Assembly (NCBI GenBank): GCA_031655335.1
Contig: CP134226.1
Span: 744,001 to 808,000, forward strand
DNA from: Thalassospiraceae bacterium LMO-SO8
Lineage (GTDB): Bacteria > Pseudomonadota > Alphaproteobacteria > Rhodospirillales > Casp-alpha2
DNA length: 64,000 nt
Direction: 5' to 3'
The notes below the pieces were generated by a model. It was given only the letters and a program-made list of their open reading frames with translations, was not told where the DNA came from and did no database searches. How positions within the stretch are numbered: the first letter of the stretch is position 1; each line of letters opens with the position of its first letter. Shown here piece after piece: positions 1 to 64,000 of this stretch. The translations under genes and the position numbers were made by a program.

Positions 1-498
1 TTCCGCGAGCGGGTCGCCGACGCGATCCTAGGGGTCTATGAAAACCTGCGCATGACCCCGGTGCCTGTGCTGGCCGCCGTGCAGGGCCGGGCCAAGGGGT
101 TCGGCTGCGCCTTCGCCGCCCAGGCCGACGTGACCATCGCCGAGGACGAGGCCCGGTTTTCCATGCCGGAAATGGACGGCAACCTGCCGCCGACCCTGGC
201 CATTTCCGCCGCCCTGCCGAAAATGCCCGCCAAGGCCGTGCTCGACATGGTGCTGACCCGCGACGAAATCGACGCCCAGACGGCCTTTCATTTCGGGCTG
301 ATTTCCCGGGTTGCCCCGAAGGGCGGCCTGACGGCCGCGACGGCCGCCTATATCGCCAAATTGGCCGACCGCGACCGCGACGCCCTGGTCGCCATCAAGG
401 AATACATGCGCCTGGCCCCGACCATGGACCTTGCCGGGCAGGCCCGTTATGGGGCAAACCTGATTGCGGTCGAAATGACCTCCCAGGACAAAGCTTAA
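1..498 (+). CDS. Enoyl-CoA hydratase/isomerase family protein, 3' part only
   Basis: The frame is open from the first base of the window, so the N-terminus lies outside. The visible 165 residues match the crotonase fold: a GFGCAFA turn followed by ADVTIAEDEARFSMPEM, which is the usual oxyanion-hole and substrate-pocket region, then a C-terminal helical part. Crotonases hydrate enoyl-CoA esters or carry out isomerase and lyase variants on acyl-CoA substrates in the cytosol. The exact reaction cannot be assigned because the first oxyanion-hole segment is missing. It ends 15 bases before an alpha/beta hydrolase on the same strand, so the two are probably one operon, perhaps for aromatic or fatty acid breakdown. 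The family call is firm, the substrate is unknown. Confidence 0.85.
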   Translation, partial: FRERVADAILGVYENLRMTPVPVLAAVQGRAKGFGCAFAAQADVTIAEDEARFSMPEMDGNLPPTLAISAALPKMPAKAVLDMVLTRDEIDAQTAFHFGLISRVAPKGGLTAATAAYIAKLADRDRDALVAIKEYMRLAPTMDLAGQARYGANLIAVEMTSQDKA

Positions 499-513
499 GA
501 ACAGGACCAGCCC

Positions 514-1293
514 ATGCCCATGATTTCCGTCAACGGTGAAACCCTGCATTACCGCCAGGCCGGCAGCGGCCCGACGCTGCTGATGCTGCACAGCCTGGGC
601 ACCAACGGCTATCTGTGGGAAGGGCAGATCGCGGCATTGAAGGACAAGTTCACCTGTGTGGCGCTCGACGCCCGCGGTCATGGCCGCTCGTCCAACCGGG
701 GCGGCGTGACCATGCAGGCGGTGGCCGAGGATGCCCATGCGCTGTTGACGGAACTGGGCCTGCTGCCCGCGCACGTCATGGGAATTTCCATGGGCGGGCT
801 GCAATGCGCGCGCCTGCACGCCCTGGCCCCCAATGACGTGCTGTCCATCGTCTACGCCGACAGCTTCGCCTTCATGGGCGAGGCGGGGCCGGAGCGGATT
901 GCGGGCATGGAAGCCAAGATGGCGACCATGACCATGACCGAATTCGCCAAGGACTATGCCGACAGCACCCTGCTGCCGACGACGGGCACGGCCCACCACC
1001 AGGCCCTGGTCGCCGCCATCACCGGCATGACCAAGGACGATTACCTGGACGCCGTGCGCTCCGTGTTCACCGAAGACGTGCGCGCGCAATTGCAGGGCAT
1101 CGACAAGCCCATGCACATCGTCACCGGCGACCAGGACCAGCGCACCCCGCTGGCGGCGGCGGAAAGCGTCCAGGCCCTGGTCAAGGGATCGACGCTCGAG
1201 GCCATTCCGAATGCGGCGCATCTGTCGAACATCGACAATCCGGCCGGCTTCATGGCCGCCGTGGGGCCTTTCCTCGAGCGCGTTCGGAGATAG
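514..1293 (+). CDS. Alpha/beta hydrolase, 3-oxoadipate enol-lactonase (PcaD)-like
   Basis: This is a 259-residue single-domain alpha/beta hydrolase, the normal length for enol-lactonases. The nucleophile elbow GISMGG puts the serine at about residue 92. The acid is D206 or D208 in TGDQDQRTP, and the base is H236 in NAAHLSN. The oxyanion HSLGTN motif lies near residue 26. No signal peptide is present, so it acts in the cytosol. PcaD enzymes open 3-oxoadipate enol-lactone in the beta-ketoadipate pathway, but other pca genes are absent here, so the substrate may be another lactone or ester. It follows the enoyl-CoA hydratase by 15 bases and is probably cotranscribed with it. Confidence 0.85.
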   Translation: MPMISVNGETLHYRQAGSGPTLLMLHSLGTNGYLWEGQIAALKDKFTCVALDARGHGRSSNRGGVTMQAVAEDAHALLTELGLLPAHVMGISMGGLQCARLHALAPNDVLSIVYADSFAFMGEAGPERIAGMEAKMATMTMTEFAKDYADSTLLPTTGTAHHQALVAAITGMTKDDYLDAVRSVFTEDVRAQLQGIDKPMHIVTGDQDQRTPLAAAESVQALVKGSTLEAIPNAAHLSNIDNPAGFMAAVGPFLERVRR

Positions 1294-1302
1294 CAGCCCC
1301 CT

Positions 1303-1326
1303 TGGCCCCCCTTGGGCCACCTTGTT
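1303..1326 (+). terminator. Weak candidate terminator after the hydrolase gene
   Basis: A 6-bp stem (TGGCCC with GGGCCA, five-base loop) is followed by CCTTGTTTT. It lies just after the hydrolase stop codon and before the AT-richer promoter-like stretch leading to the kinase gene. The stem is short and the T-run is interrupted. Confidence 0.35.
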
Positions 1327-1441
1327 TTCCCCCGCCCGACACCCGTTAATGGTGCATTCTATTATATTCATTGCGTTCCCGGCAGGTGGTTTTTATTAAT
1401 GACCCTGCCTTGAGGAACCCGCCGGAAAGCAACTCTTCTTA

Positions 1442-2548
1442 ATGTCTGAACGCTCGGACGACGACGTCCTTAAATCTGTTCTGGAAGGCAGCCCGATCGG
1501 TGCGGCCATCCTCGACGTCGCAAGCGGCAAGCGCCTGTTCGTGAACAGCCGTCTCGTCACTATGTTCGGCGCCGCGTCGGCCGACGACCTCCTGAACAAC
1601 GACATTCGGGACACCTGGGTCGACCCCGACGCTTTCACCGCCTCCTACACGCAGTTCAGCAAGGGCGAACTGTTGGTGAACGTTGAATCGGAACGCAGAC
1701 GTTTCGACGGAACCAAGTGGTGGGTGCTGATGAACACGCAGCCCATTACCTTTGAATCCCGAAAGGCCGGCATTGTCTGGCACATCGACATTTCAGACCG
1801 CAAGAACGCGGAAGCGCAAATTCTCCAGGCCAAAAAAGAGGCTGAGGACGCCAGTCACGCGAAATCTGATTTCCTCGCCCATGTCAGCCACGAGTTGCGC
1901 ACGCCGCTGAACAGCATCCTCGGGTTTTCCCAGATGCTGTCCACCGAGTCCGCCACCGGCATCAATCCCGCCAACCGGATCGAATACGCCAAGAACATCT
2001 TTGCGTCGGGCGGGCTTCTCCTGGGAATCATCAACGATATTCTCGATTTATCGAAGATCGAAGCCGGGGAATTCGAACTGGACCGATCCGCGTTCGACAT
2101 CAATGACGTTCTCACGACCGCACAACAGATGATGAACAGTTTGGCGGAACTGGACGGCATCACCATGAACTATGCGCCGTCCGCCGACCCGATCTCTCTT
2201 TTCGCGGACAAGCGCGTGGTGACGCAAATCATCGTCAACCTGTTGTCCAACGCCATCAAGTTCAACAACAAGCACGGATGCGTGACGCTTGCCGCCTCCG
2301 TTCTGCCCGACGGCGGCCGATCGATCACCGTCACGGATACGGGGATCGGTATCGCCAAGGACGATTTCCCGAGGGTTCTCGCCCCGTTCGGGCAGGTCCG
2401 CACCAGTTCGCACCGGGCCTATGGGGGCACCGGCCTGGGTCTTTCCCTGTCGAAATACCTGGTGGAACTGCACGGCGGTGCCCTTCACCTGTCCAGCACG
2501 CTGGGCCAGGGCACGACGGTCGAGATCACGTTCCCGCCGGCGCCTTAA
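1442..2548 (+). CDS. Cytosolic PAS-domain sensor histidine kinase
   Basis: The 368-residue protein has an N-terminal PAS domain (about residues 10-120, ending in WHIDISDRKNAE, a typical PAS exit) and a short coiled linker. It then has a HisKA domain with H150 in SHELRTPLNS, and a HATPase domain with N270, DTGIGI (299-304) and GGTGLGLS (328-335). No transmembrane segment is visible, so it probably senses a cytosolic signal and passes phosphate to a separate receiver. No response regulator is adjacent on this strand; the REC-Hpt protein at 5.2-6.3 kb is the closest candidate partner, which is inference. The PAS ligand is not predictable. Confidence 0.9.
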   Translation: MSERSDDDVLKSVLEGSPIGAAILDVASGKRLFVNSRLVTMFGAASADDLLNNDIRDTWVDPDAFTASYTQFSKGELLVNVESERRRFDGTKWWVLMNTQPITFESRKAGIVWHIDISDRKNAEAQILQAKKEAEDASHAKSDFLAHVSHELRTPLNSILGFSQMLSTESATGINPANRIEYAKNIFASGGLLLGIINDILDLSKIEAGEFELDRSAFDINDVLTTAQQMMNSLAELDGITMNYAPSADPISLFADKRVVTQIIVNLLSNAIKFNNKHGCVTLAASVLPDGGRSITVTDTGIGIAKDDFPRVLAPFGQVRTSSHRAYGGTGLGLSLSKYLVELHGGALHLSSTLGQGTTVEITFPPAP

Positions 2549-2658
2549 CGGCCCCCTCCGTTCCGAATAGGAGACCCGCGCAGATCGTTGATCCGTTCGC
2601 CATTCGAATCTAGTAAGGTGCCGCGCTTTCCATCCCACAGATCAGGTTTCCCCCTCCC

Positions 2659-4476
2659 TTGGCACCTCCCATTCTCCATCTTCGCGACATCGATCTGACC
2701 TTCGGCGGCACGCCCCTGCTGGAAGGGGCGGAGCTTGCCGTCATGCGCGGCGACCGCCTGTGCCTGGTCGGGCGCAACGGGTCCGGCAAGTCGACCCTGC
2801 TGAAGATCGCGGGCGGGCTGATCCAGCCCGACCGGGGCGAGATCTTCGTGCAGCCGGGGGCGACGGTGCGCTATCTGGCGCAGGAACCGGACCTGTCCGG
2901 CCATGCCACGACGCTTGATTATGTCGAGGACGGCCTAGCGCCGGGCGACGATCCCTATCGGGCGCAATACCTGCTGGACCTTCTTGGCCTGACGGGGCAG
3001 GAAACTCCCGGCCATCTGTCCGGCGGCGAGGCCCGGCGCGCGGCCCTGGCCCGGGCGCTCGCGCCCAAGCCCGATATCCTGCTGCTGGACGAGCCGACCA
3101 ACCACCTGGACCTCCCCGCCATCGCCTGGCTGGAAAGGGAACTCAAATCCCTGCCGTCGGCGATCGTCATGATCAGCCACGACCGCCGGTTCCTGGAAAC
3201 CCTGTCGCGCGCGACCCTGTGGCTCGACCGGGGCGAGGTCAAACGCCTTGAACAGGGATTTTCCGCGTTCGAGGAATGGCGCGACACGCTGCTGGAACAG
3301 GAAAGCACGGCCCGTCACAAGCTCGACCGCAAGATCGCCGCCGAAACCCACTGGTTGATCCACGGTGTCACGGCCCGGCGCAAGCGCAACCAGCGCAGGC
3401 TCGGCAACCTGATGGACATGCGTCAGCAGAAGCGCGAGTTGCGCCAGGTGGCGGGCGAGGTCAAGCTGGCCGCCGCCCAGGGCGAAACCTCGGGCAAGCT
3501 GGTGATCGACGCCGAAGACATCACCAAGGCTTACGGCGAGCGCACCCTGATTGACGGCTTTTCCACCCGCATCCTGCGCGGCGACCGGGTCGGCATCATC
3601 GGGCCCAACGGGGCCGGCAAGACGACCCTGCTGAACATCCTGACCGGCCAGGCCGCCCCCGACACGGGCAAAGTCAAGGTCGGCGTATCGGTCGAGATGG
3701 TGACGCTCGACCAGAAACGCGAAAGCCTGAACCCCCGGACCAGCCTGTCCGACGCCCTGACCGACGGCAGCGGCGATACGGTGTCCGTCGGCGGCGAGCC
3801 ACGCCACGTCATCAGCTACATGAAGGACTTTCTGTTCCTGCCCGAACAGGCGCCGACGCCGATCGGCGAGTTGTCGGGCGGCGAGCGCGGGCGGCTGATG
3901 CTGGCCCGGGCATTGGCCCGCCCGTCCAACCTTCTGGTGCTCGACGAGCCGACCAACGACCTGGACCTGGAAACCCTCGACCTGTTGCAGGAAATGCTGG
4001 CCGATTACGAAGGCGCGGTGCTGCTGGTCAGCCACGACCGCGATTTCATCGACCGGGTCGTGACCTCGGTCATCGCTTGGGAAGGCGAAGGCCAGTGGCG
4101 CGAATACCCCGGCGGCTATTCCGACATGCTGGCCCAGCGCGGCGAGGCGCCGCTGCGCGACAAGCCGAAAAAGGACAAGGGATCGGCGAAGAACGCTCCC
4201 GCGCCGTCCTCACCCGCTGCGCCGAAGGAAAAACGCAAGCTGTCCTTCAAGGACAGCCACGCGCTGAAAATCCTGCCCGACCGCATGGCCAAGCTTGAGG
4301 AAGAGATCGCAGGCCACAAGAAGGTCCTGGCCGACCCCAACCTGTTCGCCAAGGATGCCCGGCGGTTCACCGATACGGCGGCGGCTTTGACAAAGGCCGA
4401 GGCAAAGCTGGCCACCCTGGAAGAAGAGTGGCTCGCCCTCGAACTCAAGCGCGAGGAAATCGAGGGCGGCGCATAA
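2659..4476 (+). CDS. uup: ABC-F family ATPase, Uup type
   Basis: This 605-residue soluble protein has two ABC ATPase domains and no membrane segments. The first domain has Walker A GRNGSGKST at about residue 38, signature LSGGE and Walker B LLLDEPTNHLD. The second has GPNGAGKTT at about residue 315, LSGGERGR and LVLDEPTNDLD. A C-terminal charged coiled coil of about 80 residues follows a Lys/Pro/Ala-rich linker. This is the layout of Uup, an ABC-F protein that acts on ribosomes and is linked to suppression of transposon precise excision. The start is a TTG codon, chosen because it gives the normal N-terminus LHLRDIDLTFGG; its ribosome site is weak. It appears to be a single-gene unit. Confidence 0.92.
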   Translation: MAPPILHLRDIDLTFGGTPLLEGAELAVMRGDRLCLVGRNGSGKSTLLKIAGGLIQPDRGEIFVQPGATVRYLAQEPDLSGHATTLDYVEDGLAPGDDPYRAQYLLDLLGLTGQETPGHLSGGEARRAALARALAPKPDILLLDEPTNHLDLPAIAWLERELKSLPSAIVMISHDRRFLETLSRATLWLDRGEVKRLEQGFSAFEEWRDTLLEQESTARHKLDRKIAAETHWLIHGVTARRKRNQRRLGNLMDMRQQKRELRQVAGEVKLAAAQGETSGKLVIDAEDITKAYGERTLIDGFSTRILRGDRVGIIGPNGAGKTTLLNILTGQAAPDTGKVKVGVSVEMVTLDQKRESLNPRTSLSDALTDGSGDTVSVGGEPRHVISYMKDFLFLPEQAPTPIGELSGGERGRLMLARALARPSNLLVLDEPTNDLDLETLDLLQEMLADYEGAVLLVSHDRDFIDRVVTSVIAWEGEGQWREYPGGYSDMLAQRGEAPLRDKPKKDKGSAKNAPAPSSPAAPKEKRKLSFKDSHALKILPDRMAKLEEEIAGHKKVLADPNLFAKDARRFTDTAAALTKAEAKLATLEEEWLALELKREEIEGGA

Positions 4477-4482
4477 GCGTCC

Positions 4483-5073
4483 TTACTGCACCGGCTGCAT
4501 GCGCCCGGTGTGGCGATCGACCGAGAACTTGCGGACCAGGGAATTATCCTTGGTCACGACCTCGGCCTCGATGGTGTCGCCGTCCTTTTCCGTGACCTTG
4601 CCGACCTTCAGGTTGGGATTGCGGGTCCAGGCCACGCGCTGTTCCATCATCTTCTTGACGTCATCGGCCTTGAGGTCGCGGTCGAGCGCCTGCGCCCCGC
4701 CGCAGCCGCCCATCATGCCGTAGCCGGGTCCCATCATCATACCGGGTCCCATCATCATGCCGGGCCCCATGCCCATGCCGGACCCCATGCCCATGCCGGG
4801 GCCCATCATCATCCCGGGACCCATCATCGGCATCTGGCCGCCGTAGCCGTATCCCATTCCCGGCCCCATCATCATGCCGGACCCCATGCCCATTCCATAG
4901 CCCATCATGGGCATCTGGCCCTGATAGCCCTGGCCCATCATGCCGCGCCCCATCATGGGCATGTCGTCCCGGTCGCCGGACACACCCGGGCCATGCGCCA
5001 AAGCCTCGCCAGCGGAAAGAAGGCCGAGAGCACCGATCAGCGCCAAGGCCGTCTTCATACCTGTCGTCTTCAT
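4483..5073 (-). CDS. Exported methionine/glycine-repeat protein
   Basis: The 196-residue protein starts with a signal peptide (residues 1 to about 27, ending LAHG). A low-complexity region of roughly 95 residues follows, made of MMGPGM, MGMG and GYG units, then a single cysteine near GGCGGAQ. A 65-residue ordered C-terminal domain ends the protein, with DDVKKMMEQRVAWTRNP, KVTEKDG and KFSVDRHTGRM. Methionine-rich exported proteins often bind Cu(I) or Ag(I); that role is inference. The C-terminal segment may be a small PepSY-like or related fold, with low certainty. The DNA repeats of this gene are listed separately. It converges with uup, six bases away. Confidence 0.8.
   Translation of the reverse strand: MKTTGMKTALALIGALGLLSAGEALAHGPGVSGDRDDMPMMGRGMMGQGYQGQMPMMGYGMGMGSGMMMGPGMGYGYGGQMPMMGPGMMMGPGMGMGSGMGMGPGMMMGPGMMMGPGYGMMGGCGGAQALDRDLKADDVKKMMEQRVAWTRNPNLKVGKVTEKDGDTIEAEVVTKDNSLVRKFSVDRHTGRMQPVQ
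4711..4960 (-). repeat. Degenerate tandem repeat coding for Met/Gly/Pro units
   Basis: On the plus strand the region is built of units such as cccatcatcatgccgggcc and cccatgcccatgccgg, repeated with small changes. They encode the MMGPGM and MGMG blocks of the exported protein. Such repeats can expand or contract by slippage, so length may vary between strains. Confidence 0.75.
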
Positions 5074-5182
5074 CTCTTCACCCTTTCATTGCCTTGGGAA
5101 CGATCCTTCCCATTTGGCAATCGTAAGGTGTTGGCGAAGGATTTTCGTTGACCTGCGTCAAGTCGCCGGACGACCGGGGCAA

Positions 5183-6325
5183 TTACGAGCCCGTGCGGGG
5201 GCGGGGGGATGCAATGCGATCGACGCCGGCTTTGGGCGTCTCGGCCTTCGCGGCCTCGATTTCGGCGCGGGGATCCTCGAAGGTGTACTTGCGAATCGCC
5301 TTTTTCAGATCCTGCATCAGCTGGATGCCGATCTCGCCGCCGTCGCCGGTGATCTTGTCGCGGAACACGCTGCGCATGGTATCGACATGGGCCTTGATGA
5401 CCTTGACCGCGCGGTCCTCGGTCGGACAGGGCGCCTGGGTCATCTTGTACAGCATCTCGCCGACGTTGGTGATGATCGGGTAGCCGAAGGTTCCGCCCTG
5501 GCCGCGCAGTTCGTGGGCCAGCAGATTGATGTTCTTGAAATGGCGGGCACGCTGATCCACCGACTGCTGCAACGCGCGCTCACAGATGCTCGACAGGGTC
5601 GCCAGATAGCCCAACGCCCAATCATGGAATTCCAGGCCCTTGCGCTGAAGGTGCTCGTCCGCCGCCTGCAGGTGGCGCAACGGCAGTTCGCCCGGCGGGC
5701 TCATGCCCAGGCCGCCGACCTTTTCCTTCAGCTTGTTGGGCAGACGAAACAGGAAAACGTCGCCGTCATTTCGGGGGCGGCGCACACGGTCCGAGGAATA
5801 GACGATGGTCGCGTCCTTCTCGCTGATCCGGCGCCGGTCGTGGGGGGTCTTCAGGTCGCTCTTGCGATGCCGGTCCGGGCCGAAGTATTCGCGGGTGGCG
5901 ACGAACTGTCGCGGAAAGTCGACGACTTCGAGCACACGGTTGCATACGGTCTGCGCGGAAAACGGCTTGGCCAGGAATTCGCTGGCGCCGCCGTCGCGCG
6001 CCTTCTCGACGTTCTCCGTGTCGGCGGCGCCGGACATCATGATGAAGGGCATGAAGCGGTTGGGGGATTCCTTGCCCTGACGAACCCACTTCAGCAGCAG
6101 ATGCCCGTCGATCGGCGCCATCACAAGGTCGGAGATAATCATGTCCACGGGACAACCGTAAGGGCCGTGATGAGCGCTCAGGAACTCGATCGCCTCGACG
6201 CCGTTTTCCGCGGTGATGACCTGACCGGCCCCGAGGGTTTTCAGCACGTCCTGCAAAATCTTGAGTACGAAACGGTTGTCATCGACCAGAAGGAAGGTCA
6301 ACCGCTCCAGATTGTATACACCCAT
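5183..6325 (-). CDS. Two-domain REC-Hpt signalling protein
   Basis: The 380-residue cytosolic protein begins with a receiver domain: acidic pocket VDDN at 14-17, phosphorylation site D66 in ISDLVM, MMSG at 97-100 and K120 in LAKPF. No DNA-binding or enzymatic output domain follows. The C-terminal helical region carries LLAHELRGQGGTFGYP with H271, which resembles the histidine phosphotransfer motif HxLKGxxxxxG. It therefore probably works as a phosphorelay intermediate with both an Asp and a His acceptor. A basic linker (residues 150-185) separates the domains. The gene stands alone on the minus strand, next to an AT-rich intergenic region. The Hpt assignment is from the motif only. Confidence 0.82.
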   Translation of the reverse strand: MGVYNLERLTFLLVDDNRFVLKILQDVLKTLGAGQVITAENGVEAIEFLSAHHGPYGCPVDMIISDLVMAPIDGHLLLKWVRQGKESPNRFMPFIMMSGAADTENVEKARDGGASEFLAKPFSAQTVCNRVLEVVDFPRQFVATREYFGPDRHRKSDLKTPHDRRRISEKDATIVYSSDRVRRPRNDGDVFLFRLPNKLKEKVGGLGMSPPGELPLRHLQAADEHLQRKGLEFHDWALGYLATLSSICERALQQSVDQRARHFKNINLLAHELRGQGGTFGYPIITNVGEMLYKMTQAPCPTEDRAVKVIKAHVDTMRSVFRDKITGDGGEIGIQLMQDLKKAIRKYTFEDPRAEIEAAKAETPKAGVDRIASPRPRTGS

Positions 6326-6506
6326 TGCTTTTCATCGGAGGAAGAACACCCCCGCGCCACCGTCCAACATGTTGCTCACCCGTGACATTTCCCTTGGCGT
6401 CTTAAAGTTGCGCCTATTATCGCATTCTACTTAACTTGAATGATTAACAAAGCCAATAATATTTAAAATCAGACCATTAGAATGCCCTAATGATACAACC
6501 AATCCG

Positions 6507-7505
6507 TCATCCCCACAGGGCCGGGGCGGGCGGATGGATGCGCCCGCCCGCGAAGTCCAGGCCCGGCGCGCGGTCCTCACGCAGCAACAGGGGACCGTCC
6601 AGATCGACGACACGGGCCCGGCCCATCAAAAGCGTGGCCGGCGCCATCGCCAGCGATGTCGCAACCATGCAGCCGATCATCAGCCCGAACCCCCGCGCGC
6701 AGGCGGCATCGGCCAGATCGAGAGCCGCCGTCAGGCCGCCGGTCTTGTCCAGCTTCACGTTGACCATGTCATAGAGCCCGACAAGGCGGTCCAGATCCCG
6801 GACCGTGTGACAGCTTTCGTCGGCGCAGATCGGGATCGGGTAGGACAGGCCGCGCAGAATGTCGTCGCCATGGGCGGGCACCGGCTGTTCGAGCATCTCC
6901 ACCCCCATCTCGGTCAGGAACGGCGCCAGGTTTTCGAGCCGGTGCAGGTCCCAGCCTTCGTTGGGATCGACGACCAGGCGCGCCTCGGGCGCGGCCTCGC
7001 GCACGGCGCCAAGGCGCGCGCGCACGTCGGCGCCGTCCAACTTGATCTTGAGCAGGGGCGCATTCTTGAGGCGGCGGGCCTGGATCGCCATGTCCTGAGG
7101 GCTGGCGATGCCGATGGTTTCCGCCGTCACCGCGGGCAACGGCTCCGGCAGGCCGGCCAGATCCCAGGCGCGGCGGCCCGCCTGCTTGCATTCCAGATCC
7201 CACAGGGCGCAGTCGACGGCGTTGCGCGCGGCCCCCGCCGGAAGAAGGTCAAGCAGGTCGCGGCGGCCGATGCCCTCGGCCACGGCGTCCGCGACCTCGG
7301 CAATCTGGTGGATCACGCTGTCGACCGTTTCACCGTAATGCGTATAGGGCACGCATTCGCCGCGCCCGGCCCGTCCGTCCGCGTCCTCGACCTCGCAGAC
7401 GACGACCCGGGCTTCGGTCTTGACCCCGCGCGAGATGGCGAAGGGGCGGGCGAGCGGCCAGCCCTGGTCGACGGCGGACAGGCGGCGCGCCCCCGCCACG
7501 GTCAC
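6507..7505 (-). CDS. dgcA: DgcA: N-acetyl-D-glutamate racemase / dipeptide epimerase family
   Basis: The 332-residue enolase-superfamily enzyme starts at a GTG codon that overlaps the dgcN stop codon (GTGA), so translation is probably coupled. It shows the catalytic LKIKLDG motif (K153, K155), metal ligands D180 (VVDPNEGW), E206 (MLEQP) and D229 (CADES), and the opposite-face lysine in NVKLDKTGG. Annotated relatives are called dipeptide epimerases. In marine bacteria the DgcN-DgcA pair has been reported to convert D-glutamate to L-glutamate through N-acetyl intermediates, DgcA racemising N-acetyl-D-glutamate. The adjacent dgcN gene supports that role over cell-wall dipeptide epimerisation. 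Longer upstream starts would overlap dgcN deeply and were rejected. Confidence 0.85.
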   Translation of the reverse strand: MTVAGARRLSAVDQGWPLARPFAISRGVKTEARVVVCEVEDADGRAGRGECVPYTHYGETVDSVIHQIAEVADAVAEGIGRRDLLDLLPAGAARNAVDCALWDLECKQAGRRAWDLAGLPEPLPAVTAETIGIASPQDMAIQARRLKNAPLLKIKLDGADVRARLGAVREAAPEARLVVDPNEGWDLHRLENLAPFLTEMGVEMLEQPVPAHGDDILRGLSYPIPICADESCHTVRDLDRLVGLYDMVNVKLDKTGGLTAALDLADAACARGFGLMIGCMVATSLAMAPATLLMGRARVVDLDGPLLLREDRAPGLDFAGGRIHPPAPALWG

Positions 7506-8506
7506 AGCTTCTCGACGGCGTCGACGATGGCCGCGACGCCCGTGCGCACCGCATCGACGGCGGGCAGATTGAGACGTTCTGAAATCTCGGCCAGATAGGC
7601 CGTGGCCCGCGCCGCGTCCATGGAACTGGTGTTCACGGACACGCCGACGACCCTGGCATCGGGCTCGAACATGCGGGCCATGCGCTCGTTGACGTCGATG
7701 CAGTCTTCCAATGACGGCACGGGCACGCCGGGCGTGCCGCGCATTTCCAGCCGCGCCGCGTCGTGGCACAGCACCAGGGCATGGGGCCTGGCGCCATGGA
7801 TCAGGCCCAGGGTGACCCCGGAATAAGAGGCATGGAACAGCGACCCCTGGCCCTCGACCACGTCCCAATGGTCCGGGTCGTTCCCCGGTGTCAGCCATTC
7901 GGCGGCGCCGGCGATGAAATCAGCGACCACGGCGTCGACGGACGCCCCGTCGCCGGCGATGAAGATGCCGGTCTGGCCGGTGGCGCGGAAATCGGCCTTC
8001 ATGCCGCGGGCCTTCATCTCCCGCTCGATGGCGAGGGAGGTGAACATCTTGCCCACGGACACGTCCGTGCCCACAGTCAACAGCCGCCGGCCCGACCGGG
8101 CCTGGCCCGAGGCCACGTCGAAATCGCGCGACGGATGGCGGGCGTCGGTCAGTTTCCGGCCGTGCTTCGCCGCCGCCTCGGCGATGGCGGGCACGTCACG
8201 CAGCCGCCGATGCAGCCCAGCGGCTACGTCCATGCCCGCCGCGATGGCCTCGACAATGACGCCGACCCAATGGTCGGGGATCACCCCGCCCCGGTTGGCG
8301 ACGCCGATGACCATGGTCTTGCAGCCGGCCTTGACCGCGTCGGCGATGGTCATGTCGGGGATGCCCAGATCGGCCTTGCACCCGGCCAGGCGAAGCTGGC
8401 CCCTGCACCATTCGGGCCGCCAATGAACGACCCCGATGGCGACCTTGGCCGCCAGTTGGTCCGGCGCGTCGCCGACGAACATCAGGTAGGGGGTCGCGAG
8501 TGCCAT
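7502..8506 (-). CDS. dgcN: DgcN: D-glutamate N-acetyltransferase (DUF1611 family)
   Basis: The 334-residue protein has the DUF1611 layout: an N-terminal Rossmann-like part (MTIADAVKAGCKTMVIG) and a C-terminal P-loop-like domain with LLTVGTDVSVGKM at about residue 143. Conserved family features include GVANRGG and VEGQGSLFHASYSG. DUF1611 proteins were formerly annotated only as NAD-dependent epimerases or hypothetical proteins. DgcN was described as acetylating D-glutamate with acetyl-CoA before racemisation by DgcA. The gene is the first of the two-gene dgcN-dgcA unit. The enzyme is cytosolic, with no signal peptide. Confidence 0.85.
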   Translation of the reverse strand: MALATPYLMFVGDAPDQLAAKVAIGVVHWRPEWCRGQLRLAGCKADLGIPDMTIADAVKAGCKTMVIGVANRGGVIPDHWVGVIVEAIAAGMDVAAGLHRRLRDVPAIAEAAAKHGRKLTDARHPSRDFDVASGQARSGRRLLTVGTDVSVGKMFTSLAIEREMKARGMKADFRATGQTGIFIAGDGASVDAVVADFIAGAAEWLTPGNDPDHWDVVEGQGSLFHASYSGVTLGLIHGARPHALVLCHDAARLEMRGTPGVPVPSLEDCIDVNERMARMFEPDARVVGVSVNTSSMDAARATAYLAEISERLNLPAVDAVRTGVAAIVDAVEKL

Positions 8507-8572
8507 GGCGAATCTCCCGGCAGGTTCATCCAGGAAAAGAGCCTAGCACAGCCGGCCGCGGCGGAAAGAGGG

Positions 8573-9037
8573 TCAGCGTCCGGGCGAGTAATGGGCCAGG
8601 ATGAACACGGCGGCGGCATGGGCGGCCAGGGCCACGGCGCGGCGCGCCTTGACGACCCGGCGCTTGATGGCGGCCTGGCGCGCGGCGCGTTGGGTCTCCA
8701 GATGGCCCGTGACCGTGCGCGCGACGTCGTAACCTTCCCGGTGGGCCTCCATGTAATGGCGGCGGCGGTGAAGGTCGAAATCCGGGTGGAAGTGAAACAC
8801 CGTCATGGCCCGGCGCTTGCCGTCATAGGTTGAAAAAGCCAACACCTCTTCGGTGTCGATATCGTACTTGCGCACGACCAGAAGCGAGGCGTCGAGCCCG
8901 CGCTTGATGACGCGGATGCCGTCGCCGTAATCTTGCTCGAACTCGAAAAACCAGTCGCCGGGAAGAAAAGCGTTGGGAATTCCCGCAATGCCCGCGGTGG
9001 GGCGATCATTCCTGTCGGACATGGGCCTGTCGGACAT
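8573..9037 (-). CDS. Unknown protein with a possible C-terminal hydrophobic segment
   Basis: I do not recognise this 154-residue protein. It has a soluble N-terminal part with PGDWFFEFEQDYGDGIRVIKRG and FHFHPDFDLHRRRHY, then a basic Ala/Arg-rich helix and a short hydrophobic stretch (ALAAHAAAVFILA) just before the end. This could be a tail anchor. The start at 9037 is chosen because GGAGG lies ten bases upstream; a frame extension of nine codons upstream has no ribosome site. The N-terminus contains the duplicated peptide MSDRP/MSDRN. The gene stands alone, downstream of nothing obvious on its strand. Confidence 0.65.
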   Translation of the reverse strand: MSDRPMSDRNDRPTAGIAGIPNAFLPGDWFFEFEQDYGDGIRVIKRGLDASLLVVRKYDIDTEEVLAFSTYDGKRRAMTVFHFHPDFDLHRRRHYMEAHREGYDVARTVTGHLETQRAARQAAIKRRVVKARRAVALAAHAAAVFILAHYSPGR

Positions 9038-9487
9038 GGGTGTCCGTCCTCCGGTGAAAGACAATGCCGGTCGCCCGGCATGGCCCTTTGAAGAAGCCTG
9101 CCTATCCCAGGAAGTGGCCTGCCATCGTGTCGTTTTTGGTTTGTTTGGTCGCTATCGGATCTTAAGGCCGGAAATGCGCGCAGCCGCCGCGCGGCGTTCC
9201 CACCTGAAGTCTTTCATACGCCCCCAGGGCGGATCACACAAAACGAAAATATTCCCCCGGCCGGACAGCCTGCGGATTCTCCCCGCAGGATGCCGGGAAA
9301 GCCCATGGAAGACCTTGAATCGACTGGAAAATGCCTGTCATGGCCAACCGGCGGAAATTTCCGCGGACCGTCCCCCGGCGGGCAAATCCTGTTGCGCGCC
9401 TGGGACCTATCCAGTACATCCGAGTCTCCCCTCCGGGCGCCGCCGGCCGGCGGCACGCCCCGCACCACGAAAAATCCGAGGATTCCG
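9038..9487 (+). other. Intergenic stretch without a recognisable gene
   Basis: These 450 bases separate the divergent unknown gene and the fumarylacetoacetate hydrolase gene. No coding frame here has family resemblance or a ribosome site. A 7-bp inverted repeat (CCTGCGG/CCGCAGG, 9269-9289) without a T-run is the only structure I see. It presumably holds promoters for both flanking genes, but no clear -35/-10 pair is visible. Confidence 0.5.
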
Positions 9488-10174
9488 ATGGCCTACGTCA
9501 TTCCCCAGCCGCCCCAATCGTTTCTGCCCGTCGCCGGTACGGACGACCAGTTCCCTGTGCGCCGCGTCTATTGCGTGGGCCGCAACTATGCCGAACACGC
9601 CATCGAAATGGGCCACGACCCGGACCGCGAACCGCCGTTCTTTTTCATGAAATGCCCCGATAACCTGATGATCGGCGGCGGCGACTGGCCCTATCCGGTC
9701 GCCTCGAACGACGTCCACTGGGAACTGGAACTGGTTCTCGGCCTGAAATCCGGCGGCACGAACATTCCGGCGGCAGAGGCGCTCGACCATGTGTTCGGCT
9801 ATGCCGTGGGCCTGGACATGACGCGCCGCGACCTGCAGGGCGAAGCCAAGAAAATGGGCCGGCCCTGGGACGTCGGCAAGGCGTTCGACCTTGCCGCCCC
9901 CTGCACGGCGATCCATCCCGCCGACAAGACCGGCCATCCGACCGCCGGGCGCATCTGGCTGGAGCGCAACGGCGAGGTTCGCCAGGACGGCGACCTCAAC
10001 CAGATGATCTGGAAAATCCCGGAAATGATCGAATACCTGTCGGGCCTGTTCACCCTGGCGCCCGGCGACCTGATCTTCACCGGCACGCCCGCCGGTGTCG
10101 GCGCCGTGCAGCGCGGCGACGTGCTGAAGGGCGGGGTCGAGGGCGTGGACGAGTTGACCATCAAGGTCGTCTGA
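9488..10174 (+). CDS. Fumarylacetoacetate hydrolase family protein
   Basis: The 228-residue protein has the compact FAH fold: RRVYCVGRNYAEHAIEMG near the start, FFFMKCPDNL, and WELELVLGLKSGG with the metal-binding ELE. Next come GYAVGLDMTRRDLQ and, at the end, LAPGDLIFTGTPAGVGAV. Family members are metal-dependent C-C hydrolases, isomerases or decarboxylases acting on 2-oxo-acid type substrates in aromatic catabolism, or acylpyruvases. The start at 9488 follows a GAGG element and matches the normal N-terminus; the frame stays open further upstream but without similarity. It is a single gene followed by a strong terminator. Confidence 0.88.
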   Translation: MAYVIPQPPQSFLPVAGTDDQFPVRRVYCVGRNYAEHAIEMGHDPDREPPFFFMKCPDNLMIGGGDWPYPVASNDVHWELELVLGLKSGGTNIPAAEALDHVFGYAVGLDMTRRDLQGEAKKMGRPWDVGKAFDLAAPCTAIHPADKTGHPTAGRIWLERNGEVRQDGDLNQMIWKIPEMIEYLSGLFTLAPGDLIFTGTPAGVGAVQRGDVLKGGVEGVDELTIKVV

Positions 10175-10205
10175 CCGCGAATAGCGGCCCGAAACACAGA
10201 CAAAA

Positions 10206-10237
10206 GGCGGGGGAAACGCGGTTTCTCCCGCCTTTTT
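10206..10237 (+). terminator. Rho-independent terminator of the FAH-family gene
   Basis: A 12-bp stem built on GGCGGG and CCCGCC with one G-T pair and a three-base loop is followed by TTTTT. It lies 31 bases after the stop codon. The A-run on the left side means it could also stop minus-strand transcripts. Confidence 0.85.
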
Positions 10238-10308
10238 CTTGGCTTGCCGCCCAGCCTGCCCTGCCCCAGTTTTGCCTGATTTCCGCCCTCCGGCGGCCCC
10301 GCTTTCAT

Positions 10309-10344
10309 GGTCTCCTTTTCCCGCTTGGACGGAGAAAGGAGACC
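10309..10344 (+). promoter_or_regulatory. Perfect inverted repeat covering a ribosome-binding site
   Basis: GGTCTCCTTT at 10309-10318 is perfectly complementary to AAAGGAGACC at 10335-10344, with a 16-base spacer. The right arm contains the AAGGAG ribosome site of the small ORF that starts at 10349. In RNA the hairpin would hide that site. It could instead be a protein-binding operator. Confidence 0.6.
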
Positions 10345-10348
10345 TATT

Positions 10349-10462
10349 ATGGAGACCTTGAAAGCCCCCCTTGCCGCCTTCGCCGTGGCCCTGCCGTTGA
10401 CGCTCACGGCTTTGGCCGCGGAAGCCATGTTCGACCTGCGCGATCTGTTCTGGGCGTTCTAG
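10349..10462 (+). CDS. Possible small hydrophobic protein, 37 residues
   Basis: This short frame begins with ATG five bases after AAAGGAGACC, an excellent ribosome site. It encodes a peptide with a basic-polar start (METLKAP), a hydrophobic Ala/Leu core of about 18 residues and a short tail ending FDLRDLFWAF. It looks like a single-pass membrane peptide or a signal-peptide-only product. I do not recognise the family. Support is the ribosome site, the hydrophobic pattern and the regulatory-looking hairpin upstream. Against it are the small size and the chance of such frames in GC-rich DNA. Confidence 0.45.
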   Translation: METLKAPLAAFAVALPLTLTALAAEAMFDLRDLFWAF

Positions 10463-10478
10463 GAAGCGGTCGGGACGG

Positions 10479-11285
10479 CTACTTTCCGGGCCGCTTGAGG
10501 GCCAGGTACTGAGCCGCGATGGGCAACGCCTGATCCGCCTTCATCCCCGGTTTCATGCGCTCATCGTAGAGCATGCGCAGCATCCAACGGTCGGCCTCGG
10601 TCAGGTCGACATGGCGGCTGCTGTCCGAGAAAATCGAGAAGGTCAGCCCGTCGATATCGTTGACCAACCCCATGAGTTGGGTGATTTCCTCGGTCACACA
10701 GGCGCGCAGGAACACCTTGGGATCGACGCGCACGTTACCGTACTGAACCTGGGTCACGATTTCCGCCGGCACCGCCGCGTAACCGAAGGTCAACGCCCCC
10801 GTCTTGTTGATGCGCAGGCGCCCGTGGCAAAACCCCAGGCGCAGCATCTTTTCCGCATCGACGGCCTTGTAAACGCCGTTGGTGCGCTTTTCGATGACCG
10901 CCGGCAGCGACGCCTTGGGCCCGAAAAAAACCAGGACGTTGATGGGAATCTTGGAAACGTTGGGGACCAGGCGCTTTTCCTGGCGCATGACCTCGGAATA
11001 CACCAGTTTCACCGGATGGCCGGTTTCCTTGGCGATATCGTCAAGCTGACGAACCACCAGTTCCTCGAACAAGGGCGGGTAGCCCTTGCCGATGATGGCG
11101 ACGTTGATCGGGGCGACCCACTTGATGATGCGGGGAATGCGCTTTTCGTGTTCGGCGCCGAGCGCCACCCCTGCGAACGCCTTGATCAGGTCCGTGTTGG
11201 AAACGTTATCTTCGGCCCGCGCGGTCGTGACGGCGGCGACCGTCAGGACGCAGGCGATGATCAGAAGGCGTGCCGGAAAGCGCAT
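10479..11285 (-). CDS. Exported DUF2927 domain protein
   Basis: The 268-residue protein has a signal peptide (MRFPARLLIIACVLTVAAVTTARA, cut near residue 24). The rest resembles DUF2927 proteins, metalloprotease-like folds of unknown role: the C-terminal part has RACVTEEITQLMGLVNDIDGL followed by LTEADRWMLRMLYDERMKPGM. In this family the ACVTEE segment replaces a zinc-binding HExxH motif, so activity is uncertain. The start at 11285 is chosen for its AGGA element; an upstream TTG at 11300 is possible. It lies 23 bases downstream of the first dead GGDEF-EAL paralogue and could be cotranscribed with it. Confidence 0.75.
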   Translation of the reverse strand: MRFPARLLIIACVLTVAAVTTARAEDNVSNTDLIKAFAGVALGAEHEKRIPRIIKWVAPINVAIIGKGYPPLFEELVVRQLDDIAKETGHPVKLVYSEVMRQEKRLVPNVSKIPINVLVFFGPKASLPAVIEKRTNGVYKAVDAEKMLRLGFCHGRLRINKTGALTFGYAAVPAEIVTQVQYGNVRVDPKVFLRACVTEEITQLMGLVNDIDGLTFSIFSDSSRHVDLTEADRWMLRMLYDERMKPGMKADQALPIAAQYLALKRPGK

Positions 11286-11308
11286 GGCCCATCCTAACAA
11301 GGAAACGC

Positions 11309-12487
11309 CTAACGCACCATGTCGTCGATCAGGAAACCTTGGAACATGGTGATGCCGCAGGCATGCGCGGTCTTGATGGCGATTTCGTCATCGACCCGCG
11401 CCATGACCAGGACCGTGCCGCGCTGTTGCAGGCTTTGGATCGTTTCCTTGTACTTGGGCAGGGAATTTTCCGTGCCCGGCCGCCAGAACACCTTGGCCAG
11501 CTTGGCGCCTAGGCGCGGCAGGTCGATCACGCCCAGACTTTCCGGGATAATGGCGTCGATCGCGATGGTGCCGCCGTGGGAGGTGATCAGTTCCGACGCG
11601 GTCTGGAACTGATCCCAGTTCTGCAGGATGTTTTCCGCGCGGAATTCCAGGACGAGGCTCGACAGCGCCTTCGCCCCCTTTTCCAGGAGGTTCTGGAACG
11701 AGTGGGTGAACACGGTTTCCACGTTCAGGTTGAGGGACGCCTTGGAACGCTCCGGATTGACCTCGTCGAAGCATTCGATGAGCATCTGATCCAAGGACCG
11801 GGTCAGGTGCTGGAACACCAGGCCGGCGCCGCGGAAATCCACATTGGTCAGGATGTGCTGGCGGATCATCTCGACCGAGATGAAATATTCCTTCATGACC
11901 GGCATGGGCGGCTTGCCCGGCGTGATCACGACCGTCGCCTGCGAGCGGATGAAGTTGTCCGTGAACGCCTTCTTGCCCATCTTGCGCATGCCGTCGCGGA
12001 CGACCTGGATGTCGCTTTCGCGCAGCGGCCGCGTCTCGCCCGTGCCGACGCCCGCTTCCTTGGCGCGGTCGTCGAAGGTTTCCAGGAATTTGATGGCGTT
12101 GCCGATGCGGCCCTGCAGATTGATGATGCGCAGCATCCGCGACTGGTCGATCTGGCTGAAATATTCCGGGAAATTCTGCTGAATGACGCGGATCAGGTCG
12201 ACCTTGAGCTCCGACGTCCATTCCATCTGGTTATAGTCGTTGAGCTTCATCAAGAGCGCCGTGTCCGTATTGGTCAGGCGGTAGACCTCGGCGCCGCGCC
12301 GCTCGCGCGAGCGCTCGTAGGATTCATCGGTTTTCTTGCGAAGCTGCTTATCCTCTTCCTCGGTCATGCCGAGGGTGGAAAAACTGACCAGAATCAGATG
12401 ATTGGGCTCTTCCGTCCCGCCTTTCCAATTCTTCAGTCGCGTCAGCAGCTTAAGATGCTCGCCGCCACCTGGGCTTGAATCAGCCAT
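11309..12487 (-). CDS. Degenerate GGDEF-EAL-like protein, paralogue 1
   Basis: This 392-residue cytosolic protein is clearly homologous to the next two genes. The N-terminal half aligns by pattern with a GGDEF domain whose RxGGDEF motif is replaced (here AEVYRLTNTDTALLM). The C-terminal half resembles an EAL domain: SLNLNVETVF in place of vNlS, LVLEFRAENI for the lElTE strand, GTIAIDA for the DDFG loop, and ITMFQGFLID for the conserved QGy end. The metal ligands of the EAL loop, the DD pair and the general-base glutamate are missing, so it should not cleave cyclic di-GMP. It may bind a ligand or a partner. The fold call rests on motif comparison and is moderately certain. Confidence 0.7.
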   Translation of the reverse strand: MADSSPGGGEHLKLLTRLKNWKGGTEEPNHLILVSFSTLGMTEEEDKQLRKKTDESYERSRERRGAEVYRLTNTDTALLMKLNDYNQMEWTSELKVDLIRVIQQNFPEYFSQIDQSRMLRIINLQGRIGNAIKFLETFDDRAKEAGVGTGETRPLRESDIQVVRDGMRKMGKKAFTDNFIRSQATVVITPGKPPMPVMKEYFISVEMIRQHILTNVDFRGAGLVFQHLTRSLDQMLIECFDEVNPERSKASLNLNVETVFTHSFQNLLEKGAKALSSLVLEFRAENILQNWDQFQTASELITSHGGTIAIDAIIPESLGVIDLPRLGAKLAKVFWRPGTENSLPKYKETIQSLQQRGTVLVMARVDDEIAIKTAHACGITMFQGFLIDDMVR

Positions 12488-12616
12488 GAAATTTCCGGTC
12501 CATTTTCATCAATGGGCTTAATTTTGGTTCATACGATGTATTCCGGGCAAGAACAATGCCTGAACAAACCATCCATATCAGGTAGTTGATAAGACTGTCT
12601 TAATTGCCCCGCCGCC

Positions 12617-13804
12617 TTATATCAGCATTTCCTCGATATGCAGCCCTTGAAAGGCCGTGATTCCAATCTCGCGCCCGACCCGCAGCCCCAATTCGGAATC
12701 GACCCGGCACAGAACGACGATGCATCCCGCGTCCTGGGCCTGCTTGATGACCGAACGGTTGCGCGCCAGGGTCTCCATGCCGCTCTCGCGCCAGGGAATT
12801 TTCGCGATATTGGCATTAAAGCCGGCCAGGTTCAGCACCGCGAGCGACGCCGGATCGACGATGTCGACGGCGATGGTGCCGCCCTGGGCGCGCACGGCGG
12901 TCTGTGCCGCTTCGTACTTCCGCAGGTCACGCAAGACGTCCGCCAGACGCAGTTCGACAATGACGTTGGACAGTTTGGCGGCGCCGTTCGCGGCCAGGAA
13001 TTTTTGGAATGCCGCGCCGGTAACCGATTCCAACGTCAGGTTGAGGGCGCACTTTCCGCCTTCCGGGTTGTAGTGCCGGTACATGCCCAGCATCAGCGGA
13101 TCCAAAGCCAGGGTCAGTTGCGGGAACAGGGGGTCGGACTCATGGATGCTGACGTTCTTGAGCGCGTCGGAGCCCAGAATATCCAGGCGGATGTAGTATT
13201 CTCGGGCGATCACCGTCGGCGGCTTGCCCTCGGCGATCAGGGTGATCGACTGGCCCTGGACATAGGTTTCGGCGAATGCCTTGTCACCGATCTTGGCATG
13301 GACGGCGCGCACGGTCTGGCTGTCGGCCGCGTTGAGCATCCGCATCCCGTCCGCCCCCGCGATCACGCCCTGTTCCTTGGCGCGCTCCTCGAACGCTTCG
13401 AGAAAGCGGATCGCGCCGGCCATCTGGGTCGTCATGTCGATGGTGCGCACGATTTTCGTCTGGTCGACGGCGGCGACCTTGTCGGGGAATTCCTCTTGCA
13501 GGATCTTGAACAGGCTCATCTTCAGTTCCTGGGGAACCTCCATCCTGTTCATTTCCGTCAGGTTCGCGATGACGGCGATATTGGTTGGCGACAGCTGATA
13601 CGCCCCGCCGCCCCGCACGCGGGCGACGCGGGTATGGATTTCGGCGATTTCGTCCATCAGATGATCGTCGTCTTCAGACAACCCCAGGTCGGAAAGATCG
13701 ACCAGCAAAAGGGTGTTCACATCCCCCTTCTTGCCCCCCATGGCCCGAAGTTTTTTGAGCAGATCGGTGGCGTCCCCCGCCATTGATGAAGCCCCGAATG
13801 CCAT
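12617..13804 (-). CDS. Degenerate GGDEF-EAL-like protein, paralogue 2
   Basis: The 395-residue protein is the most diverged of the three paralogues. It keeps the same landmarks: NTLLLVDLSDLGL near residue 30, GGAYQLSPTNIAVI in the position of RxGGDEF, and CALNLTLESVTG for the vNlS strand. The C-terminal landmarks are GTIAVDIVDPASLAVLNLAGF and the closing ITAFQGLHIEEML. As in its neighbours, catalytic glutamate and aspartate motifs for cyclic di-GMP synthesis or hydrolysis are absent. It lies 36 bases downstream of paralogue 3 and 129 bases upstream of paralogue 1, all on the minus strand, so a shared transcript is likely. No signal peptide or membrane segment is seen. Confidence 0.7.
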   Translation of the reverse strand: MAFGASSMAGDATDLLKKLRAMGGKKGDVNTLLLVDLSDLGLSEDDDHLMDEIAEIHTRVARVRGGGAYQLSPTNIAVIANLTEMNRMEVPQELKMSLFKILQEEFPDKVAAVDQTKIVRTIDMTTQMAGAIRFLEAFEERAKEQGVIAGADGMRMLNAADSQTVRAVHAKIGDKAFAETYVQGQSITLIAEGKPPTVIAREYYIRLDILGSDALKNVSIHESDPLFPQLTLALDPLMLGMYRHYNPEGGKCALNLTLESVTGAAFQKFLAANGAAKLSNVIVELRLADVLRDLRKYEAAQTAVRAQGGTIAVDIVDPASLAVLNLAGFNANIAKIPWRESGMETLARNRSVIKQAQDAGCIVVLCRVDSELGLRVGREIGITAFQGLHIEEMLI

Positions 13805-13840
13805 CTTTCGTTTCCGTTTCGTTGTTTCTGCGAGGCCGGC

Positions 13841-15070
13841 CTAAGCGCCGCCCTTCGAGGCCGCCCCACCGGCCAGAAGTTTGTCGACGTGATAGCCCTG
13901 AAACAGGTTGATGCCAAGACTCTGACCGATGGTGACGGCCTGCTCGTCATCGACATGGGCCAATACCATGACCGTGCCGCCTTCCTGCATGGTGCGGATA
14001 TCGTCCTTGGCCTGAAGATACGTCTCCTCGGCGTCGCCCCGCCACATGACCTTGGCCATCTTGACCTTCAGGCGGTGCAGATTGACCACGCCCAGCGTTT
14101 CCGGCTGCACGTTGTCGATGGCCACGGTGCCGCCCTTCTTGTGGATCAACTCACAAGCGGTCTGGAACTGGCTGAAATGCTGGAACATGTTGTCCTGGCG
14201 GAACTCGATGACCACGCCGGCCAGGCCGCCGTCGCCACCTTCGTTGAGAAAGTGATCGAAGGCGTTGGTGAACACGGTCTCCACGTTCATGTTCAGGGAC
14301 CGCTTGGACTTGTCGCCCGCAACGGCGCCGATGCAGTACAACAATGCCTGGTCGAAGGTCAGGGTCAGCTGATTGAACACGTTGCCGGTGCCGCGGATAT
14401 CGACCCCGCGCAGGATCGACTGCTTCAACAGATCGACGCCCACGTAATATTCGGTCATCACCGGCTGCGCCGGTTTGCCCGGCACGATCCGGGCCGCGGT
14501 CTGCGATCGGATGTAACGCTTGCCGAATTCGCGCGGGCCCAGCTTGCGCAGCGCGTCGCGCAGCTTTTGGATGTCCTGCATGTTGAGCGGCCGTTCGCCG
14601 CCGTCGTCGCCGGCGGTTTCGCGGCGGCGGTCGCCGTAGGCGTCCAGGAACCGCTTGGCCGCGTCCAGGCGGGCCCCCAGATCGATCGGCCGGATCAGGC
14701 GGGCCTGGTCGATCTTGGAAAAATGCTCCGGCAGGTGGTGCTGAATGACGCGCATGATGTCGACCTTGAGGTCCATCATCGCTTCCATGCGGTTGAATTC
14801 AGCTAGCTTGATCAGGATCGCGGTGTCCAGATCGGACAGCTTGTACACATGTCCGCCACGGGAATGGACGAAGGCGAGGAAGGCGCCCTCAAGCGCCTGC
14901 TGCACGCCTTCCTGCTGATCGGGCATGCCAAGCGTCGTGAAGGACACCAGCAGCAGATGATTGACGTCGGAATCGGCCGCCGACCAATGGTCCAACGTTT
15001 CCATCAGGTCATGAATCGTGCCGATCTCGCCGCCGGGATCGCCGTTTGCGCCCACATTCAGGGTTTCCAC
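13841..15070 (-). CDS. Degenerate GGDEF-EAL-like protein, paralogue 3
   Basis: The 409-residue protein is first in the three-gene row. It has NHLLLVSFTTLGM, then GGHVYKLSDLDTAILIK in the GGDEF position, and LGARLDAAKRFLDAYGDRR at the domain boundary. A basic TAARIVPGKPAQPVM strand opens the EAL-like half, where SLNMNVETVFTNAF, GVVIEFRQDNMF, GTVAIDNVQPETLG and INLFQGYHVDKLL follow. The signature active-site residues of EAL enzymes are missing. Family function is unknown to me; a scaffold or cyclic di-GMP receptor role is possible. The long linker between landmarks is Asp/Arg-rich and differs between the paralogues. Confidence 0.7.
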   Translation of the reverse strand: METLNVGANGDPGGEIGTIHDLMETLDHWSAADSDVNHLLLVSFTTLGMPDQQEGVQQALEGAFLAFVHSRGGHVYKLSDLDTAILIKLAEFNRMEAMMDLKVDIMRVIQHHLPEHFSKIDQARLIRPIDLGARLDAAKRFLDAYGDRRRETAGDDGGERPLNMQDIQKLRDALRKLGPREFGKRYIRSQTAARIVPGKPAQPVMTEYYVGVDLLKQSILRGVDIRGTGNVFNQLTLTFDQALLYCIGAVAGDKSKRSLNMNVETVFTNAFDHFLNEGGDGGLAGVVIEFRQDNMFQHFSQFQTACELIHKKGGTVAIDNVQPETLGVVNLHRLKVKMAKVMWRGDAEETYLQAKDDIRTMQEGGTVMVLAHVDDEQAVTIGQSLGINLFQGYHVDKLLAGGAASKGGA

Positions 15071-15197
15071 GGTCCGCCTCCTCCGTGGGCAGCCGCCGGT
15101 CCCCGTCCGGCAGCGCCGAGCGGCAGTATAGCCTTAAAATAAAACCCTTTGCCAACAAGGCTTTAGTTATAGCCACCCGACCTGTCGTCCAGGGCCG

Positions 15198-16679
15198 TCA
15201 GTCGCCGTCGCTCGGCAACGGCAGGGAGACGGTCACCCGCAGGCCCCGGGGCGTCAGATTTTCCAATCGAATGTCGCCGCCATGGGCGCGCACGATGTTG
15301 CGGGTGATCGCCAGCCCCAGCCCGACCCCGCCCGTTTCATGGCTACGTGAGGTTTCCAGCCGGGTGAAGGGTTCGAACACGCTGTCCTGGTCGGCTTCGG
15401 GAATTCCGGGGCCGTCGTCTTCGACCGTGACCAGGATTTCGCCGTTCCCCAGGCGCGCGGCCAGGCGCGCCCGGCCACCGTAATGAACCGCGTTCTGGGC
15501 CAGATTGCGGATCGCCCGCTTGATCGCCGTCGGCTGACAGGTCATGACGGCCGGCCCCGTCGGCGTGAACGTCACGTCCAACCCCATGTCGCCCAGTTCC
15601 TGGGCCACGTCGCCGCACAGCGCCGCGACGTCGGTGGACGCCGTCTGTCCCCCCGCCTGCTCGTCACGGGCGAAGGCCAGCGTCGCCTCGGTGATGCGTT
15701 CCATCTCGTCCAGGATGTTGAGGATCTTCTGCTTGTTCTCCGCATCGTCGGTGATGAATTCGGCGCGCAGGCGCAGCGACGTCAGCGGCGTGCGCAGGTC
15801 ATGGCTGATGGCGGCCAGCATGCGCGTGCGGTCGGCGACGAAGCGGTGCAGGCGCTCCTGCATGGTGTTGAAGGCGACGATCGTGCGGCGCAGCTCGCTC
15901 GGCCCCATGGGCACCAGCGGCGGCGGCACCTCGCCCCGCCCCAATGCATCGGCGGCATGGGCCAGCGCGCCCAGGGGCCGGGTCAAGCGGCGCACCACCA
16001 AGACAACCACGACGGACACGCAAAGCGCCATGACCAGCAGAAGGGTCATCGTGCGGGCGCCGAACGCGCGCGGCCGGAAGGCCGTCATCTCGCCGTTCAG
16101 CCAGCGCCCGTCCGACAGTTCCACGGCGAGCGCCAGCCCCACGGGCCGGGCGGCGTCCAATTCGTCGCGGCGGTCGTCGCCGTGATCCTTGTGATGGCCG
16201 CCGTCATCGTCGTCCCGCCGCAGACGGTTCTTGCCGTGCCAGTCTTCGTGCCAGCGGCGCACGGCTTCCGGCGCGCGCGACAGGCGGCCGCCGTCTGCGT
16301 CGATCATTTCCACCAGCACCGCGCGGTCCCGCCCGGACCACAGGCTGAACCGTTCGGCCAGCACCCGGGCCATGAAGTTGTCCGCCGCCGCATCCGTCGG
16401 ATTGACGGTGGGACTACCGGCGACCCAGAACCGCAGGCGCGACGAGGTGGCGGCGCCGAGAACGGAAGGCTCGACCTTGGGATTGGTCCCGGCGGGAAGG
16501 GACTCCAGCGTCTCGACCAGCGACACCGTGCGCTGAACCACCAGTTCATGGCGGGCGTTGATGATCGCCTCGCGCCGCTCGGACGCGAAGAACACGAACG
16601 TGACGACCTGGGCCGTCACCAGGGCGATCAGCAGCCCGGCGATGAGCTGCCCGGCCAGCGATCGGGGCCACAGCTTCAT
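15198..16679 (-). CDS. Membrane sensor histidine kinase with Asp/His-rich periplasmic loop
   Basis: The 493-residue kinase has a first membrane helix (residues 10-32), a periplasmic domain to about 208, a second helix (about 209-229) and a HAMP linker. A HisKA domain follows with H293 in ISHDLRTPLTS, then a C-terminal HATPase domain with EDDGPGIPE and GGVGLGLAI. Residues 143-172 of the periplasmic part are very rich in Asp and His (DDDDGGHHKDHGDD), suggesting divalent-metal binding. It lies seven bases after its OmpR-type regulator and is surely its partner. The divergent EF-hand gene has a similar Asp/His-rich tail, which hints at calcium or another divalent cation as the signal; this is inference. 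Confidence 0.92.
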   Translation of the reverse strand: MKLWPRSLAGQLIAGLLIALVTAQVVTFVFFASERREAIINARHELVVQRTVSLVETLESLPAGTNPKVEPSVLGAATSSRLRFWVAGSPTVNPTDAAADNFMARVLAERFSLWSGRDRAVLVEMIDADGGRLSRAPEAVRRWHEDWHGKNRLRRDDDDGGHHKDHGDDRRDELDAARPVGLALAVELSDGRWLNGEMTAFRPRAFGARTMTLLLVMALCVSVVVVLVVRRLTRPLGALAHAADALGRGEVPPPLVPMGPSELRRTIVAFNTMQERLHRFVADRTRMLAAISHDLRTPLTSLRLRAEFITDDAENKQKILNILDEMERITEATLAFARDEQAGGQTASTDVAALCGDVAQELGDMGLDVTFTPTGPAVMTCQPTAIKRAIRNLAQNAVHYGGRARLAARLGNGEILVTVEDDGPGIPEADQDSVFEPFTRLETSRSHETGGVGLGLAITRNIVRAHGGDIRLENLTPRGLRVTVSLPLPSDGD

Positions 16680-16686
16680 GGCGCGC

Positions 16687-17412
16687 TCATGTCTCGACGG
16701 CCTCGACCGGCACCGCGAGAGAATATCCGCCGCCCCAATGGGTTTTGATGAATTCCGGATTGCGCGCGTCGCGTTCGACCTTCTTGCGCAGGCGGCTGAC
16801 CTGGTTGTCGATGGCGCGGTCGAACAGCTGCGCCGCGCGGCCGCGGGTCAGGTCCAACAACTGGTCGCGGTTGAGAACCCGTCCCGGATGGCGCACGAAT
16901 ACGCCGAGCAGAAGACTTTCCCCGGTCGAGAGCGCGATCGGCTCCCCGCCGGGCCCGCTCAACGTCTGGGCGCCCGGATCGAATATCCAGGGCCCGAAGC
17001 GGTAACGGGTGCCCGGGGTCTCGGCATCGGCCGGCGGCATGGCCCCGGCGCGGCGCAGCACGGCCTTGATGCGGGCCAGCAGCTCGCGCGGGTTGAACGG
17101 CTTGGTCACGTAGTCGTCGGCGCCCATCTCCAGGCCGATGATGCGGTCCGTATCGTCGGCCATGGCGGTCAGCAAAATCACCGGCAGGGACGTGGTCGCG
17201 CGCAGGTGGCGGCACAGCGACAGGCCGTCCTCGCCCGGCATCATGATGTCCAGGACCACCAGGTCGATGGCGCTGGTTTCCAGCGCCTGACGCGCAGATT
17301 GGGCGCGGTCGGCCGTGGTCACCCGGTAGCCGTGCTCTTTCAGATAGCGCGCCAGGGCGTCCCGGATGTCGGGATGGTCGTCGACGACCAGGATGTGTTC
17401 GCTGTCAGCCAT
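16687..17412 (-). CDS. OmpR-family response regulator
   Basis: The 241-residue regulator has a receiver domain with acidic pocket VVDDHPD at 9-15, phospho-acceptor D55 in LDIMMPGEDG and the conserved lysine in TKPFNPRE near residue 105. A C-terminal winged-helix domain has LSTGESLLLGVFVRHPGRVLNRDQLL and VSRLRKKVE. The start at 17412 is chosen because AAAGGTG lies upstream and MADSEHILVVDD is the usual N-terminus; a start seven codons earlier lacks a ribosome site. It is the first gene of the two-component operon and diverges from the EF-hand gene across about 190 bases, which probably contain its target promoter. Confidence 0.93.
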   Translation of the reverse strand: MADSEHILVVDDHPDIRDALARYLKEHGYRVTTADRAQSARQALETSAIDLVVLDIMMPGEDGLSLCRHLRATTSLPVILLTAMADDTDRIIGLEMGADDYVTKPFNPRELLARIKAVLRRAGAMPPADAETPGTRYRFGPWIFDPGAQTLSGPGGEPIALSTGESLLLGVFVRHPGRVLNRDQLLDLTRGRAAQLFDRAIDNQVSRLRKKVERDARNPEFIKTHWGGGYSLAVPVEAVET

Positions 17413-17602
17413 GTGTGGGACACCTTTCCGCATACCAATATGCCAAAGGCCCGCGGGGCGGCGGGCAAAAATTTGTAACCAAATGTGTCATCCCGGCGGG
17501 GTGCCACGTTTTGCGACAATAGACGCGTTTGCCGCCATATTTGGGCGACGTTTGCAGGGTCTCTTGGGGGCATCGAAAGCCAACGAAACAAGGAGACAAT
17601 CG

Positions 17603-18109
17603 ATGGCACGCACCCACCGCATGAAGACCCACACCAAGATCGTTCTCGGCGCCCTGGCCGTCGCCGCGGCCATCGGCGGCACCGCCGCCGCGGTCCAGGC
17701 CGACGCCCGCGGCCACTACGGCAAGTCCGGCGACCGGGCCGAATGGCTGTTCGAACGCTATGACGCCAACCAGGACGGCAAGATCACCAAGGACGAGATC
17801 ACGGCCGCGCGCAAGGCGTCCCTCGCGAAGTACGACGCCGACAAGGACGGTCAGCTGTCGCTGGACGAGTTCCAGGGTCTGTTCAACGAGATCATGCGTC
17901 ACCGCATGGTCCGCATGTTCCAGAAGCTCGACCGTGACGGCGATGCCAAGGTCTCGGAAGCCGAGATCGCCCGCCGGGTCGACCGCATGATGGCGCACCT
18001 CGACCGCAACGACGACGGCGAGATCGAACGCGGTGAGCTGAAGCGCAAGCACAAGGACCACGACCGTGACGACCGTGACGACCGTGGCCATCACGGCGAG
18101 CGCAGATAA
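17603..18109 (+). CDS. Exported four-EF-hand protein
   Basis: The 168-residue protein has an N-terminal signal peptide (basic start, hydrophobic residues 12-30, cut near AVQADA). Four complete EF-hand calcium loops follow, at residues 54-65, 78-89, 110-121 and 134-145, each with acidic or Asn ligands at positions 1, 3 and 5 and Glu at 12. The tail (about 148-168) is an Asp/His/Arg/Lys-rich repeat. It should bind calcium in the periplasm. AAGGAGA lies eight bases before the ATG. It diverges from the two-component system whose sensor carries a similar Asp/His-rich stretch, so it is a likely regulon member. Confidence 0.9.
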   Translation: MARTHRMKTHTKIVLGALAVAAAIGGTAAAVQADARGHYGKSGDRAEWLFERYDANQDGKITKDEITAARKASLAKYDADKDGQLSLDEFQGLFNEIMRHRMVRMFQKLDRDGDAKVSEAEIARRVDRMMAHLDRNDDGEIERGELKRKHKDHDRDDRDDRGHHGERR

Positions 18110-18153
18110 CCTTCCCCAGCCGCCGCCCGCCCCAGCGGCGGCATCAAGGAAAT

Positions 18154-18183
18154 GCCGCGTCCCCCAAAGGGCGCGGCGTTTTC
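18154..18183 (+). terminator. Rho-independent terminator of the EF-hand gene
   Basis: The stem GCCGCG/CGCGGC is extended by CCC/GGG across a one-base bulge, with a CCAAA loop, and followed by GTTTTCT. It lies 44 bases after the EF-hand stop codon and just before the convergent dtd stop codon. Confidence 0.75.
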
Positions 18184-18190
18184 TATGCGC

Positions 18191-18646
18191 TTAATCCGAA
18201 TCCATCCAGATCGTGAACGGCCCGTCGTTGGTTAGGGTCACCCGCATGTGCGACCGGAACCGGCCCGTCGCCACATCGACGCCTTCGGCCTTGAGATGAT
18301 CCGCGAACGCCAGGTACAGGCGTTCCGCCGTTTGCGGGTCGGCGGCCCCCGAAAACCCGGGGCGGTTGCCCCGTTTCCAGTCGGCGGCCAGGGTGAACTG
18401 GCTGATCACCAGGGCCTGGCCGCCCACGTCCTGGATCGACAGGTTGGTCTTGCCCGCCGCGTCCTCGAACATCCGCATGTTGACGACCTTGCGCGCGAAA
18501 TACTGCGCGGTCGCGTCCGTGTCCTGCGGCTCGGCGCAGACCAGGACCACCAGACCGGGGCCGATCGCGGCCAGGGGCGCTTCCGCGCCCGCATCATCGA
18601 CCAGGGAAACCCCGGCCGCCGTCACCCGTTGCAGCAATACCCGCAT
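18191..18646 (-). CDS. dtd: D-aminoacyl-tRNA deacylase
   Basis: The 151-residue protein starts MRVLLQRVTAAGV, the hallmark N-terminus of Dtd. It has the active-site motif SQFTLAADWKRGNRPGFSGAA and, at the C-terminus, NDGPFTIWMDSD, which matches the Gly-Pro cis motif that rejects L-amino acids. Dtd removes D-amino acids wrongly loaded onto tRNA. Length fits the family (about 145). GGAGGAAA lies upstream of the ATG at 18646. It lies only about 130 bases from the divergent transaldolase gene, with no functional link. Confidence 0.95.
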   Translation of the reverse strand: MRVLLQRVTAAGVSLVDDAGAEAPLAAIGPGLVVLVCAEPQDTDATAQYFARKVVNMRMFEDAAGKTNLSIQDVGGQALVISQFTLAADWKRGNRPGFSGAADPQTAERLYLAFADHLKAEGVDVATGRFRSHMRVTLTNDGPFTIWMDSD

Positions 18647-18777
18647 GTGCGTTTCCTCCGTAACCGCGACTATAGGTGTGGCCAATTCGTGACGGCAAGC
18701 GGCGGGCGGTTGATTTCCCGGCGGTCCACGGGTTAAGTGGGGCCCGACAACGACACCATCGGTTGGGAGCCGACTTC

Positions 18778-19431
18778 ATGAAGTTCTTCGTCGATACGGC
18801 GGACGTCGCCGAAATCAAACGCCTGAACGACACCGGCCTGGTGGACGGCGTGACCACCAACCCGTCCCTGATCGCCAAGTCGGGGCGCGACTTCATCGAG
18901 GTGGTGAAGGAAATCTGCGCCATGGTCGACGGCCCGGTGTCGGCCGAGGTCACGGCGACGGACGCCGCCGGCATGATCGAGGAAGGCCGCAAGCTGGCCA
19001 AGGTCGCCAAGAACGTGGCGGTCAAGGTGCCGCTGACCGAGGCCGGGCTGACCGCCTGCAAGACGCTGAGCCAGGCCGGCACGCCGGTCAACGTGACGCT
19101 GTGCTTTTCCGCCGCCCAGGCATTGCTGGCGGCCAAGGCGGGGGCGGCCTTCATCTCGCCCTTCGTCGGCAGGCTCGACGACATCGGCCAGGACGGCATG
19201 AGCCTGATCGGCGAGATCGCCGAGATCTATTCCAACTACGACTTTCAGACGGAAATCCTCGTCGCCTCCGTGCGCTCGCCGCAGCATGTGGTCGACGCCG
19301 CACGCATCGGCGCCGACGTGTGCACCCTGCCGCCGGGGGTGATCTGGCAATTGTTCAAGCATCCGCTGACGGACAAGGGCCTGGAAGCCTTCCTGAAGGA
19401 CTGGGAAAAGACCGGCCAGTCGATTCTGTGA
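18778..19431 (+). CDS. tal: Small transaldolase / fructose-6-phosphate aldolase family
   Basis: The 217-residue protein begins [16 protein letters not shown], typical of the short transaldolase subfamily that also includes fructose-6-phosphate aldolase. The Schiff-base lysine lies in [12 protein letters not shown] at about residue 83. Further family blocks are [14 protein letters not shown] and [13 protein letters not shown]. It moves dihydroxyacetone units between sugar phosphates in the non-oxidative pentose phosphate pathway. Residues that separate Tal from Fsa activity cannot be decided by eye, so the precise activity is open. The start at 18778 gives the normal N-terminus. Confidence 0.93.
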
Positions 19432-19450
19432 TCACGGCCGCCTTTGGCGT

Positions 19451-20074
19451 TCAGCGAACAGCGGAACGCCTGCCCACCGCGCCGTCGCCGTTCACCGCCC
19501 GCCAATAGATATCGGCCCAGGTCTCCCTGTCTTCCATGTAGTCGGAATAAGAGATCACCTTGTCGACGGCCACCCCGTCCTCGGACAAGGGGACGCGGGC
19601 CGCGACCTGGATTTCATCCTTCCAGGGGCTGTAGGGCTTGATCGCGTGGACGAAGATGAGCGGCCGGCGCGCCGCCGACACCATCTCGTATTGGCGCTGT
19701 CCGATATGGGCCAGCGCCGGCGCCGCGATGTCCGACACCATGCGGCCCGTCATATCGACCCCCTTCAGGGCCGTATGGCCGGTTCCCCAGAACCGATAGG
19801 TGAAGGTCTTGGCTTCGTCGTCGACGTCGGCCACCGCCATGTACGGGATAACGTCCGCCGGCAATTTATGGAGCTTGAAGTCCGACCACCGGGGCATGGC
19901 CCGGCCGCCTTGCAGCGCGCGGCAGTGGGCAAGGAACGAGTCCAGCTTGGGTGACGACACGTCCTGCGGCGCCACCACGGCGAACTGGCGCGCTCCCTCG
20001 GTCTCGGATTGACTCACGGCGGCATGCCCTTCATTGCCTGCGCTGAACGTTAGAATGGATAAAAAGTAACACAC
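19451..20074 (-). CDS. PAS_5 (DUF1388-like) domain protein
   Basis: The 207-residue cytosolic protein carries one PAS-like domain of the PAS_5 type common in Rhodospirillales: FTYRFWGTGHTALKGVDMTGRM in the core, then RRPLIFVHAIKPYSPW and a closing VPLSEDGVAVDKVISYSDY. No output domain is attached. Such proteins are of unknown role, possibly ligand sensors. The upstream start region carries an odd leader (CYFLSILTFSAG); an alternative start within the first 20 codons is possible. The gene converges with tal and diverges from the solute-binding protein gene. Confidence 0.75.
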   Translation of the reverse strand: MCYFLSILTFSAGNEGHAAVSQSETEGARQFAVVAPQDVSSPKLDSFLAHCRALQGGRAMPRWSDFKLHKLPADVIPYMAVADVDDEAKTFTYRFWGTGHTALKGVDMTGRMVSDIAAPALAHIGQRQYEMVSAARRPLIFVHAIKPYSPWKDEIQVAARVPLSEDGVAVDKVISYSDYMEDRETWADIYWRAVNGDGAVGRRSAVR

Positions 20075-20094
20075 ATGTCTTGCATGCGCCTGAC

Positions 20095-20133
20095 GTCTGG
20101 CACCGTGAAAATTAGAAACTGGTGCTGGTTTTG
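20095..20133 (+). promoter_or_regulatory. Possible TauR-type site upstream of the solute-binding protein gene
   Basis: CTGGCACCGTGAAA at 20095 resembles CTGGCACCATGTTA in the tpa/tauR gap (11 of 14 bases). Two more CTGG elements follow at 20117 and 20123. The spacing differs from the 17-base period seen at 22872, so this is a weaker candidate. Confidence 0.4.
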
Positions 20134-20188
20134 CATCTATAGACGGCGATAATGGCTGATTGATTCATCAGTATTGAGATCGCCATTC

Positions 20189-21382
20189 ATGGGCCGAAAG
20201 CCCCAACAAGAAACATCCGCCTCCGCTGGCTCTTCCGTCGGCGAGACCGCGCGACTGGCACGCGTCTTCACGCGGCGCACCTTGTTGGGAAATGGCGCCG
20301 CCCTTGCCGCCGGCGGCATTGGAATGGCCGTCGCGCCGATGCTGATCCGCCCGGCCAACGCCAAGGGCGAAACGGTCAACGTGCTGACCTGGACCGGCTA
20401 CGTCCCCGCCCGTTTCGCCAAGACCTTCAAGAAAAAAACCGGCATCACCGCCAACATCACCACCGTCGGCTCCAACGAGGAAATGCTGACCCAGGTCACC
20501 GCGACCCACGGCCGCGCCTGGGACGTGATTTCCCCCTCCGCCCATCGCAAGAGCCAGTGGCTGGCCCTCAACATGACCCAGGCCTGGGACATGAAGAAGA
20601 TCCCGAATCTGGCCAACGTGCAGCCGGCATTCCTGAAAATTTCCGAAAACTGGTCCTGGAACAAGGGCCAGCACCACCTGCCCCATATCTGGGGGACGGA
20701 AGGCATCGCCTGGCGCACGGACCGCTTCATGGGCGTCTACGGCAACCTGTCCCTGGCCGACCTGTGGCTGCCCGAAATGAAGGGCCTGGTTCAGGGCCGG
20801 GCCCATTCCCTGATGTCCGGGATCGGACGCATGCTGGCCGAGCAGGGAAAACTGCCGCCGCTGCAGGACGCCTACAAGGACGAGAGCGCCATGCGCGCCA
20901 CCTGGAACGACATCCTGAAATTCGCGATTAAGCACAAACCCTGGCTGCGCGCGTTCTGGCACGACCACGAAAGCCAGAAGACCAACTTCACCCGCAACGG
21001 CGTGGTGATCGGCCAGACCTGGGACGGCCCCGCCATCGAACTGGCCAAGGCCGGCCAGCCGATCGCCTACATGGCGCCGAAGGAAGGGGCTTTTGCCTGG
21101 ATGGACGGACTGTCGCTGACGGCGGCGGCCAAGAACGTCGATGCCGCCCATGCCTTCGTCGATGCGCTTTACACCGCCCGCGCCGGCGCACAGATGAGCA
21201 ACGCCTCGGGCTATAATTCCGTGGTCCAGGGGGTCGAAGACCTGCTGACCAAGAAAACCCGCCAGGCGTTCAAGGACGCCTATCCGGGCGACGCGCTCGA
21301 GAAGCTGTGGTGGTGGCCGGACGAACCCGTGTGGTTCGCGGGCCTGCGCAACGCCTACCGCGACCGTTACCTGGCGTCCTAA
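20189..21382 (+). CDS. Tat-exported ABC solute-binding protein, PotD type, orphan
   Basis: The protein of about 397 residues has a twin-arginine signal peptide (FTRRTLLGNGAALAAGG) and then a PotD/PotF-type fold beginning VNVLTWTGYVPARFAKTFKKKTG. Further blocks are GSNEEMLTQVTATHGRAWDVISPS and WMDGLSLTAAAKNVDAAHAF. Family members deliver polyamines or similar amines to ABC importers. No permease or ATPase gene is near, so its membrane partner lies elsewhere or it senses. It sits beside the taurine genes with a TauR-like site upstream, so an amine-sulfonate ligand is possible (inference). An in-frame TTG at 20174 is an alternative start. Confidence 0.85.
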   Translation: MGRKPQQETSASAGSSVGETARLARVFTRRTLLGNGAALAAGGIGMAVAPMLIRPANAKGETVNVLTWTGYVPARFAKTFKKKTGITANITTVGSNEEMLTQVTATHGRAWDVISPSAHRKSQWLALNMTQAWDMKKIPNLANVQPAFLKISENWSWNKGQHHLPHIWGTEGIAWRTDRFMGVYGNLSLADLWLPEMKGLVQGRAHSLMSGIGRMLAEQGKLPPLQDAYKDESAMRATWNDILKFAIKHKPWLRAFWHDHESQKTNFTRNGVVIGQTWDGPAIELAKAGQPIAYMAPKEGAFAWMDGLSLTAAAKNVDAAHAFVDALYTARAGAQMSNASGYNSVVQGVEDLLTKKTRQAFKDAYPGDALEKLWWWPDEPVWFAGLRNAYRDRYLAS

Positions 21383-21413
21383 AGAAAAAGCCGGGACCGC
21401 ACCGCGGCCCCGG
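21383..21413 (-). terminator. Terminator between the solute-binding protein gene and tpa
   Basis: Stem GCCGGG/CCCGGC with a 12-base loop. On the minus strand it is followed by TTTTTCTTT, so it mainly ends the tpa transcript, whose stop codon is 27 bases away. On the plus strand the T-run is poor. Confidence 0.7.
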
Positions 21414-21439
21414 CCTTGAATTCCACTCTCCGGTCCAGA

Positions 21440-22750
21440 TCAGAGCTCTTCGAGCGCTTCCCTGAGCAGGCCGATCATCGCGTCGATGTCGCCTTCGGTG
21501 GCGACGAAGGCCGGCGCCACGACGCCGCAGTCGCCCGTGAACTTCACGTGCAGGCCGCGCCAGAACAGATCCTTCTGGAATTGCGTTCCAAGCGCCCCCG
21601 GATTGCCCTTGGGCTTCAGTTCAATGGCGCCGATCATACCGTAGCCGCGGATGTCGGCCAGACAGTCGAGCCCTTCGAGCGAATACAGCGCCTTCTGGAA
21701 ATGATCGACCAAGCCGGCCGCCTTCGCGAAGGTGTTGTCGGCTTCGTAGATCTTCTGCACGGCGACGCCGGCGGCGCAGGCCGCCGGGTGCGAGGAATAG
21801 GTGTAGCCGTGGAACAGTTCGATGGCGTTTTCGGGTGCGGCGTTGATGATGGTCTCGTAGATTTCGTCCTTCACGGCGATGGCCCCCATGGGCTGACAGC
21901 CGTTGGTGATCGCCTTGGCCATGGTCATCAGGTCCGGGGTGACGCCGAAGGCCTGGGCCGCGAAGGGTGCTCCCGTACGGCCGAAGCCGGTGATGACTTC
22001 GTCGAACACCAGCAGGATGCCGTGGGCGTCGCAGATTTCGCGCAGGCGCTCCAGGTAGCCCTTGGGCGGCACGAGGCACCCCGTCGAGCCGGCGATCGGT
22101 TCGACGAAACAGGCGGCGATGGTCGATCCGCCGACGTTCTCGCAGATGCGTTGCAGGTCGTCGGCAAGCTCGGCACCCGTTTCCGGCTGCCCCCGGGTGA
22201 AGGCCTGCTTGGGGTCCCAGGTGTGGCGCATGTGCACGACGCCCGGCATCATGCCGGAAAACGTCTCGCGGTTCTTGACCATGCCGGACAGGGACGTGCC
22301 GCCGATGTTGACGCCGTGGTAGGCGCGCTCGCGGCTGACGAAGCGGGTGCGGTGGCCCTGGCCCTTGACGCGGTGATAGGCCATGGCGATCTTCAACGCC
22401 GTGTCGATGGCTTCCGAGCCCGAGTTGGCGAAGAAGATGTGGTTCATGGGCTCGGGCGTGATGCGGGCGACCCGCTGCGCCAGGTCGAAGGCGCCGGGGT
22501 GGCCCAGCTGGAACGGCGGGGTGTAGTCGTTTTCCAACAGCTGCTCGTACACCGCCTGGGCGATTTCCTTGCGCCCATGGCCGAGCGGGCAGCAGAACAG
22601 GCCCGACGAGCCGTCGAGAATCTTGCCGCCTTTATGGTCGTAATAGTGCAGGCCCTCGCCGCGCACGACGATGCGCGGGCTTTTCTTGAAGTCCCGGTTG
22701 CCGGTGAAGGGCATCCAGTTCTCTTCAAGGGAATTGGTGTTGTATTCCAT
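21440..22750 (-). CDS. tpa: Taurine:pyruvate aminotransferase
   Basis: The 436-residue class III PLP aminotransferase has the start WMPFTGNRDFKKSPR typical of Tpa. It has the phosphate-binding block FFANSGSEAIDTALKIA, the PLP-ring aspartate in LLVFDEVITGFGRTG and the Schiff-base lysine in TMAKAITNGCQPMG. It transfers the amino group of taurine to pyruvate, giving sulfoacetaldehyde and alanine, in the cytosol. Related omega-amino-acid aminotransferases look similar; the neighbours tauR, ald, xsc and pta decide for taurine. The start at 22750 follows GAGGAGGA. It diverges from tauR and is likely activated by it through the repeats at 22872. Confidence 0.9.
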   Translation of the reverse strand: MEYNTNSLEENWMPFTGNRDFKKSPRIVVRGEGLHYYDHKGGKILDGSSGLFCCPLGHGRKEIAQAVYEQLLENDYTPPFQLGHPGAFDLAQRVARITPEPMNHIFFANSGSEAIDTALKIAMAYHRVKGQGHRTRFVSRERAYHGVNIGGTSLSGMVKNRETFSGMMPGVVHMRHTWDPKQAFTRGQPETGAELADDLQRICENVGGSTIAACFVEPIAGSTGCLVPPKGYLERLREICDAHGILLVFDEVITGFGRTGAPFAAQAFGVTPDLMTMAKAITNGCQPMGAIAVKDEIYETIINAAPENAIELFHGYTYSSHPAACAAGVAVQKIYEADNTFAKAAGLVDHFQKALYSLEGLDCLADIRGYGMIGAIELKPKGNPGALGTQFQKDLFWRGLHVKFTGDCGVVAPAFVATEGDIDAMIGLLREALEEL

Positions 22751-22871
22751 GATCGATCCTCCTCGGGAGCGCTGCAGGTCGGTTCCTGGCGGCGGTAATG
22801 CCGTGCGGCCCATCGGAATTCTCCGGACCGCCGGACTTGTCAGTTGATTGGCCTGATCGTAATCTGCGCTT

Positions 22872-22922
22872 CTGGCACCATGTTAGAGCCAGACCGGGTT
22901 ATTCCCTGGACCACTTTTCGCA
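22872..22922 (+). promoter_or_regulatory. Three 17-bp-spaced direct repeats, candidate TauR operator
   Basis: CTGGCACCATGTTAGAG, CCAGACCGGGTTATTCC and CTGGACCACTTTTCGCA start at 22872, 22889 and 22906, exactly 17 bases apart. The consensus is close to CTGGACCNNTTT. As I recall, TauR of Rhodobacter capsulatus binds direct repeats of CTGGACYTAA, which this resembles. The array lies 24-74 bases before tauR and about 120-170 bases before tpa. Confidence 0.65.
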
Positions 22923-22945
22923 CTTATGCAGACCAACGGAGCGAC

Positions 22946-24424
22946 ATGCGCGACGGCATATTTCACCTGGACCGGCGGCCCAACATCTCGATCCAAGGCC
23001 AGATTCGCGAGATGCTGGTTTCGGCCATCCTGGGCCGCCAGTTGCCGGCGGGCGACCCTCTGCCATCGTCGCGCAAACTGGCGAAAAGCCTGGGTGTGTC
23101 GCGCAATACGGTGGTTCTGGCCTATCAGGGGCTGGTCGACGACGGCTATCTGGAATCCCGCGAACGGTCCGGCTTCTACGTCACCGACGACATCATGGAA
23201 GGCCGCGCCGACGAGCCCGCCGCGCCGCCGCCCGCCCCGGACCCGCGGCCCGGCAACGGCCCCGATTGGGCCGCGCGGTTCCAGGTTCATCCGTCCGATC
23301 AGTCCAATATCGTAAAACCGGGCAACTGGCTGACCTACCCCTACCCCTTCATTTACGGCCAGGTGGACCAGTCCCTGTTTCCCATCGCGCAGTGGCGGGA
23401 ATGCTCACGCCAGGCGCTGGGCCGCAAGGGCATGGACGTATGGACCGGCGACGCGCTCGCCGCCGACGATCCCATGCTGGTGGAACAGATTCAGACGCGC
23501 CTGCTGCCGCGCCGGGGCATCCTGGCCCGCGACGATGAAATCCTGGTGACCCTGGGCGCGCAGAACGCGCTCTATATCCTGGCCGCCCTGCTGGTGCGGG
23601 ACGAGACCTGCGTCGCCATCGAGGACCCGGGCTATCCCGACGTGCGCAACATTTTCGGGTTGAAGACGGACCGCATCCTGCCGGTTCCGGTCGACGCCCA
23701 CGGCCTGCCCGTGAACCAGCAACTGGACGGCGCCGACATCGTGTTCGTCACGCCGTCCCACCAGGCGCCGACCACGGTGACCATGCCCAAGGCCCGGCGG
23801 CAGGATTTGCTGACCCGGGCCGGGGAAAAGGACTTCGTGATCATCGAGGACGATTACGAGTGGGAAACCAATTACGTGTCCGAACCAACGCCGGCCCTGA
23901 AATCCATGGATACGGCCGGGCGGGTGATCTACGTGGGGTCCCTGTCGAAGACCCTGTTTCCGGGCCTGCGGCTCGGCTATCTGGTCGGCCCGGCGCCGCT
24001 GATCAAGGAAGCCCGCGCCTTGCGCCGCCTGATGCTGCGCCACGCGCCCAACAACAACCAGCGCACGGCGGCCCTGTTCCTGGCGCTGGGCCATCACGAC
24101 AGCCTGGTCCACAAGCTACAGAAGGCCTACCGCGAACGCTGGAAGATCATGGGCCGGGCGCTGGCCGACCATCTGCCCGGCTGGTCCAAGGCGCCGACCT
24201 TCGGCGGCACCAGCTATTGGGTCAGCGGGCCGGACGGCTTCGATGCCGGCAAGCTGGCCGACCGGGCGCTCGACGACGGCGTGATCATCGAACCGGGGCG
24301 CGTCAACTTCGCGGCCAAAAACGCCCCCCGCAACCATTTCCGCCTGGGATTCTCGTCGATCGCGGCCGAGCGGATCGAGCCGGGCATCCGTCTGCTCGCC
24401 GACATCATCAAGCGCGATATCTGA
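22946..24424 (+). CDS. tauR: TauR, MocR-type (GntR-aminotransferase) regulator of taurine use
   Basis: The 492-residue regulator has an N-terminal GntR winged helix (LPSSRKLAKSLGVSRNTVVLAYQ, about residues 38-60) joined by a Pro/Ala-rich linker to a class I aminotransferase-like domain. That domain has IEDDYEWETNYV and the PLP lysine in YVGSLSKTLFPGLRLGYL. MocR proteins bind PLP and an amino acid or amine ligand; TauR activates taurine genes when taurine is present. The start at 22946 follows CGGAG and gives a normal N-terminus; the frame extends 34 codons upstream into the operator repeats, which argues against the longer form. It is divergent from tpa and upstream of ald. Confidence 0.9.
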   Translation: MRDGIFHLDRRPNISIQGQIREMLVSAILGRQLPAGDPLPSSRKLAKSLGVSRNTVVLAYQGLVDDGYLESRERSGFYVTDDIMEGRADEPAAPPPAPDPRPGNGPDWAARFQVHPSDQSNIVKPGNWLTYPYPFIYGQVDQSLFPIAQWRECSRQALGRKGMDVWTGDALAADDPMLVEQIQTRLLPRRGILARDDEILVTLGAQNALYILAALLVRDETCVAIEDPGYPDVRNIFGLKTDRILPVPVDAHGLPVNQQLDGADIVFVTPSHQAPTTVTMPKARRQDLLTRAGEKDFVIIEDDYEWETNYVSEPTPALKSMDTAGRVIYVGSLSKTLFPGLRLGYLVGPAPLIKEARALRRLMLRHAPNNNQRTAALFLALGHHDSLVHKLQKAYRERWKIMGRALADHLPGWSKAPTFGGTSYWVSGPDGFDAGKLADRALDDGVIIEPGRVNFAAKNAPRNHFRLGFSSIAAERIEPGIRLLADIIKRDI

Positions 24425-24499
24425 CCCTGATCCGTATCAAGTTGCCCCCCCGGCCCGCAGTGGTAACATCGACGCCCTGAACAGGCCGGGAGAAGTACC

Positions 24500-25618
24500 A
24501 TGCGCATCGGCGTGCCCAAGGAGATCAAGGTTCACGAATACCGGGTCGGCATGACGCCCGCGAGCGTCGCCGAGGCGGTGCACCAGGGGCATACCGTGCT
24601 GGTCGAAACCGGCGCGGGCAAGGGTATCGGCGCCGCGGACGAGGCCTATGTCCGGGTCGGGGCGGAGATCGAACCCGACGCGGCCGCCGTGTTCGCCCGG
24701 GCGGACTTGATCGTCAAGGTCAAGGAGCCCCAGGCCGAGGAACGCCGGATGCTGCGCGAGGGACAGGTCCTGTTCACCTACCTGCACCTGGCCCCCGACC
24801 CCGAACAGACGCGCGAGTTGCTGGATACGGGCGTCACCGCCATCGCCTATGAAACCGTGACCGACGCCGGGGGCGGCCTGCCCCTGTTGCGGCCCATGTC
24901 CCAGATCGCCGGGCGCATGGCCGTGCAGGCGGGCGCGCACTGCCTGGAAAAGGAAGCCGGCGGGCGCGGCATCCTGTTGTCCGGCGTGCCCGGCGTGGCC
25001 CCCGCCAAGGTGGTCGTCATCGGCGGCGGCACGGTCGGCGCCAACGCCGCCGTGGTGGCGCTGGGCATGGGGGCGGACGTGACCGTGCTGGACACCGACG
25101 TGACCACCCTGCGGCACCTGGAACACCGCATGGGCCTGGGCCTGAAGACCGTCTATTCCAACCGCCACACGCTGGAAGAACAAGTCACCGCCGCCGACCT
25201 GGTGATCGGCGCCGTGCTGGTGCCGGGCGCGGAGGCTCCCAAACTGGTGACGCGCAGCATGGTCATGGTCATGAAGTCCGGGGCGGCTATCGTCGATGTC
25301 GCCATCGACCAGGGCGGCTGCTGCGAGACGTCGCGCCCGACCACGCATGCGGCGCCGACCTTCGTGGTCGACGAGGTGGTCCATTACTGCGTCGCCAACA
25401 TGCCGGGGGCGGTCGCCCATACCTCGGCCTATGCGCTCAACAACGCGACCCTGCCCTTCATCCTGGCCCTGGCGGGCAAGGGCGCCGAACAGGCCCTGGC
25501 CGACGACCCCCATCTGCTGGCCGGCCTCAACGTGCACAAGGGCAAGCTGACCTATCGGGCCGTGGCCGATGCCCAGGGCCTGCCGTTCGTGGAGCCGCGC
25601 ACCGCCCTGGGGGCCTAG
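24500..25618 (+). CDS. ald: Alanine dehydrogenase
   Basis: The 372-residue protein starts [20 protein letters not shown], the Ald signature with catalytic lysine and substrate-binding arginine in the first domain. It has TYLHLAPD and a Rossmann NAD site [13 protein letters not shown] near residue 172. It oxidises L-alanine to pyruvate and ammonium with NAD. In taurine dissimilation this regenerates the pyruvate acceptor used by Tpa and releases the amino nitrogen, which explains its place between tauR and xsc. Length and motifs are standard. GGGAGAAG lies upstream of the ATG. Confidence 0.96.
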
Positions 25619-25901
25619 AACGGCAGAAAATCGTATCAAAATCTCAAAACTGGGACGATATCGCACCATAAACCGATTTCTGGCCGGACCAAAAGGCGGC
25701 AACTGGCCCTATCCCCTGGACTAGGGAAGGCCTACCTACATCCTCACGGAATGCGGTGGTGACCGCCACGCCGAATAGGGGCCAATGGACGTGCCCGGCG
25801 CCGCGCGCCAACCGCGTTAAGGGTGCTATAACGTACGGAACAACACTCCATGCCGGCCCCAAGCGGCGGCCGGCCAAACTGCTTACGGGAGGATCCCAAG
25901 C

Positions 25902-27683
25902 ATGACCAAGATGAACACGGAAGAGGCCTTCGTTAAGGTCCTGCAAATGCACGGCATCGAACATGCCTTCGGCATCATCGGCTCGGCCATGATGCCGATC
26001 TCGGACCTGTTCCCCAAGGCGGGGATCACCTTCTGGGACTGCGCCCATGAATGCAACGCCGGCATGATGGCCGACGGCTTTACGCGCTCAAGCGGCAAGA
26101 TGGCCATGTGCGTCGCCCAGAACGGCCCCGGCATCACCAACTTCGTGACTCCGGTCAAGACCGCCTATTGGAACCACACGCCGATGCTGCTGGTCACGCC
26201 GCAGGCGGCCAACAAGACCATCGGCCAGGGCGGTTTCCAGGAAATCCCGCAGATGGCCCTGTTCGAAGACATGGTCTGCTATCAGGAAGAGGTCCGCGAC
26301 CCGACCCGCATCGCCGAGGTCCTGAACCGCGTGATCACCGAAGCCTGGCGCGGTTCCGGCCCGGCGCAGATCAACGTGCCGCGCGATTTCTGGACCCAGA
26401 TCATCGACATCGACCTGCCCCAGGTCATCAACATCGAACGCCCGTCGGGCGGCAAGCAGGCCATCGCCGATGCCGCCAAGATGCTGTCGACCGCCAAGTT
26501 CCCGGTCATCCTGAATGGTGCCGGCGTGGTGCTGTCGGGCGGCATCGAGGCCTCCAAGGCGCTGGCCGAACGCCTGTCGGCCCCGGTGTGCTGCGGCTAT
26601 CAGCACAACGACGCCTTCCCGGGCTCGCACCCGCTGTTCGCCGGGCCCTTGGGCTACAACGGCTCCAAGGCCGGCATGGAGCTGATCTCCAAGGCCGACG
26701 TGGTGCTGGCGCTCGGCACGCGGCTGAACCCGTTCTCGACCCTGCCCGGCTACGGCATGGATTACTGGCCGAAGAACGCCAAGATCATCCAGGTCGACAT
26801 CAAGGCCGAACGCATCGGCCTGACCAAGAAGGTCGATGTCGCCATCCAGGGCGACGCCAAGCAGGTCGCCGAACAGATCCTGGCCGGGCTGGCCCCGACC
26901 GCCGGCGACGCCGGGCGCAAGGAGCGCGAGGACCTGATCTCCACCACCAAGTCGCGCTGGCTGCAGACCCTGTCGTCCATGGACCATGAAGACGACGATC
27001 CGGGCACGACCTGGAACGAACGCGCGCGCAACAAGCATCCGGAACGGATGAGCCCGCGCATGGCCTGGCGCGCCATTCAGGCGGCGCTTCCGCGCGACGC
27101 CATCATCTCGTCCGACATCGGCAACAACTGCGCCATCGGCAACGCCTATCCGACCTTCGAACAGGGCCGCAAATACCTGGCCCCGGGCCTGTTCGGGCCC
27201 TGCGGTTACGGCTTCCCGTCGATCATGGGCGCCAAGATCGCCTGCCCGGACACCCCGGTCGTCGGCTTCGCCGGTGACGGCGCCTTCGGCATCTCCGCCA
27301 ACGAGATGACCGCCGTCGGCCGCGACGAATGGCCGGCCATCACCATGGTCATCTTCCGCAACTACCAGTGGGGTGCCGAAAAGCGCAACACCACGCTGTG
27401 GTATCAGGACAATTTCGTCGGCACGGAACTGGACCTCGACGTCCAGTACGCCAAGATCGCCGATGCCTGCGGCCTCAAGGGCGTGCAGGTCACGACCATG
27501 CAGGAACTGACCGATGCCCTGGACGCCGCCGTGAAGGCGCAGATGGAAAACAAGACCACGACCTTCATCGAGGTCATCCTGAACCAGGAACTGGGCGAGC
27601 CGTTCCGCCGCGACGCCATGAAGGCGCCGGTCGAGGTCGCGGGGATCAATCCCGGCGACATGCGCCCGCAGAAAGGGGCCTAA
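25902..27683 (+). CDS. xsc: Sulfoacetaldehyde acetyltransferase
   Basis: The 593-residue ThDP enzyme has the Xsc N-terminus (MNTEEAFVKVLQMHGIEHAFGIIGSAMMPI begins the pyrimidine-binding domain). It has a central FAD-less domain and a C-terminal pyrophosphate domain with GDGAFGISANEMTAVGR, followed by NYQWGAEKRNTTLWYQDN. Xsc converts sulfoacetaldehyde and phosphate to acetyl phosphate and sulfite. Its order ald-xsc-pta and the tpa gene upstream make the role clear. It is the meeting point for taurine and probably for sulfoacetate from the 58-64 kb operon. A 283-base gap upstream with several CTGGAC-like elements suggests its own TauR-controlled promoter. GGGAGGA precedes the ATG. Confidence 0.96.
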   Translation: MTKMNTEEAFVKVLQMHGIEHAFGIIGSAMMPISDLFPKAGITFWDCAHECNAGMMADGFTRSSGKMAMCVAQNGPGITNFVTPVKTAYWNHTPMLLVTPQAANKTIGQGGFQEIPQMALFEDMVCYQEEVRDPTRIAEVLNRVITEAWRGSGPAQINVPRDFWTQIIDIDLPQVINIERPSGGKQAIADAAKMLSTAKFPVILNGAGVVLSGGIEASKALAERLSAPVCCGYQHNDAFPGSHPLFAGPLGYNGSKAGMELISKADVVLALGTRLNPFSTLPGYGMDYWPKNAKIIQVDIKAERIGLTKKVDVAIQGDAKQVAEQILAGLAPTAGDAGRKEREDLISTTKSRWLQTLSSMDHEDDDPGTTWNERARNKHPERMSPRMAWRAIQAALPRDAIISSDIGNNCAIGNAYPTFEQGRKYLAPGLFGPCGYGFPSIMGAKIACPDTPVVGFAGDGAFGISANEMTAVGRDEWPAITMVIFRNYQWGAEKRNTTLWYQDNFVGTELDLDVQYAKIADACGLKGVQVTTMQELTDALDAAVKAQMENKTTTFIEVILNQELGEPFRRDAMKAPVEVAGINPGDMRPQKGA

Positions 27684-27697
27684 GCGCCCTTGCAAGA

Positions 27698-27782
27698 GGC
27701 CGGGAGGCCGCGGCAACCACCGCCCGTCTCCCGGCCCTCCCCTTTTCCCGGGCGCCCCTTTCTTGCGGGCGCCCCTTTTTTT
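27698..27782 (+). terminator. Two tandem hairpins after xsc, the second with a T-run
   Basis: First hairpin: GGCCGGGAG (27698) with CTCCCGGCC (27728). Second: GGGCGCCC (27750) pairs with its copy at 27767 and is followed by CTTTTTTT. The second has the form of a strong rho-independent terminator and lies before pta. Confidence 0.75.
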
Positions 27783-27798
27783 GGGTGTATGCTGAACC

Positions 27799-28740
27799 AT
27801 GCTGAGCACCGCGCCGTTCGAAGTTCCCCAATACCTGCTCGATAGGGCCAAGGGCCTGGACCGCGTGCCCATGGCCGTCGCCGGGGCCGACAACATGGTG
27901 GTCATGGAAAGTGCCCGTCAGGCGACGGACGCGGGCCTGATCGCGCCGGTCCTGGTCGGTGACCGGGATGAGATCGAAAGCCTGGCCGAAACCATGGGCT
28001 GGGACATTTCATCCTTTCGTATCGTCGAGACCGGAGAAGAAGACGAAGCCGCCGCCGCGCGCATGGCCGTGGCCCTGGCCCGTGACGGCGAGGTCAAGGC
28101 CTTGATGAAGGGCCATGTCCATACCGATGCCCTGATGGCCGCCGTGGTCGCCCGCGAGACGGGGCTGCGCACGGGACGGCGCCTGTCCCACGTCTTTCAC
28201 ATGACCGTGCCCGGCAGCGACCGGGTGCTGATGATCACCGACGGGGCCGTCAATATCGCCCCCAATGAAAACACCCTGATCGACATCGTCAACAACGCGG
28301 TCGGTCTGGCCCATGCGCTGGGCAACGCCAACCCCAAGGTCGCCATCCTGTCCGGCACGGAAAGCGCCCTGCCGGCCATGCCGTCGAGCATGCAGGCCAA
28401 GGTGATCGTCGAGCGTGCCCGCGCCGGCGAGGTCACGGGGGCGATCGTCGACGGCCCCTTCGCCTTCGACAACGCCATATCGCCCGAGGCGGCAAGGCTG
28501 AAAGGCATCGACAGCCCCGTCGCCGGCAACGCCGACATCCTGGTGGTGCCCAACATCGAAACGGGCAACGGGCTGTTCAAGATGATGGTCTATTTCATGA
28601 GCGGCCTGGCCGCGGGTATCGTGCTGGGGGCCAAGGTGCCGATCGTGCTGACGTCGCGCGCCGATCCGCCCGAAGCCCGCTTCGCCGCCACCGCCATCGC
28701 CGCCATCGCCGCCGCCGGGGGGACTAACGGCCCAGATTGA
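27799..28740 (+). CDS. pta: Phosphate acetyltransferase
   Basis: The 313-residue protein is the short, single-domain Pta/phosphate butyryltransferase type with AVAGADNMVVMESARQATDAGL near the start. It has KALMKGHVHTDALMAAV and the closing GNADILVVPNIETGNGLFKMMVYF. It turns the acetyl phosphate made by Xsc into acetyl-CoA. Its position just after xsc supports that role. There is no clear ribosome site before the ATG and a terminator-like hairpin lies between xsc and pta, so its expression may be set separately. Its 3' end overlaps the convergent gene by 17 bases. Confidence 0.92.
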   Translation: MLSTAPFEVPQYLLDRAKGLDRVPMAVAGADNMVVMESARQATDAGLIAPVLVGDRDEIESLAETMGWDISSFRIVETGEEDEAAAARMAVALARDGEVKALMKGHVHTDALMAAVVARETGLRTGRRLSHVFHMTVPGSDRVLMITDGAVNIAPNENTLIDIVNNAVGLAHALGNANPKVAILSGTESALPAMPSSMQAKVIVERARAGEVTGAIVDGPFAFDNAISPEAARLKGIDSPVAGNADILVVPNIETGNGLFKMMVYFMSGLAAGIVLGAKVPIVLTSRADPPEARFAATAIAAIAAAGGTNGPD

Positions 28741-29794
28741 GCCGCCGCACCATGGCTTTCGGCGCCTGGGCGCAATCGTGGCGGGCAAAGACATTGCGGC
28801 CGGGGTCGCGAATCAAGACCATGCGTTCCACCAGGGACCGGCCCAGTTCGCGATTGACCTTGCGGGTCAGGGTCCGGGCCATCCGCTCCAGATCGAAATC
28901 GTTATAGTCCGAACCGGCCAACCCCGCGTCCGACAACGCGATGTTGACCATGTGATAGATCACCGGCGCGATGTCGCAGATATCCTCCACCGCATCCCGC
29001 TCGGCCATGATGGCGACCGGCAACACGGCTTCCGCCGTGCCCCGCTTGCCGACGAACGGCCGGGGGATGGGCACATGCTTGAACAGGATCGTCGGCGGCG
29101 GCGTGTCCTCCTCCGGGGGCGCGGCGCGGCGCTGCGTCGGCAGGGCGGCGGCGATGCCGGACATGGGGCCGGACTTGGGGTCTTCGGCCTTGCGAGCGGT
29201 GTCGACCGGCGCCCCCACCGGGGGAATGACCACAACGCCCTCCTGGGGCGGGGGGGCGTCCGCGGCTGGGGCTGCGGCTTCAGGCGCAGGGGGCGTTTCC
29301 GGGTTCTCGGCGGTTTCCGTGCTCAGGTCGTTCAGGGCGATGTACAGATAGCCCGCCAAGGCCAGCATGGCGACCGTGGCGCCGATCAGATACTTGGGGT
29401 CCTTGAACGCCAGATAGGCCAGACGCTTCAGTCCGCCGCCCTCTTCCTTGGCGCGGCGGTCGGCGGCATCCGCATGCTTGCGCGCCAGGAATTCCTGCGC
29501 CTTGCGGGTGCGCAGATCCTTGATGGAGCGCAGCAATGCCACGGCGTCGTCCGTGGGCGTGGCGCCGCCGGCGTTGGCGAACATGCGCTCGATCTCGCCT
29601 TCGACGCGGGTGATTTCCAGCTCGTCCCCCTTGCGGGTGAACAACTGACGGGTCACGGCCTCCAGGCAGCTTCGAAGCGCCGCCGCGTTGGGTGCGCTGG
29701 CGATCACGGCGATCAGGCCCTCGTTCGGGTCCTCGAACACCTTCTCCCAATCGGTCACGCCCGACGGCGTTTGCGGAAACGCGGGTTTGCTCAT
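28724..29794 (-). CDS. Unknown single-pass membrane protein with Pro/Ala-rich linker
   Basis: I do not recognise this 356-residue protein. Its cytosolic N-terminal part (about 1-135) is charged and helical. A membrane segment, YLIGATVAMLALAGYLYIAL, lies near residue 140. A Pro/Ala-rich linker follows, then a C-terminal domain of about 120 residues with VEDICDIAPVIYHMVNIALSD and LVERMVLIRDPGRNVFARHDC. The single-pass layout recalls envelope proteins that span to a periplasmic domain. The start at 29794 gives MSKPAFPQ and avoids an AT-rich upstream stretch. It lies downstream of a lipoprotein gene on the same strand, and the two may act together. Confidence 0.7.
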   Translation of the reverse strand: MSKPAFPQTPSGVTDWEKVFEDPNEGLIAVIASAPNAAALRSCLEAVTRQLFTRKGDELEITRVEGEIERMFANAGGATPTDDAVALLRSIKDLRTRKAQEFLARKHADAADRRAKEEGGGLKRLAYLAFKDPKYLIGATVAMLALAGYLYIALNDLSTETAENPETPPAPEAAAPAADAPPPQEGVVVIPPVGAPVDTARKAEDPKSGPMSGIAAALPTQRRAAPPEEDTPPPTILFKHVPIPRPFVGKRGTAEAVLPVAIMAERDAVEDICDIAPVIYHMVNIALSDAGLAGSDYNDFDLERMARTLTRKVNRELGRSLVERMVLIRDPGRNVFARHDCAQAPKAMVRRLNLGR

Positions 29795-29896
29795 GCCTGA
29801 TCCATGCCTTGTCGCGCGGCAAAGGGATGTGCCGGTCATCACAATATATATAAAAATGCAGATAAATTCCCGGTCAACACCCGGGTCCCCGCGCAC

Positions 29897-30688
29897 CTAG
29901 CGCAGCGGCGTGATGGTCGGCGTGGGCGGCTCGACCGCCGGCTCACCCAGAATCTTCGCAACGTCCTGCTTCATCAGGATGCGCGACCAGGTGCGGATGT
30001 CGTGAATTTCGGCCGCCGGGACGATCCAGTCGGCGGGATTTTCCACCGGCGGCGGGACCAGGCGGAAGGTCTTGCCCTGGCCGTCCGCGCCCTCGACGGG
30101 GATGAGCTTGCCGTCCTTGGCCCGTTCCGCCCCCGCCTTGCCGCGCAGACAGGCCTCGAGCAGGCCGTCGTCCGTGTCCTCGTGCCGGTCAAGCCAGGTG
30201 AAGGCATGCTTGGCGGCGTAGCGGGTCAGTTCCTCATGGCGGCCCATTTCCCGGCGCAGGTCGGCGAAGGCGCCGTCGGCCCAGATCAACTGTTCCTTGG
30301 CGCTGTCGTCGCGGCAGCGGCGCAGTTGGCGGATTTGGCGCTCGCGGGCGGCGATGTACCAATAGGCGGCCTTCAGCTCGTTTCCGTCCTGCTCCAGCTT
30401 GCGCGCCGAGGCGTAAATCCACAGCGGCGGAAAGTAATGGGCCTGCGGTTCGAACCAGCGGCGGTAGTCGTCAATCAGATTGGGCGGAACCCGGGCGATC
30501 CACTGTTCGCCCTCGGACCACCGGCCCGTCTCCCGTGCCTTGTCGATCTGGAAGGTATAGGCGTCGAGCGGATCGGCGGGCGCCTTGGCGGGCGGATCGG
30601 TCACGCGCCGCGCCTGCGTCAGCTGCAGGCAGCCGGCGAGCACGACCACGGCGGCGCCGAGCGCCGCGACGGAGCGGATCCGAATCAT
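29897..30688 (-). CDS. Unknown lipoprotein
   Basis: The 263-residue protein begins with a lipoprotein signal peptide ending in the lipobox VVLAGC (cysteine at about residue 20), so it is probably membrane-anchored. The mature part is helical and charged, with WSEGEQWIARVPPNLIDDYRRWF and AAYWYIAARERQIRQLRRC. A closing block, WIVPAAEIHDIRTWSRILMK, precedes a Pro-rich tail. The residue after the cysteine is Leu, not Asp, which favours outer-membrane sorting by the Lol rule. The family is unknown to me. It is followed at about 100 bases by the single-pass membrane protein on the same strand. Confidence 0.72.
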   Translation of the reverse strand: MIRIRSVAALGAAVVVLAGCLQLTQARRVTDPPAKAPADPLDAYTFQIDKARETGRWSEGEQWIARVPPNLIDDYRRWFEPQAHYFPPLWIYASARKLEQDGNELKAAYWYIAARERQIRQLRRCRDDSAKEQLIWADGAFADLRREMGRHEELTRYAAKHAFTWLDRHEDTDDGLLEACLRGKAGAERAKDGKLIPVEGADGQGKTFRLVPPPVENPADWIVPAAEIHDIRTWSRILMKQDVAKILGEPAVEPPTPTITPLR

Positions 30689-30832
30689 GACGGAATCCTA
30701 GGGGGTTGTATCCGGCTTGTCACGGCCTAGGCATTGCCTGCGGTGATCTGCATCAATGTCCGGGGGCCCCATGCCGATTAGATTCCAGGCACAGAGGGGC
30801 CGCCTGCCCCGCAAAGGTGAGGAGAACGATTC

Positions 30833-31564
30833 ATGGACGGCGACAAGACATCTTCAGGCACCGTGTACGAGGAACCGGGCTGCGCCTACTGCCCGCCCAG
30901 CGTTCAGGCCTGCCGCCAGGGCGAAGGCGACAGCCGTGGGCCCGGGTTCTGCCCGTCCAAGGTCTGCCCCGATACCATCCGGGACGCCGTCGGCCATTAC
31001 CAGGATCCGACCATCCTGAAGGTCGCCCAGGTCTCGGCCCGGATCGAGGCCGAAGGCTACTGTAAATGGACGCGGGTCGAGGAGATCGTCCAGTTCGCCA
31101 GGCAGATGAGCTTCACCAAGATCGGCGTCGCCAGCTGCATCAGCTTCCTGGAACAGGCCAAGGTTCTGAGCGGCGTGCTGGAAAGCCACGGGTTCGAGGT
31201 CGTCTCGACCGCCTGCAAGCACGGCGGCGTGCCCAAGGAAGACATCGGCCTGCGCGACGACGAGAAAATCCGCCCGGGCCAGCACGAAAGCATGTGCAAC
31301 CCGGTATCGCAGGCCCAGGTGCTGAACGCGGCCGGCTGCGAATTCAACATCGTGCTGGGCCTCTGCGTCGGTCACGACAGCCTGTTCTTCAAATACTCGC
31401 AGGGCCTGGCGACGACCCTGGTCGCCAAGGACCGGGTGCTCGCCCACAACCCCATCGGCGCCCTGAACCTGGCGGACACCTACTATTCGCGCATCTGGGG
31501 CCCGGACAAACCGGCCAAGACGCCGAACAAGCCGAAGGCGGCCGCCAAGCCCGCGAGGGAATAG
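30833..31564 (+). CDS. DUF1847 cysteine-rich protein, probable metal-binding
   Basis: The 243-residue protein matches the DUF1847 family. It has an N-terminal cysteine cluster (GCAYCPPSVQAC, GFCPSKVCPDT), then YCKWTRVEEIVQFARQMSFTKIGVASCISF. Further blocks are VSTACKHGG and the conserved end NIVLGLCVGHDSLFFKYSQG followed by LVAKDRVLAHNPIGAL. About ten cysteines suggest an iron-sulfur or zinc centre; the role of the family is unknown. It has no signal peptide. AGGTGAGGAG lies upstream of the ATG. It is the only plus-strand gene in this stretch and converges with the flavoprotein gene two bases away. Confidence 0.8.
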   Translation: MDGDKTSSGTVYEEPGCAYCPPSVQACRQGEGDSRGPGFCPSKVCPDTIRDAVGHYQDPTILKVAQVSARIEAEGYCKWTRVEEIVQFARQMSFTKIGVASCISFLEQAKVLSGVLESHGFEVVSTACKHGGVPKEDIGLRDDEKIRPGQHESMCNPVSQAQVLNAAGCEFNIVLGLCVGHDSLFFKYSQGLATTLVAKDRVLAHNPIGALNLADTYYSRIWGPDKPAKTPNKPKAAAKPARE

Positions 31565-31565
31565 C

Positions 31566-33305
31566 CTACTCCGCCGCCCCTTCCGTCAGAAGGGTCTCGC
31601 CCGGTTTCACGCGGGTGAATTTCACCGGCTCCGTGGTGATGCCGATCTGGCCGTGGCCGTCGAGGGTCACGCGGGTGAAGCGGGAATTCTCGACATCCCG
31701 CACGTCCGGGTAATCGGCGCGGTAGTGCGCCCCCCGGGAGTCGTCCCGCGCCGTGGCCGCCGCGGTGATGGCCTTGGACACCAGGATCAGGTTCTTCAGG
31801 TTCAGCCAGTCGTGCCAGGTCAGGTTATAGGCCAGGTCCGTGCCGGTGACGCCGGTGGCGTCCAGATCGTGTTCGAGGGTTTCCAGGCCGGCCTCGGCCC
31901 GTTTCAACGAGTCCAGGTCGCGGATGATGCCCGCGTCTTCCCACATCAGATCGTAGAGCCGCTTGCGGATGCCGTCGATGTCGCCCTTCGGTTGGGTCAG
32001 GGGACGGCCCGCGCGCATCACGGCGTCTTCCAGGGCGGCCGGGTCCGGGTCGGCGAATTGGCCGTGGTCGGGGGTCCAGGCCGCGATGGTGTCGCCGGCG
32101 ATGCCGCCGAACACGGTCGAGTTGGCGACGCCGTTGCCGCCCAGACGGTTGGCGCCGTGGACGCCGCCCGTATCCTCGCCAGCGGCGAACAGGCCGGGGA
32201 TGGCGGTCGAGCAATCGGCCTCGAACTCGGCCCCGCCCATCATGTAGTGCGCCGTGGGCACGACCTCGACCAGCCCGGCGGCGAGGTCGAAGCCGCAATC
32301 GGCGCAGCGCTCCACCATGCCCTTGAAGTTCTTGCGCACCTGGGCCGTATCCAGATGCTTCATGGTGATGTAGAGCCCGCCGTTGGCGGCGACGTTGCCG
32401 GCGCGCATTTCCGTGAACATGGCGCGGGACACGATGTCGCGGGTCGCGCGCTCGTTGCGCTCGTCGTACTTGTGCATGAAGCGCTGTTCGTCGCCGCCCA
32501 ACAGGTAGCCGCCGAAGCCGCGCAGACCTTCCTCGATGATCGTGCCGGTCATGCGGGTGTCCGACCCGGCGATCAGGCCCGTGGGGTGGAACTGCACCAT
32601 TTCCATGTCGCGCATGCCAAGGCCCGCACGCAGGGCCATGGCCATGCCGTCGCAGGATTTGTCGCCCGAGGGCGTGTGGTACTTGTACATGGTCGGCCCG
32701 CCGCCGGTCGCCAGCAGCACGGCCTTGGCCTGCACGAAGCGGAACTGCCCCGTGCGCATGTCGATGAACAGCACGCCGGACATGCGCGATCCGTCCGCCG
32801 ACTTGATCAGCTCGATGGCGCGATGGTCTTCCAGCTTGTCGACGTCGCGCGCCCAGGTCTGTTCCATCAGGCGGTTGATGATCTCGATGCCCGTCAGGTC
32901 GCCCTTGTGCACCGTGCGGTCGAAGGTCTGCCCGGCGAAGGCCTTCTGGTGGATGGAGCCGTCCGGGTTGCGGTCGAAATAGCAGCCGAGCTCGTTCTCC
33001 AGCTCGCGGATGCGGACCTGGGCCTGGGTCACCAGGGTCCAGGCAAGGTCCTGGTTGTTGAGCCACTTGCCGCCCTCGACCGTGTCCATGAAATGGCGTT
33101 CGGCGGAATCGCCCGGCGCCAGGGCGACGTTGTAGCCGCCCTGCACCATGCGGGTGCAGCCGGTCTTGCCGAGCAAGCCCTTGACCGCCACGGTCACCTT
33201 CAACTGCGGCGCCAGGTCCTTGGCGTGCAGGGCCGCGAACAGCCCGGCCCCGCCGGAGCCCAGGATCAGAACGTCGGTCTGCTGTGTGTCGATGTCGGGT
33301 TTCAC
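31566..33305 (-). CDS. Succinate dehydrogenase/fumarate reductase-like flavoprotein subunit
   Basis: The 579-residue protein has the SdhA/FrdA layout: FAD Rossmann motif VLILGSGGAGLFAA, substrate-site H240 in QFHPTG, proton-relay R289, H352 in PTAHYMMGG and R386 in VHGANRLGG. Two differences stand out. The histidine that binds FAD covalently in SdhA is Cys here (C50 in KTGCTRMVQGG). The TE pair next to the substrate is EE (258-259), with RGEGG changed to RGFGG. It probably uses a substituted dicarboxylate and non-covalent FAD. It starts with GTG overlapping the stop codon of the hydratase beta gene (GTGA) and ends the operon that begins with gntR. Confidence 0.85.
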   Translation of the reverse strand: MKPDIDTQQTDVLILGSGGAGLFAALHAKDLAPQLKVTVAVKGLLGKTGCTRMVQGGYNVALAPGDSAERHFMDTVEGGKWLNNQDLAWTLVTQAQVRIRELENELGCYFDRNPDGSIHQKAFAGQTFDRTVHKGDLTGIEIINRLMEQTWARDVDKLEDHRAIELIKSADGSRMSGVLFIDMRTGQFRFVQAKAVLLATGGGPTMYKYHTPSGDKSCDGMAMALRAGLGMRDMEMVQFHPTGLIAGSDTRMTGTIIEEGLRGFGGYLLGGDEQRFMHKYDERNERATRDIVSRAMFTEMRAGNVAANGGLYITMKHLDTAQVRKNFKGMVERCADCGFDLAAGLVEVVPTAHYMMGGAEFEADCSTAIPGLFAAGEDTGGVHGANRLGGNGVANSTVFGGIAGDTIAAWTPDHGQFADPDPAALEDAVMRAGRPLTQPKGDIDGIRKRLYDLMWEDAGIIRDLDSLKRAEAGLETLEHDLDATGVTGTDLAYNLTWHDWLNLKNLILVSKAITAAATARDDSRGAHYRADYPDVRDVENSRFTRVTLDGHGQIGITTEPVKFTRVKPGETLLTEGAAE

Positions 33306-33913
33306 GAGGAAACTCCCATGCTGGCCAGCGCCTCGGCGCGGCGATCCTCGGCGGTCTTCTTGACGCCGTCATAGAGCGAGCCGCCGTGGGCGTCCATGGC
33401 GACCAGCAGCGGGCCGAAGCCCTTGATCTTGAATTCCCACAGGCATTCGGGGTTGAGGTCTTCCAGGTCCACGTCCGTGATCTGTTCGATCCAGGTCGTT
33501 TCCAGCGCCGCCGTGCCGCCGATGATGGCCAGGTACACGCCGCCGAATTCCTGGAACGCGGCGCGGCTGTCCTCGCCGAGGCCGCCCTTGCCGATGACCA
33601 TGCGCACGCCGTACTGCTCCATCAGCGGGCGGGTGAAGCGTTCCATGCGCTGCGAGGTCGTGGTGCCGATGCACACGCTCTCGTAGCCCGCCGGGCAGAA
33701 GTTCGACTTCGGCACCTTCTTCACGTTGGGCGCCGTGTGGATCACCGCATGGCCGTTCAGGTCGAACCGGGTCGTGCGGCCCTTGTCGAACATGTGGATC
33801 TGCGTCGCGTCGCGGATGCCGTAAAGCCAGTCTTCCAGGATCACCGTGTCGCCGGCCTTGAGTTCCCTGATCTGTTCCTCGGTGCAGGGCATGTGGATCG
33901 TATGTTCGGTCAT
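33302..33913 (-). CDS. Class I fumarase / L-tartrate dehydratase-like beta subunit
   Basis: The 203-residue protein corresponds to the C-terminal domain of class I fumarases. It has LKAGDTVILEDWLYGIRDATQ, then CPAGYESVCIGTTTSQRMERF with the TTTSxRM substrate loop, and VIGKGGLGEDSR. It closes with LEDLNPECLWEFKIKGFGPLLV. It pairs with the alpha gene 17 bases upstream. Together they should hydrate a fumarate-like double bond, or dehydrate malate or tartrate analogues. Candidates are fumarate, mesaconate, tartrate or a sulfonated C4 acid; the sequence does not decide. It is translationally coupled to the flavoprotein gene. Confidence 0.85.
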   Translation of the reverse strand: MTEHTIHMPCTEEQIRELKAGDTVILEDWLYGIRDATQIHMFDKGRTTRFDLNGHAVIHTAPNVKKVPKSNFCPAGYESVCIGTTTSQRMERFTRPLMEQYGVRMVIGKGGLGEDSRAAFQEFGGVYLAIIGGTAALETTWIEQITDVDLEDLNPECLWEFKIKGFGPLLVAMDAHGGSLYDGVKKTAEDRRAEALASMGVSS

Positions 33914-33930
33914 GATCTTCGCTCCCTTCC

Positions 33931-34806
33931 TCAGAAACCGATCTCGACGCCCTTGGGCGTGAAGGTCGCCCGGGCGCGGCGCGCCGAATGGCACATGATG
34001 TTGACGGCGACCGGGTTCATGGTGATGTGGGTGGCGGCGGTTTCGACGTGCACGGCGAAAGCGGTGGAATCGCCGCCCAGGCCCTGCGGGCCGATGCCCA
34101 GCATGTTGACGGCGTGGGACAGCTCCTTTTCCAGCTTGGCGCCCTCCGGGTCTTCGCAGACGGAGCCCAGGGGCCGGGCCCCCGCCTTCTTGGCCAGCTT
34201 GGTGCAGAGGTCCGACGTGCCGCCGACACCGACGCCGACGATGGTCGGCGGGCACACGCGCCCGCCCACTTCCATCACCTTGTCGACGACGAAGGTCTTG
34301 ATGCCGGCGACGCCTTCCGCCGGGATGCACATCTTCAGGAAACTGCCGTTCTCCGAGCCGGACCCCTTGGGGATCATTTCCATCTCGAAGAACTCGTCCT
34401 TGTCGGAAAAGTCGATGGTGATGACCGGCACCTTGATGCCGCAGGACGTCTGCTCGTTCACGCGGGTGATCGGATGCACGACGGAGGAGCGCAGCGGATG
34501 TTCCACCGTCGCCCGCTCGCAGCCCTTGCGGATCGCCTGCTTCAGGGCGTGGCCGTCGACCTCGACCCCCCGGCCGATCAGGATGTTGTAGATGGGAATT
34601 CCTGTGTCCTGGCACAGGAGGTTGGTCGTGTCCTCGGCCACGTCGATGTTCTTGATCATGGTCGCCAGGATCGACTTGGCGGTCGGGTCCGTTTCCGTCG
34701 CGTCCAGGCGCTTGAAGCCGTCCTTGATGTCCGGCGGCAGAATCTTCAGCGCCTGGATGTACAGGTGTTTGGCCGTTTCCTCGACGGCGGCGAGATCGAG
34801 TTTCAT
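33931..34806 (-). CDS. Class I fumarase / L-tartrate dehydratase-like alpha subunit
   Basis: The 291-residue protein is the iron-sulfur domain of a two-subunit class I fumarase-type hydratase. Candidate [4Fe-4S] ligands are the cysteines in NLLCQDTGIPIY, in FLKMCIPAEGV and in GGTSDLCTKLAKKAG. EQTSCGIKVPVI and GLGGDSTAFAVH are family blocks. Two-subunit forms of this length are known for TtdAB and for archaeal and bacterial fumarases. It follows the TauE/SafE gene by 12 bases in the operon and precedes beta. The oxygen-sensitive cluster suggests use under low oxygen or good iron supply. Confidence 0.87.
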   Translation of the reverse strand: MKLDLAAVEETAKHLYIQALKILPPDIKDGFKRLDATETDPTAKSILATMIKNIDVAEDTTNLLCQDTGIPIYNILIGRGVEVDGHALKQAIRKGCERATVEHPLRSSVVHPITRVNEQTSCGIKVPVITIDFSDKDEFFEMEMIPKGSGSENGSFLKMCIPAEGVAGIKTFVVDKVMEVGGRVCPPTIVGVGVGGTSDLCTKLAKKAGARPLGSVCEDPEGAKLEKELSHAVNMLGIGPQGLGGDSTAFAVHVETAATHITMNPVAVNIMCHSARRARATFTPKGVEIGF

Positions 34807-34818
34807 CTTGGTCGTCTC

Positions 34819-35547
34819 CTAGACAATCAACGTCACCCCGGCAACGCCCAGGATGGCCAGGACGATGCGCCGGAAGCGTTCTTCGTTCAAACGGGTGTAG
34901 CAGCCGATGCCGATCAGCCCACCCAGGGCCATGGCCGGCATGGCCCAAAGATAGTTGTGCGCCAGCTGCGGCGTGATCAGGCCCGCGTAGGCCATGGCGG
35001 CCAGGGACAGGCTGTGCATGATCAGGATGAACGGCTGGGTCACGCCGCGGGCCTGATCGCGGGGCCAGCCGCGCAGGCCGCTCCACACCGCGGGCACGAT
35101 GCCGGACAAGCCCGCCATGCCGCCCAGCACGCCGCCGATGCCGCCCGCCGCCGCGTCCAGCCCGCGCCCGCCCCGGGTAATGGTCGGCGGGTTGGCGAAG
35201 ATCAGCAGCCCGCCGCCGTAAAGCACCAGAAGGGCACCCACGGCGAGCTTGAACGGTTCCGGCGGCAGGTGTTGCAGCAGCCAGGTGCCCAAGGGCACGC
35301 CGATCACGCCGAGCGCCAGGAACGGCAGCAGGCGCGAGAAATCCAGGCGATTGCGCAGGCGGAGCAGCAGGAACACGTGCAGGGTGATGCCGGTCAGGAT
35401 AATCAGGGGTGCGGCCTCGACCGGCGGCAGGACGTGCAGCCAGAACGCCGCCGACACCAGGGCGTCACCGAAGCCCGACGCCCCCGCGACGAAAGCCGCG
35501 AGGAAGGCGCCGAGAACGACGATCAGTTCGGGCGACAACTCGTTCAT
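34819..35547 (-). CDS. TauE/SafE-family permease in the SDH-fumarase operon
   Basis: The 242-residue protein has about eight membrane helices and the two-repeat TauE/SafE pattern: AAFVAGASGFGDALVSAA in the first half and GGIGGVLGGMAGLSGIVPAVW in the second. Family members export sulfite, sulfoacetate or other anions, or import organic acids. Its place between the SDH-like membrane subunits and the hydratase suggests it moves the substrate or a released anion of this pathway. A start at 35568 overlapping the previous stop codon is possible; 35547 gives a normal N-terminus. No sulfite dehydrogenase is in the window, so it may also handle sulfite from Xsc. Confidence 0.85.
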   Translation of the reverse strand: MNELSPELIVVLGAFLAAFVAGASGFGDALVSAAFWLHVLPPVEAAPLIILTGITLHVFLLLRLRNRLDFSRLLPFLALGVIGVPLGTWLLQHLPPEPFKLAVGALLVLYGGGLLIFANPPTITRGGRGLDAAAGGIGGVLGGMAGLSGIVPAVWSGLRGWPRDQARGVTQPFILIMHSLSLAAMAYAGLITPQLAHNYLWAMPAMALGGLIGIGCYTRLNEERFRRIVLAILGVAGVTLIV

Positions 35548-35557
35548 GGTGATCCGG

Positions 35558-35896
35558 TCATCCCGCATTGAGAAGGAACAGCAGCCCCGCCGCGAGCGAC
35601 AATCCGCCGGTGACGGCGACCACCGATTTCTGCCAGTTGCGCCAAGCGAGGAATTCGATGGCGAGGATGCGAAGGCCGCCGGTCATGTGGGCCGCGAGCA
35701 GGATCACCAGCCCGGTTTCCAAAAGCTTGACCGCGGGTGCTTCGGTCCACGACAGGAACATGTCGAGGGTCGCCGATTGTTCGACGGCCAGCGCCAGGAC
35801 ATAAAAATGCGCCGGCAGGAACAGCAGCAGGGCGAGCCCGGAAATCCGGTGCAGGACGAAGGCCCAGTAGTTGGCGTGGTTGCGGTGCGTTTTCAT
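35558..35896 (-). CDS. SDH-like cytochrome b membrane subunit 1
   Basis: The 112-residue protein has three membrane helices and the HRISGLALLLFLPAHFYVL block that matches SdhC-type subunits, with histidines that may bind haem b. It is shorter than typical SdhC (about 125 residues). It lies four bases after the second membrane subunit in a tight operon order (iron-sulfur, membrane, membrane, permease). It should anchor the dehydrogenase and pass electrons to quinone. Confidence 0.8.
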   Translation of the reverse strand: MKTHRNHANYWAFVLHRISGLALLLFLPAHFYVLALAVEQSATLDMFLSWTEAPAVKLLETGLVILLAAHMTGGLRILAIEFLAWRNWQKSVVAVTGGLSLAAGLLFLLNAG

Positions 35897-35900
35897 GGTG

Positions 35901-36266
35901 TTACGCCCCCGTTCCCAAGTTTCCCAGGCCGTAAAGCCCGATCACGGCGCGGAAGCCCATGACGAGGATGGCCAGGCAGACGGCGGCCATGATCCAATGC
36001 GTCGCGCGGCGGCCGAGGGCCGTGTATTCGCGCAGGATATTGCGCAGCCCCGTCGGCGCGTGCAGCGCCACGGCGATCACGAACACGGAATAGAACATCA
36101 ACCAGGGCACGGAACCGCCGACCCGGGCGACGATTTCCTTGGACGTTACCCCGCCCTGCACGGCGATGACGATGACCGCCAGATGCACGATCACGCAGAC
36201 CGCCAGCACGGCGGCGGAGACCCGCTGCATCAGCCATTCCAGGGTTTCGGCGCGTTCGGGGGTCAT
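35901..36266 (-). CDS. SDH-like cytochrome b membrane subunit 2
   Basis: The 121-residue protein has three predicted membrane helices. Its start, EWLMQRVSAAVLAVCVIVHLAVI, resembles SdhD or FrdC-like anchors with the QRxS motif and a possible haem histidine. WLMFYSVFVIAVALHAPTGLRNILREY supplies another candidate histidine in helix two. It follows the iron-sulfur subunit by three bases. With subunit 1 it should form the membrane anchor and quinone site. Confidence 0.78.
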   Translation of the reverse strand: MTPERAETLEWLMQRVSAAVLAVCVIVHLAVIVIAVQGGVTSKEIVARVGGSVPWLMFYSVFVIAVALHAPTGLRNILREYTALGRRATHWIMAAVCLAILVMGFRAVIGLYGLGNLGTGA

Positions 36267-36269
36267 CGA

Positions 36270-36989
36270 TCAGATCTCCCCCTTCAGCGCCGCCTTGACC
36301 GTCGCCCGCTTGAGCCCGGCGATCGACGCCGTCGGGTTCAAATGCTTGGGGCACAGTTCGAAACAGCTTTGGTGGGAATGACAGGCCTGACAGCCGCCGG
36401 TCCCGGCGATGGCCTTCAGCCGCTCCGGCTGACCGCCGTCGCGCGCGTCGTTGACCAGGGTCCAGGCCCGGTTGAGGGCGGCGGGGCCGAGATAGTCACC
36501 CAGCCAGGCGACCGTGTCGCAAGCCGAATAGCAGACGCCGCAGTTGATGCATTCGATGCCGGCCGTGGCTTCCTTGCGCTTGGGGTCGCTGGGCGACACC
36601 TGGGCGAAGTCGTCATGGCGGGTCGCCGTCGGCACGAAATGGGCCTTGGCCTTGGTCCATTTTTCGAAAAATTCGGTCATGTCCACGGCAAGGTCGCGGA
36701 TCACCGGCATGTTCTTCAGGGGCTGGATGCGCAAGACGCCCTCGTCCGCGACCTTGTCGACATGGGTGCGGCAGGTCCAGCGCGGCTTGCCGTTCACGGT
36801 CATGGCGCAGGACCCGCAAACCCCGACCCGGCAGGCGAAGCGGTAGCTGAGCCCCGGGTCCAGGTTGCGCTGCACGTAGGTGACGATGTCGAGCACGGTC
36901 TGGCTGGCCATGCGCGGCACTTCGAAGGTATCGAACCGGCCGTCCTCGCGGCCGCGCCAGATTTCCACGGTAAGGGTGTCGTTGCTCAT
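36270..36989 (-). CDS. SDH/fumarate reductase-like iron-sulfur subunit
   Basis: The 239-residue protein has all three cluster motifs of SdhB/FrdB: a [2Fe-2S] set with C53, C58, C61 and C73; a [4Fe-4S] set CINCGVCYSAC (147-157); and a third set with C200, C203, C209 and C213 in CFELCPKHLNP. It carries electrons from the flavoprotein to the membrane subunits. Unlike standard sdh operons, where sdhB is last, it is the first catalytic gene, and the flavoprotein gene is last, separated by the permease and hydratase genes. It follows the gntR gene by 37 bases. Confidence 0.9.
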   Translation of the reverse strand: MSNDTLTVEIWRGREDGRFDTFEVPRMASQTVLDIVTYVQRNLDPGLSYRFACRVGVCGSCAMTVNGKPRWTCRTHVDKVADEGVLRIQPLKNMPVIRDLAVDMTEFFEKWTKAKAHFVPTATRHDDFAQVSPSDPKRKEATAGIECINCGVCYSACDTVAWLGDYLGPAALNRAWTLVNDARDGGQPERLKAIAGTGGCQACHSHQSCFELCPKHLNPTASIAGLKRATVKAALKGEI

Positions 36990-37026
36990 ATGTATTCCAT
37001 CCGTATGGCCATCCCTATGGGTCTTC

Positions 37027-37794
37027 CTATTCGTGTTTCTCGCCGAGAACCAGGCGCGGGCCGCCCGGCGGGAACCAGGCGGTCTGATAGCTGATGGGCC
37101 GGTCGCGGTGCGCGAACCCTTCCATGTGATAGGCCAAGCCCACCATGCCCGGCGTCAGGCCGAGGGCCGCCGTGACCGTTTCCGGCAGAGGGCCGCAGGC
37201 GGCCATCTCGCGCACACGTTCCGTGGCGACCCCGAAGCGGTCCGTGAGGAAAGCGCGGATGTTCACATTCTCCAAATCCTTGGGCCGAACCTTCAACAGG
37301 CCCGGCACGCGGGATTCGGGCAGGTACAGTTCGCTGATCCCCATATGGGCATGGTCCACGTCGATGCGCCGGGTGACGACGATCAGGTCCCTGGTGCCCA
37401 GAAAGTCGCGCCAGGGCCCGGGTCGGCGCACGGCGTCGATGGAGCCGACCTGGGTATAGACCGGCAGCAGCGAGCGCCCGTCATCGGCGAGAAAGCGGAA
37501 ATGCCACAGGTCCTGGGGCGCCATCGCCGGTTCGGCGACGAAGGTGCCGTGACCGTGGCGGCGGACCAGCAGACCCCGTTCGGCAAGATTGTTGAGCGCG
37601 CGCTGAATGGTGCCCAGGCTGGCCGGCAGCACCCGCGCCAGTTCGCTTTCCGGCGGCAGTTTCTCGCCGGTCTTCAGGCGGCCCTGCAAAATCGCGCGGG
37701 CGATGGCGTCGGACAGTTGCAGGTACTTGGGCAGGCGCGGCATGCCTGAATGAGCGCCATCCTCAAGCACCGTCGCCAAGGCGGAGAAAACCAT
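37027..37794 (-). CDS. GntR/HutC-family regulator with UTRA domain
   Basis: The 255-residue regulator has an N-terminal winged helix (KTGEKLPPESELARVLPASLGTIQRALN, about residues 42-69) and a C-terminal UTRA ligand domain with ELYLPESRVPGLL and MEGFAHRDRPISYQTAWFP. HutC-type regulators usually repress catabolic operons and respond to the pathway substrate or an intermediate. It heads the SDH-hydratase operon and has a perfect 18-bp palindrome about 78 bases upstream. The likely model is that it represses its own operon until a dicarboxylate analogue binds. A start 17 codons further in (MPRLPKYLQ) is possible. Confidence 0.88.
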   Translation of the reverse strand: MVFSALATVLEDGAHSGMPRLPKYLQLSDAIARAILQGRLKTGEKLPPESELARVLPASLGTIQRALNNLAERGLLVRRHGHGTFVAEPAMAPQDLWHFRFLADDGRSLLPVYTQVGSIDAVRRPGPWRDFLGTRDLIVVTRRIDVDHAHMGISELYLPESRVPGLLKVRPKDLENVNIRAFLTDRFGVATERVREMAACGPLPETVTAALGLTPGMVGLAYHMEGFAHRDRPISYQTAWFPPGGPRLVLGEKHE

Positions 37795-37871
37795 GGATGC
37801 GTTCCCTGATACGGCCGGTTTATCGCGGCCTTTCCTTGATTCCTACACCCGGAGACCGAGAATCTTCAAGT

Positions 37872-37889
37872 CCTATATAGCTATATAGG
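37872..37889. promoter_or_regulatory. Perfect 18-bp palindrome, candidate operator of the GntR regulator
   Basis: CCTATATAGCTATATAGG reads the same on both strands. It lies 78 bases before the regulator start, in an AT-rich stretch within otherwise GC-rich DNA, and just after the VOC gene stop codon. Its position suits autoregulation and control of the SDH-hydratase operon. Confidence 0.7.
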
Positions 37890-37905
37890 TATTCAACACA
37901 TCGAA

Positions 37906-38772
37906 TCAGCTGATCGACAGAACGATGAGACAACCGAAGGCATCTTCGCCGGAAACGTAAATGCGCCCGCCGACACGCCGAAATGCGACGCCGTTCTTCC
38001 GCCACAAAGCCTCGGCGACGTCCAGGTCATCGACGGCGACGCGGAACCCGGCGAACCGCGCTTCGCCCTCCGGCACCGCCGGAGGCTGTACCCCGGGATA
38101 GGTCTCGGCAAAGGCCTCCGGTTCCAGAACGCAGAACCCGGCCCCGTCCAAGCCTGCGCAGATGCCGCCGTTGATGGGCACCACCGCCCCGAACAGGCGC
38201 TTGAACAGGCCGATATGGGCTTCCGGGTTTTCCGCGACCATCTGCACTTCGACAATCCGCCGCGCCCCGTTGGCATGGGTCTGGTACTGGGGTTTCCAGA
38301 AGATTTCCCCCGGATGGCGATGGTCGCAGGTGAAGAAGGGAGCCCGCGGCAGGGCCGGGTCCGTCAGGAAGGTCAGACGGAAATCCAGTTTCACCTCGCT
38401 GCCGTCGGGCTGACGCGCCTTGCGCCCGAAAGCGAAGGGAGCATGCAGTTTGAACCCCGCCCGCTCGAACCGGGCCCGGTCGATCTCCCACCCATCCGAG
38501 GTCAGGGCCAGCATGGACATGCCGTCCCCGGTCTTCAGGTAATCCCGGTTATAGGCGCCGAAGGAAAAGTCGCCGCCCTTGGCCTCGGGCACCTCGTCCG
38601 GCTTGGTCACGGTCAGCAGCTCGATAAAACTTCCCTGAAGCTGGGCCAGGCGGTTGCCGGTGCCGAACGGGTGCTGCGCCTGGGGCGTCAGCGTGAAACC
38701 GAGCCGTTCATAGAAGGCCGAAAGCGCCGCCAGATCGCGGGCGGCCAAGACGACGTGATCGATGCCTGTCAT
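37906..38772 (-). CDS. VOC-family (glyoxalase-like) protein
   Basis: The 288-residue protein has two vicinal-oxygen-chelate modules. It starts GIDHVVLAARDLAALSAFYERLGF, the usual glyoxalase-fold entry, and has FFTCDHRHPGEIFWKPQYQ in the middle with His and Glu that may bind metal. FAGFRVAVDDLDVAEALWRKNGV is in the second module. It resembles the Glyoxalase_3 group; substrates of that group are mostly unknown. It lies ten bases downstream of the DUF3604 gene on the same strand and upstream of the gntR unit. Confidence 0.82.
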   Translation of the reverse strand: MTGIDHVVLAARDLAALSAFYERLGFTLTPQAQHPFGTGNRLAQLQGSFIELLTVTKPDEVPEAKGGDFSFGAYNRDYLKTGDGMSMLALTSDGWEIDRARFERAGFKLHAPFAFGRKARQPDGSEVKLDFRLTFLTDPALPRAPFFTCDHRHPGEIFWKPQYQTHANGARRIVEVQMVAENPEAHIGLFKRLFGAVVPINGGICAGLDGAGFCVLEPEAFAETYPGVQPPAVPEGEARFAGFRVAVDDLDVAEALWRKNGVAFRRVGGRIYVSGEDAFGCLIVLSIS

Positions 38773-38782
38773 GGATAGCCTG

Positions 38783-41035
38783 TCATGGAACGAGGTAAAT
38801 GGGCGACGACCAGATGACGTGGCCGTCTTCCAGCGCGATGCGCACGTAAAGGGCGTTGTCGCGGTCGGGGTTGAGGGGAATCTTGCGCTCCAGCTTGAGC
38901 CGCTTATGAGGGTTTTCCTCGGGAATTCGGTAGATCCGCACGCGGCGGCCGAGACCGCCGGCCTCCAGGCAGATATCCTCGCGCCCGATGTCCTGCACGG
39001 CGATGGTTTTCTTGACCAGGGGCGTGTCGATGCGCAGCCAGCCCATGACCATGTCGTCCAGCCAGGCGTCGAAACCGATGAAGCCCCCCGTGGTCAGGGA
39101 CGACCATTCGACGCGCTGGGGCGACACCAGGTCCAGGCGCTTTTCGATGTTGTACCAGTTGATGGCTTCGATGTGCGTGAAGGCGTTGCCCGACAGTTCG
39201 GCGAACCCGTCCCACACGGTTTCCCGGCCGCGGCCGCGGTATTCGGAGCCCTCCCAGATGACCCGGATGCGCCTGCCCATGTCTTCCTTTTCCGACGGCC
39301 GCCAGGTTTCCAGCAGGCGCAGGCCGTCGCGGATGTCGATGCGTTCGATCGGCGCGGCGGCATGGATGTCGATCTCGAAGGTCACGCTGTCGGCGCCGGT
39401 GCGCAGGATGTCGCCCATGACCGCCTCGGTGACCCGTTCGTCGGGCGGCCCGCCGAGCGCCGGATCGTCGTCGAAGCGGTCGGCGGGGGCGTCCAGCGTC
39501 ACCCGGGTCGACAGCACCGCCCGGCAGCCCGTGGTGCAGTAATGGTGGCGGCGTTTCAGCGCCGTCATCAGATCCTTGCGGGTCAGGTCGTCGGCGGACA
39601 GGCAGGTCAGCCCGCCGTAGGCGCCGAACCGCGTGGCCCCGGGGTGCGAAGCCCCGGGCCGGCCCTTGTGCCCGTCCGAGGTCGCGAGAATGCCCGTGCG
39701 ATATCCCATCTCGAAGGCGTCCTCGACCAGCCATTCAAAGGTGCCCCAGGCGGAATGAACCTCGACTGAACGTTCCAATTTTCGGTCGTGTCCGCGCCGA
39801 ATGTCGGCATAGCGCCCGCCCACATGGGCGAACACCATGACGTCTTCGTCTTTCAGCTTGTCGAACAGGTCCTCGACGCTGTTGGCGTCCTGCGCCAGGT
39901 CGCTGGTGTCCTCGACCAGGGCGTGGGACGAGCGGTAGATGGGCCGGCCTTCCTCGGCATAGAGAATATTGCGGTCGCCGCCCAGGCAGGTATTGGCCGA
40001 CCATTCATAGCCGGGGATGACGATGAAGCGGCTGTCCTGCGTGAACTCGCGGCTCAGGCTGTTCAACTCGTCCCAGAATGCCGACGTGATCTGAAAATCG
40101 TTGCCCTGATGCACCGTGGCGTCGAGAAACGCCCTGTCGCGGGCAAAGGAAAAGTAGGAACGTGCGTTGTTGGTGCCGATGGTTTCCTGAGACTGGCCAT
40201 GCAGGTCGGCCCAGAAGCTGACGCGGTCGGTCTTCGCCACCACGCGCAACGGGTTGGAGCGCGCCGCCAGGTTGCCGTCCATGTCGACCAGATCGATGCA
40301 CAGGTCGCCTTCCTCTTCCGCGCGCAGGCCGTCGATCTGCACCGACGCCTGGCCGGGGTAGAACGAGATCTCGTCCGGCAGGTTTTCGACCGGCCGGGTC
40401 GAGGTGACACGAAAGGTATCCTCGCATTTGGCCGAGGGATTGCCCCAGCGGTCCTCGCCCTTGAGGCCCAGCAAAAAGGTCTCGCCCACCCGTTTCAGGG
40501 TCGGCAGAACGGCTTTGTAGAGCACGGGCGGGCCGGACACGATCTCGATCGACGGTGTGTCGGGCAGCTCGACGTAGTCATAGGTCGCGAAGGCGTCGAC
40601 CAGGATGCGGAACTGGAATTCCTGTTCCTGAAACGTCTGCATGCGCACGCCCGGGCCGCCGAACCGGCGGTCGCCGATGCGGATCACGATGCGGTCGCCT
40701 TCACTGAGGAACCCGCGCACGACCTTGATGTAGAGCGTCTTGTCCCAGGGCCGAAAGTTGCGCTTGAGGTCGTATTCCATATGCAGGACGGCGCCGTTGG
40801 ACGCCTGGGCCGAGACGTAATTGGCGCCTTCCGGGTCGTCCATCTGCAACCTGCCCAGGTCCGAGGCGAAGCGGTGCACGATCTTGAGCGAGCCGGAATC
40901 GTCGATCCCGAACTTGCCCGCCGTGTAGATGACGAAAAAGGATTGGAAACTGCCCGCTTCCACCGGCCCCAAGGGGGCGATGGAGACGGAGCCCATTTCC
41001 TCCGGCAGATAGGTCGAAAGCGGCATACCTCCCAC
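38783..41035 (-). CDS. Large DUF3604-like (PHP-related) protein
   Basis: The 750-residue protein has an N-terminal beta-rich part (about 1-275) and then a metallo-domain beginning SFWADLHGQSQETIGTNNA. The domain continues with VIPGYEWSANTC, VMVFAHVGGRYADIRR and LATSDGHKGRPGASHPG, which fits the DUF3604 family. His/Asp clusters suggest a PHP-like metal site and a hydrolase role that is not established. No signal peptide is seen, so it is cytosolic. The ATG at 41026 is an alternative start to the GTG at 41035. It may be in one unit with the VOC gene and perhaps the dehydrogenase gene upstream, 119 bases away. Confidence 0.78.
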   Translation of the reverse strand: MGGMPLSTYLPEEMGSVSIAPLGPVEAGSFQSFFVIYTAGKFGIDDSGSLKIVHRFASDLGRLQMDDPEGANYVSAQASNGAVLHMEYDLKRNFRPWDKTLYIKVVRGFLSEGDRIVIRIGDRRFGGPGVRMQTFQEQEFQFRILVDAFATYDYVELPDTPSIEIVSGPPVLYKAVLPTLKRVGETFLLGLKGEDRWGNPSAKCEDTFRVTSTRPVENLPDEISFYPGQASVQIDGLRAEEEGDLCIDLVDMDGNLAARSNPLRVVAKTDRVSFWADLHGQSQETIGTNNARSYFSFARDRAFLDATVHQGNDFQITSAFWDELNSLSREFTQDSRFIVIPGYEWSANTCLGGDRNILYAEEGRPIYRSSHALVEDTSDLAQDANSVEDLFDKLKDEDVMVFAHVGGRYADIRRGHDRKLERSVEVHSAWGTFEWLVEDAFEMGYRTGILATSDGHKGRPGASHPGATRFGAYGGLTCLSADDLTRKDLMTALKRRHHYCTTGCRAVLSTRVTLDAPADRFDDDPALGGPPDERVTEAVMGDILRTGADSVTFEIDIHAAAPIERIDIRDGLRLLETWRPSEKEDMGRRIRVIWEGSEYRGRGRETVWDGFAELSGNAFTHIEAINWYNIEKRLDLVSPQRVEWSSLTTGGFIGFDAWLDDMVMGWLRIDTPLVKKTIAVQDIGREDICLEAGGLGRRVRIYRIPEENPHKRLKLERKIPLNPDRDNALYVRIALEDGHVIWSSPIYLVP

Positions 41036-41154
41036 GTCCCCCAGTTTACCTTGATCGGTTCAGGGATCCTGACAATTCCCGGCACGAACCTCAGTGCGGC
41101 TAATATTCATCCATCGGCTGGCAAGAGGCAACAAAGAGGGAAGCCGCCGGAACC

Positions 41155-42072
41155 TCAGTCGCCGCCGTCCTCGGTCTCGCCGGGTAGGGAAAATCCCCCG
41201 TCCCGCTGATAGACCTTGATGAGCGACGCGTCGTCCTGGCGGCCCAGCCCCATGTCCTTGGCCTGCTGGTATCGGCCGAACGCCGTTTCGGAAATCGGCA
41301 GGGGAAGGTCCAGTTTCTCACCCTGCGCCAGCACGATGCCCAGATCCTTGATGAAGATATCGACGGCGCTTTTCGGGCTGTAGTCGTTGTCCAGCACATG
41401 GGGCACCCGGTTTTCGAACATCCAGGAATTCCCCGCCGAGGCGGTGATGACCTCGAACACCGTCTTGGCGTCCAGGCCGCTTTTGATCGCCAGCGCCATG
41501 GCCTCCATGGCCGTCGCGATATGCACGCCGGCCAACAGCTGGTTGACCATCTTCATGGTCGATCCGGGGCCGGGCCCGTCGCCCAGTTCGAACACCTTTT
41601 CCGCCACGGCGTCGAGCAACGGGCGGGCCTTGGCGAAGGCCGCCGCCGAGCCCGAGGCCATGACCGACAGCCTGCCCGCCGCCGACTTGACGGGCCCGCC
41701 GGAAATCGGCGCGTCGAGATAGAGCGCCCCCTTGGCTTCGGTCATCCTGGCCAGGGAAACGGCCGTGTCCGGCGGCATGGTGGCGCAACCGAGAACCACC
41801 GCCCCCGGGGCCAGGGTGTCGAGCACCCCGTCGGGGCCGGTCAGGACGGCTTCGACCTGCTGCGCGTTGACGACGACCACGGCGATGGCGTCCGCCCCCC
41901 GGGCGGCATCCGCCGGAGTCTGGGCGGCCCGGCCGCCGCCGGCGGCGAAGGCGTTGCGCGCATCCTCGGAAATGTCGCAGCCGGCCGTGTCGATGCCCGC
42001 CGCGACCAGGGATTTCGCCATGCCCATGCCCATGGCGCCGAGGCCGATCACCGCCGCGCGGTATGCCGTCAT
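41155..42072 (-). CDS. 3-Hydroxyisobutyrate dehydrogenase-family oxidoreductase, LtnD-like
   Basis: The 305-residue protein has the NAD(P) site AAVIGLGAMGMGMAKSL at the start and the substrate block DAPISGGPVKSAAGRLSVMASG. It has the catalytic lysine in STMKMVNQLLAGVH and a C-terminal helical domain with FIKDLGIVLAQG. The family covers 3-hydroxyisobutyrate, tartronate semialdehyde and L-threonate dehydrogenases. The pattern is near LtnD (threonate), but the usual kinase and decarboxylase partners are absent, so the substrate is open. The start at 42072 gives a normal Rossmann start. Confidence 0.87.
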   Translation of the reverse strand: MTAYRAAVIGLGAMGMGMAKSLVAAGIDTAGCDISEDARNAFAAGGGRAAQTPADAARGADAIAVVVVNAQQVEAVLTGPDGVLDTLAPGAVVLGCATMPPDTAVSLARMTEAKGALYLDAPISGGPVKSAAGRLSVMASGSAAAFAKARPLLDAVAEKVFELGDGPGPGSTMKMVNQLLAGVHIATAMEAMALAIKSGLDAKTVFEVITASAGNSWMFENRVPHVLDNDYSPKSAVDIFIKDLGIVLAQGEKLDLPLPISETAFGRYQQAKDMGLGRQDDASLIKVYQRDGGFSLPGETEDGGD

Positions 42073-42103
42073 GTCGTGCAGTCCTTGTTGCTTGAATGAG
42101 CGA

Positions 42104-42811
42104 TCAGAGCTTGTCGAGAGCGCCCTTGATGCGGGCAATCGTGTCCTTTAGCCCCTGCATCATGCTGTCGGCGTCCTTTTCCAGGGCCCCCAGGTTCTCG
42201 CGCCCGGATTTGATCTGGGCGGTCAGCTTGGCGCGCTCGGCGTTCAGCTTGTCGAGGGCGGCCTGGGCATCGGCCTGCTTGCGGGCCGCTTCCGAGGCCG
42301 CCTCCAGGGCCGTCTTGGTTTCCGTGTAAAGGCTCGACAGCTTGGCCTCCAGCTCCTGGGCCTCGGCCCGGCGCTTGTCGATGTCCGCCTGGGTCGCCGT
42401 CAGCTCTTCCTTCTTGTTCGCGACGGCTTCCGCGATGTCGGCGGATTCCTGCATGAACTTGTCCTGCGCCGTCTTCATGGCGATGCGTTCCTCGGCGACC
42501 TGGGCACGCAGGCGGGACATGTCATCCTGGGCCTGGGACACATCCGATGCGTAGTCGACCGCGGCGACGATGGCCAGACCGGCCACCACGAACAACGCCA
42601 GGGCGACCCGCTTCCAGGTCGCCGCCGACCCGTCCATGCCGATGGCGCCGGAAAGCCCGCCCAGGGCGGATTTCTTGGTGCTGCCGTCGGCGGCCGCCTT
42701 GGCCGCCGGCTCCGGGGCCGCCGACGTCTTGTCATCCGCCTTCGGCGCCGTTTTGCCCGCCGGTTTTGCCGCCGGTTTTGCCGTGCTGCTCTTGCCGTTC
42801 TGTTCGCTCAT
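42104..42811 (-). CDS. Single-pass membrane protein with long coiled coil
   Basis: The 235-residue protein has an Ala/Lys/Pro-rich N-terminal tail (about 1-65), one membrane segment (VALALFVVAGLAIVAAVDYA, about 69-88) and then a long periplasmic or cytosolic coiled coil. The coiled coil is rich in Ala, Glu, Lys and Gln, with heptad-like runs to the end. No enzyme motif is present. Such proteins may organise envelope complexes; I cannot name the family. It lies 31 bases upstream of the dehydrogenase gene on the same strand. The ATG at 42811 starts with MSEQNGKSS. Confidence 0.72.
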   Translation of the reverse strand: MSEQNGKSSTAKPAAKPAGKTAPKADDKTSAAPEPAAKAAADGSTKKSALGGLSGAIGMDGSAATWKRVALALFVVAGLAIVAAVDYASDVSQAQDDMSRLRAQVAEERIAMKTAQDKFMQESADIAEAVANKKEELTATQADIDKRRAEAQELEAKLSSLYTETKTALEAASEAARKQADAQAALDKLNAERAKLTAQIKSGRENLGALEKDADSMMQGLKDTIARIKGALDKL

Positions 42812-43028
42812 GGATTTCGGTCCTCGCAATGGATGTGAAGGCCTCCCGCCCCGATGTAAGGGCATTATAGAGCACCCCGGCTCCAGGGCCAGGGGACAGG
42901 AATGGCCGAAAAGGTACGGTTTCCAATCATACCGGAACGAGATGTCAGGAAGATGGCTGGCGGCACGGGGCGAAACCGCTATGATGGCCGTGTCGATACC
43001 GCCCACGCATCCATAAGCACCACCCGCC

Positions 43029-44114
43029 ATGATCGTTTCCCAAGTCACCCTGCGCCGACTGTCGCTGCCCCTCAAGGTGCCCTACAAACTTGCCTTCGGC
43101 GCCGTCACCGCCTTCGACACCATTCTGGTCACCATTCAGGGCGACGGCGGCGAACACGGCGTCGGCGAGGCGACGATTCTGACCGGCTATACGGCCGAGA
43201 CCATCGACAGCGCCTGGGCCAAGGTGAAGGAACTGGCCGTCCTGATCAAAGGCAGGGACGCGGACGCGGCCAAGGATCTGGCGCTTACCCATCTCAAGAA
43301 GGCCCCCTTCGCCGTGTCGTCCGTGGTGACCGCTGTCGAAATGGCCGAAGGCAGCCCCTTCCTCGACATTTCCAGGGACACCCCCGTGCCGCTGCTGGCG
43401 ATCCTCAGCGCGTCCGACGACGCCGGCATCGCGGCGGAACTGGACCGCCATCGCCAGGCCGGTTACGGCACGGTCAAGGTCAAGGTCGGGTTCGAATGGG
43501 AATCCGACGCCAGGCGCCTGAAATTCATCCAGGGCGAGGTCGGGCGCATGCCGGCCGGAACCTTGAAACTGCGCATCGACGGCAACCAGGGATTTTCCCG
43601 GGCCGACGCCCTGGCCTTCACCCGTATTCTCGAACCCGATCATATCGAACTGTTCGAACAGCCCTGCCACATGGACGATTGGGACGCCGCCAAGGCCGTT
43701 TCCGACATCTCATCCGTGCCCATGATGCTGGACGAAAGCATCTACGGCCCGGCCGAGATCGAGCGCGCGGCGGAAAGCGGCAGTGCCCGGTTCGTGAAAC
43801 TGAAGCTGATGAAGGCCGGGTCGCTCTCCGCCCTGGCGGAACAACTGACCCGCATCCGCGAGCTTGGCATGGAGCCCGTGCTGGGCAACGGCGTCGCCGC
43901 CGACCCGGGGTGCTGGATGGAAGCCTGCATCGCCCGCACGCATATTTCCAATGCCGGAGAGATGAACGGTTTCCTCAAACCCCACCGGACCCTGTTCGCC
44001 GATCCCATCCGGGTCGAGCGCGGTTCCATGATCCTGACGCCTGGGGCACCCGCGCTGATCGACGACGCGGCGCTGGACGCACTGGCGGCGGAAACCGTTC
44101 GGGTGGCGGCCTAG
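43029..44114 (+). CDS. Enolase-superfamily enzyme, muconate-lactonising (MLE) type
   Basis: The 361-residue protein has the cap domain start VTLRRLSLPLKVPYKLAFG and the barrel motif TVKVKVGF (KxK catalytic pair). The metal ligands lie in RIDGNQGFS, IELFEQP and MMLDES. The opposite catalytic lysine lies in FVKLKLMKAG. This matches the MLE subgroup (cycloisomerases, dipeptide epimerases, o-succinylbenzoate synthase and others); the specific reaction cannot be told by eye. It is followed two bases later by a TauE/SafE permease gene, so the product or substrate may be an acidic or sulfonated compound (inference). Confidence 0.85.
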   Translation: MIVSQVTLRRLSLPLKVPYKLAFGAVTAFDTILVTIQGDGGEHGVGEATILTGYTAETIDSAWAKVKELAVLIKGRDADAAKDLALTHLKKAPFAVSSVVTAVEMAEGSPFLDISRDTPVPLLAILSASDDAGIAAELDRHRQAGYGTVKVKVGFEWESDARRLKFIQGEVGRMPAGTLKLRIDGNQGFSRADALAFTRILEPDHIELFEQPCHMDDWDAAKAVSDISSVPMMLDESIYGPAEIERAAESGSARFVKLKLMKAGSLSALAEQLTRIRELGMEPVLGNGVAADPGCWMEACIARTHISNAGEMNGFLKPHRTLFADPIRVERGSMILTPGAPALIDDAALDALAAETVRVAA

Positions 44115-44116
44115 GC

Positions 44117-44884
44117 ATGCTGGATATTCTAGGCCAACCGCCGGCGACGCTGGCCCTGCTGGCGCTCGCGATCTTTCTCGGCGGCACCATGAAGGGCATT
44201 TCCGGGATCGGACTGCCGATCATCACCATGTCGATCATCTTCACGTTCGATTTGCTGCCGGCCAAGGACACCATCGCGTTCGTCGTCATGCCGATTCTGG
44301 TCACCAACCTGTGGCAGGCGATCCGGTCCAGCGGCTGGATAGAGACGCTGAAGGAACACTGGCTGCTGATCGCCGTATTCCTGCCCTGTCTGTTTCTGGG
44401 CTCGCGCATGCTGGCCGGCATGGACACCAAGGGCGTGTTTCTGGTGCTCGGCTGCATCGTCGCGGCCTTTGCCGCGTCGAACATGTGGAAGCCGCATCTG
44501 GACCCCCTGACGCCGCGCACGCGCCTGTGGGCCGGGCCGCTGGCCGGCGTGACCGGCGGCCTGCTCGGCGGCCTGTCCACGGTCTGGGGCCCGCCGATCA
44601 TCATGTACCTGGTCATGCTGCGGCTGCCGAAGGACGTCTGGGTGCGCTCGGTCGCCCTGGTCTACGTCACCGGCGCCGTGCCGCTGGCCGCGTTCTACTG
44701 GTCCAACGGGGTGCTGAACCCGTCGAACGTCTGGCTGTCGACGGCGGCCTGCGTTCCCGGAATGGCCGGTATTCTGGCCGGCGAACGCATCCGCCGGCAT
44801 ATCAATGAAGAGGCCTTTCGCCGGGCCATGCTGGTGCTGCTGTTCCTGATCGGCTTGAACCTGATCCGCCGCGCCGTATTCTGA
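44117..44884 (+). CDS. TauE/SafE-family permease, second copy
   Basis: The 255-residue protein has about eight membrane helices and the family repeats LGGTMKGISGIGLPIITMS and GVTGGLLGGLSTVWGPPIIMYL. Family members move sulfite, sulfonates or other anions across the inner membrane. It starts two bases after the stop codon of the enolase-superfamily gene, so the two are cotranscribed and probably act on one substrate. It differs clearly in sequence from the copy at 34.8 kb. Either copy could serve as the exporter of sulfite made by Xsc; no evidence decides. Confidence 0.86.
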   Translation: MLDILGQPPATLALLALAIFLGGTMKGISGIGLPIITMSIIFTFDLLPAKDTIAFVVMPILVTNLWQAIRSSGWIETLKEHWLLIAVFLPCLFLGSRMLAGMDTKGVFLVLGCIVAAFAASNMWKPHLDPLTPRTRLWAGPLAGVTGGLLGGLSTVWGPPIIMYLVMLRLPKDVWVRSVALVYVTGAVPLAAFYWSNGVLNPSNVWLSTAACVPGMAGILAGERIRRHINEEAFRRAMLVLLFLIGLNLIRRAVF

Positions 44885-44906
44885 CGCCCACCCCTTTTCG
44901 GAGGAC

Positions 44907-45647
44907 ATGACCATGGACTTCGCCGACCCCAACCTGTGGCTCTCGCTGTTGACGCTGACCGCCCTGGAAATCGTCCTGGGCATCGACAACCTGGTGTTCA
45001 TTTCCGTGGTCGCCGCCAAACTGCCGCCAGAGCAGCGGGAAAGGGCGCGCAAACTGGGGCTGACGGCGGCGCTGGGCATGCGCATCGTGCTGCTGGCCTC
45101 CATCGCCTGGATCATCGGCCTGACCGCGCCCGTGTTCACCATTCCGTTCATCGACCATACCGTATCCTGGCGCGACCTGATCCTGCTCACGGGCGGCATT
45201 TTCCTTTTGGCCAAGGGCACCCATGAAATCCACGGCACCATCGAAGGCGACGAGGAACATGAAACCGGCGCCAAGACGGCGACCTTCGGCGCGGTGATCG
45301 GCCAGATCGTCGTGCTCGACATCGTGTTCTCGATCGACAGCGTGGTCACCGCCGTGGGCATGGCCGAACACCTGCCCATCATGATCGCCGCCGTCGTCAT
45401 CGCCATGGTCATCATGATGTGGTCGTCGGGCCCGGTGGCGCGTTTCATCCAGGATCATCCGACGACCAAGATGCTGGCGCTGGCCTTCCTGCTGCTGGTC
45501 GGCATGGCCCTGGTCGCCGACGGCATGCATTTCCATATCCCGCGCGGATATCTGTACTTCGCCATCGCCTTTTCCATGCTGGTCGAGGTCCTGAACCTGG
45601 CGGCACAGCGGCGGCGGAAACGCCTGCGCGCGGCCAAGGCCGAGTGA
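44907..45647 (+). CDS. TerC family membrane protein
   Basis: The 246-residue protein has seven or eight membrane helices and the TerC marks LTALEIVLGIDNLVFISVVAAKLP and VIGQIVVLDIVFSIDSVVTAVGMA, with paired acidic residues in the membrane. TerC proteins have been tied to manganese export and to metal loading of secreted enzymes. The DNA just upstream contains only the end of the permease gene and GGAGGAC before the ATG, so no manganese riboswitch fits here. It is the third gene in a plus-strand row. Confidence 0.92.
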   Translation: MTMDFADPNLWLSLLTLTALEIVLGIDNLVFISVVAAKLPPEQRERARKLGLTAALGMRIVLLASIAWIIGLTAPVFTIPFIDHTVSWRDLILLTGGIFLLAKGTHEIHGTIEGDEEHETGAKTATFGAVIGQIVVLDIVFSIDSVVTAVGMAEHLPIMIAAVVIAMVIMMWSSGPVARFIQDHPTTKMLALAFLLLVGMALVADGMHFHIPRGYLYFAIAFSMLVEVLNLAAQRRRKRLRAAKAE

Positions 45648-45669
45648 CGGCGGAAAGCGGGAGCCGGCG

Positions 45670-46599
45670 ATGCTGAACATCCTATGGTCGATCCTGCCGA
45701 TCTTCGTGCTGATCGTTCTGGGCAACCTGTTGCGCCGGGGCGGCATTCCGTCGGTCACCTTCTGGAACCTGAACGACAAGCTGGTCTATTGGGTGCTGTT
45801 CCCGAGCCTGTTGTTCTACAAAACCTCGACCACCGATCTGGCCGGCGGTGTCATCGGCCCGCTCGCGGCGATCATCCTGTCCGGGCTTGTGGCGGCGGTG
45901 GCCGTGTCGCTGATCCTGGGCCTGGCGCTCGGCTTCAACCGCCCCCAGGCCACCAGCATCCTGCAAGGATCGGCCCGCCACAACACGTTCATCGCGCTCG
46001 CCATCGCCGAACGCCTGTTCGGCACGGAAGGCCTGGCCGTGGCCGCGCTGTGCACATCGGTATTGGTCCCACCCACCAATGTGCTGGTCATCAGCCTGAT
46101 GAACATCCTGCTGCGCCAGGGCAGCGGCAGCGGCCTGTGGGCGCCCGTGGCCAGGGACCTGGCACGCAATCCCCTGATCCTGTCCGTGGGCCTGGGCATC
46201 GGCGTCAACTATCTGGGGGCCGGCGAAATCCCGGTGGTCCACGAAGTGACGGGAATGCTCGGCCGCGCGGCCCTGCCCATCGTGCTTCTGGCCGTCGGCG
46301 CCAACATCCGCCTGCACGAAATGAAGGCCTCGGCGTCGCCCATCGCCGTCGCCACGCTGGTCAAGTTCCTGGTCTTTCCGGCCGCCGCCTGGGCCATGTG
46401 CTGGCACCTGGGCGTCACGGGCGTGCCGGCCTATGTCATCACCATTTTCGCGGTCATGCCGATGCCGCCGTCGTCCTTCACCATCGCCCGCGAGATGGGC
46501 GGCGACGCGCCGCTGGCCGCCAGCATGGTGACGGTGCAGACATTGCTGAGCCTGATCACCGTGCCCGTGAGTCTTGTGATCGCCCAAAACCTATTCTAA
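45670..46599 (+). CDS. AEC (auxin efflux carrier) family transporter
   Basis: The 309-residue protein has about ten membrane helices and the family pattern: ILPIFVLIVLGNLLRRGG at the start, GSARHNTFIALAIAERLFG in the middle, and GRAALPIVLLAVGANIRL. The end has MPPSSFTIAREMGGD. Bacterial members move malate, malonate or other organic acids, or are of unknown substrate. It lies 22 bases after terC on the same strand and 53 bases before the NSS symporter gene. GGGAGC lies upstream of the ATG. Confidence 0.9.
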   Translation: MLNILWSILPIFVLIVLGNLLRRGGIPSVTFWNLNDKLVYWVLFPSLLFYKTSTTDLAGGVIGPLAAIILSGLVAAVAVSLILGLALGFNRPQATSILQGSARHNTFIALAIAERLFGTEGLAVAALCTSVLVPPTNVLVISLMNILLRQGSGSGLWAPVARDLARNPLILSVGLGIGVNYLGAGEIPVVHEVTGMLGRAALPIVLLAVGANIRLHEMKASASPIAVATLVKFLVFPAAAWAMCWHLGVTGVPAYVITIFAVMPMPPSSFTIAREMGGDAPLAASMVTVQTLLSLITVPVSLVIAQNLF

Positions 46600-46652
46600 T
46601 CGTTGGGCGTCGGGCCGCCGCCCGGCAGCGGGGAGATGACAAGGAGACCCCC

Positions 46653-47981
46653 ATGGCAAAGCGCGATCATTTCGCCACACGGCTGGGCTTTGTCCTTGCC
46701 GCCGCCGGGTCGGCCGTGGGGCTTGGCAATATCTGGAAATTCCCCTTCATGACCGGACAGAACGGCGGCGGCGCGTTCCTGGTGCTCTACGCCGCCTTCG
46801 TGCTGACCATCGGGCTCAGCGTCATGCTGGCCGAATTCGCCATCGGCCGCGCCGGACAGCGCAACCCCGTGGGCTCGTTCCGCGCCTTGAAGGGCGGGGC
46901 CTGGCCCGCCGTGGGCGGACTCGGCGTCGTCGCCGGATTCGTCATCCTGTCGTTCTATTCCGTGGTCGGCGGCTGGACCCTGGCCTATGCCGTCAAGTCC
47001 GTGTCGGGCACCCTTGCCTCCAACGACCCCAAGGTCCTGGGCGCCGCCTTCGGCGCCTTCATCGCCGATCCCCTGGACGTGATCGGATTTCACACCGCCT
47101 TCATGGTGCTGACCCTGGTGATCGTCGCCGGCGGCGTGCGCCACGGGATCGAGCGGGCGGCGCGCATCCTGATGCCGATCCTGGCGCTGCTGGTCATCGT
47201 CCTGGCCGTCCGCGCCGTGACCCTCGACGGCGCGGCCAGGGGCATCGCGTTTTTCCTGACTCCCGATTTCTCCAAGGTGACCTGGGATACGGTGAACGCC
47301 GCCCTGGGTCAGGCGTTCTTTTCCCTGTCGCTGGGCATGGGGACCATGATCACCTACGCCAGCTACCTGGACCGGCAGGTCAACCTGCCCAAGACCGCCG
47401 CCCAGGTGACGCTCCTGGATACGGGCTTCGCCGTGATCGCCGGGCTCATGGTCCTGCCCGCCGTGTTCGCCTTCGGCTTCGATCCGGCGGCGGGACCCGG
47501 GCTGACCTTCATCACTCTGCCCGCCGTGTTCGCCCAGATGCCGGCGGGGGCGCTGTTCGCCTTCCTGTTCTTCGTCCTTCTGGCCATCGCGGCGCTGACG
47601 TCCGCCGTCTCGATCATCGAGCCCGTGGTGTCCTACCTGATTGACGAACGGAGAATTTCCCGGCGCGCCGCGACCTGGGGGGCCGGGGCCGTGACCTGGG
47701 CCTTGGGCGTGCCCTCGGCCCTGTCGCTGGGCCCGTGGAAGGACGTGACGGTCGGCGGCAAGGGAATCCTCGACGCCGTCGATTACCTGGCGTCGAACAT
47801 CATGCTGCCGCTGGGCGGTATCCTGATTACCCTGTTCATCGGCTGGTCCGTCGCCGCCCGCGCCGTCGACGAGGCGCAGTCCGGCGGCGACCACCCCTTC
47901 GCCCTGGCCAAGGTCTGGATCTTCATTTGCCGCTTCGTCGCCCCGGCGGCGGTCGCCTGGGTGATGATCAGCGGCCTTTGA
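46653..47981 (+). CDS. Neurotransmitter:sodium symporter (NSS) family protein
   Basis: The 442-residue protein starts FATRLGFVLAAAGSAVGLGNIWKFPF, the signature of the NSS family including the sodium-site GSAVGLGNIW segment. It has about eleven helices, typical of bacterial members. Members import amino acids with sodium. TauT-type taurine carriers of animals belong to this family, but bacterial members mostly take tryptophan, leucine or tyrosine, so taurine import here would be speculation. AAGGAGACCCCC lies before the ATG. It ends a four-gene plus-strand row. Confidence 0.93.
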   Translation: MAKRDHFATRLGFVLAAAGSAVGLGNIWKFPFMTGQNGGGAFLVLYAAFVLTIGLSVMLAEFAIGRAGQRNPVGSFRALKGGAWPAVGGLGVVAGFVILSFYSVVGGWTLAYAVKSVSGTLASNDPKVLGAAFGAFIADPLDVIGFHTAFMVLTLVIVAGGVRHGIERAARILMPILALLVIVLAVRAVTLDGAARGIAFFLTPDFSKVTWDTVNAALGQAFFSLSLGMGTMITYASYLDRQVNLPKTAAQVTLLDTGFAVIAGLMVLPAVFAFGFDPAAGPGLTFITLPAVFAQMPAGALFAFLFFVLLAIAALTSAVSIIEPVVSYLIDERRISRRAATWGAGAVTWALGVPSALSLGPWKDVTVGGKGILDAVDYLASNIMLPLGGILITLFIGWSVAARAVDEAQSGGDHPFALAKVWIFICRFVAPAAVAWVMISGL

Positions 47982-48009
47982 TCCTGTCCCGACAAAAAAT
48001 CGCGGACAT

Positions 48010-48023
48010 TTGATTTTGATCAA
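48010..48023. promoter_or_regulatory. Perfect FNR/FixK box upstream of the cytochrome c peroxidase gene
   Basis: TTGATTTTGATCAA matches the FNR/FixK consensus TTGAT-N4-ATCAA exactly. Its centre is about 60 bases before the likely start codon of the peroxidase gene (48077). This predicts activation under low oxygen. Confidence 0.85.
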
Positions 48024-48037
48024 CACGGCCCTGTTAA

Positions 48038-49252
48038 ATGATGATAACAAGTCGCATTCGCAATACGGATCATCGAATGCAACACCATACGCCCTTCTCT
48101 CGCCGCCTTTTTCTCGCGACACTTGTCTTGAGCCTGTCATTTGCGGCGTCCCCCGCCCGAGCAGCCGATTACGCCACCCCGGCAGAGCTGGGCAAGGCCC
48201 TGTTCTTCGACCTCAACCTGTCGAAAAACCGCACCCAGGCCTGCGCCACATGCCACGACCCGGCCAATGCCTTTACCGACCCGAGGGAAACCGCCGTGGG
48301 GCGCGCCGTGTCCCTGGGCGACGATGGCACGTCGCTGGGCGACCGCAACGCGCCGACGGCCGCCTATGCCAAGTTCGCCCCCAAATTCCAGCGCCTGAAG
48401 GACGGGCGTTATGTCGGCGGTCAGTTCCTGGACGGTCGGGAGCCGGACCTGGCCGGTCAGGCCGGGGGCCCGCCGCTCAACCCCCTCGAAATGGGCATGC
48501 CGGACAAGGCCAGCGTCGTGAAACGGCTGTGGGAAAACCCGGCCTATGTGACGGCCTTCGCCAAACTGTTCGGCCCCAAGGTCAAGGACGACACGGAGGC
48601 CGCCTACGGCGCCATGACCCAGGCCATCGCCGCGTTTGAGAACACCAAGGAATTCGCCCCCTTCGATTCCAAGTACGACCGCTTTTTGAAGGGCGAGGCC
48701 AAGCTGACGGATCAGGAGGAACTGGGGCGGCTCTTGTTCTTTTCCCAGCAGTTCAGCAACTGCAACCAGTGCCACCAATTGCACGCGGTGCAACCGGCAA
48801 AGGGCGAGACCTTCACCAACTATCAGTTCCACAATATCGGAATTCCCGTGAACACCGCCGTGCGCCGGGCCAACGGATCGAAGCCCGGCCACGTGGATCA
48901 CGGATTACTGGAAAACCCGGCGGTGACGGACAGGGCCCAGGACGGCAAGTTCAAGGTACCGAGCCTGCGCAACGTGGCGGTGACCGGCCCCTACATGCAC
49001 AACGGCGTGTTCAAGGATCTGCGCACCACGGTGCTGTTCTACAACAAGTACAACACCAAGGATCCGGACCGTCTGATCAACCCGGAAACGGGCAAGCCGT
49101 TCCAAGCCCCCGAGGTGCCGGCGACCCTGTCCGTGAAGGAGCTGACCCACGGCCCGGCGCTCGACGACAAGCGCATCGACGCCCTGGTCGCGTTTCTCAA
49201 GACCCTGACCGACCGGCGCTACGAGCCCCTGTTGGCCGAGAAAAAGCCTTAG
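48038..49252 (+). CDS. Exported di-haem cytochrome c peroxidase (CcpA/MauG family)
   Basis: The protein of up to 404 residues has a signal peptide (RRLFLATLVLSLSFAASPARA) and two haem c sites, CATCH near residue 70 and CNQCH near residue 245. The start is ATG 48038 or, more likely, ATG 48077. The family blocks LGKALFFDLNLSKN, GQFLDGREPDLAGQ and VPSLRNVAVTGPYMHNG are present. It reduces hydrogen peroxide in the periplasm with electrons from cytochrome c. An exact FNR/FixK box lies upstream, in line with low-oxygen induction of such peroxidases in other bacteria. It converges with the bacterioferritin genes, overlapping by four bases. Confidence 0.93.
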   Translation: MMITSRIRNTDHRMQHHTPFSRRLFLATLVLSLSFAASPARAADYATPAELGKALFFDLNLSKNRTQACATCHDPANAFTDPRETAVGRAVSLGDDGTSLGDRNAPTAAYAKFAPKFQRLKDGRYVGGQFLDGREPDLAGQAGGPPLNPLEMGMPDKASVVKRLWENPAYVTAFAKLFGPKVKDDTEAAYGAMTQAIAAFENTKEFAPFDSKYDRFLKGEAKLTDQEELGRLLFFSQQFSNCNQCHQLHAVQPAKGETFTNYQFHNIGIPVNTAVRRANGSKPGHVDHGLLENPAVTDRAQDGKFKVPSLRNVAVTGPYMHNGVFKDLRTTVLFYNKYNTKDPDRLINPETGKPFQAPEVPATLSVKELTHGPALDDKRIDALVAFLKTLTDRRYEPLLAEKKP

Positions 49253-49719
49253 GACGTCTTGGACTGAATGTAGTTGGGCAGGCCCATCTTCTCGATCAGG
49301 CCGAGCTGTTTTTCGCACCAGTAGAGGTGGTCTTCCTCGGTATCTTCGAGCAGGCCCGTCAGCATCTGGCGGCTGACGTAATCGCCTTCCTTTTCACACA
49401 GGGCGATGACCTTGACCAGTTCCTTCTGCACGAAGACCTCGTAGGCCAGGTCGTTCTTGATCATCGACGGCACGTCCTTGCCGATCTTCAGCTTGGCGCG
49501 GGCCGCCACGTCGGGCGTGCCTTCCAGGAACAGGACGCGCTCGATGATCTTGGCGGCGTGATCCAGCTCTTCTTCCTGTTCGTGCTTCATGCGCTCGTAC
49601 AGTTCTTCCAGGCCCCAGTCCTGATACATGCGCGAATGGATGAAGTACTGGTCGGCGGCGGACATCTCGTGGGTCAGCAGGCCGTTAAGGGCGGTGATGA
49701 CCGTTTTCTTGCCTTTCAT
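49249..49719 (-). CDS. bfr: Bacterioferritin subunit with intact ferroxidase site, no haem Met
   Basis: The 156-residue protein has the 24-mer ferritin fold of Bfr. The di-iron ligands are all present: E18, E51, H54, E94, E128 and H131. The haem-ligand methionine at position 52 is replaced by leucine (EELDHAAK). So it should oxidise and store iron but not bind interface haem by itself. Its partner gene 13 bases upstream has the opposite set of residues. Together they resemble the two-subunit Bfr systems of Magnetospirillum and Neisseria. It acts in the cytosol. Confidence 0.94.
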   Translation of the reverse strand: MKGKKTVITALNGLLTHEMSAADQYFIHSRMYQDWGLEELYERMKHEQEEELDHAAKIIERVLFLEGTPDVAARAKLKIGKDVPSMIKNDLAYEVFVQKELVKVIALCEKEGDYVSRQMLTGLLEDTEEDHLYWCEKQLGLIEKMGLPNYIQSKTS

Positions 49720-49732
49720 GACGCGGTACTCC

Positions 49733-50197
49733 TTATGTTTGCGACTGGATGTAGTTGGGAAGCCCCATGTCCTTGATCAGGCTCACCTGGGTTTCCAGCC
49801 AGTCCAGGTACTCTTCCTCGTCCTCGAGAATGTCGTCGAGAAGTTCGCGCGAGATGTAGTCGCCCTTCTTCTCGCACAGCGCGATGGCCTCGCGCAGGGC
49901 GGCGATCGACTGTTCCTCGAGCGCCAGATCGCATTTGATGATTTCCTCGGTGTTCTCGCCGATGCGCAGCTTGCCCAGGTCCTGCAGGTTGGGCAGGCCG
50001 TCGAGGAACAGCACGCGGGCGATCAGCTTGTCCGCCTGCTTCATGTCCTTGATGGATTTTTTGTATTCGTGCTCGCCGATGTCGTCCATGCCCCAATCGT
50101 TGAAGATACGGGAATGGAGAAAATATTGGTTGATGGCGGTCAGTTCGTTCTTGAGGATCAGATTGAGGCGCTTCAGCACCTCCGCGTCGCCCTTCAT
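49733..50197 (-). CDS. bfr: Bacterioferritin subunit with haem Met, degraded ferroxidase site
   Basis: The 154-residue Bfr keeps the haem ligand M52 (KDMKQADK), E18, E94 and E127. The ferroxidase residues 51, 54 and 130 are changed to Asp, Gln and Tyr. It should supply haem and structural positions in a mixed shell while its partner supplies ferroxidase centres. It is transcribed first, 13 bases before the partner gene, with AAAGGAGACGGCAG before the ATG. No Bfd-ferredoxin gene is nearby. Confidence 0.94.
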   Translation of the reverse strand: MKGDAEVLKRLNLILKNELTAINQYFLHSRIFNDWGMDDIGEHEYKKSIKDMKQADKLIARVLFLDGLPNLQDLGKLRIGENTEEIIKCDLALEEQSIAALREAIALCEKKGDYISRELLDDILEDEEEYLDWLETQVSLIKDMGLPNYIQSQT

Positions 50198-50290
50198 CTG
50201 CCGTCTCCTTTTATGTGAACCGGTGCCGTCCCTATGCTGAGTCTAAATTTACACAGTTCCAAAATGATCTCAAGTGCATTGATTATACTA

Positions 50291-50296
50291 TATAAT
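50291..50296 (+). promoter_or_regulatory. TATAAT-type -10 element before the TPR protein gene
   Basis: An exact TATAAT lies in a local AT-rich island (50240-50305), about 50 bases before the ATG at 50345. No good -35 hexamer is at the usual distance. It supports the shorter start of the downstream gene. Confidence 0.45.
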
Positions 50297-50344
50297 TTTG
50301 AAAGTCATTCGCAACCGAAAGTATGGGGAAAGCGTCTTGCTGCC

Positions 50345-51502
50345 ATGTTGTTCTGTGCCGTCCTGGCCTTGGCGCCGACCTCCGCCGGGGCCCAGGGCGG
50401 GTCGTGCCGCGCGTGTGACGCGAATCCCGACCGCTGCATCGACGCCTGCACGGTGCTGATCGACGGCGGCCTGCGGGACGCCCACACCCTGTCCAAGGCA
50501 TTCAAGAACCGGGGTGACGCCCATGCCCGCAAGGGGGCCCTCGCTGCCGCCGCCGCCGACTACGGCCGGGCCATCGCGCTCACCCCCGGCGACGCCGCCG
50601 CCGTCAACAACCGGGGAATCATCCTGAACCGTCAGGGCCGCTTCGATGCGGCGATCGGCGATTTCAGCCGCGCCATCGCCCTTGAGCCCGGGCGCGCGGC
50701 CTTTCGCATCAACCGCGCCCACGCCCATTACGGCAAAAAGGACTACGCCGCCGCCCTGGCGGACCTGGACCGCGCCATCGCACTCTCCCCCGACGAACCC
50801 CGCGCCCTGAACAACCGGGCCGGCGCCTTGATGATGTTGGGCCGGCATGACGTCGCGATCCGGGACCTGGGGCGCGCCGTCGCGCTCGACCCGAAATACG
50901 CCGCCGCCTACAACAACCGGGGCATCGCCCATGCCGGCAAGGGCGACTTCGCCGCCGCCATCCGCGATTACGACCGCGCCCTGGCGCTGCGCCCAGACTA
51001 TGCCAAGGCGCGCGAAAACCGCACGAAGGCGGAACGCCGGCAGCGCCAGACACCGGCCGCGACCCTCGACCTGCCGCCGCCGGAGCCGGCGGAGGAACCC
51101 GCGCCGATGTCCCTGGCGGCCGCCCCGGAGCCGCCCGCGGCACCGGAACCCGCGCCCGATCTGGTGTCTCCGTCCGCGCCGCCCGCCGCCGCCGATACGG
51201 CCGGGCCCGCCCTCGTGCCGGTCACCACGCAAACGCCTGCTCCGCCCGCGCCCCAGGCCATCCCCCGCACCCCGGTCGAGACCGCCCCCGCGCCGTCGGT
51301 CATTCCGGCCGGACCGTCGCTGCTCGAACGGTTCCTGGTGCTGGAGAGAACCCTGCGCGCCGCCGACCCGGCGACCATCGTCCGCTATCAGGTCCGCCTG
51401 CGCGAAACCGGCCACTTCGCCGGGGCCGCCGACGGCAGGCTCAGCCGGGCGCTTCTGGAGAGCGCCGCGGCCTGCATGCAGGCCGGCTGCACACTCCCGT
51501 AG
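50345..51502 (+). CDS. Exported TPR protein with C-terminal peptidoglycan-binding-like domain
   Basis: The 385-residue protein has a signal peptide (MLFCAVLALAPTSAGA), a short cysteine-rich segment (CRACDANPDRCIDAC) and about five tetratricopeptide repeats with the pattern NNRGIAHAGKGDFAAAIRDY. A long Pro/Ala-rich linker follows. The end is a helical domain with VRYQVRLRETGHFAGAADGRLS, which resembles peptidoglycan-binding or SEL-type helices. The frame is open 37 codons further upstream, but that part overlaps a -10 element and contains no signal peptide start, so 50345 is preferred. It probably organises envelope proteins; no specific partner is visible. Confidence 0.82.
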   Translation: MLFCAVLALAPTSAGAQGGSCRACDANPDRCIDACTVLIDGGLRDAHTLSKAFKNRGDAHARKGALAAAAADYGRAIALTPGDAAAVNNRGIILNRQGRFDAAIGDFSRAIALEPGRAAFRINRAHAHYGKKDYAAALADLDRAIALSPDEPRALNNRAGALMMLGRHDVAIRDLGRAVALDPKYAAAYNNRGIAHAGKGDFAAAIRDYDRALALRPDYAKARENRTKAERRQRQTPAATLDLPPPEPAEEPAPMSLAAAPEPPAAPEPAPDLVSPSAPPAAADTAGPALVPVTTQTPAPPAPQAIPRTPVETAPAPSVIPAGPSLLERFLVLERTLRAADPATIVRYQVRLRETGHFAGAADGRLSRALLESAAACMQAGCTLP

Positions 51503-51585
51503 ACAACCCGCCGTCGCCGACGTCGGCGCCGCGCTATCCGGGCAAGAAATACCCGGGCGTGATCGCCAAGGCGCGGGGTCAGGAC

Positions 51586-52947
51586 TTACAGGTACGGCCC
51601 GGGCAGGATGGGACTGCCGTCGCGGAACCGTTCCGCGCGGAAACGCGTCACGTCGTGGCCCGGGTCGCGCCCGACCACCATGTCGGCCATGACCCGGCCG
51701 ATCGCCGGGCCGATGCCGAAGCCGTGACCGGACAGCCCGGTGCAGATGAACATGCCGGGCAGCACGGGGTCCTCGCCCAGGGTCGGCACCACGTCGGGGG
51801 TGACGTCGATCATCCCGGCCCAGGCCTCGGCCAGCCGGATTCCCTTCAGCGTGGGATAGCGGTCGCCCATGCGCCGCTCCAGCCGCCGCACCTCGGCCGC
51901 CGTCGGCTCCGGGTTCAGCACGCGGGTTTTCTCGAACGGGCTGACCTCGTCGCCGGACCACCGGGTCGGCATGCCCCAGGCCCCGGGATAACCCGCGGGT
52001 GCGCCCGCATGCAGGCGGATGTCGCGCCATGACGCGCCCATGGCCTTGATGAACTTGGTCGCGTACTTGAACGACTTGGGCGACAGGTAATGGTCCGCGT
52101 GGGTCCCGGTGGCCAGCGTATAGCCGCCGTCGGCCCGCCGCCGCAGGCAGAACCCGACATCGCGGATGTTGGGCACGTCGGGCTGGTTCTCGAACAGCAT
52201 CGGCGCGGCCTCGGTCCGCGCCACGGTGCAGCGCACCGCCAGTTGCGGCACGTCGACACCGACGTTGGACGCGAAATGGGTCGTCCAGGCCCCCGCCGCC
52301 AACACGACGGCATTGCAGGCGACCCTGCCCTTTTCCGTGACCACGCCGGAAACCCTCCCGCCGGTCACGTCCAGGGTGCGCACGGCGCAGTCCTCGATCA
52401 CCGCGACGCCCAGGCGCCGCGCCGCCCGCGCCAGGGCCGGGACGGCGGCGAAGGGTTCGCCCCGGCCGTCGCTCGCCGTATACATGCCGCCCGTATAAGT
52501 GCCCGGCAACCCCGGATACAGCGCACGCAGGTCGGCAGGCGACAGCAGCTTGGTGTCGAGCTGATAATCCTTGGCCCGGTCCAGCCAACCCTCGTAGCGC
52601 GCCATTTCCGCCTGGGTCGTGGCGAGGTAAAGGCAGCCGCCCTGGGTGAAGGTCAGGTCCGCCTCCCCCGTCTCGGCCGCCAGGCCGCGCCAGATACGGT
52701 TGGCCTCGATCATGATCGGCAGTTCGGCGAGGTCGCGGGCCTGCTGGCGGATCCAGCCCCAGTTGCGCGACGACTGTTCGCCCGCGACCCGGCCCTTTTC
52801 ACACAGCAGAACCTTCTGCCCGCGCTGCGCCAGGAAATAGGCCGTCGCCGTGCCCGCGACCCCGGCGCCGATGACGACGACATCGACGGCAGCGGGCAGC
52901 GGATCGGCAAAACGGACAGGCGTGTTCTGATCGGAAATCGGCGGCAC
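51586..52947 (-). CDS. FAD-dependent oxidoreductase, DAO (DadA/glycine oxidase) family
   Basis: The 453-residue protein has an FAD site DVVVIGAGVAGTATAYFLAQRG near residue 22, then SSRNWGWIRQQARD and QGGCLYLATTQAEM. It closes with LAEAWAGMIDVTPDVVPTLGE and GLSGHGFGIGPAIGRV, typical of D-amino-acid dehydrogenases and related amine oxidases. The substrate is probably a small amino acid or secondary amine. With dgcN/dgcA elsewhere in the window, a D-amino acid is plausible but not shown. It is divergent from the GMC oxidoreductase gene and appears to be a single-gene unit. Confidence 0.88.
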   Translation of the reverse strand: MPPISDQNTPVRFADPLPAAVDVVVIGAGVAGTATAYFLAQRGQKVLLCEKGRVAGEQSSRNWGWIRQQARDLAELPIMIEANRIWRGLAAETGEADLTFTQGGCLYLATTQAEMARYEGWLDRAKDYQLDTKLLSPADLRALYPGLPGTYTGGMYTASDGRGEPFAAVPALARAARRLGVAVIEDCAVRTLDVTGGRVSGVVTEKGRVACNAVVLAAGAWTTHFASNVGVDVPQLAVRCTVARTEAAPMLFENQPDVPNIRDVGFCLRRRADGGYTLATGTHADHYLSPKSFKYATKFIKAMGASWRDIRLHAGAPAGYPGAWGMPTRWSGDEVSPFEKTRVLNPEPTAAEVRRLERRMGDRYPTLKGIRLAEAWAGMIDVTPDVVPTLGEDPVLPGMFICTGLSGHGFGIGPAIGRVMADMVVGRDPGHDVTRFRAERFRDGSPILPGPYL

Positions 52948-53105
52948 GGCGGAAGCCCCAAATGATCCTGCGATATTGGCACGGAAAATCCGAGACGCCT
53001 ATATGCAGAATTGCCCCTTGCCGCGCCCCGCCGTGATGGGGTTTTCTAGGAACTTCAGGCGGCGTTAAGTCCGCCCTCGTTCTCCATCCAAGTTGAAGAC
53101 CACCC

Positions 53106-54743
53106 ATGGACACATACGACTACATCATCATCGGCGCCGGATCGGCGGGCTGCGTGCTGGCCAACCGGCTTTCGGCCGACGGCAGGAATTCGGTCTGCGT
53201 GCTGGAAGCCGGACCGCCCGACTGGAACCCCATGATCCATATCCCGGCGGGCTTCATGAAGCTGCTGGACCACAAGACCCTGAACTGGCGCTATCAGACG
53301 GAGCCGACGGAATGGACCGCGGGCCGCGCCATCCCCGTGCCGCGCGGCAAGACATTGGGCGGATCGTCCTCCATCAACGGCAACGTCTACAACCGCGGCA
53401 ACCGCGAGGATTACAATTCCTGGGCCCAGATGGGCAACCGGGGCTGGGGCTACGCCGACGTGCTGCCCTATTTCAAGCGCTCGGAAAAACGCATCGGCGA
53501 GGCGGATGAGCGGTTCCGCAGCCGCGACGGCGCGCTGACCGTCACCGACACGGACCTGACCCACGAGCTTTGCGAAGCCTTCATGGACGGCGCCGAGGCC
53601 TGCGGCATCCCGCGTAACCCCGATTACAACGGCGCCAACCAGGAAGGCGTCGCCTATACCCAGCGCACCATCTACAACCGGCGGCGAATGAGCGCCGCCC
53701 GGGCCTTTCTGCATCCGGCCATGAAAGAGGGTAAACTCAACGTCATCACCAGCGCCCATGCCACGGGCCTGGTGATGGACGGCAAGCGGGTCACCGGCGT
53801 GCGCTACCTGAAGGGCGGGCGCGGCGGCCAGGCGCACGAGATCGCCGCGCGGAAAGAGGTGATCCTGTCCGGCGGCGTCATCAACTCGCCCCAGCTGCTA
53901 CAGCTTTCCGGCATCGGCGACCCGGCCCATCTGGGCGAACTCGGCATCGATGTCCGCCACGCCCTGCCCGCCGTGGGCCTGGGCCTGCGCGACCATTACG
54001 CGCCGCGCTTCACGGCCCGGGTCAAGAACGCGGGCAGCCTCAACCAGCGCGCCCAGGGCCTGGCCCTGGTGCCCGAGGTGGCGAAATGGCTGATGGGCAG
54101 GCCCAGCGTGCTCGGCCTGCAGGCGACCATGGTCTACGCCTTTTGGCGCTCCGACCCGGCGATCGCCAATTCGGACCTGCAATTGACCTTCACCCCGGCC
54201 AGCTATGTGTCGGGCCGCCAGACCGTGCTCGACAAGTTCCCCGGCATGACCGTGGCCTCGTGGCAGCAGCGCCCGGAAAGCACCGGATACGTAAAGGCGG
54301 TCAGCACCGACCCCTTCGACAAGCCGGTCATCAATCCCCGCTATCTGGAGCACGAGACGGACCGCCAGGTCCTGCTGGCCGGCATGAAGCTGGTGCGGCG
54401 CATTCTGCGCTCGGCCCCCATGGCCAGATACTTCGACGGCGAGGAATTTCCCGGCGAGCACGTGCAGTCCGACGAAGATCTGATGGAGGCGGCGAAGATC
54501 CGCGCCACCACCACCTTCCACCCCATGGGCACCTGCCGCATGGGCCCGGCGACGGACAAGTCGACCGTGGTCGATGATCAGTTGCGCCTGCACGGGCTGG
54601 AGGGGCTGCGCGTGGTCGACGCCTCGATCATGCCCAACATGCCGTCCGCCAACCTGAACGCGGCGACCATCATGATCGCGGAAAAGGCGTCGGACATGAT
54701 TTTAGGCAAGGCGCCGCCGGCGCCGGAGATCATCAAGGACTGA
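53106..54743 (+). CDS. GMC-family oxidoreductase (choline dehydrogenase-like)
   Basis: The 545-residue flavoprotein has the GMC signature: DYIIIGAGSAGCVLANRLS at the start, RGKTLGGSSSINGNVYNRGN, and SGGVINSPQLLQLSGIG. The C-terminal active-site block is TTFHPMGTCRMG, followed by LRVVDASIMPNMPSANLNAATIMIAEKA. GMC enzymes oxidise alcohols to aldehydes; relatives include choline, polyethylene glycol and other alcohol dehydrogenases. No betaine aldehyde dehydrogenase or transporter is next to it, so choline is not supported. Length fits the BetA group. No signal peptide is present. Confidence 0.92.
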   Translation: MDTYDYIIIGAGSAGCVLANRLSADGRNSVCVLEAGPPDWNPMIHIPAGFMKLLDHKTLNWRYQTEPTEWTAGRAIPVPRGKTLGGSSSINGNVYNRGNREDYNSWAQMGNRGWGYADVLPYFKRSEKRIGEADERFRSRDGALTVTDTDLTHELCEAFMDGAEACGIPRNPDYNGANQEGVAYTQRTIYNRRRMSAARAFLHPAMKEGKLNVITSAHATGLVMDGKRVTGVRYLKGGRGGQAHEIAARKEVILSGGVINSPQLLQLSGIGDPAHLGELGIDVRHALPAVGLGLRDHYAPRFTARVKNAGSLNQRAQGLALVPEVAKWLMGRPSVLGLQATMVYAFWRSDPAIANSDLQLTFTPASYVSGRQTVLDKFPGMTVASWQQRPESTGYVKAVSTDPFDKPVINPRYLEHETDRQVLLAGMKLVRRILRSAPMARYFDGEEFPGEHVQSDEDLMEAAKIRATTTFHPMGTCRMGPATDKSTVVDDQLRLHGLEGLRVVDASIMPNMPSANLNAATIMIAEKASDMILGKAPPAPEIIKD

Positions 54744-54853
54744 TGAGCCTCCCGCCGTCGTCGCCCGGAACATGCCAAGAATTGAATGCTTCCCCACCCT
54801 TCCGTGAGTGGTTAGAAGATATGGTCTAAAAATAAGACCTATCGGGGGGGCGC

Positions 54854-55462
54854 ATGCAGCTACTGGAAATACTCGGCTACGTCGCGTCCGGCGCGGTCTT
54901 CGTCACCTTCTGGATGAAATCGATGATCCCGCTTCGGATCGTCGGGCTGGCCAGCAATTTCCTGTTCTTTTCCTACGGCGTCTACGGCGATCTGGTACCG
55001 ATCATGGTGCTGCACGGCTGCCTGTTCCCGCTGAACGCCATGCGCCTCTATCAGGCGGTGCGGCTGAAGCGCCGCATCCATGAAATGGCCCATGCGGAAT
55101 TCGACGTAAAATCCCTGCTGCCCTTCATGACGGAGCGCCGCGTCGCCAAGGGCGCGTTTCTGTGCCGGCGGGGCGACGCGGCCCAGGACATCTTCTATCT
55201 GGCGGCGGGCCGGGCCCATATCGTCGAACTGGGCCTGGATATCGGCCCGGGCAACCTGATCGGCGAGATCGCCATGTTCGCCCCCGACCGCAAACGCTCG
55301 CAGACCGTGGAATGCCGCGACGACTGCGTGGTTCTGGCCATCGCGGAACATCGGGTGCTGGAGCTGTTCGCCGACAACCCGGAATTCGGGCTCTATCTGA
55401 TCAAGATGATCGTCGCCCGCCTGTTCGACAACATGAACCGGCCGGCGGCGCTCAGCGCCTGA
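54854..55462 (+). CDS. Membrane protein with cyclic-nucleotide-binding domain
   Basis: The 202-residue protein has two or three N-terminal hydrophobic segments (LGYVASGAVFVTFWMKSM, LRIVGLASNFLFFSYGVYG and LVPIMVLHGCLFPLNAMRLY). A cytosolic cyclic-nucleotide-binding domain (about 90-195) follows, with GAFLCRRGDAAQDIFYLAAG and GPGNLIGEIAMFAPDRKRS. The phosphate-binding cassette GEIAMFAPDRKRSQT has the Glu and Arg expected for cNMP contact. No effector domain is attached. It lies six bases before the convergent Kef-type antiporter gene. Confidence 0.85.
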   Translation: MQLLEILGYVASGAVFVTFWMKSMIPLRIVGLASNFLFFSYGVYGDLVPIMVLHGCLFPLNAMRLYQAVRLKRRIHEMAHAEFDVKSLLPFMTERRVAKGAFLCRRGDAAQDIFYLAAGRAHIVELGLDIGPGNLIGEIAMFAPDRKRSQTVECRDDCVVLAIAEHRVLELFADNPEFGLYLIKMIVARLFDNMNRPAALSA

Positions 55463-55468
55463 CGGCGT

Positions 55469-57274
55469 TCATCCCTTGCCGTCTTCCGGCGTGCCGGGGG
55501 CCAGCCCCTCGGCGTCGCGCTTGAACAGGTCGACCAGTTCCTCCTGGTACTTGCGCGCCTTGACCTGCAATTTCCGCTGATCCGTGTAGTCGGCATAATC
55601 CTCGAACAGGCGCTGCTCATCGTGCTGACGAAAGGCCTCGGTCATGCGGGTGACTTCCGCATTGGAAAGGCCGAGACCGCCCAGAACCTCCCGCGTCAGA
55701 TCGAGGGCCGACAGGAACGTCTCGCGGCGGATGTGCTTGATACCCAGGTCCATGAGCCGATGCGCGTGCTGGCGGTTGCGGGCGCGGGCGAACACGGGCA
55801 CGTCGGGGAAGTGGCGGCGCACGATTTCCGCCGTACGCAGCGACGCCTCGACATCGTCGATGGCGAGCACGAAGGCGCGCGCCTTGCGCGTCTGGGCCGC
55901 CTCCAGGATATGCAGGCGGCTGGCGTCGCCATAATAGGCACGGCTGCCGAACCGGGCGACCAGATCGACCTGTTCCGGCGAATGGTCGAGGGCGATGAAC
56001 GGAATGCCCCGGGCCCCCAGCACGCGGGCGGTGATCTGGCCGAACCGCCCGAACCCGGCGATCACCACATGGCCCGCTTCCTCGGGCATGTCGTCATGGG
56101 CGTCGGACGACGGCGCGGCGCGGCGGGCGATCAGGCTGTCGGCGACCAGCAGCAGCGGCGTCGACAGCATGGACAGCGTCACGATGACCGACAGCAGTTC
56201 GGCCAGATCCCGCTCGATCACATTGGCGCCGAGCGCCGTGGAGAACAGCACGAAGGCGAATTCCCCGCCCTGCGACACGGCCATGGCGAGCCGCCGCGCG
56301 GCCGGCGTGTCGAGCCCGCGCACGCGGCCGAGGACAAAGATCACCGCCGCCTTCACGGCGACCAGTCCGGCCACGCCGAGGGCGATCACCAGGGTCTGGT
56401 CGGCCAGCAGGTTGAGGTTCAAGGCCATGCCGATAGCCGTGAAGAACAGGCCGAGCAACAGGCCCTCGAACGGCGCGATATCGGCCTCGATCTGGTGGCG
56501 GTAGGGGGAATCGGCGAGCAGGGCCCCGGCCAGGAAGGCGCCCAGGGCCGCGGATAATCCCACTTCCTCCATCAACAACGCGACGCCGACCACGGTCAGC
56601 AACGCGCTCGCCGTCAGGGCCTCGCGCACGCCGGTCAGGGCGACCAGCTTGTACAGCCGCGACAGAAGGTAACGCCCGACCACCACCACGGCCAGAATCG
56701 CGCCGATGGCGAAGGCCGCGTCGGTCAGCGACAGGCCCGAGCCGGGCGTCCCCGTCCCCCATAGCGGGATCAGCGCGATCAGCGGAATGGCGGCCAAATC
56801 CTGGAACAGCAGGATGGAGAACGCGGCGCGGCCGTGGCGGGTGGTCAACTCGCCCTTTTCCTCCAGCACCTGAAGGACGAAGGCGGTCGACGACAGGGAC
56901 AGCGCCAGCGCGACGAACACGGCCTTGTCCCAGGAAATACCGAACAGGGTGGCCAGGGGGGTGAGGCAAAGGGCGCAAACGGCGACCTGCCCGGCGCCCA
57001 GACCGAAGATGGATTGCCGCATGGTCCACAAACGCTTGGGCCGCAGTTCCAGGCCGATCAGGAACAGCAGCAGCGCCACGCCGTATTCGGCGATGTGGAG
57101 GATGCTTTCGACCTGATAGACGGAATAGACGAAGCCGAGGCCGTATGGCCCGATCACCACCCCCGCCGCCAAATAGCCGAGCACGGAGGAGATGTTCAGC
57201 TTCTTGGCGATGGGGGCCGCGATCGCGGCGGCGGCGAGAAAGACAGCGGCCTGGACAAGGAAATTAGCGGTCAT
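55469..57274 (-). CDS. Kef-type (CPA2) cation:proton antiporter
   Basis: The 601-residue protein has about 12-13 membrane helices with VLGYLAAGVVIGPYG and YGVALLLFLIGLELRPKRLW, the CPA2 family pattern with the membrane acidic residues. It then has a cytosolic TrkA-N (RCK) domain with VVIAGFGRFGQITARVL near residue 405. A long charged C-terminal tail follows. It should exchange potassium or sodium for protons and be gated by nucleotides or glutathione adducts like KefB/KefC. No KefF/KefG ancillary gene is near, unless the nitroreductase further upstream plays a related part, which I do not claim. Confidence 0.92.
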   Translation of the reverse strand: MTANFLVQAAVFLAAAAIAAPIAKKLNISSVLGYLAAGVVIGPYGLGFVYSVYQVESILHIAEYGVALLLFLIGLELRPKRLWTMRQSIFGLGAGQVAVCALCLTPLATLFGISWDKAVFVALALSLSSTAFVLQVLEEKGELTTRHGRAAFSILLFQDLAAIPLIALIPLWGTGTPGSGLSLTDAAFAIGAILAVVVVGRYLLSRLYKLVALTGVREALTASALLTVVGVALLMEEVGLSAALGAFLAGALLADSPYRHQIEADIAPFEGLLLGLFFTAIGMALNLNLLADQTLVIALGVAGLVAVKAAVIFVLGRVRGLDTPAARRLAMAVSQGGEFAFVLFSTALGANVIERDLAELLSVIVTLSMLSTPLLLVADSLIARRAAPSSDAHDDMPEEAGHVVIAGFGRFGQITARVLGARGIPFIALDHSPEQVDLVARFGSRAYYGDASRLHILEAAQTRKARAFVLAIDDVEASLRTAEIVRRHFPDVPVFARARNRQHAHRLMDLGIKHIRRETFLSALDLTREVLGGLGLSNAEVTRMTEAFRQHDEQRLFEDYADYTDQRKLQVKARKYQEELVDLFKRDAEGLAPGTPEDGKG

Positions 57275-57340
57275 GGGCTGCCCCGGCGTGATGGCGACGA
57301 ATTGCGCGAAGGCTCAAACATGGCCCACGGGGCGGGAAAT

Positions 57341-57757
57341 TCAACCGGCGTTTTCGGGATGCTCCCCGTTCAGGCATTCCCGCAACCAGGCCCGTGCCTG
57401 CATCAAGCTGGGGAACCGGCGGATAACGTGGCCCGGCGGGCGTGGATTGGAGTCGATAAAGGCCCGGAAGACCACCTGCATCTTCTCGTGCGGAGAAATC
57501 AGGCCGGTGTATTTGGGGTTTTCCCGGTCGCCGAAAATCTCCCGCGACTTGGCGGCGTGAGAGGCGCCGATGGCTTCGGTCAGGGCGAACAGGGCGTCGC
57601 GGTCGATGTCCGAAAAATCGAACAGGTGGTAACGATGGCGGTCGCGCTCGGGATGGGCCGCGGTGGCGAGGGCCACTTCCTGGAATTCATAAGGCACGGC
57701 GAAGCCCGTGAGCGTGACCCACAATCCCTCGGCTTCGTCATGAACGGTGAACGGCAT
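57341..57757 (-). CDS. Small unknown protein, possible SpoIIAA/STAS-like fold
   Basis: The 138-residue soluble protein has an opening strand pair (EAEGLWVTLTGFAVPYEFQEVA), then RYHLFDFSDIDRDALFALTEAIGASH. A middle block, KMQVVFRAFIDSNPRPPGHVIRRFPSLMQARAWL, follows. The alternation resembles SpoIIAA-like (STAS/Sec14-type) proteins, but I am not sure. It lies upstream of the antiporter gene on the same strand, separated by 66 bases, and downstream of the nitroreductase gene by 31 bases. Confidence 0.6.
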   Translation of the reverse strand: MPFTVHDEAEGLWVTLTGFAVPYEFQEVALATAAHPERDRHRYHLFDFSDIDRDALFALTEAIGASHAAKSREIFGDRENPKYTGLISPHEKMQVVFRAFIDSNPRPPGHVIRRFPSLMQARAWLRECLNGEHPENAG

Positions 57758-57788
57758 GGAAATACGCCCGTCGGGAAAGTGCCCGCAC

Positions 57789-58604
57789 TCAGCGGAAATC
57801 GAAGCCGCGTTTCTTCAAGGCGGCGCGCAGATGGTCGCGGGGGCGTTGGGCGTATTTCTTGTCGACGTCGGCGGACCAGGAGTCGTCCGCCGTCGGCTTG
57901 CCCACGGATTCATAATGGGCCTTCAGTTCGGCATTGTAGGTATCGACCACGGCCAGCGCCTTGTCCGCGTCGTAGCGTTCGTAATGGATGATGCCCTCGG
58001 CGGCCATGCGGGGTTTTTGTTTCGGCGCCTCCGCCGGATACCCCAGGCACATGCCGAACACCACATAGGTGCGGAAGGGCAGGCCGAGAAGCTCAGCCAC
58101 CGCCTCGGGATCGTTACGCATGGCGCCGATCATCACGCCCTGGATGCCGAGAGAATCCGCCGCCACGTAGGCGGCCATGCCGACCAGGGAGGCGTCGATG
58201 GAGGCCATCAGGCCCATTTCCAGGTTGTTGTCGTCCAGGTTGCCGTCGCGGCGCTGGAACGCCGTCTCGATCCGCGTCAGGTCGGCGACGAAGGCGAGGA
58301 AGACCGGGCAGGTCTCGATATGCTTCTGACCGCCGGCGATCTTGGCGAGCTTTTCCTTGGTCACCGCATCGCGCACGACGACCACGGAATAGGCCTGCAG
58401 ATTGCCCGAGGTCGGAGCCCGGCGGGCTGCTTCCAGAATTGCCGTGACCTGGGCGTCGGTCACTTCCTTATCCGAGAACGCGCGGATCGAGCGCCGGTCG
58501 CCCAGGACGCGGATGGTGTCGGAGGTGGTCGGATGGTCGGTGGTCTGGCCGGGGCCGTCGGGCGGGGTCATCGGGGCGCAATCCTGTTCTGATTCGTGGG
58601 TCAC
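57789..58604 (-). CDS. Nitroreductase-family FMN oxidoreductase (NfsA type)
   Basis: The 271-residue protein has the nitroreductase pattern: RRSIRAFSDKEVTDAQVTAILEAARRAPTSGN in the FMN site, then MGLMASIDASLVGMAAYVAADSLG and VVFGMCLGYPAEAPKQKPRM. Members reduce quinones, nitro compounds or flavins with NADPH. The gene is 16 bases downstream of the sucD-like gene and seems to be the last gene of the sulfoacetate-type operon. Its role there is unknown; flavin or redox support is possible. An alternative start is the ATG 11 codons further in. Confidence 0.87.
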   Translation of the reverse strand: MTHESEQDCAPMTPPDGPGQTTDHPTTSDTIRVLGDRRSIRAFSDKEVTDAQVTAILEAARRAPTSGNLQAYSVVVVRDAVTKEKLAKIAGGQKHIETCPVFLAFVADLTRIETAFQRRDGNLDDNNLEMGLMASIDASLVGMAAYVAADSLGIQGVMIGAMRNDPEAVAELLGLPFRTYVVFGMCLGYPAEAPKQKPRMAAEGIIHYERYDADKALAVVDTYNAELKAHYESVGKPTADDSWSADVDKKYAQRPRDHLRAALKKRGFDFR

Positions 58605-58620
58605 GCCCCGATGTTTACCC

Positions 58621-59496
58621 TTAACCCATGCGTTCCTTCAAGACCGGCCCCACGTCCATGGGCGTGTCGAGGATCGCCACGCCCGCCGCCGACAGCGCGT
58701 CGGCCTTGGATTGGTACGTCCCCTTGTTGCCCATGACGATGGCCCCGGCATGGCCCATCTTCTTGCCGGCGGGCGCGGCGCCGCCCGCGATGAAGGCGGC
58801 CATGGGCTTGTTCATGGTCGCGGCGTATTCCGCCGCGTGTTCCTCCATGGCGCCGCCGATCTCGCCGACCATGACGACGGCGTCGGTTTTCTCGAACGCG
58901 TCGAGGGCTTCGAGCGCGTCGCGGGTGGTGGTGCCGATGATCGGATCGCCCCCAATACCGATGAAGGCGGAGATACCGAACCCGGCCTGCACCACGTTCA
59001 GGCACATCAGGGTGCCGAGCGAGCCCGAGCGCGAGATGATGCCCACGTTGCCGGGCCGGAAGATCTTTTCGTTGAAGGCCGGCATGAAGCCCGTGAAGCA
59101 TTCGCCCGGCGTCACGCCGCCGGCCGTGTTGGGGCCGATAATCTTGACGCCCCGCTCCTTGGCCGCCGCCATCATGTACATGACGTCCTGCACGGGGATG
59201 TGTTCGGTCAGGCAGACCACGGCCTTGGCCCCGGCCTCGATGGCGTCCAACGCCGCCGCCTTGGCGCCCATGGGCGGGATGAACAGAATGGAGACATCGA
59301 AGCCGCCGTCCAACCCCTTCATGGCGTCCACGGCGGACCCGAACACCGGCACGCCGATATGTTCGGTCCCGGCCTTCTTCGGGTTCACACCCCCGACGAT
59401 CTTGGTGCCGTATTCCATCATGCGTTCGGACCAGAAGGTCCCCTGCTTGCCGGTGATGCCCTGAACGATCACCCGATGCGTTCCGCGGATAATCAT
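58621..59496 (-). CDS. Succinyl-CoA synthetase alpha-like subunit (acid-CoA ligase)
   Basis: The 291-residue protein has the SucD layout: RVIVQGITGKQGTFWSERMMEYGTKIVGG in the CoA domain, GPNTAGGVTPGEC, and the phospho-histidine region KKMGHAGAIVMGNKGTYQSK. It forms a heterodimeric ADP- or GDP-forming acid-CoA ligase with the gene just upstream; their stop and start codons overlap (ATGA). Relatives act on succinate, malate and, in two-subunit variants, sulfoacetate. Linked to a SauS-like dehydrogenase, sulfoacetate is the favoured substrate (inference). True sucCD usually sits with sucAB, which are absent here. Confidence 0.88.
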   Translation of the reverse strand: MIIRGTHRVIVQGITGKQGTFWSERMMEYGTKIVGGVNPKKAGTEHIGVPVFGSAVDAMKGLDGGFDVSILFIPPMGAKAAALDAIEAGAKAVVCLTEHIPVQDVMYMMAAAKERGVKIIGPNTAGGVTPGECFTGFMPAFNEKIFRPGNVGIISRSGSLGTLMCLNVVQAGFGISAFIGIGGDPIIGTTTRDALEALDAFEKTDAVVMVGEIGGAMEEHAAEYAATMNKPMAAFIAGGAAPAGKKMGHAGAIVMGNKGTYQSKADALSAAGVAILDTPMDVGPVLKERMG

Positions 59497-60644
59497 TTCG
59501 CGGCTCCTTTATTCTTATTGGCTTTCGCGGCGTCCACCGCGGCCTTGCAGGCGGCCGACATGTCCGGCAGGGGATCAACCCCGATCCGCTCCTTCAACAT
59601 GGCCACGGCCTCGACGTCGCCCGTGCCGTGCACGGACCAGAATGTCGGCAGCGTGGGTTTCAATTCTTCCCAGGCCTTGAGAATGCCGTCGGTCATCACG
59701 TCCGTGCGCGCGAAGGCGCCGCAGAAATTGATGACCAGGGATTTGACCTTGGGATTGTCGAGCACCAGGGACAGGGCTTCCGTTCCCTTGGTGTAGCTCT
59801 CGCCGCCGATTTCCAGGAAGTTGGCCGGTGTGCCGCCGTGATGGCGGACGACGTCCATGGTGGTCATGGTCAGACCGGCACCGTTGGCGATGACGCCGAC
59901 GTCGCCTTCAAGCTCGATGTACTTGAGGTCCAGTTCCTTGCCCTTGGCTTCCAGGCCCGTCAGCTTGTCGGGTGTGCCGGATTTAGCCGTTTCCTCGTGG
60001 CGCGGGATCGCACTGTCGTCCATGGTGAACTTGCAGTCGAGCGCGATGAGCCCGCCCGCCGCCATCACCGCCAGCGGGTTGATTTCCATCAGTTCCGCAT
60101 CATTGGCCCGGTAGGCGTCATAGAGCTTCATCAGCAGGCCCGCGACCTGGTCTTCCAGGCCGTCCAGACCGGCGCCGTCCAACATGGCGCGGACATGGGA
60201 CAGGTCCGGGCCATGGCGGATATCGACGGCGAGCGAGCGCATGGCGTTGGGGTCCTGCTCCGCCGCTTCCTCGACGTCCATGCCGCCCAGGGTCGAGAAC
60301 AGGATTTTCGGCCCCTTGGTTTCCGGATCGTTGATCACGGCGGCGTAGAATTCGCGGGTGAACGCCGTCGCCTGTTCGACCAGGACCTTTTCCACCACAT
60401 GTTCGCCGATGGTCATGCCCAGGATCGCCTGGGCGGCCGCCTTGGCCGCCGCCGCGTCGTCGGCGATCTTGATGCCGCCGGCCTTGCCGCGCTTGCCCGT
60501 GGGCACCTGGGCCTTCACGGCGACCTTGCCGAGCGGGGCGGCGATGTCCGCCGCCTGATCCGCGGTTGTCGCGACCCCGCCGTTGGGCACGGGGATTCCG
60601 GCCGCTTTCAGGAGCGGCTTACCTGCATGTTCCTCGAAGTTCAT
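59493..60644 (-). CDS. Succinyl-CoA synthetase beta-like subunit (acid-CoA ligase)
   Basis: The 383-residue protein starts MNFEEHAGKPLLKAAGIPVPNGG and has the ATP-grasp domain with VAVKAQVPTGKRGKAGGIKIA. Further blocks are DPNAMRSLAVDIRHG and VGVIANGAGLTMTTMDVVRHHGG. It activates a carboxylic acid with ATP and passes it to CoA with the alpha partner. Start and stop codons overlap both with the SauS-like gene upstream (ATGA at 60641) and the alpha gene downstream (59493), so the three are translated as a coupled unit. The second, CoA-ligase-like domain has INFCGAFARTDVMTDGIL. Residues that set substrate choice cannot be read by eye. Confidence 0.88.
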   Translation of the reverse strand: MNFEEHAGKPLLKAAGIPVPNGGVATTADQAADIAAPLGKVAVKAQVPTGKRGKAGGIKIADDAAAAKAAAQAILGMTIGEHVVEKVLVEQATAFTREFYAAVINDPETKGPKILFSTLGGMDVEEAAEQDPNAMRSLAVDIRHGPDLSHVRAMLDGAGLDGLEDQVAGLLMKLYDAYRANDAELMEINPLAVMAAGGLIALDCKFTMDDSAIPRHEETAKSGTPDKLTGLEAKGKELDLKYIELEGDVGVIANGAGLTMTTMDVVRHHGGTPANFLEIGGESYTKGTEALSLVLDNPKVKSLVINFCGAFARTDVMTDGILKAWEELKPTLPTFWSVHGTGDVEAVAMLKERIGVDPLPDMSAACKAAVDAAKANKNKGAAK

Positions 60645-62071
60645 TTGCCGTATTTCGTCCAGTAGGCGCCGAAAAGTTCTTCTTCCGACGGCTTGTCCTC
60701 GGGAATTTCCCGAACCAGGTGGGTGATGTTGATGAAGTGCTTGTAGTTCAGGTTTTCCGAGATGGAATTCCCGGCCCAGGTGCCGCAGCCCATGGTCAAC
60801 GTGAATTCAAGCCCGTTGGTGAAGCTGCCGCCGTTGCCGAAGGTATGGGCCTGATTGACCAGCACCCGCACGACCTTCAGGTCCGCGGCCAGCTCGTCCG
60901 CATGTTCCTGGGTCTTGGTGTGAATGCCGACCGAATGGCCCATGCCGACGAAATCGAGAATTTTCTGCACCTGCGCCTTGGCGGCCTTGAAGTCAGGCAC
61001 GCGGTAGACGGTGAGAACCAGGGACAGCTTTTCGTCCGAGAACGGATGTTCCTTGCCGACGTTTTCCGCCGGCTCCTCGACGATGAAGAAATCAGCCTTG
61101 GTGGCGGCGTCCGGCAAGCCCGCTTCCTTGGCGAAGATGTCCGGATCCTTGGCGATGACGCGGCGGTTGAGATGCCCGTCCTTCCAAAGGGTGTCCTTGA
61201 CCTTGGCTTTTTCTTCGGCCGAGCACACATAGGCGCCGACGGATTTCAGGGCCTCGATCGCCTGGTCATAGACGCTATCCAGAATGACGACGGAGTTTTC
61301 CGACGAGCAGGAGGTCGAGTTGTCGAAGATCTTGGACATGCGGATTTTTTCCGCCGCGTCCTTGAAGTCGGCCGTGTCGTCGATGATGACGGGAACGTTG
61401 CCCGCCCCCACGCCGATGCAGGGCGTGCCCGAGGAATAACCCCGGCGCACGTTGTTCTGCGAGCCGGTGATGACGACGAGATCGACCGCCTTCATCAGGG
61501 CCTGGGTCAGCGCCTTGTCGACCGGGGCGGGCAGCACCTGCACCAGGTCCTCGGGTGCGCCGACCTTCTTCAGTTCGGCCCGCATGTAATCGACCGTCAT
61601 GGTCGTGGTCTTCATGCCCGCCGGCGAGGGCGCCACGATCACCGCGTTCTTGCCCTTGATCGCGAACATGGCCTTGTTGACCGGGGTCGCGGCCGGATTG
61701 GTCGAGGGGCTGACCGCACCCACGACGCCCACGGGCTTGGCATATTTGACCAGACCCTTGGCCTTGTTTTCCTCGATCACGCCGACGGTCTTGACCCGCA
61801 TCAGGTCGCGCAGGCAGCCGAAGGTCTTGCGCTGGTTCTTGATGATCTTGGATTTGACGTTGCCGAGGCCCGTATCCTCGACGGCGATCCTGGCCAGTTC
61901 CTCGGCTCGGCCCGGCTCGTAGATCGACCAGGCAAGGGCGGTCACGGCCTCGTCGACCTGAGCCTGATCGGCATCGGCGAAGGCTTCCATGGCGGCGCGG
62001 GCACGGGTCATCAGACCGGCGATGACCTGTTCGGGGCCGGTATCGGCCACTTTTTCTGCGGTGGCAGTCAT
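60641..62071 (-). CDS. sauS: SauS-like acylating sulfoacetaldehyde dehydrogenase
   Basis: The 476-residue CoA-acylating aldehyde dehydrogenase has PVGVVGAVSPSTNPAATPVNKA in the NAD site and the catalytic cysteine in FDNSTSCSSENSVVI. The end block is NQAHTFGNGGSFTNGLEF, followed by WAGNSISENL. This is the EutE/AdhE/SauS group. SauS reduces sulfoacetyl-CoA to sulfoacetaldehyde with a nicotinamide cofactor. The coupled ligase genes and the xsc gene elsewhere in the window support that over propanal or acetaldehyde use; no microcompartment genes are present. It follows the TauD-family gene by 54 bases. Confidence 0.85.
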   Translation of the reverse strand: MTATAEKVADTGPEQVIAGLMTRARAAMEAFADADQAQVDEAVTALAWSIYEPGRAEELARIAVEDTGLGNVKSKIIKNQRKTFGCLRDLMRVKTVGVIEENKAKGLVKYAKPVGVVGAVSPSTNPAATPVNKAMFAIKGKNAVIVAPSPAGMKTTTMTVDYMRAELKKVGAPEDLVQVLPAPVDKALTQALMKAVDLVVITGSQNNVRRGYSSGTPCIGVGAGNVPVIIDDTADFKDAAEKIRMSKIFDNSTSCSSENSVVILDSVYDQAIEALKSVGAYVCSAEEKAKVKDTLWKDGHLNRRVIAKDPDIFAKEAGLPDAATKADFFIVEEPAENVGKEHPFSDEKLSLVLTVYRVPDFKAAKAQVQKILDFVGMGHSVGIHTKTQEHADELAADLKVVRVLVNQAHTFGNGGSFTNGLEFTLTMGCGTWAGNSISENLNYKHFINITHLVREIPEDKPSEEELFGAYWTKYGK

Positions 62072-62125
62072 TCATGTTCTCCTAGAGGCTTGGCGGTCCG
62101 GCCGATGGGCCGGAGACAGGCAGGG

Positions 62126-63019
62126 TCAAACGGGTTTGCTGCCCTTGATCTGGGTCCGGTGCATGACGCGGCGGGCCGAGGCATCGAAGGGGTCACGGCG
62201 GTGCATGGCGCAGCGGTTGTCCCACATCAACACGTCGCCAACCTGCCATTTATGATGCCAATAATATTTTTCCTGCGCCGTATGAGCCCAGAGCGCATCC
62301 AGCAATTCTTCGGATTCTTCCAGCGGCAGGCCGACGACATAGGCGTTGCGGCGGCGGCCCAGGTACAGCGCCTTGCGCCCGGTCACCGGATGGGTGCGGA
62401 CGATGGGATGCACCGCGCCGGGACAGGTCGTCACGTCCGTGACCTCTTCCGCCCCTTCGCGCAGGTAACCCGCCGAATTGGTTGAATTGTCGTGCTTGAT
62501 CTGACGATCCTTGATGCGCAGGCGCAGGTCGGCCGGCAGGTCCAACAGCGCCTTATACATGTTGAGAAAGCCCGTGTTTCCGCCGGTTTCCGGCACTTCC
62601 ATGCCCCACAGCAGGCTCGCCGTCGGCGGTTCCTCGATATAGTTCATGTCCGTGTGCCACACGGATTCCCCGGCGCCGAGAGAGCCCAGGGCGACCCCGT
62701 TCTCGACCACGTTCGAAATCACCAGGATTTCCGGATAACCCTCGACGAAACGCTTGCCGTTTTCGTTGGGCGGCGCCTGGTCAAGCGTCCCGACGCGGCG
62801 GGAAAACGCCACCAGGGCGTCGTCGGTCATGTTCGTCTGATTGCGGAACAGCAACACGCAATGATCCATCCAGGCGGCATGGATTTGGTCGAACAGGACG
62901 TCGTCCACGGCCGCCAGGTCCACGTCCAAAACCTCGGCGCCGATGGCGTCCGACACCGGGCGCAGCCGGAGACCGCCGTCCCGGCCACCGCCGGAAACCG
63001 ATTGTTCAAGTGATGTCAT
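62126..63019 (-). CDS. TauD/TfdA-family 2-oxoglutarate-dependent dioxygenase
   Basis: The 297-residue protein has the Fe(II) facial triad H122, D124 (VWHTDMNYIEEPP) and H273 (WDNRCAMHRRDPF), with the 2-oxoglutarate arginine shortly after (SARR, 283-284). It belongs to the TauD group that desulfonates taurine or hydroxylates other acids. TauD of E. coli feeds sulfur assimilation from taurine. Here the gene overlaps iclR (ATGA at 63016) and precedes the SauS-like gene, so it probably acts in a sulfonate or organic-acid pathway. It lacks TauABC neighbours. The exact substrate is open. Confidence 0.87.
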   Translation of the reverse strand: MTSLEQSVSGGGRDGGLRLRPVSDAIGAEVLDVDLAAVDDVLFDQIHAAWMDHCVLLFRNQTNMTDDALVAFSRRVGTLDQAPPNENGKRFVEGYPEILVISNVVENGVALGSLGAGESVWHTDMNYIEEPPTASLLWGMEVPETGGNTGFLNMYKALLDLPADLRLRIKDRQIKHDNSTNSAGYLREGAEEVTDVTTCPGAVHPIVRTHPVTGRKALYLGRRRNAYVVGLPLEESEELLDALWAHTAQEKYYWHHKWQVGDVLMWDNRCAMHRRDPFDASARRVMHRTQIKGSKPV

Positions 63020-63864
63020 CTTTGCATCCTTCCTGTGTTGTCCTGCGCGGCCGCCTTCGCGGCCTCGGTATCAAGGGGCTGAAGACCTTCCTGGTCCTCG
63101 GCGAAAAAGGATTCCAGCGCCGCCGCCGACTCGTTCAACAGCGCCAAATGCTCCAGGGCACGGGCCATGGGCAGGCGGGCTTCCGGCGCATGCACGGCCA
63201 GCCCCGCGATGACCCGGCCCTTGGGATTGCGGATCGGCACGGCCAGGCCGATCAGGCCCGGGGTGTTTTCCTGATCGTTGGCAGCGTAACCACGGCGCCG
63301 GATGGCGGCCAGTTCGTCTTCCAGGCGGTCGGGATCGGTGATCGTGCGGTCGGTCAGTTGGGTCAGCGGCAGCACGCGCAAAAGACGGCGCCGTTCGCGG
63401 GCCGGCAGATGGGCCAGCAACAGCTTGCCGATGCCGGTGGCATGGAGCGGCACGCGTGACCCCACGCCGTATTGGATGCGCAGCGGCCAGTCGCATTCGA
63501 CGCGTTCCACATAGACAACCTCGTCGCGAGCGAGGACGCCCAGGTTGCAGGTTTCGCCCAGGCGCTCGACCAGATTTTGCAGAACCCGGCGCACGGGTGC
63601 CGCGCGGGTGCCGGCGGTCAGCGCCTGCATGCCCAGGTCGATCATGCGCGGCCCGACGGAATAGCTGTCGCCGCCGGGATCGCGGCGCAACAGGGCGTTT
63701 TCCTCAAGCTGCTTGACCATGCGGTGGACGGTCTGACGCGGCAAATCCGTGCGTGCCGCGATGTCGCCCAGGGACAGGGCCGACGGTTCGTCCAACAAAA
63801 CCTCAAGCACCGCAAGCGCCTTGCCAAGGGCGCTGCCGGTTCCGTTCTGCGCGGAATCGGGCAT
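63016..63864 (-). CDS. IclR-family regulator of the TauD-SauS-ligase operon
   Basis: The 282-residue regulator has an N-terminal winged helix (LSLGDIAARTDLPRQTVHRMVKQLEENALLRRD, about residues 35-67) and an IclR effector domain with LHATGIGKLLLAHLP and YAANDQENTPGLIGLAVPI. In Cupriavidus necator the sulfoacetate genes are controlled by SauR, also an IclR-type protein. This gene heads the operon and is translationally coupled to the dioxygenase gene. It likely responds to the substrate of that operon. A C-terminal tail of about 30 residues is longer than usual. Confidence 0.88.
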   Translation of the reverse strand: MPDSAQNGTGSALGKALAVLEVLLDEPSALSLGDIAARTDLPRQTVHRMVKQLEENALLRRDPGGDSYSVGPRMIDLGMQALTAGTRAAPVRRVLQNLVERLGETCNLGVLARDEVVYVERVECDWPLRIQYGVGSRVPLHATGIGKLLLAHLPARERRRLLRVLPLTQLTDRTITDPDRLEDELAAIRRRGYAANDQENTPGLIGLAVPIRNPKGRVIAGLAVHAPEARLPMARALEHLALLNESAAALESFFAEDQEGLQPLDTEAAKAAAQDNTGRMQR

Positions 63865-64000
63865 GACCTACGCCTCCCCGTCCAAATGCCGGAAAAAAGG
63901 GGCGAGGGGCATCGCTGATCGAGATGTCATCATCCGTTTCTGCTCCCACTTGCGTTCGGCGTCTGCGCACCGTCGCCAGATCATACGCAATGTTACCGCC
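63865..64000 (-). promoter_or_regulatory. Upstream region of the iclR operon, no clear motif
   Basis: These 136 bases to the window edge hold the leader of the iclR-headed operon. I see no clear -35/-10 pair and no gene start. The region includes TCATCATCCG and CCAGATCATACG but no repeat that I would call an operator. Confidence 0.35.

Follow-up and report, generated by a model that had tools for sequence, protein, structure and literature searches.

3-Sulfopropionate is formed from homotaurine and also, through bacteria of the gut and elsewhere, from dihydroxypropanesulfonate that derives from sulfoquinovose. Its excretion by Cupriavidus necator has been reported in homotaurine metabolism. 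For Roseovarius nubinhibens on homotaurine, a route from 3-sulfopropionate through sulfoacrylate to sulfolactate is given in a thesis cited in PMC11489063; as far as the citing paper relates it, the intermediates are the same as those proposed below. The same paper (2024) describes bacterial degradation of 3-sulfopropionate as unreported until then, and according to a 2026 review the mechanism in Bilophila is still unclear. No published genes for the conversion of 3-sulfopropionate to sulfoacrylate and sulfolactate were found in the literature searched, and on sulfosuccinate degradation genes and sulfoacrylate the literature search gave nothing past PMC11489063 and reviews. The known systems for sulfolactate degradation (SuyAB; ComC/SlcC; ComDE with Xsc) begin at sulfolactate, whereas the operon described here would supply sulfolactate from 3-sulfopropionate.

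The closest described enzymes are complex II (E. coli SdhCDAB and FrdABCD) and the two-subunit class I hydratases, such as fumarase, TtdAB and mesaconase. The tricarballylate dehydrogenase TcuAB is a further likeness, as a flavoprotein oxidizing a succinate-like carboxylate; its architecture differs, and it is not known to have a hydratase pair.

Inspection of a 64,000-nucleotide stretch of the genome of Thalassospiraceae bacterium LMO-SO8 (contig CP134226.1, positions 744,001 to 808,000; hereafter the window) revealed an operon spanning 31566-37794, with all genes on the minus strand in the order gntR-sdhB-sdhD-sdhC-tauE-hydA-hydB-sdhA:

31566..33305, minus strand: SdhA-like flavoprotein, proposed 3-sulfopropionate dehydrogenase subunit (PF00890/PF02910; active-site alignment)
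about 33302..33913, minus strand: HydB, hydratase beta subunit (PF05683, 102 bits)
33931..34806, minus strand: HydA, hydratase alpha subunit, proposed 3-sulfoacrylate hydratase (PF05681, 294 bits)
34819..35568, minus strand: TauE/SafE permease (PF01925, 102.8 bits, above cut-off)
35558..35896, minus strand: SdhC-like cytochrome b anchor (PF01127; TIGR02970 slightly under cut-off; HR-x-SG and haem-type His)
35901..36266, minus strand: SdhD-like membrane anchor (PF01127; TIGR02968 slightly under cut-off; conserved His and Arg)
36270..36989, minus strand: SdhB-like iron-sulfur subunit (TIGR00384, 195.5 bits, cut-off 88; PF13085; cluster cysteines by alignment)
37027..37794, minus strand: GntR family regulator with UTRA domain (PF00392 and PF07702)
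37872..37889, no strand: candidate operator for GntR, a perfect palindrome of 18 bp (CCTATATAGCTATATAGG) that lies upstream of the annotated start of gntR by 78 bp

Between neighbours there is either an overlap of a few bases or a gap of no more than 37. The earlier note had described a tight one-strand operon of seven genes; all genes are real, co-directional and packed, but they number eight when each anchor and each hydratase subunit is taken as a gene of its own. The arrangement is not a matter of chance, since a six-gene core was found again at 38 loci in many genomes.

Judged from sequence, the operon quite probably specifies the enzymes with which aerobic 3-sulfopropionate catabolism begins, two steps that feed sulfolactate to desulfonation. 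3-Sulfopropionate is an exact isostere of succinate, with sulfoacrylate and sulfolactate as the fumarate- and malate-type products. The SdhABCD-like proteins would form a membrane-bound 3-sulfopropionate:quinone oxidoreductase yielding 3-sulfoacrylate, to which HydAB would add water to give sulfolactate, probably in the (R)/L form, as the geometry of L-malate becomes (R) when a sulfonate replaces the distal carboxylate. It also seems likely that a complex II paralogue, with one carboxylate site rebuilt and a Cys at the flavin-attachment position, together with a dedicated class I hydratase converts 3-sulfopropionate to sulfolactate in a quinone-linked manner, as a sulfonate copy of the succinate-fumarate-malate sequence that has spread across Pseudomonadota and, in divergent form, Actinomycetota, with SuyAB or ComDE-Xsc as exits. 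The prediction of the earlier note, membrane-bound dehydrogenation of a succinate analogue followed by hydration, is supported.

The likeness to complex II is extensive. A flavoprotein, a three-cluster Fe-S subunit and haem-type anchors occur together in one operon, giving the same four-subunit layout, and the alignment showed that SdhB has kept its Fe-S cysteines and the anchors the haem-type His and the quinone-site motif HR-x-SG, as in a working complex II linked to quinone. The pairwise distances of the core subunits correlate (r = 0.81-0.89). In the active-site alignment (FrdA numbering) SdhA retains His232, Glu245, Arg287, His355 and Arg390, and the catalytic Arg287, His355, Arg390 and His232 are thus common to the operon and E. 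coli complex II. In contrast, Thr244 is replaced by Glu at 32/32 loci, also in Methylobacterium and Rhodococcus, the FAD-linking His44 is Cys in every clade member, and the loop following His232 is longer than in the E. coli complex II proteins; the presence of a hydratase in the operon is a further difference. Retention of H232, R287, H355 and R390 together with the Thr244 to Glu change suggests that one carboxylate site has been kept and the other remodelled.

Two of these changes speak against oxidation of 3-sulfopropionate. A Glu opposite a sulfonate is not obviously favourable. Furthermore, by analogy with E. coli FrdA variants, the lack of the FAD-linking His is expected to disfavour succinate-type oxidation, unless the Cys in its place also links the flavin. 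The lost His recalls enzymes that reduce without oxidizing, and fumarate reductase families are among the best NCBIfam matches, as would suit a module running in reverse, in which HydAB dehydrates sulfolactate to sulfoacrylate and the complex, an electron sink in the manner of fumarate reductase, reduces this to 3-sulfopropionate. We regard this as distinctly unlikely, given the desulfonation enzymes and uptake receptors in the same loci and the xsc-pta pair in the same window, which suggests full breakdown.

The general family membership of the genes, with HydA above a fumarate hydratase cut-off, would also fit an ordinary second succinate dehydrogenase and fumarase of the citric acid cycle. 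This very improbable explanation was rejected, because canonical copies are located elsewhere in the genome and the operon's flavoprotein misses the SDH/FRD family cut-offs, with 412.8 bits against TIGR01812 (cut-off 567.3) and 328 bits against the succinate dehydrogenase equivalog TIGR01816 (cut-off 727.35), besides having an altered active site. The canonical SdhA, accompanied by its own sdhCDB, reaches 957.6 bits against TIGR01816, and a class I fumarase of the fused type is likewise encoded outside the operon, which is therefore not the organism's sole set of these enzymes.

HydAB has both subunits of the two-subunit class I hydratases (PF05681 and PF05683), and shares with fumarase, TtdAB and mesaconase the cluster cysteine and the catalytic motifs, with CQDTG and GKGG present in the alignment. 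It differs from them in forming its own clade, in its beta-subunit changes and in its linkage to sulfonate genes. Among 385 genomes the HydA clade is discrete, its members scoring 550-583 bits vs 218 for the next best, and HydB carries the clade-wide changes GPTT to GTTT and AGP to TAP. The equivalog cut-offs for L-tartrate dehydratase TtdAB were missed (alpha 182.5, cut-off 365; beta 140.9, cut-off 264). HydA does pass the cut-off of fumarate hydratase NF004885 (300.4 bits, cut-off 276), a broad, generic model, and this counts against the proposed 3-sulfopropionate pathway.

The core sdhB-sdhD-sdhC...hydA-hydB-sdhA was found at 38 loci in Alpha- and Betaproteobacteria (hydA identity 69-99%). 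The module also occurs on a Methylobacterium plasmid and, in divergent form, in Rhodococcus. In many of the other loci TctC or other transporter genes take the position of tauE. Recurrent neighbours are SuyB/SuyA-type genes, a 2-hydroxyacid dehydrogenase, Ldh_2 (14 loci; closest NCBIfam model L-sulfolactate dehydrogenase, under cut-off) and Xsc (12 loci, above cut-off). By context, the neighbouring dehydrogenases are candidate sulfolactate dehydrogenases of ComC/SlcC-like type. On plasmid pMRAD01 of Methylobacterium radiotolerans a single cluster contains gntR, sdhBDC-hydAB-sdhA, tauE, suyA-suyB, dctA and genes of the slcC and comC types.

Accessory genes vary by group: alphaproteobacteria have DUF3604 and glyoxalase genes, several betaproteobacteria a sulfatase, and AcnX pairs also occur. 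DUF3604, glyoxalase and the aconitase-X pair, which lie beside some of the copies in alphaproteobacteria, were dropped as pathway steps, as the core occurs without them. The variable extras would fit another substrate, sulfonated or branched, such as a sulfopropionate with a methyl group, whose breakdown would likewise end in the metabolism of sulfolactate or of a close homologue. We consider such a substrate unlikely, since the extras lie outside the conserved core and the core with SuyAB or ComDE suits unsubstituted 3-sulfopropionate, with no further step.

Genes for sulfolactate degradation adjoin the operon or co-occur with it in most of the genomes carrying it. SuyB counts per locus are undercounts, because some of the betaproteobacterial loci (cluster C16) had antisense frames called in place of SuyB, and the figures used here come from a genome search instead. 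SuyB (at least 466 bits) was found in 34 of 47 operon-bearing genome entries and ComE (above cut-off) in 7 others, so that 41/47 have at least one route and none (0/47) has both. The remaining 6/47 have neither, which speaks against the proposed pathway; one of these, G292, is 78% complete. In a set of 385 alphaproteobacterial genomes, 9/10 with the operon have a route vs 34/375 without it (Fisher p ~1e-8, uncorrected for kinship). The SuyB proteins of the loci are 68-80% identical to those encoded in Cupriavidus, adjoining hpsN-hpsO, and in Paracoccus, and SuyAB of C. pinatubonensis is a published (R)-sulfolactate sulfolyase (PMC12890257).

In most relatives SuyAB would cleave sulfolactate directly. 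In the host genome a search for SuyB gave no PF20629 match. The host is of the ComDE type, with ComD at 148.7 bits (cut-off 147.95) and ComE at 228.8 (cut-off 221.5); at 3.12 Mb comD-comE precede genes for a 2-hydroxyacid dehydrogenase and Ldh_2. The genome is thus predicted to consume sulfolactate, the proposed product, through ComDE. ComC/SlcC-type dehydrogenases would oxidize sulfolactate to sulfopyruvate, ComDE would decarboxylate this to sulfoacetaldehyde, and Xsc would release sulfite and acetyl phosphate. The last gene lies in the window, in the first of two further sulfonate loci noted earlier, a taurine-type cluster (21440-28740) as inferred from these genes:

21440-22813, minus strand: omega-aminotransferase (NCBIfam match above cut-off)
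22844-24424, plus strand: MocR-type regulator (NCBIfam match above cut-off)
24500-25618, plus strand: alanine dehydrogenase (NCBIfam match above cut-off)
25902..27683, plus strand: Xsc sulfoacetaldehyde acetyltransferase, proposed last desulfonation step in the host (TIGR03457, 929.5 bits, cut-off 676.4)
27799..28740, plus strand: phosphate acetyltransferase-like gene, xsc partner (NF006045, 362.5 bits, cut-off 282; NF008852, 336.7 bits)

The second is probably a run of CoA-ligase, aldehyde dehydrogenase and TauD genes (58621-63019).

The case for a sulfonate substrate, as suggested earlier, is strong because of the linkage to SuyAB, ComDE and Xsc; the C4 substrates then named are less likely than C3 3-sulfopropionate. 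Sulfosuccinate is likewise a succinate analogue, one carboxylate site of SdhA is remodelled, and TauE may export sulfite. The complex could then form sulfofumarate and HydAB a sulfomalate, which a SuyB-like enzyme would split into oxaloacetate and sulfite; or sulfite could be freed at once when water is added to the carbon bearing the sulfonate. Both forms taken together are improbable, as the conserved downstream enzymes act on C3 sulfolactate and sulfopyruvate, SuyB matching genes from loci for sulfopropanediol and sulfolactate at 68-80% identity, and as ComDE, present in all genomes of the host's type, would not be fed by a C4 product. Conversion of methylsuccinate through mesaconate to citramalate is scarcely credible: mesaconases do belong among the class I hydratases, but this route would need citramalate or mesaconate CoA genes, none of which appeared in family searches of the conserved neighbours, and the tie of the operon to sulfonate genes is strong.

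For 3-sulfopropionate catabolism, TauE would most likely serve as a sulfite exporter; its sequence suggests that it probably exports sulfite or else transports the substrate. GntR is a probable repressor of the operon, acting at the palindrome (37872-37889). CCTATATAGCTATATAGG is a single site in the 3.98-Mb genome, even at 2 mismatches (0 expected from window shuffles), and this palindrome is retained upstream of gntR in loci L007-L012.

If this reading is true, the operon supplies the missing genes for a step of the sulfur cycle, and an entire section of the citric acid cycle has been duplicated and retuned for a sulfonate. The Thr to Glu change together with the FAD-His to Cys change would then be a signature for finding such enzymes among genes annotated as fumarase or succinate dehydrogenase. 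The conserved and widely spread gene set predicts enzymes, intermediates and two alternative exits, which makes the question directly testable.

The eight genes of the operon (gntR-sdhB-sdhD-sdhC-tauE-hydA-hydB-sdhA) run on the minus strand with minimal spacing. Family searches identify a GntR-UTRA regulator, SdhB, two Sdh_cyt anchors, TauE, the two subunits of a class I hydratase, and a flavoprotein of the SdhA type, bearing out the gene set and layout claimed by the earlier note. The window contains the following features:

21440–28740: taurine-type cluster of omega-aminotransferase, MocR regulator, alanine dehydrogenase, xsc and pta
30833–31564, plus strand: cysteine-rich 243-aa protein ending 2 bases from sdhA, conserved in the operon loci L010–L012, for which NCBIfam gave no hit at the threshold applied
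37794 down to 31566, minus strand: the operon
37906–41035, minus strand: Glyoxalase_3 and DUF3604 proteins immediately upstream of the operon, kept in most of loci L007–L014 and not in the beta loci
58621–63864, minus strand: a run of genes for a succinate-CoA-ligase-like pair, an aldehyde dehydrogenase, a TauD dioxygenase and an IclR regulator, similar to systems that pair a CoA ligase with an acylating aldehyde dehydrogenase to act on sulfoacetate or 3-sulfopropionate (SauCD/SauS, HpfXYZ)

The window's genome (3.98 Mb, one contig) also encodes a canonical sdhCDAB at approximately 2.06 Mb, with an SdhA that reaches 957.6 bits against TIGR01816; at 2.41 Mb it has a fused class I fumarase. These separate genes rule out that the operon is the organism's only succinate dehydrogenase and fumarase, acting in the citric acid cycle, as the earlier note had considered; the operon is therefore an addition to the cycle's own enzymes.

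A HydA scan of contigs, sampled at one genome per species, gave 38 loci, spread over Rhodospirillales-type MAGs, Betaproteobacteria, Chelatococcus and Rubritepida; most are in metagenome-assembled genomes. The order sdhB-sdhD-sdhC ... hydA-hydB ... sdhA recurs in them, the slot between sdhC and hydA varies from TauE to TctC receptors, and NMT1-type and DctM (TRAP) genes follow hydB in some betas. Over 28 loci, SdhA, SdhB, HydA and HydB show correlated pairwise distances (0.81–0.89), as expected if the subunits travel together. The HydA clade is discrete in 385 alphaproteobacterial genomes, ten scoring 550–583 bits and the next best 218. Methylobacterium plasmids (69% identity) and pRHL1 of Rhodococcus jostii RHA1 (49% identity) also carry the module, the latter (locus L053) as a divergent set ordered sdhB-sdhA-sdhC-hydA-hydB. 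Aconitase-X genes are inserted near some alphaproteobacterial copies (L013, 4044–5617; also L009, L014 and L018); in L013 and L014 a small partner gene accompanies them. In seven beta loci (L019, 4778–6205, and six others) a sulfatase-family gene, unexpected in a sulfonate operon, separates sdhC from the TctC or hydA gene.

The conserved flanks of the operon are sulfonate-pathway genes. They encode SuyA- and SuyB-type proteins (sulfolactate sulfo-lyase), a conserved 2-hydroxyacid dehydrogenase, an Ldh_2 protein that NCBIfam matches best, though below cut-off, to L-sulfolactate dehydrogenase, and an Xsc well above cut-off. SuyB was assigned by identity, being 80% identical to a Paracoccus gene and 68% to the gene adjoining hpsN-hpsO on a Cupriavidus pinatubonensis plasmid; SuyAB of C. 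pinatubonensis is the (R)-sulfolactate sulfolyase (PMC12890257). On a Methylobacterium radiotolerans plasmid, sdhBDC-hydAB-sdhA, tauE, suyA-suyB, dctA, slcC-type, comC-type and gntR genes form one cluster, and in L053 suyAB, comC- and slcC-type genes lie roughly 14–20 kb from the sdh-hyd set; ComC and SlcC were assigned by gene position.

If the operon makes sulfolactate, its host genomes should be able to use it. Among 47 operon-bearing handles, representing 46 distinct genomes since G122 and G396 are one and the same, 34 encode SuyB at no less than 466 bits, and seven, the window's genome and those of L007–L012, encode ComE (sulfopyruvate decarboxylase) above the curated cut-off, all without SuyB. 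Neither was detected in the remaining six (G292, G393, G399, G404, G409 and G420), one of which has a 64-residue SuyB fragment. Across the 385 alphaproteobacterial genomes, SuyB occurs in 33 and ComE above cut-off in 10. Of the 10 operon genomes 9 have one or the other, versus 34 of the 375 others (p ~1e-8, which overstates independence because the ten fall into five families).

The operon would convert a succinate analogue to a malate analogue. Since its partners handle sulfolactate, a malate analogue with a sulfonate as distal carboxylate, we infer the substrate and direction to be 3-sulfopropionate (3-SP) via 3-sulfoacrylate to sulfolactate. The earlier note's preference for a sulfonate agrees with these partners, but its sulfosuccinate fits them less well than 3-SP, as does the methylsuccinate it also suggested. 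A Konstanz thesis, as cited in PMC11489063, has Roseovarius nubinhibens degrading homotaurine via 3-SP, sulfoacrylate and sulfolactate, by that citation exactly the compounds proposed here. The same paper shows Enterococcus gilvus to excrete 3-SP and states that bacterial 3-SP degradation had not been reported earlier; a 2026 review calls its further degradation in Bilophila unclear. No published genes for 3-SP to sulfolactate were found in the literature searched, with subscription papers largely outside it.

In E. coli FrdA (fumarate reductase flavoprotein) numbering, the SdhA clade retains His232, Glu245, Arg287, His355 and Arg390, and the loop after His232 is longer. Thr244 is replaced by Glu, and the FAD-linking His44 by Cys, in 32 of 32 full-length loci and in the Methylobacterium and Rhodococcus SdhA. 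In established complex II structures one carboxylate is held by His355 and Arg390, the other by His232, Thr244 and Glu245. One substrate end is thus conserved and the other altered, as would suit an analogue of succinate that has another group in place of one carboxylate. With Cys instead of the FAD-linking His, a reductive role may also be possible. HydB shows clade-wide substitutions in its GPTT and AGP motifs, and HydA beside a conserved His; these suggest a substrate shift, without indicating to which substrate.

TauE could export sulfite, as proposed for the TauE of the sulfofucose pathway (PMC12421959), or move the substrate; a TauE gene has been called a probable 3-SP exporter (PMC11489063). 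Upstream of gntR lies a perfect palindrome, CCTATATAGCTATATAGG. The genome contains a single copy, and the six nearest relatives retain it either identically or with a single mismatch. It is probably the operator, through which the operon may be regulated.

Elsewhere in the window's genome, at 3.12 Mb, comD-comE, a 2-hydroxyacid dehydrogenase and an Ldh_2 gene stand in a row adjoining another GntR gene. In locus L062 (4945–5718 and 5711–5985) a second GntR gene is divergent from comDE, and the gap between them contains a different palindrome-like sequence, TCTTCTATAAGAGTTATAAGACTTG. Given comDE here and xsc and pta in the window, the route to acetyl-CoA and sulfite lacks only a step that produces sulfolactate, and the operon would provide it.
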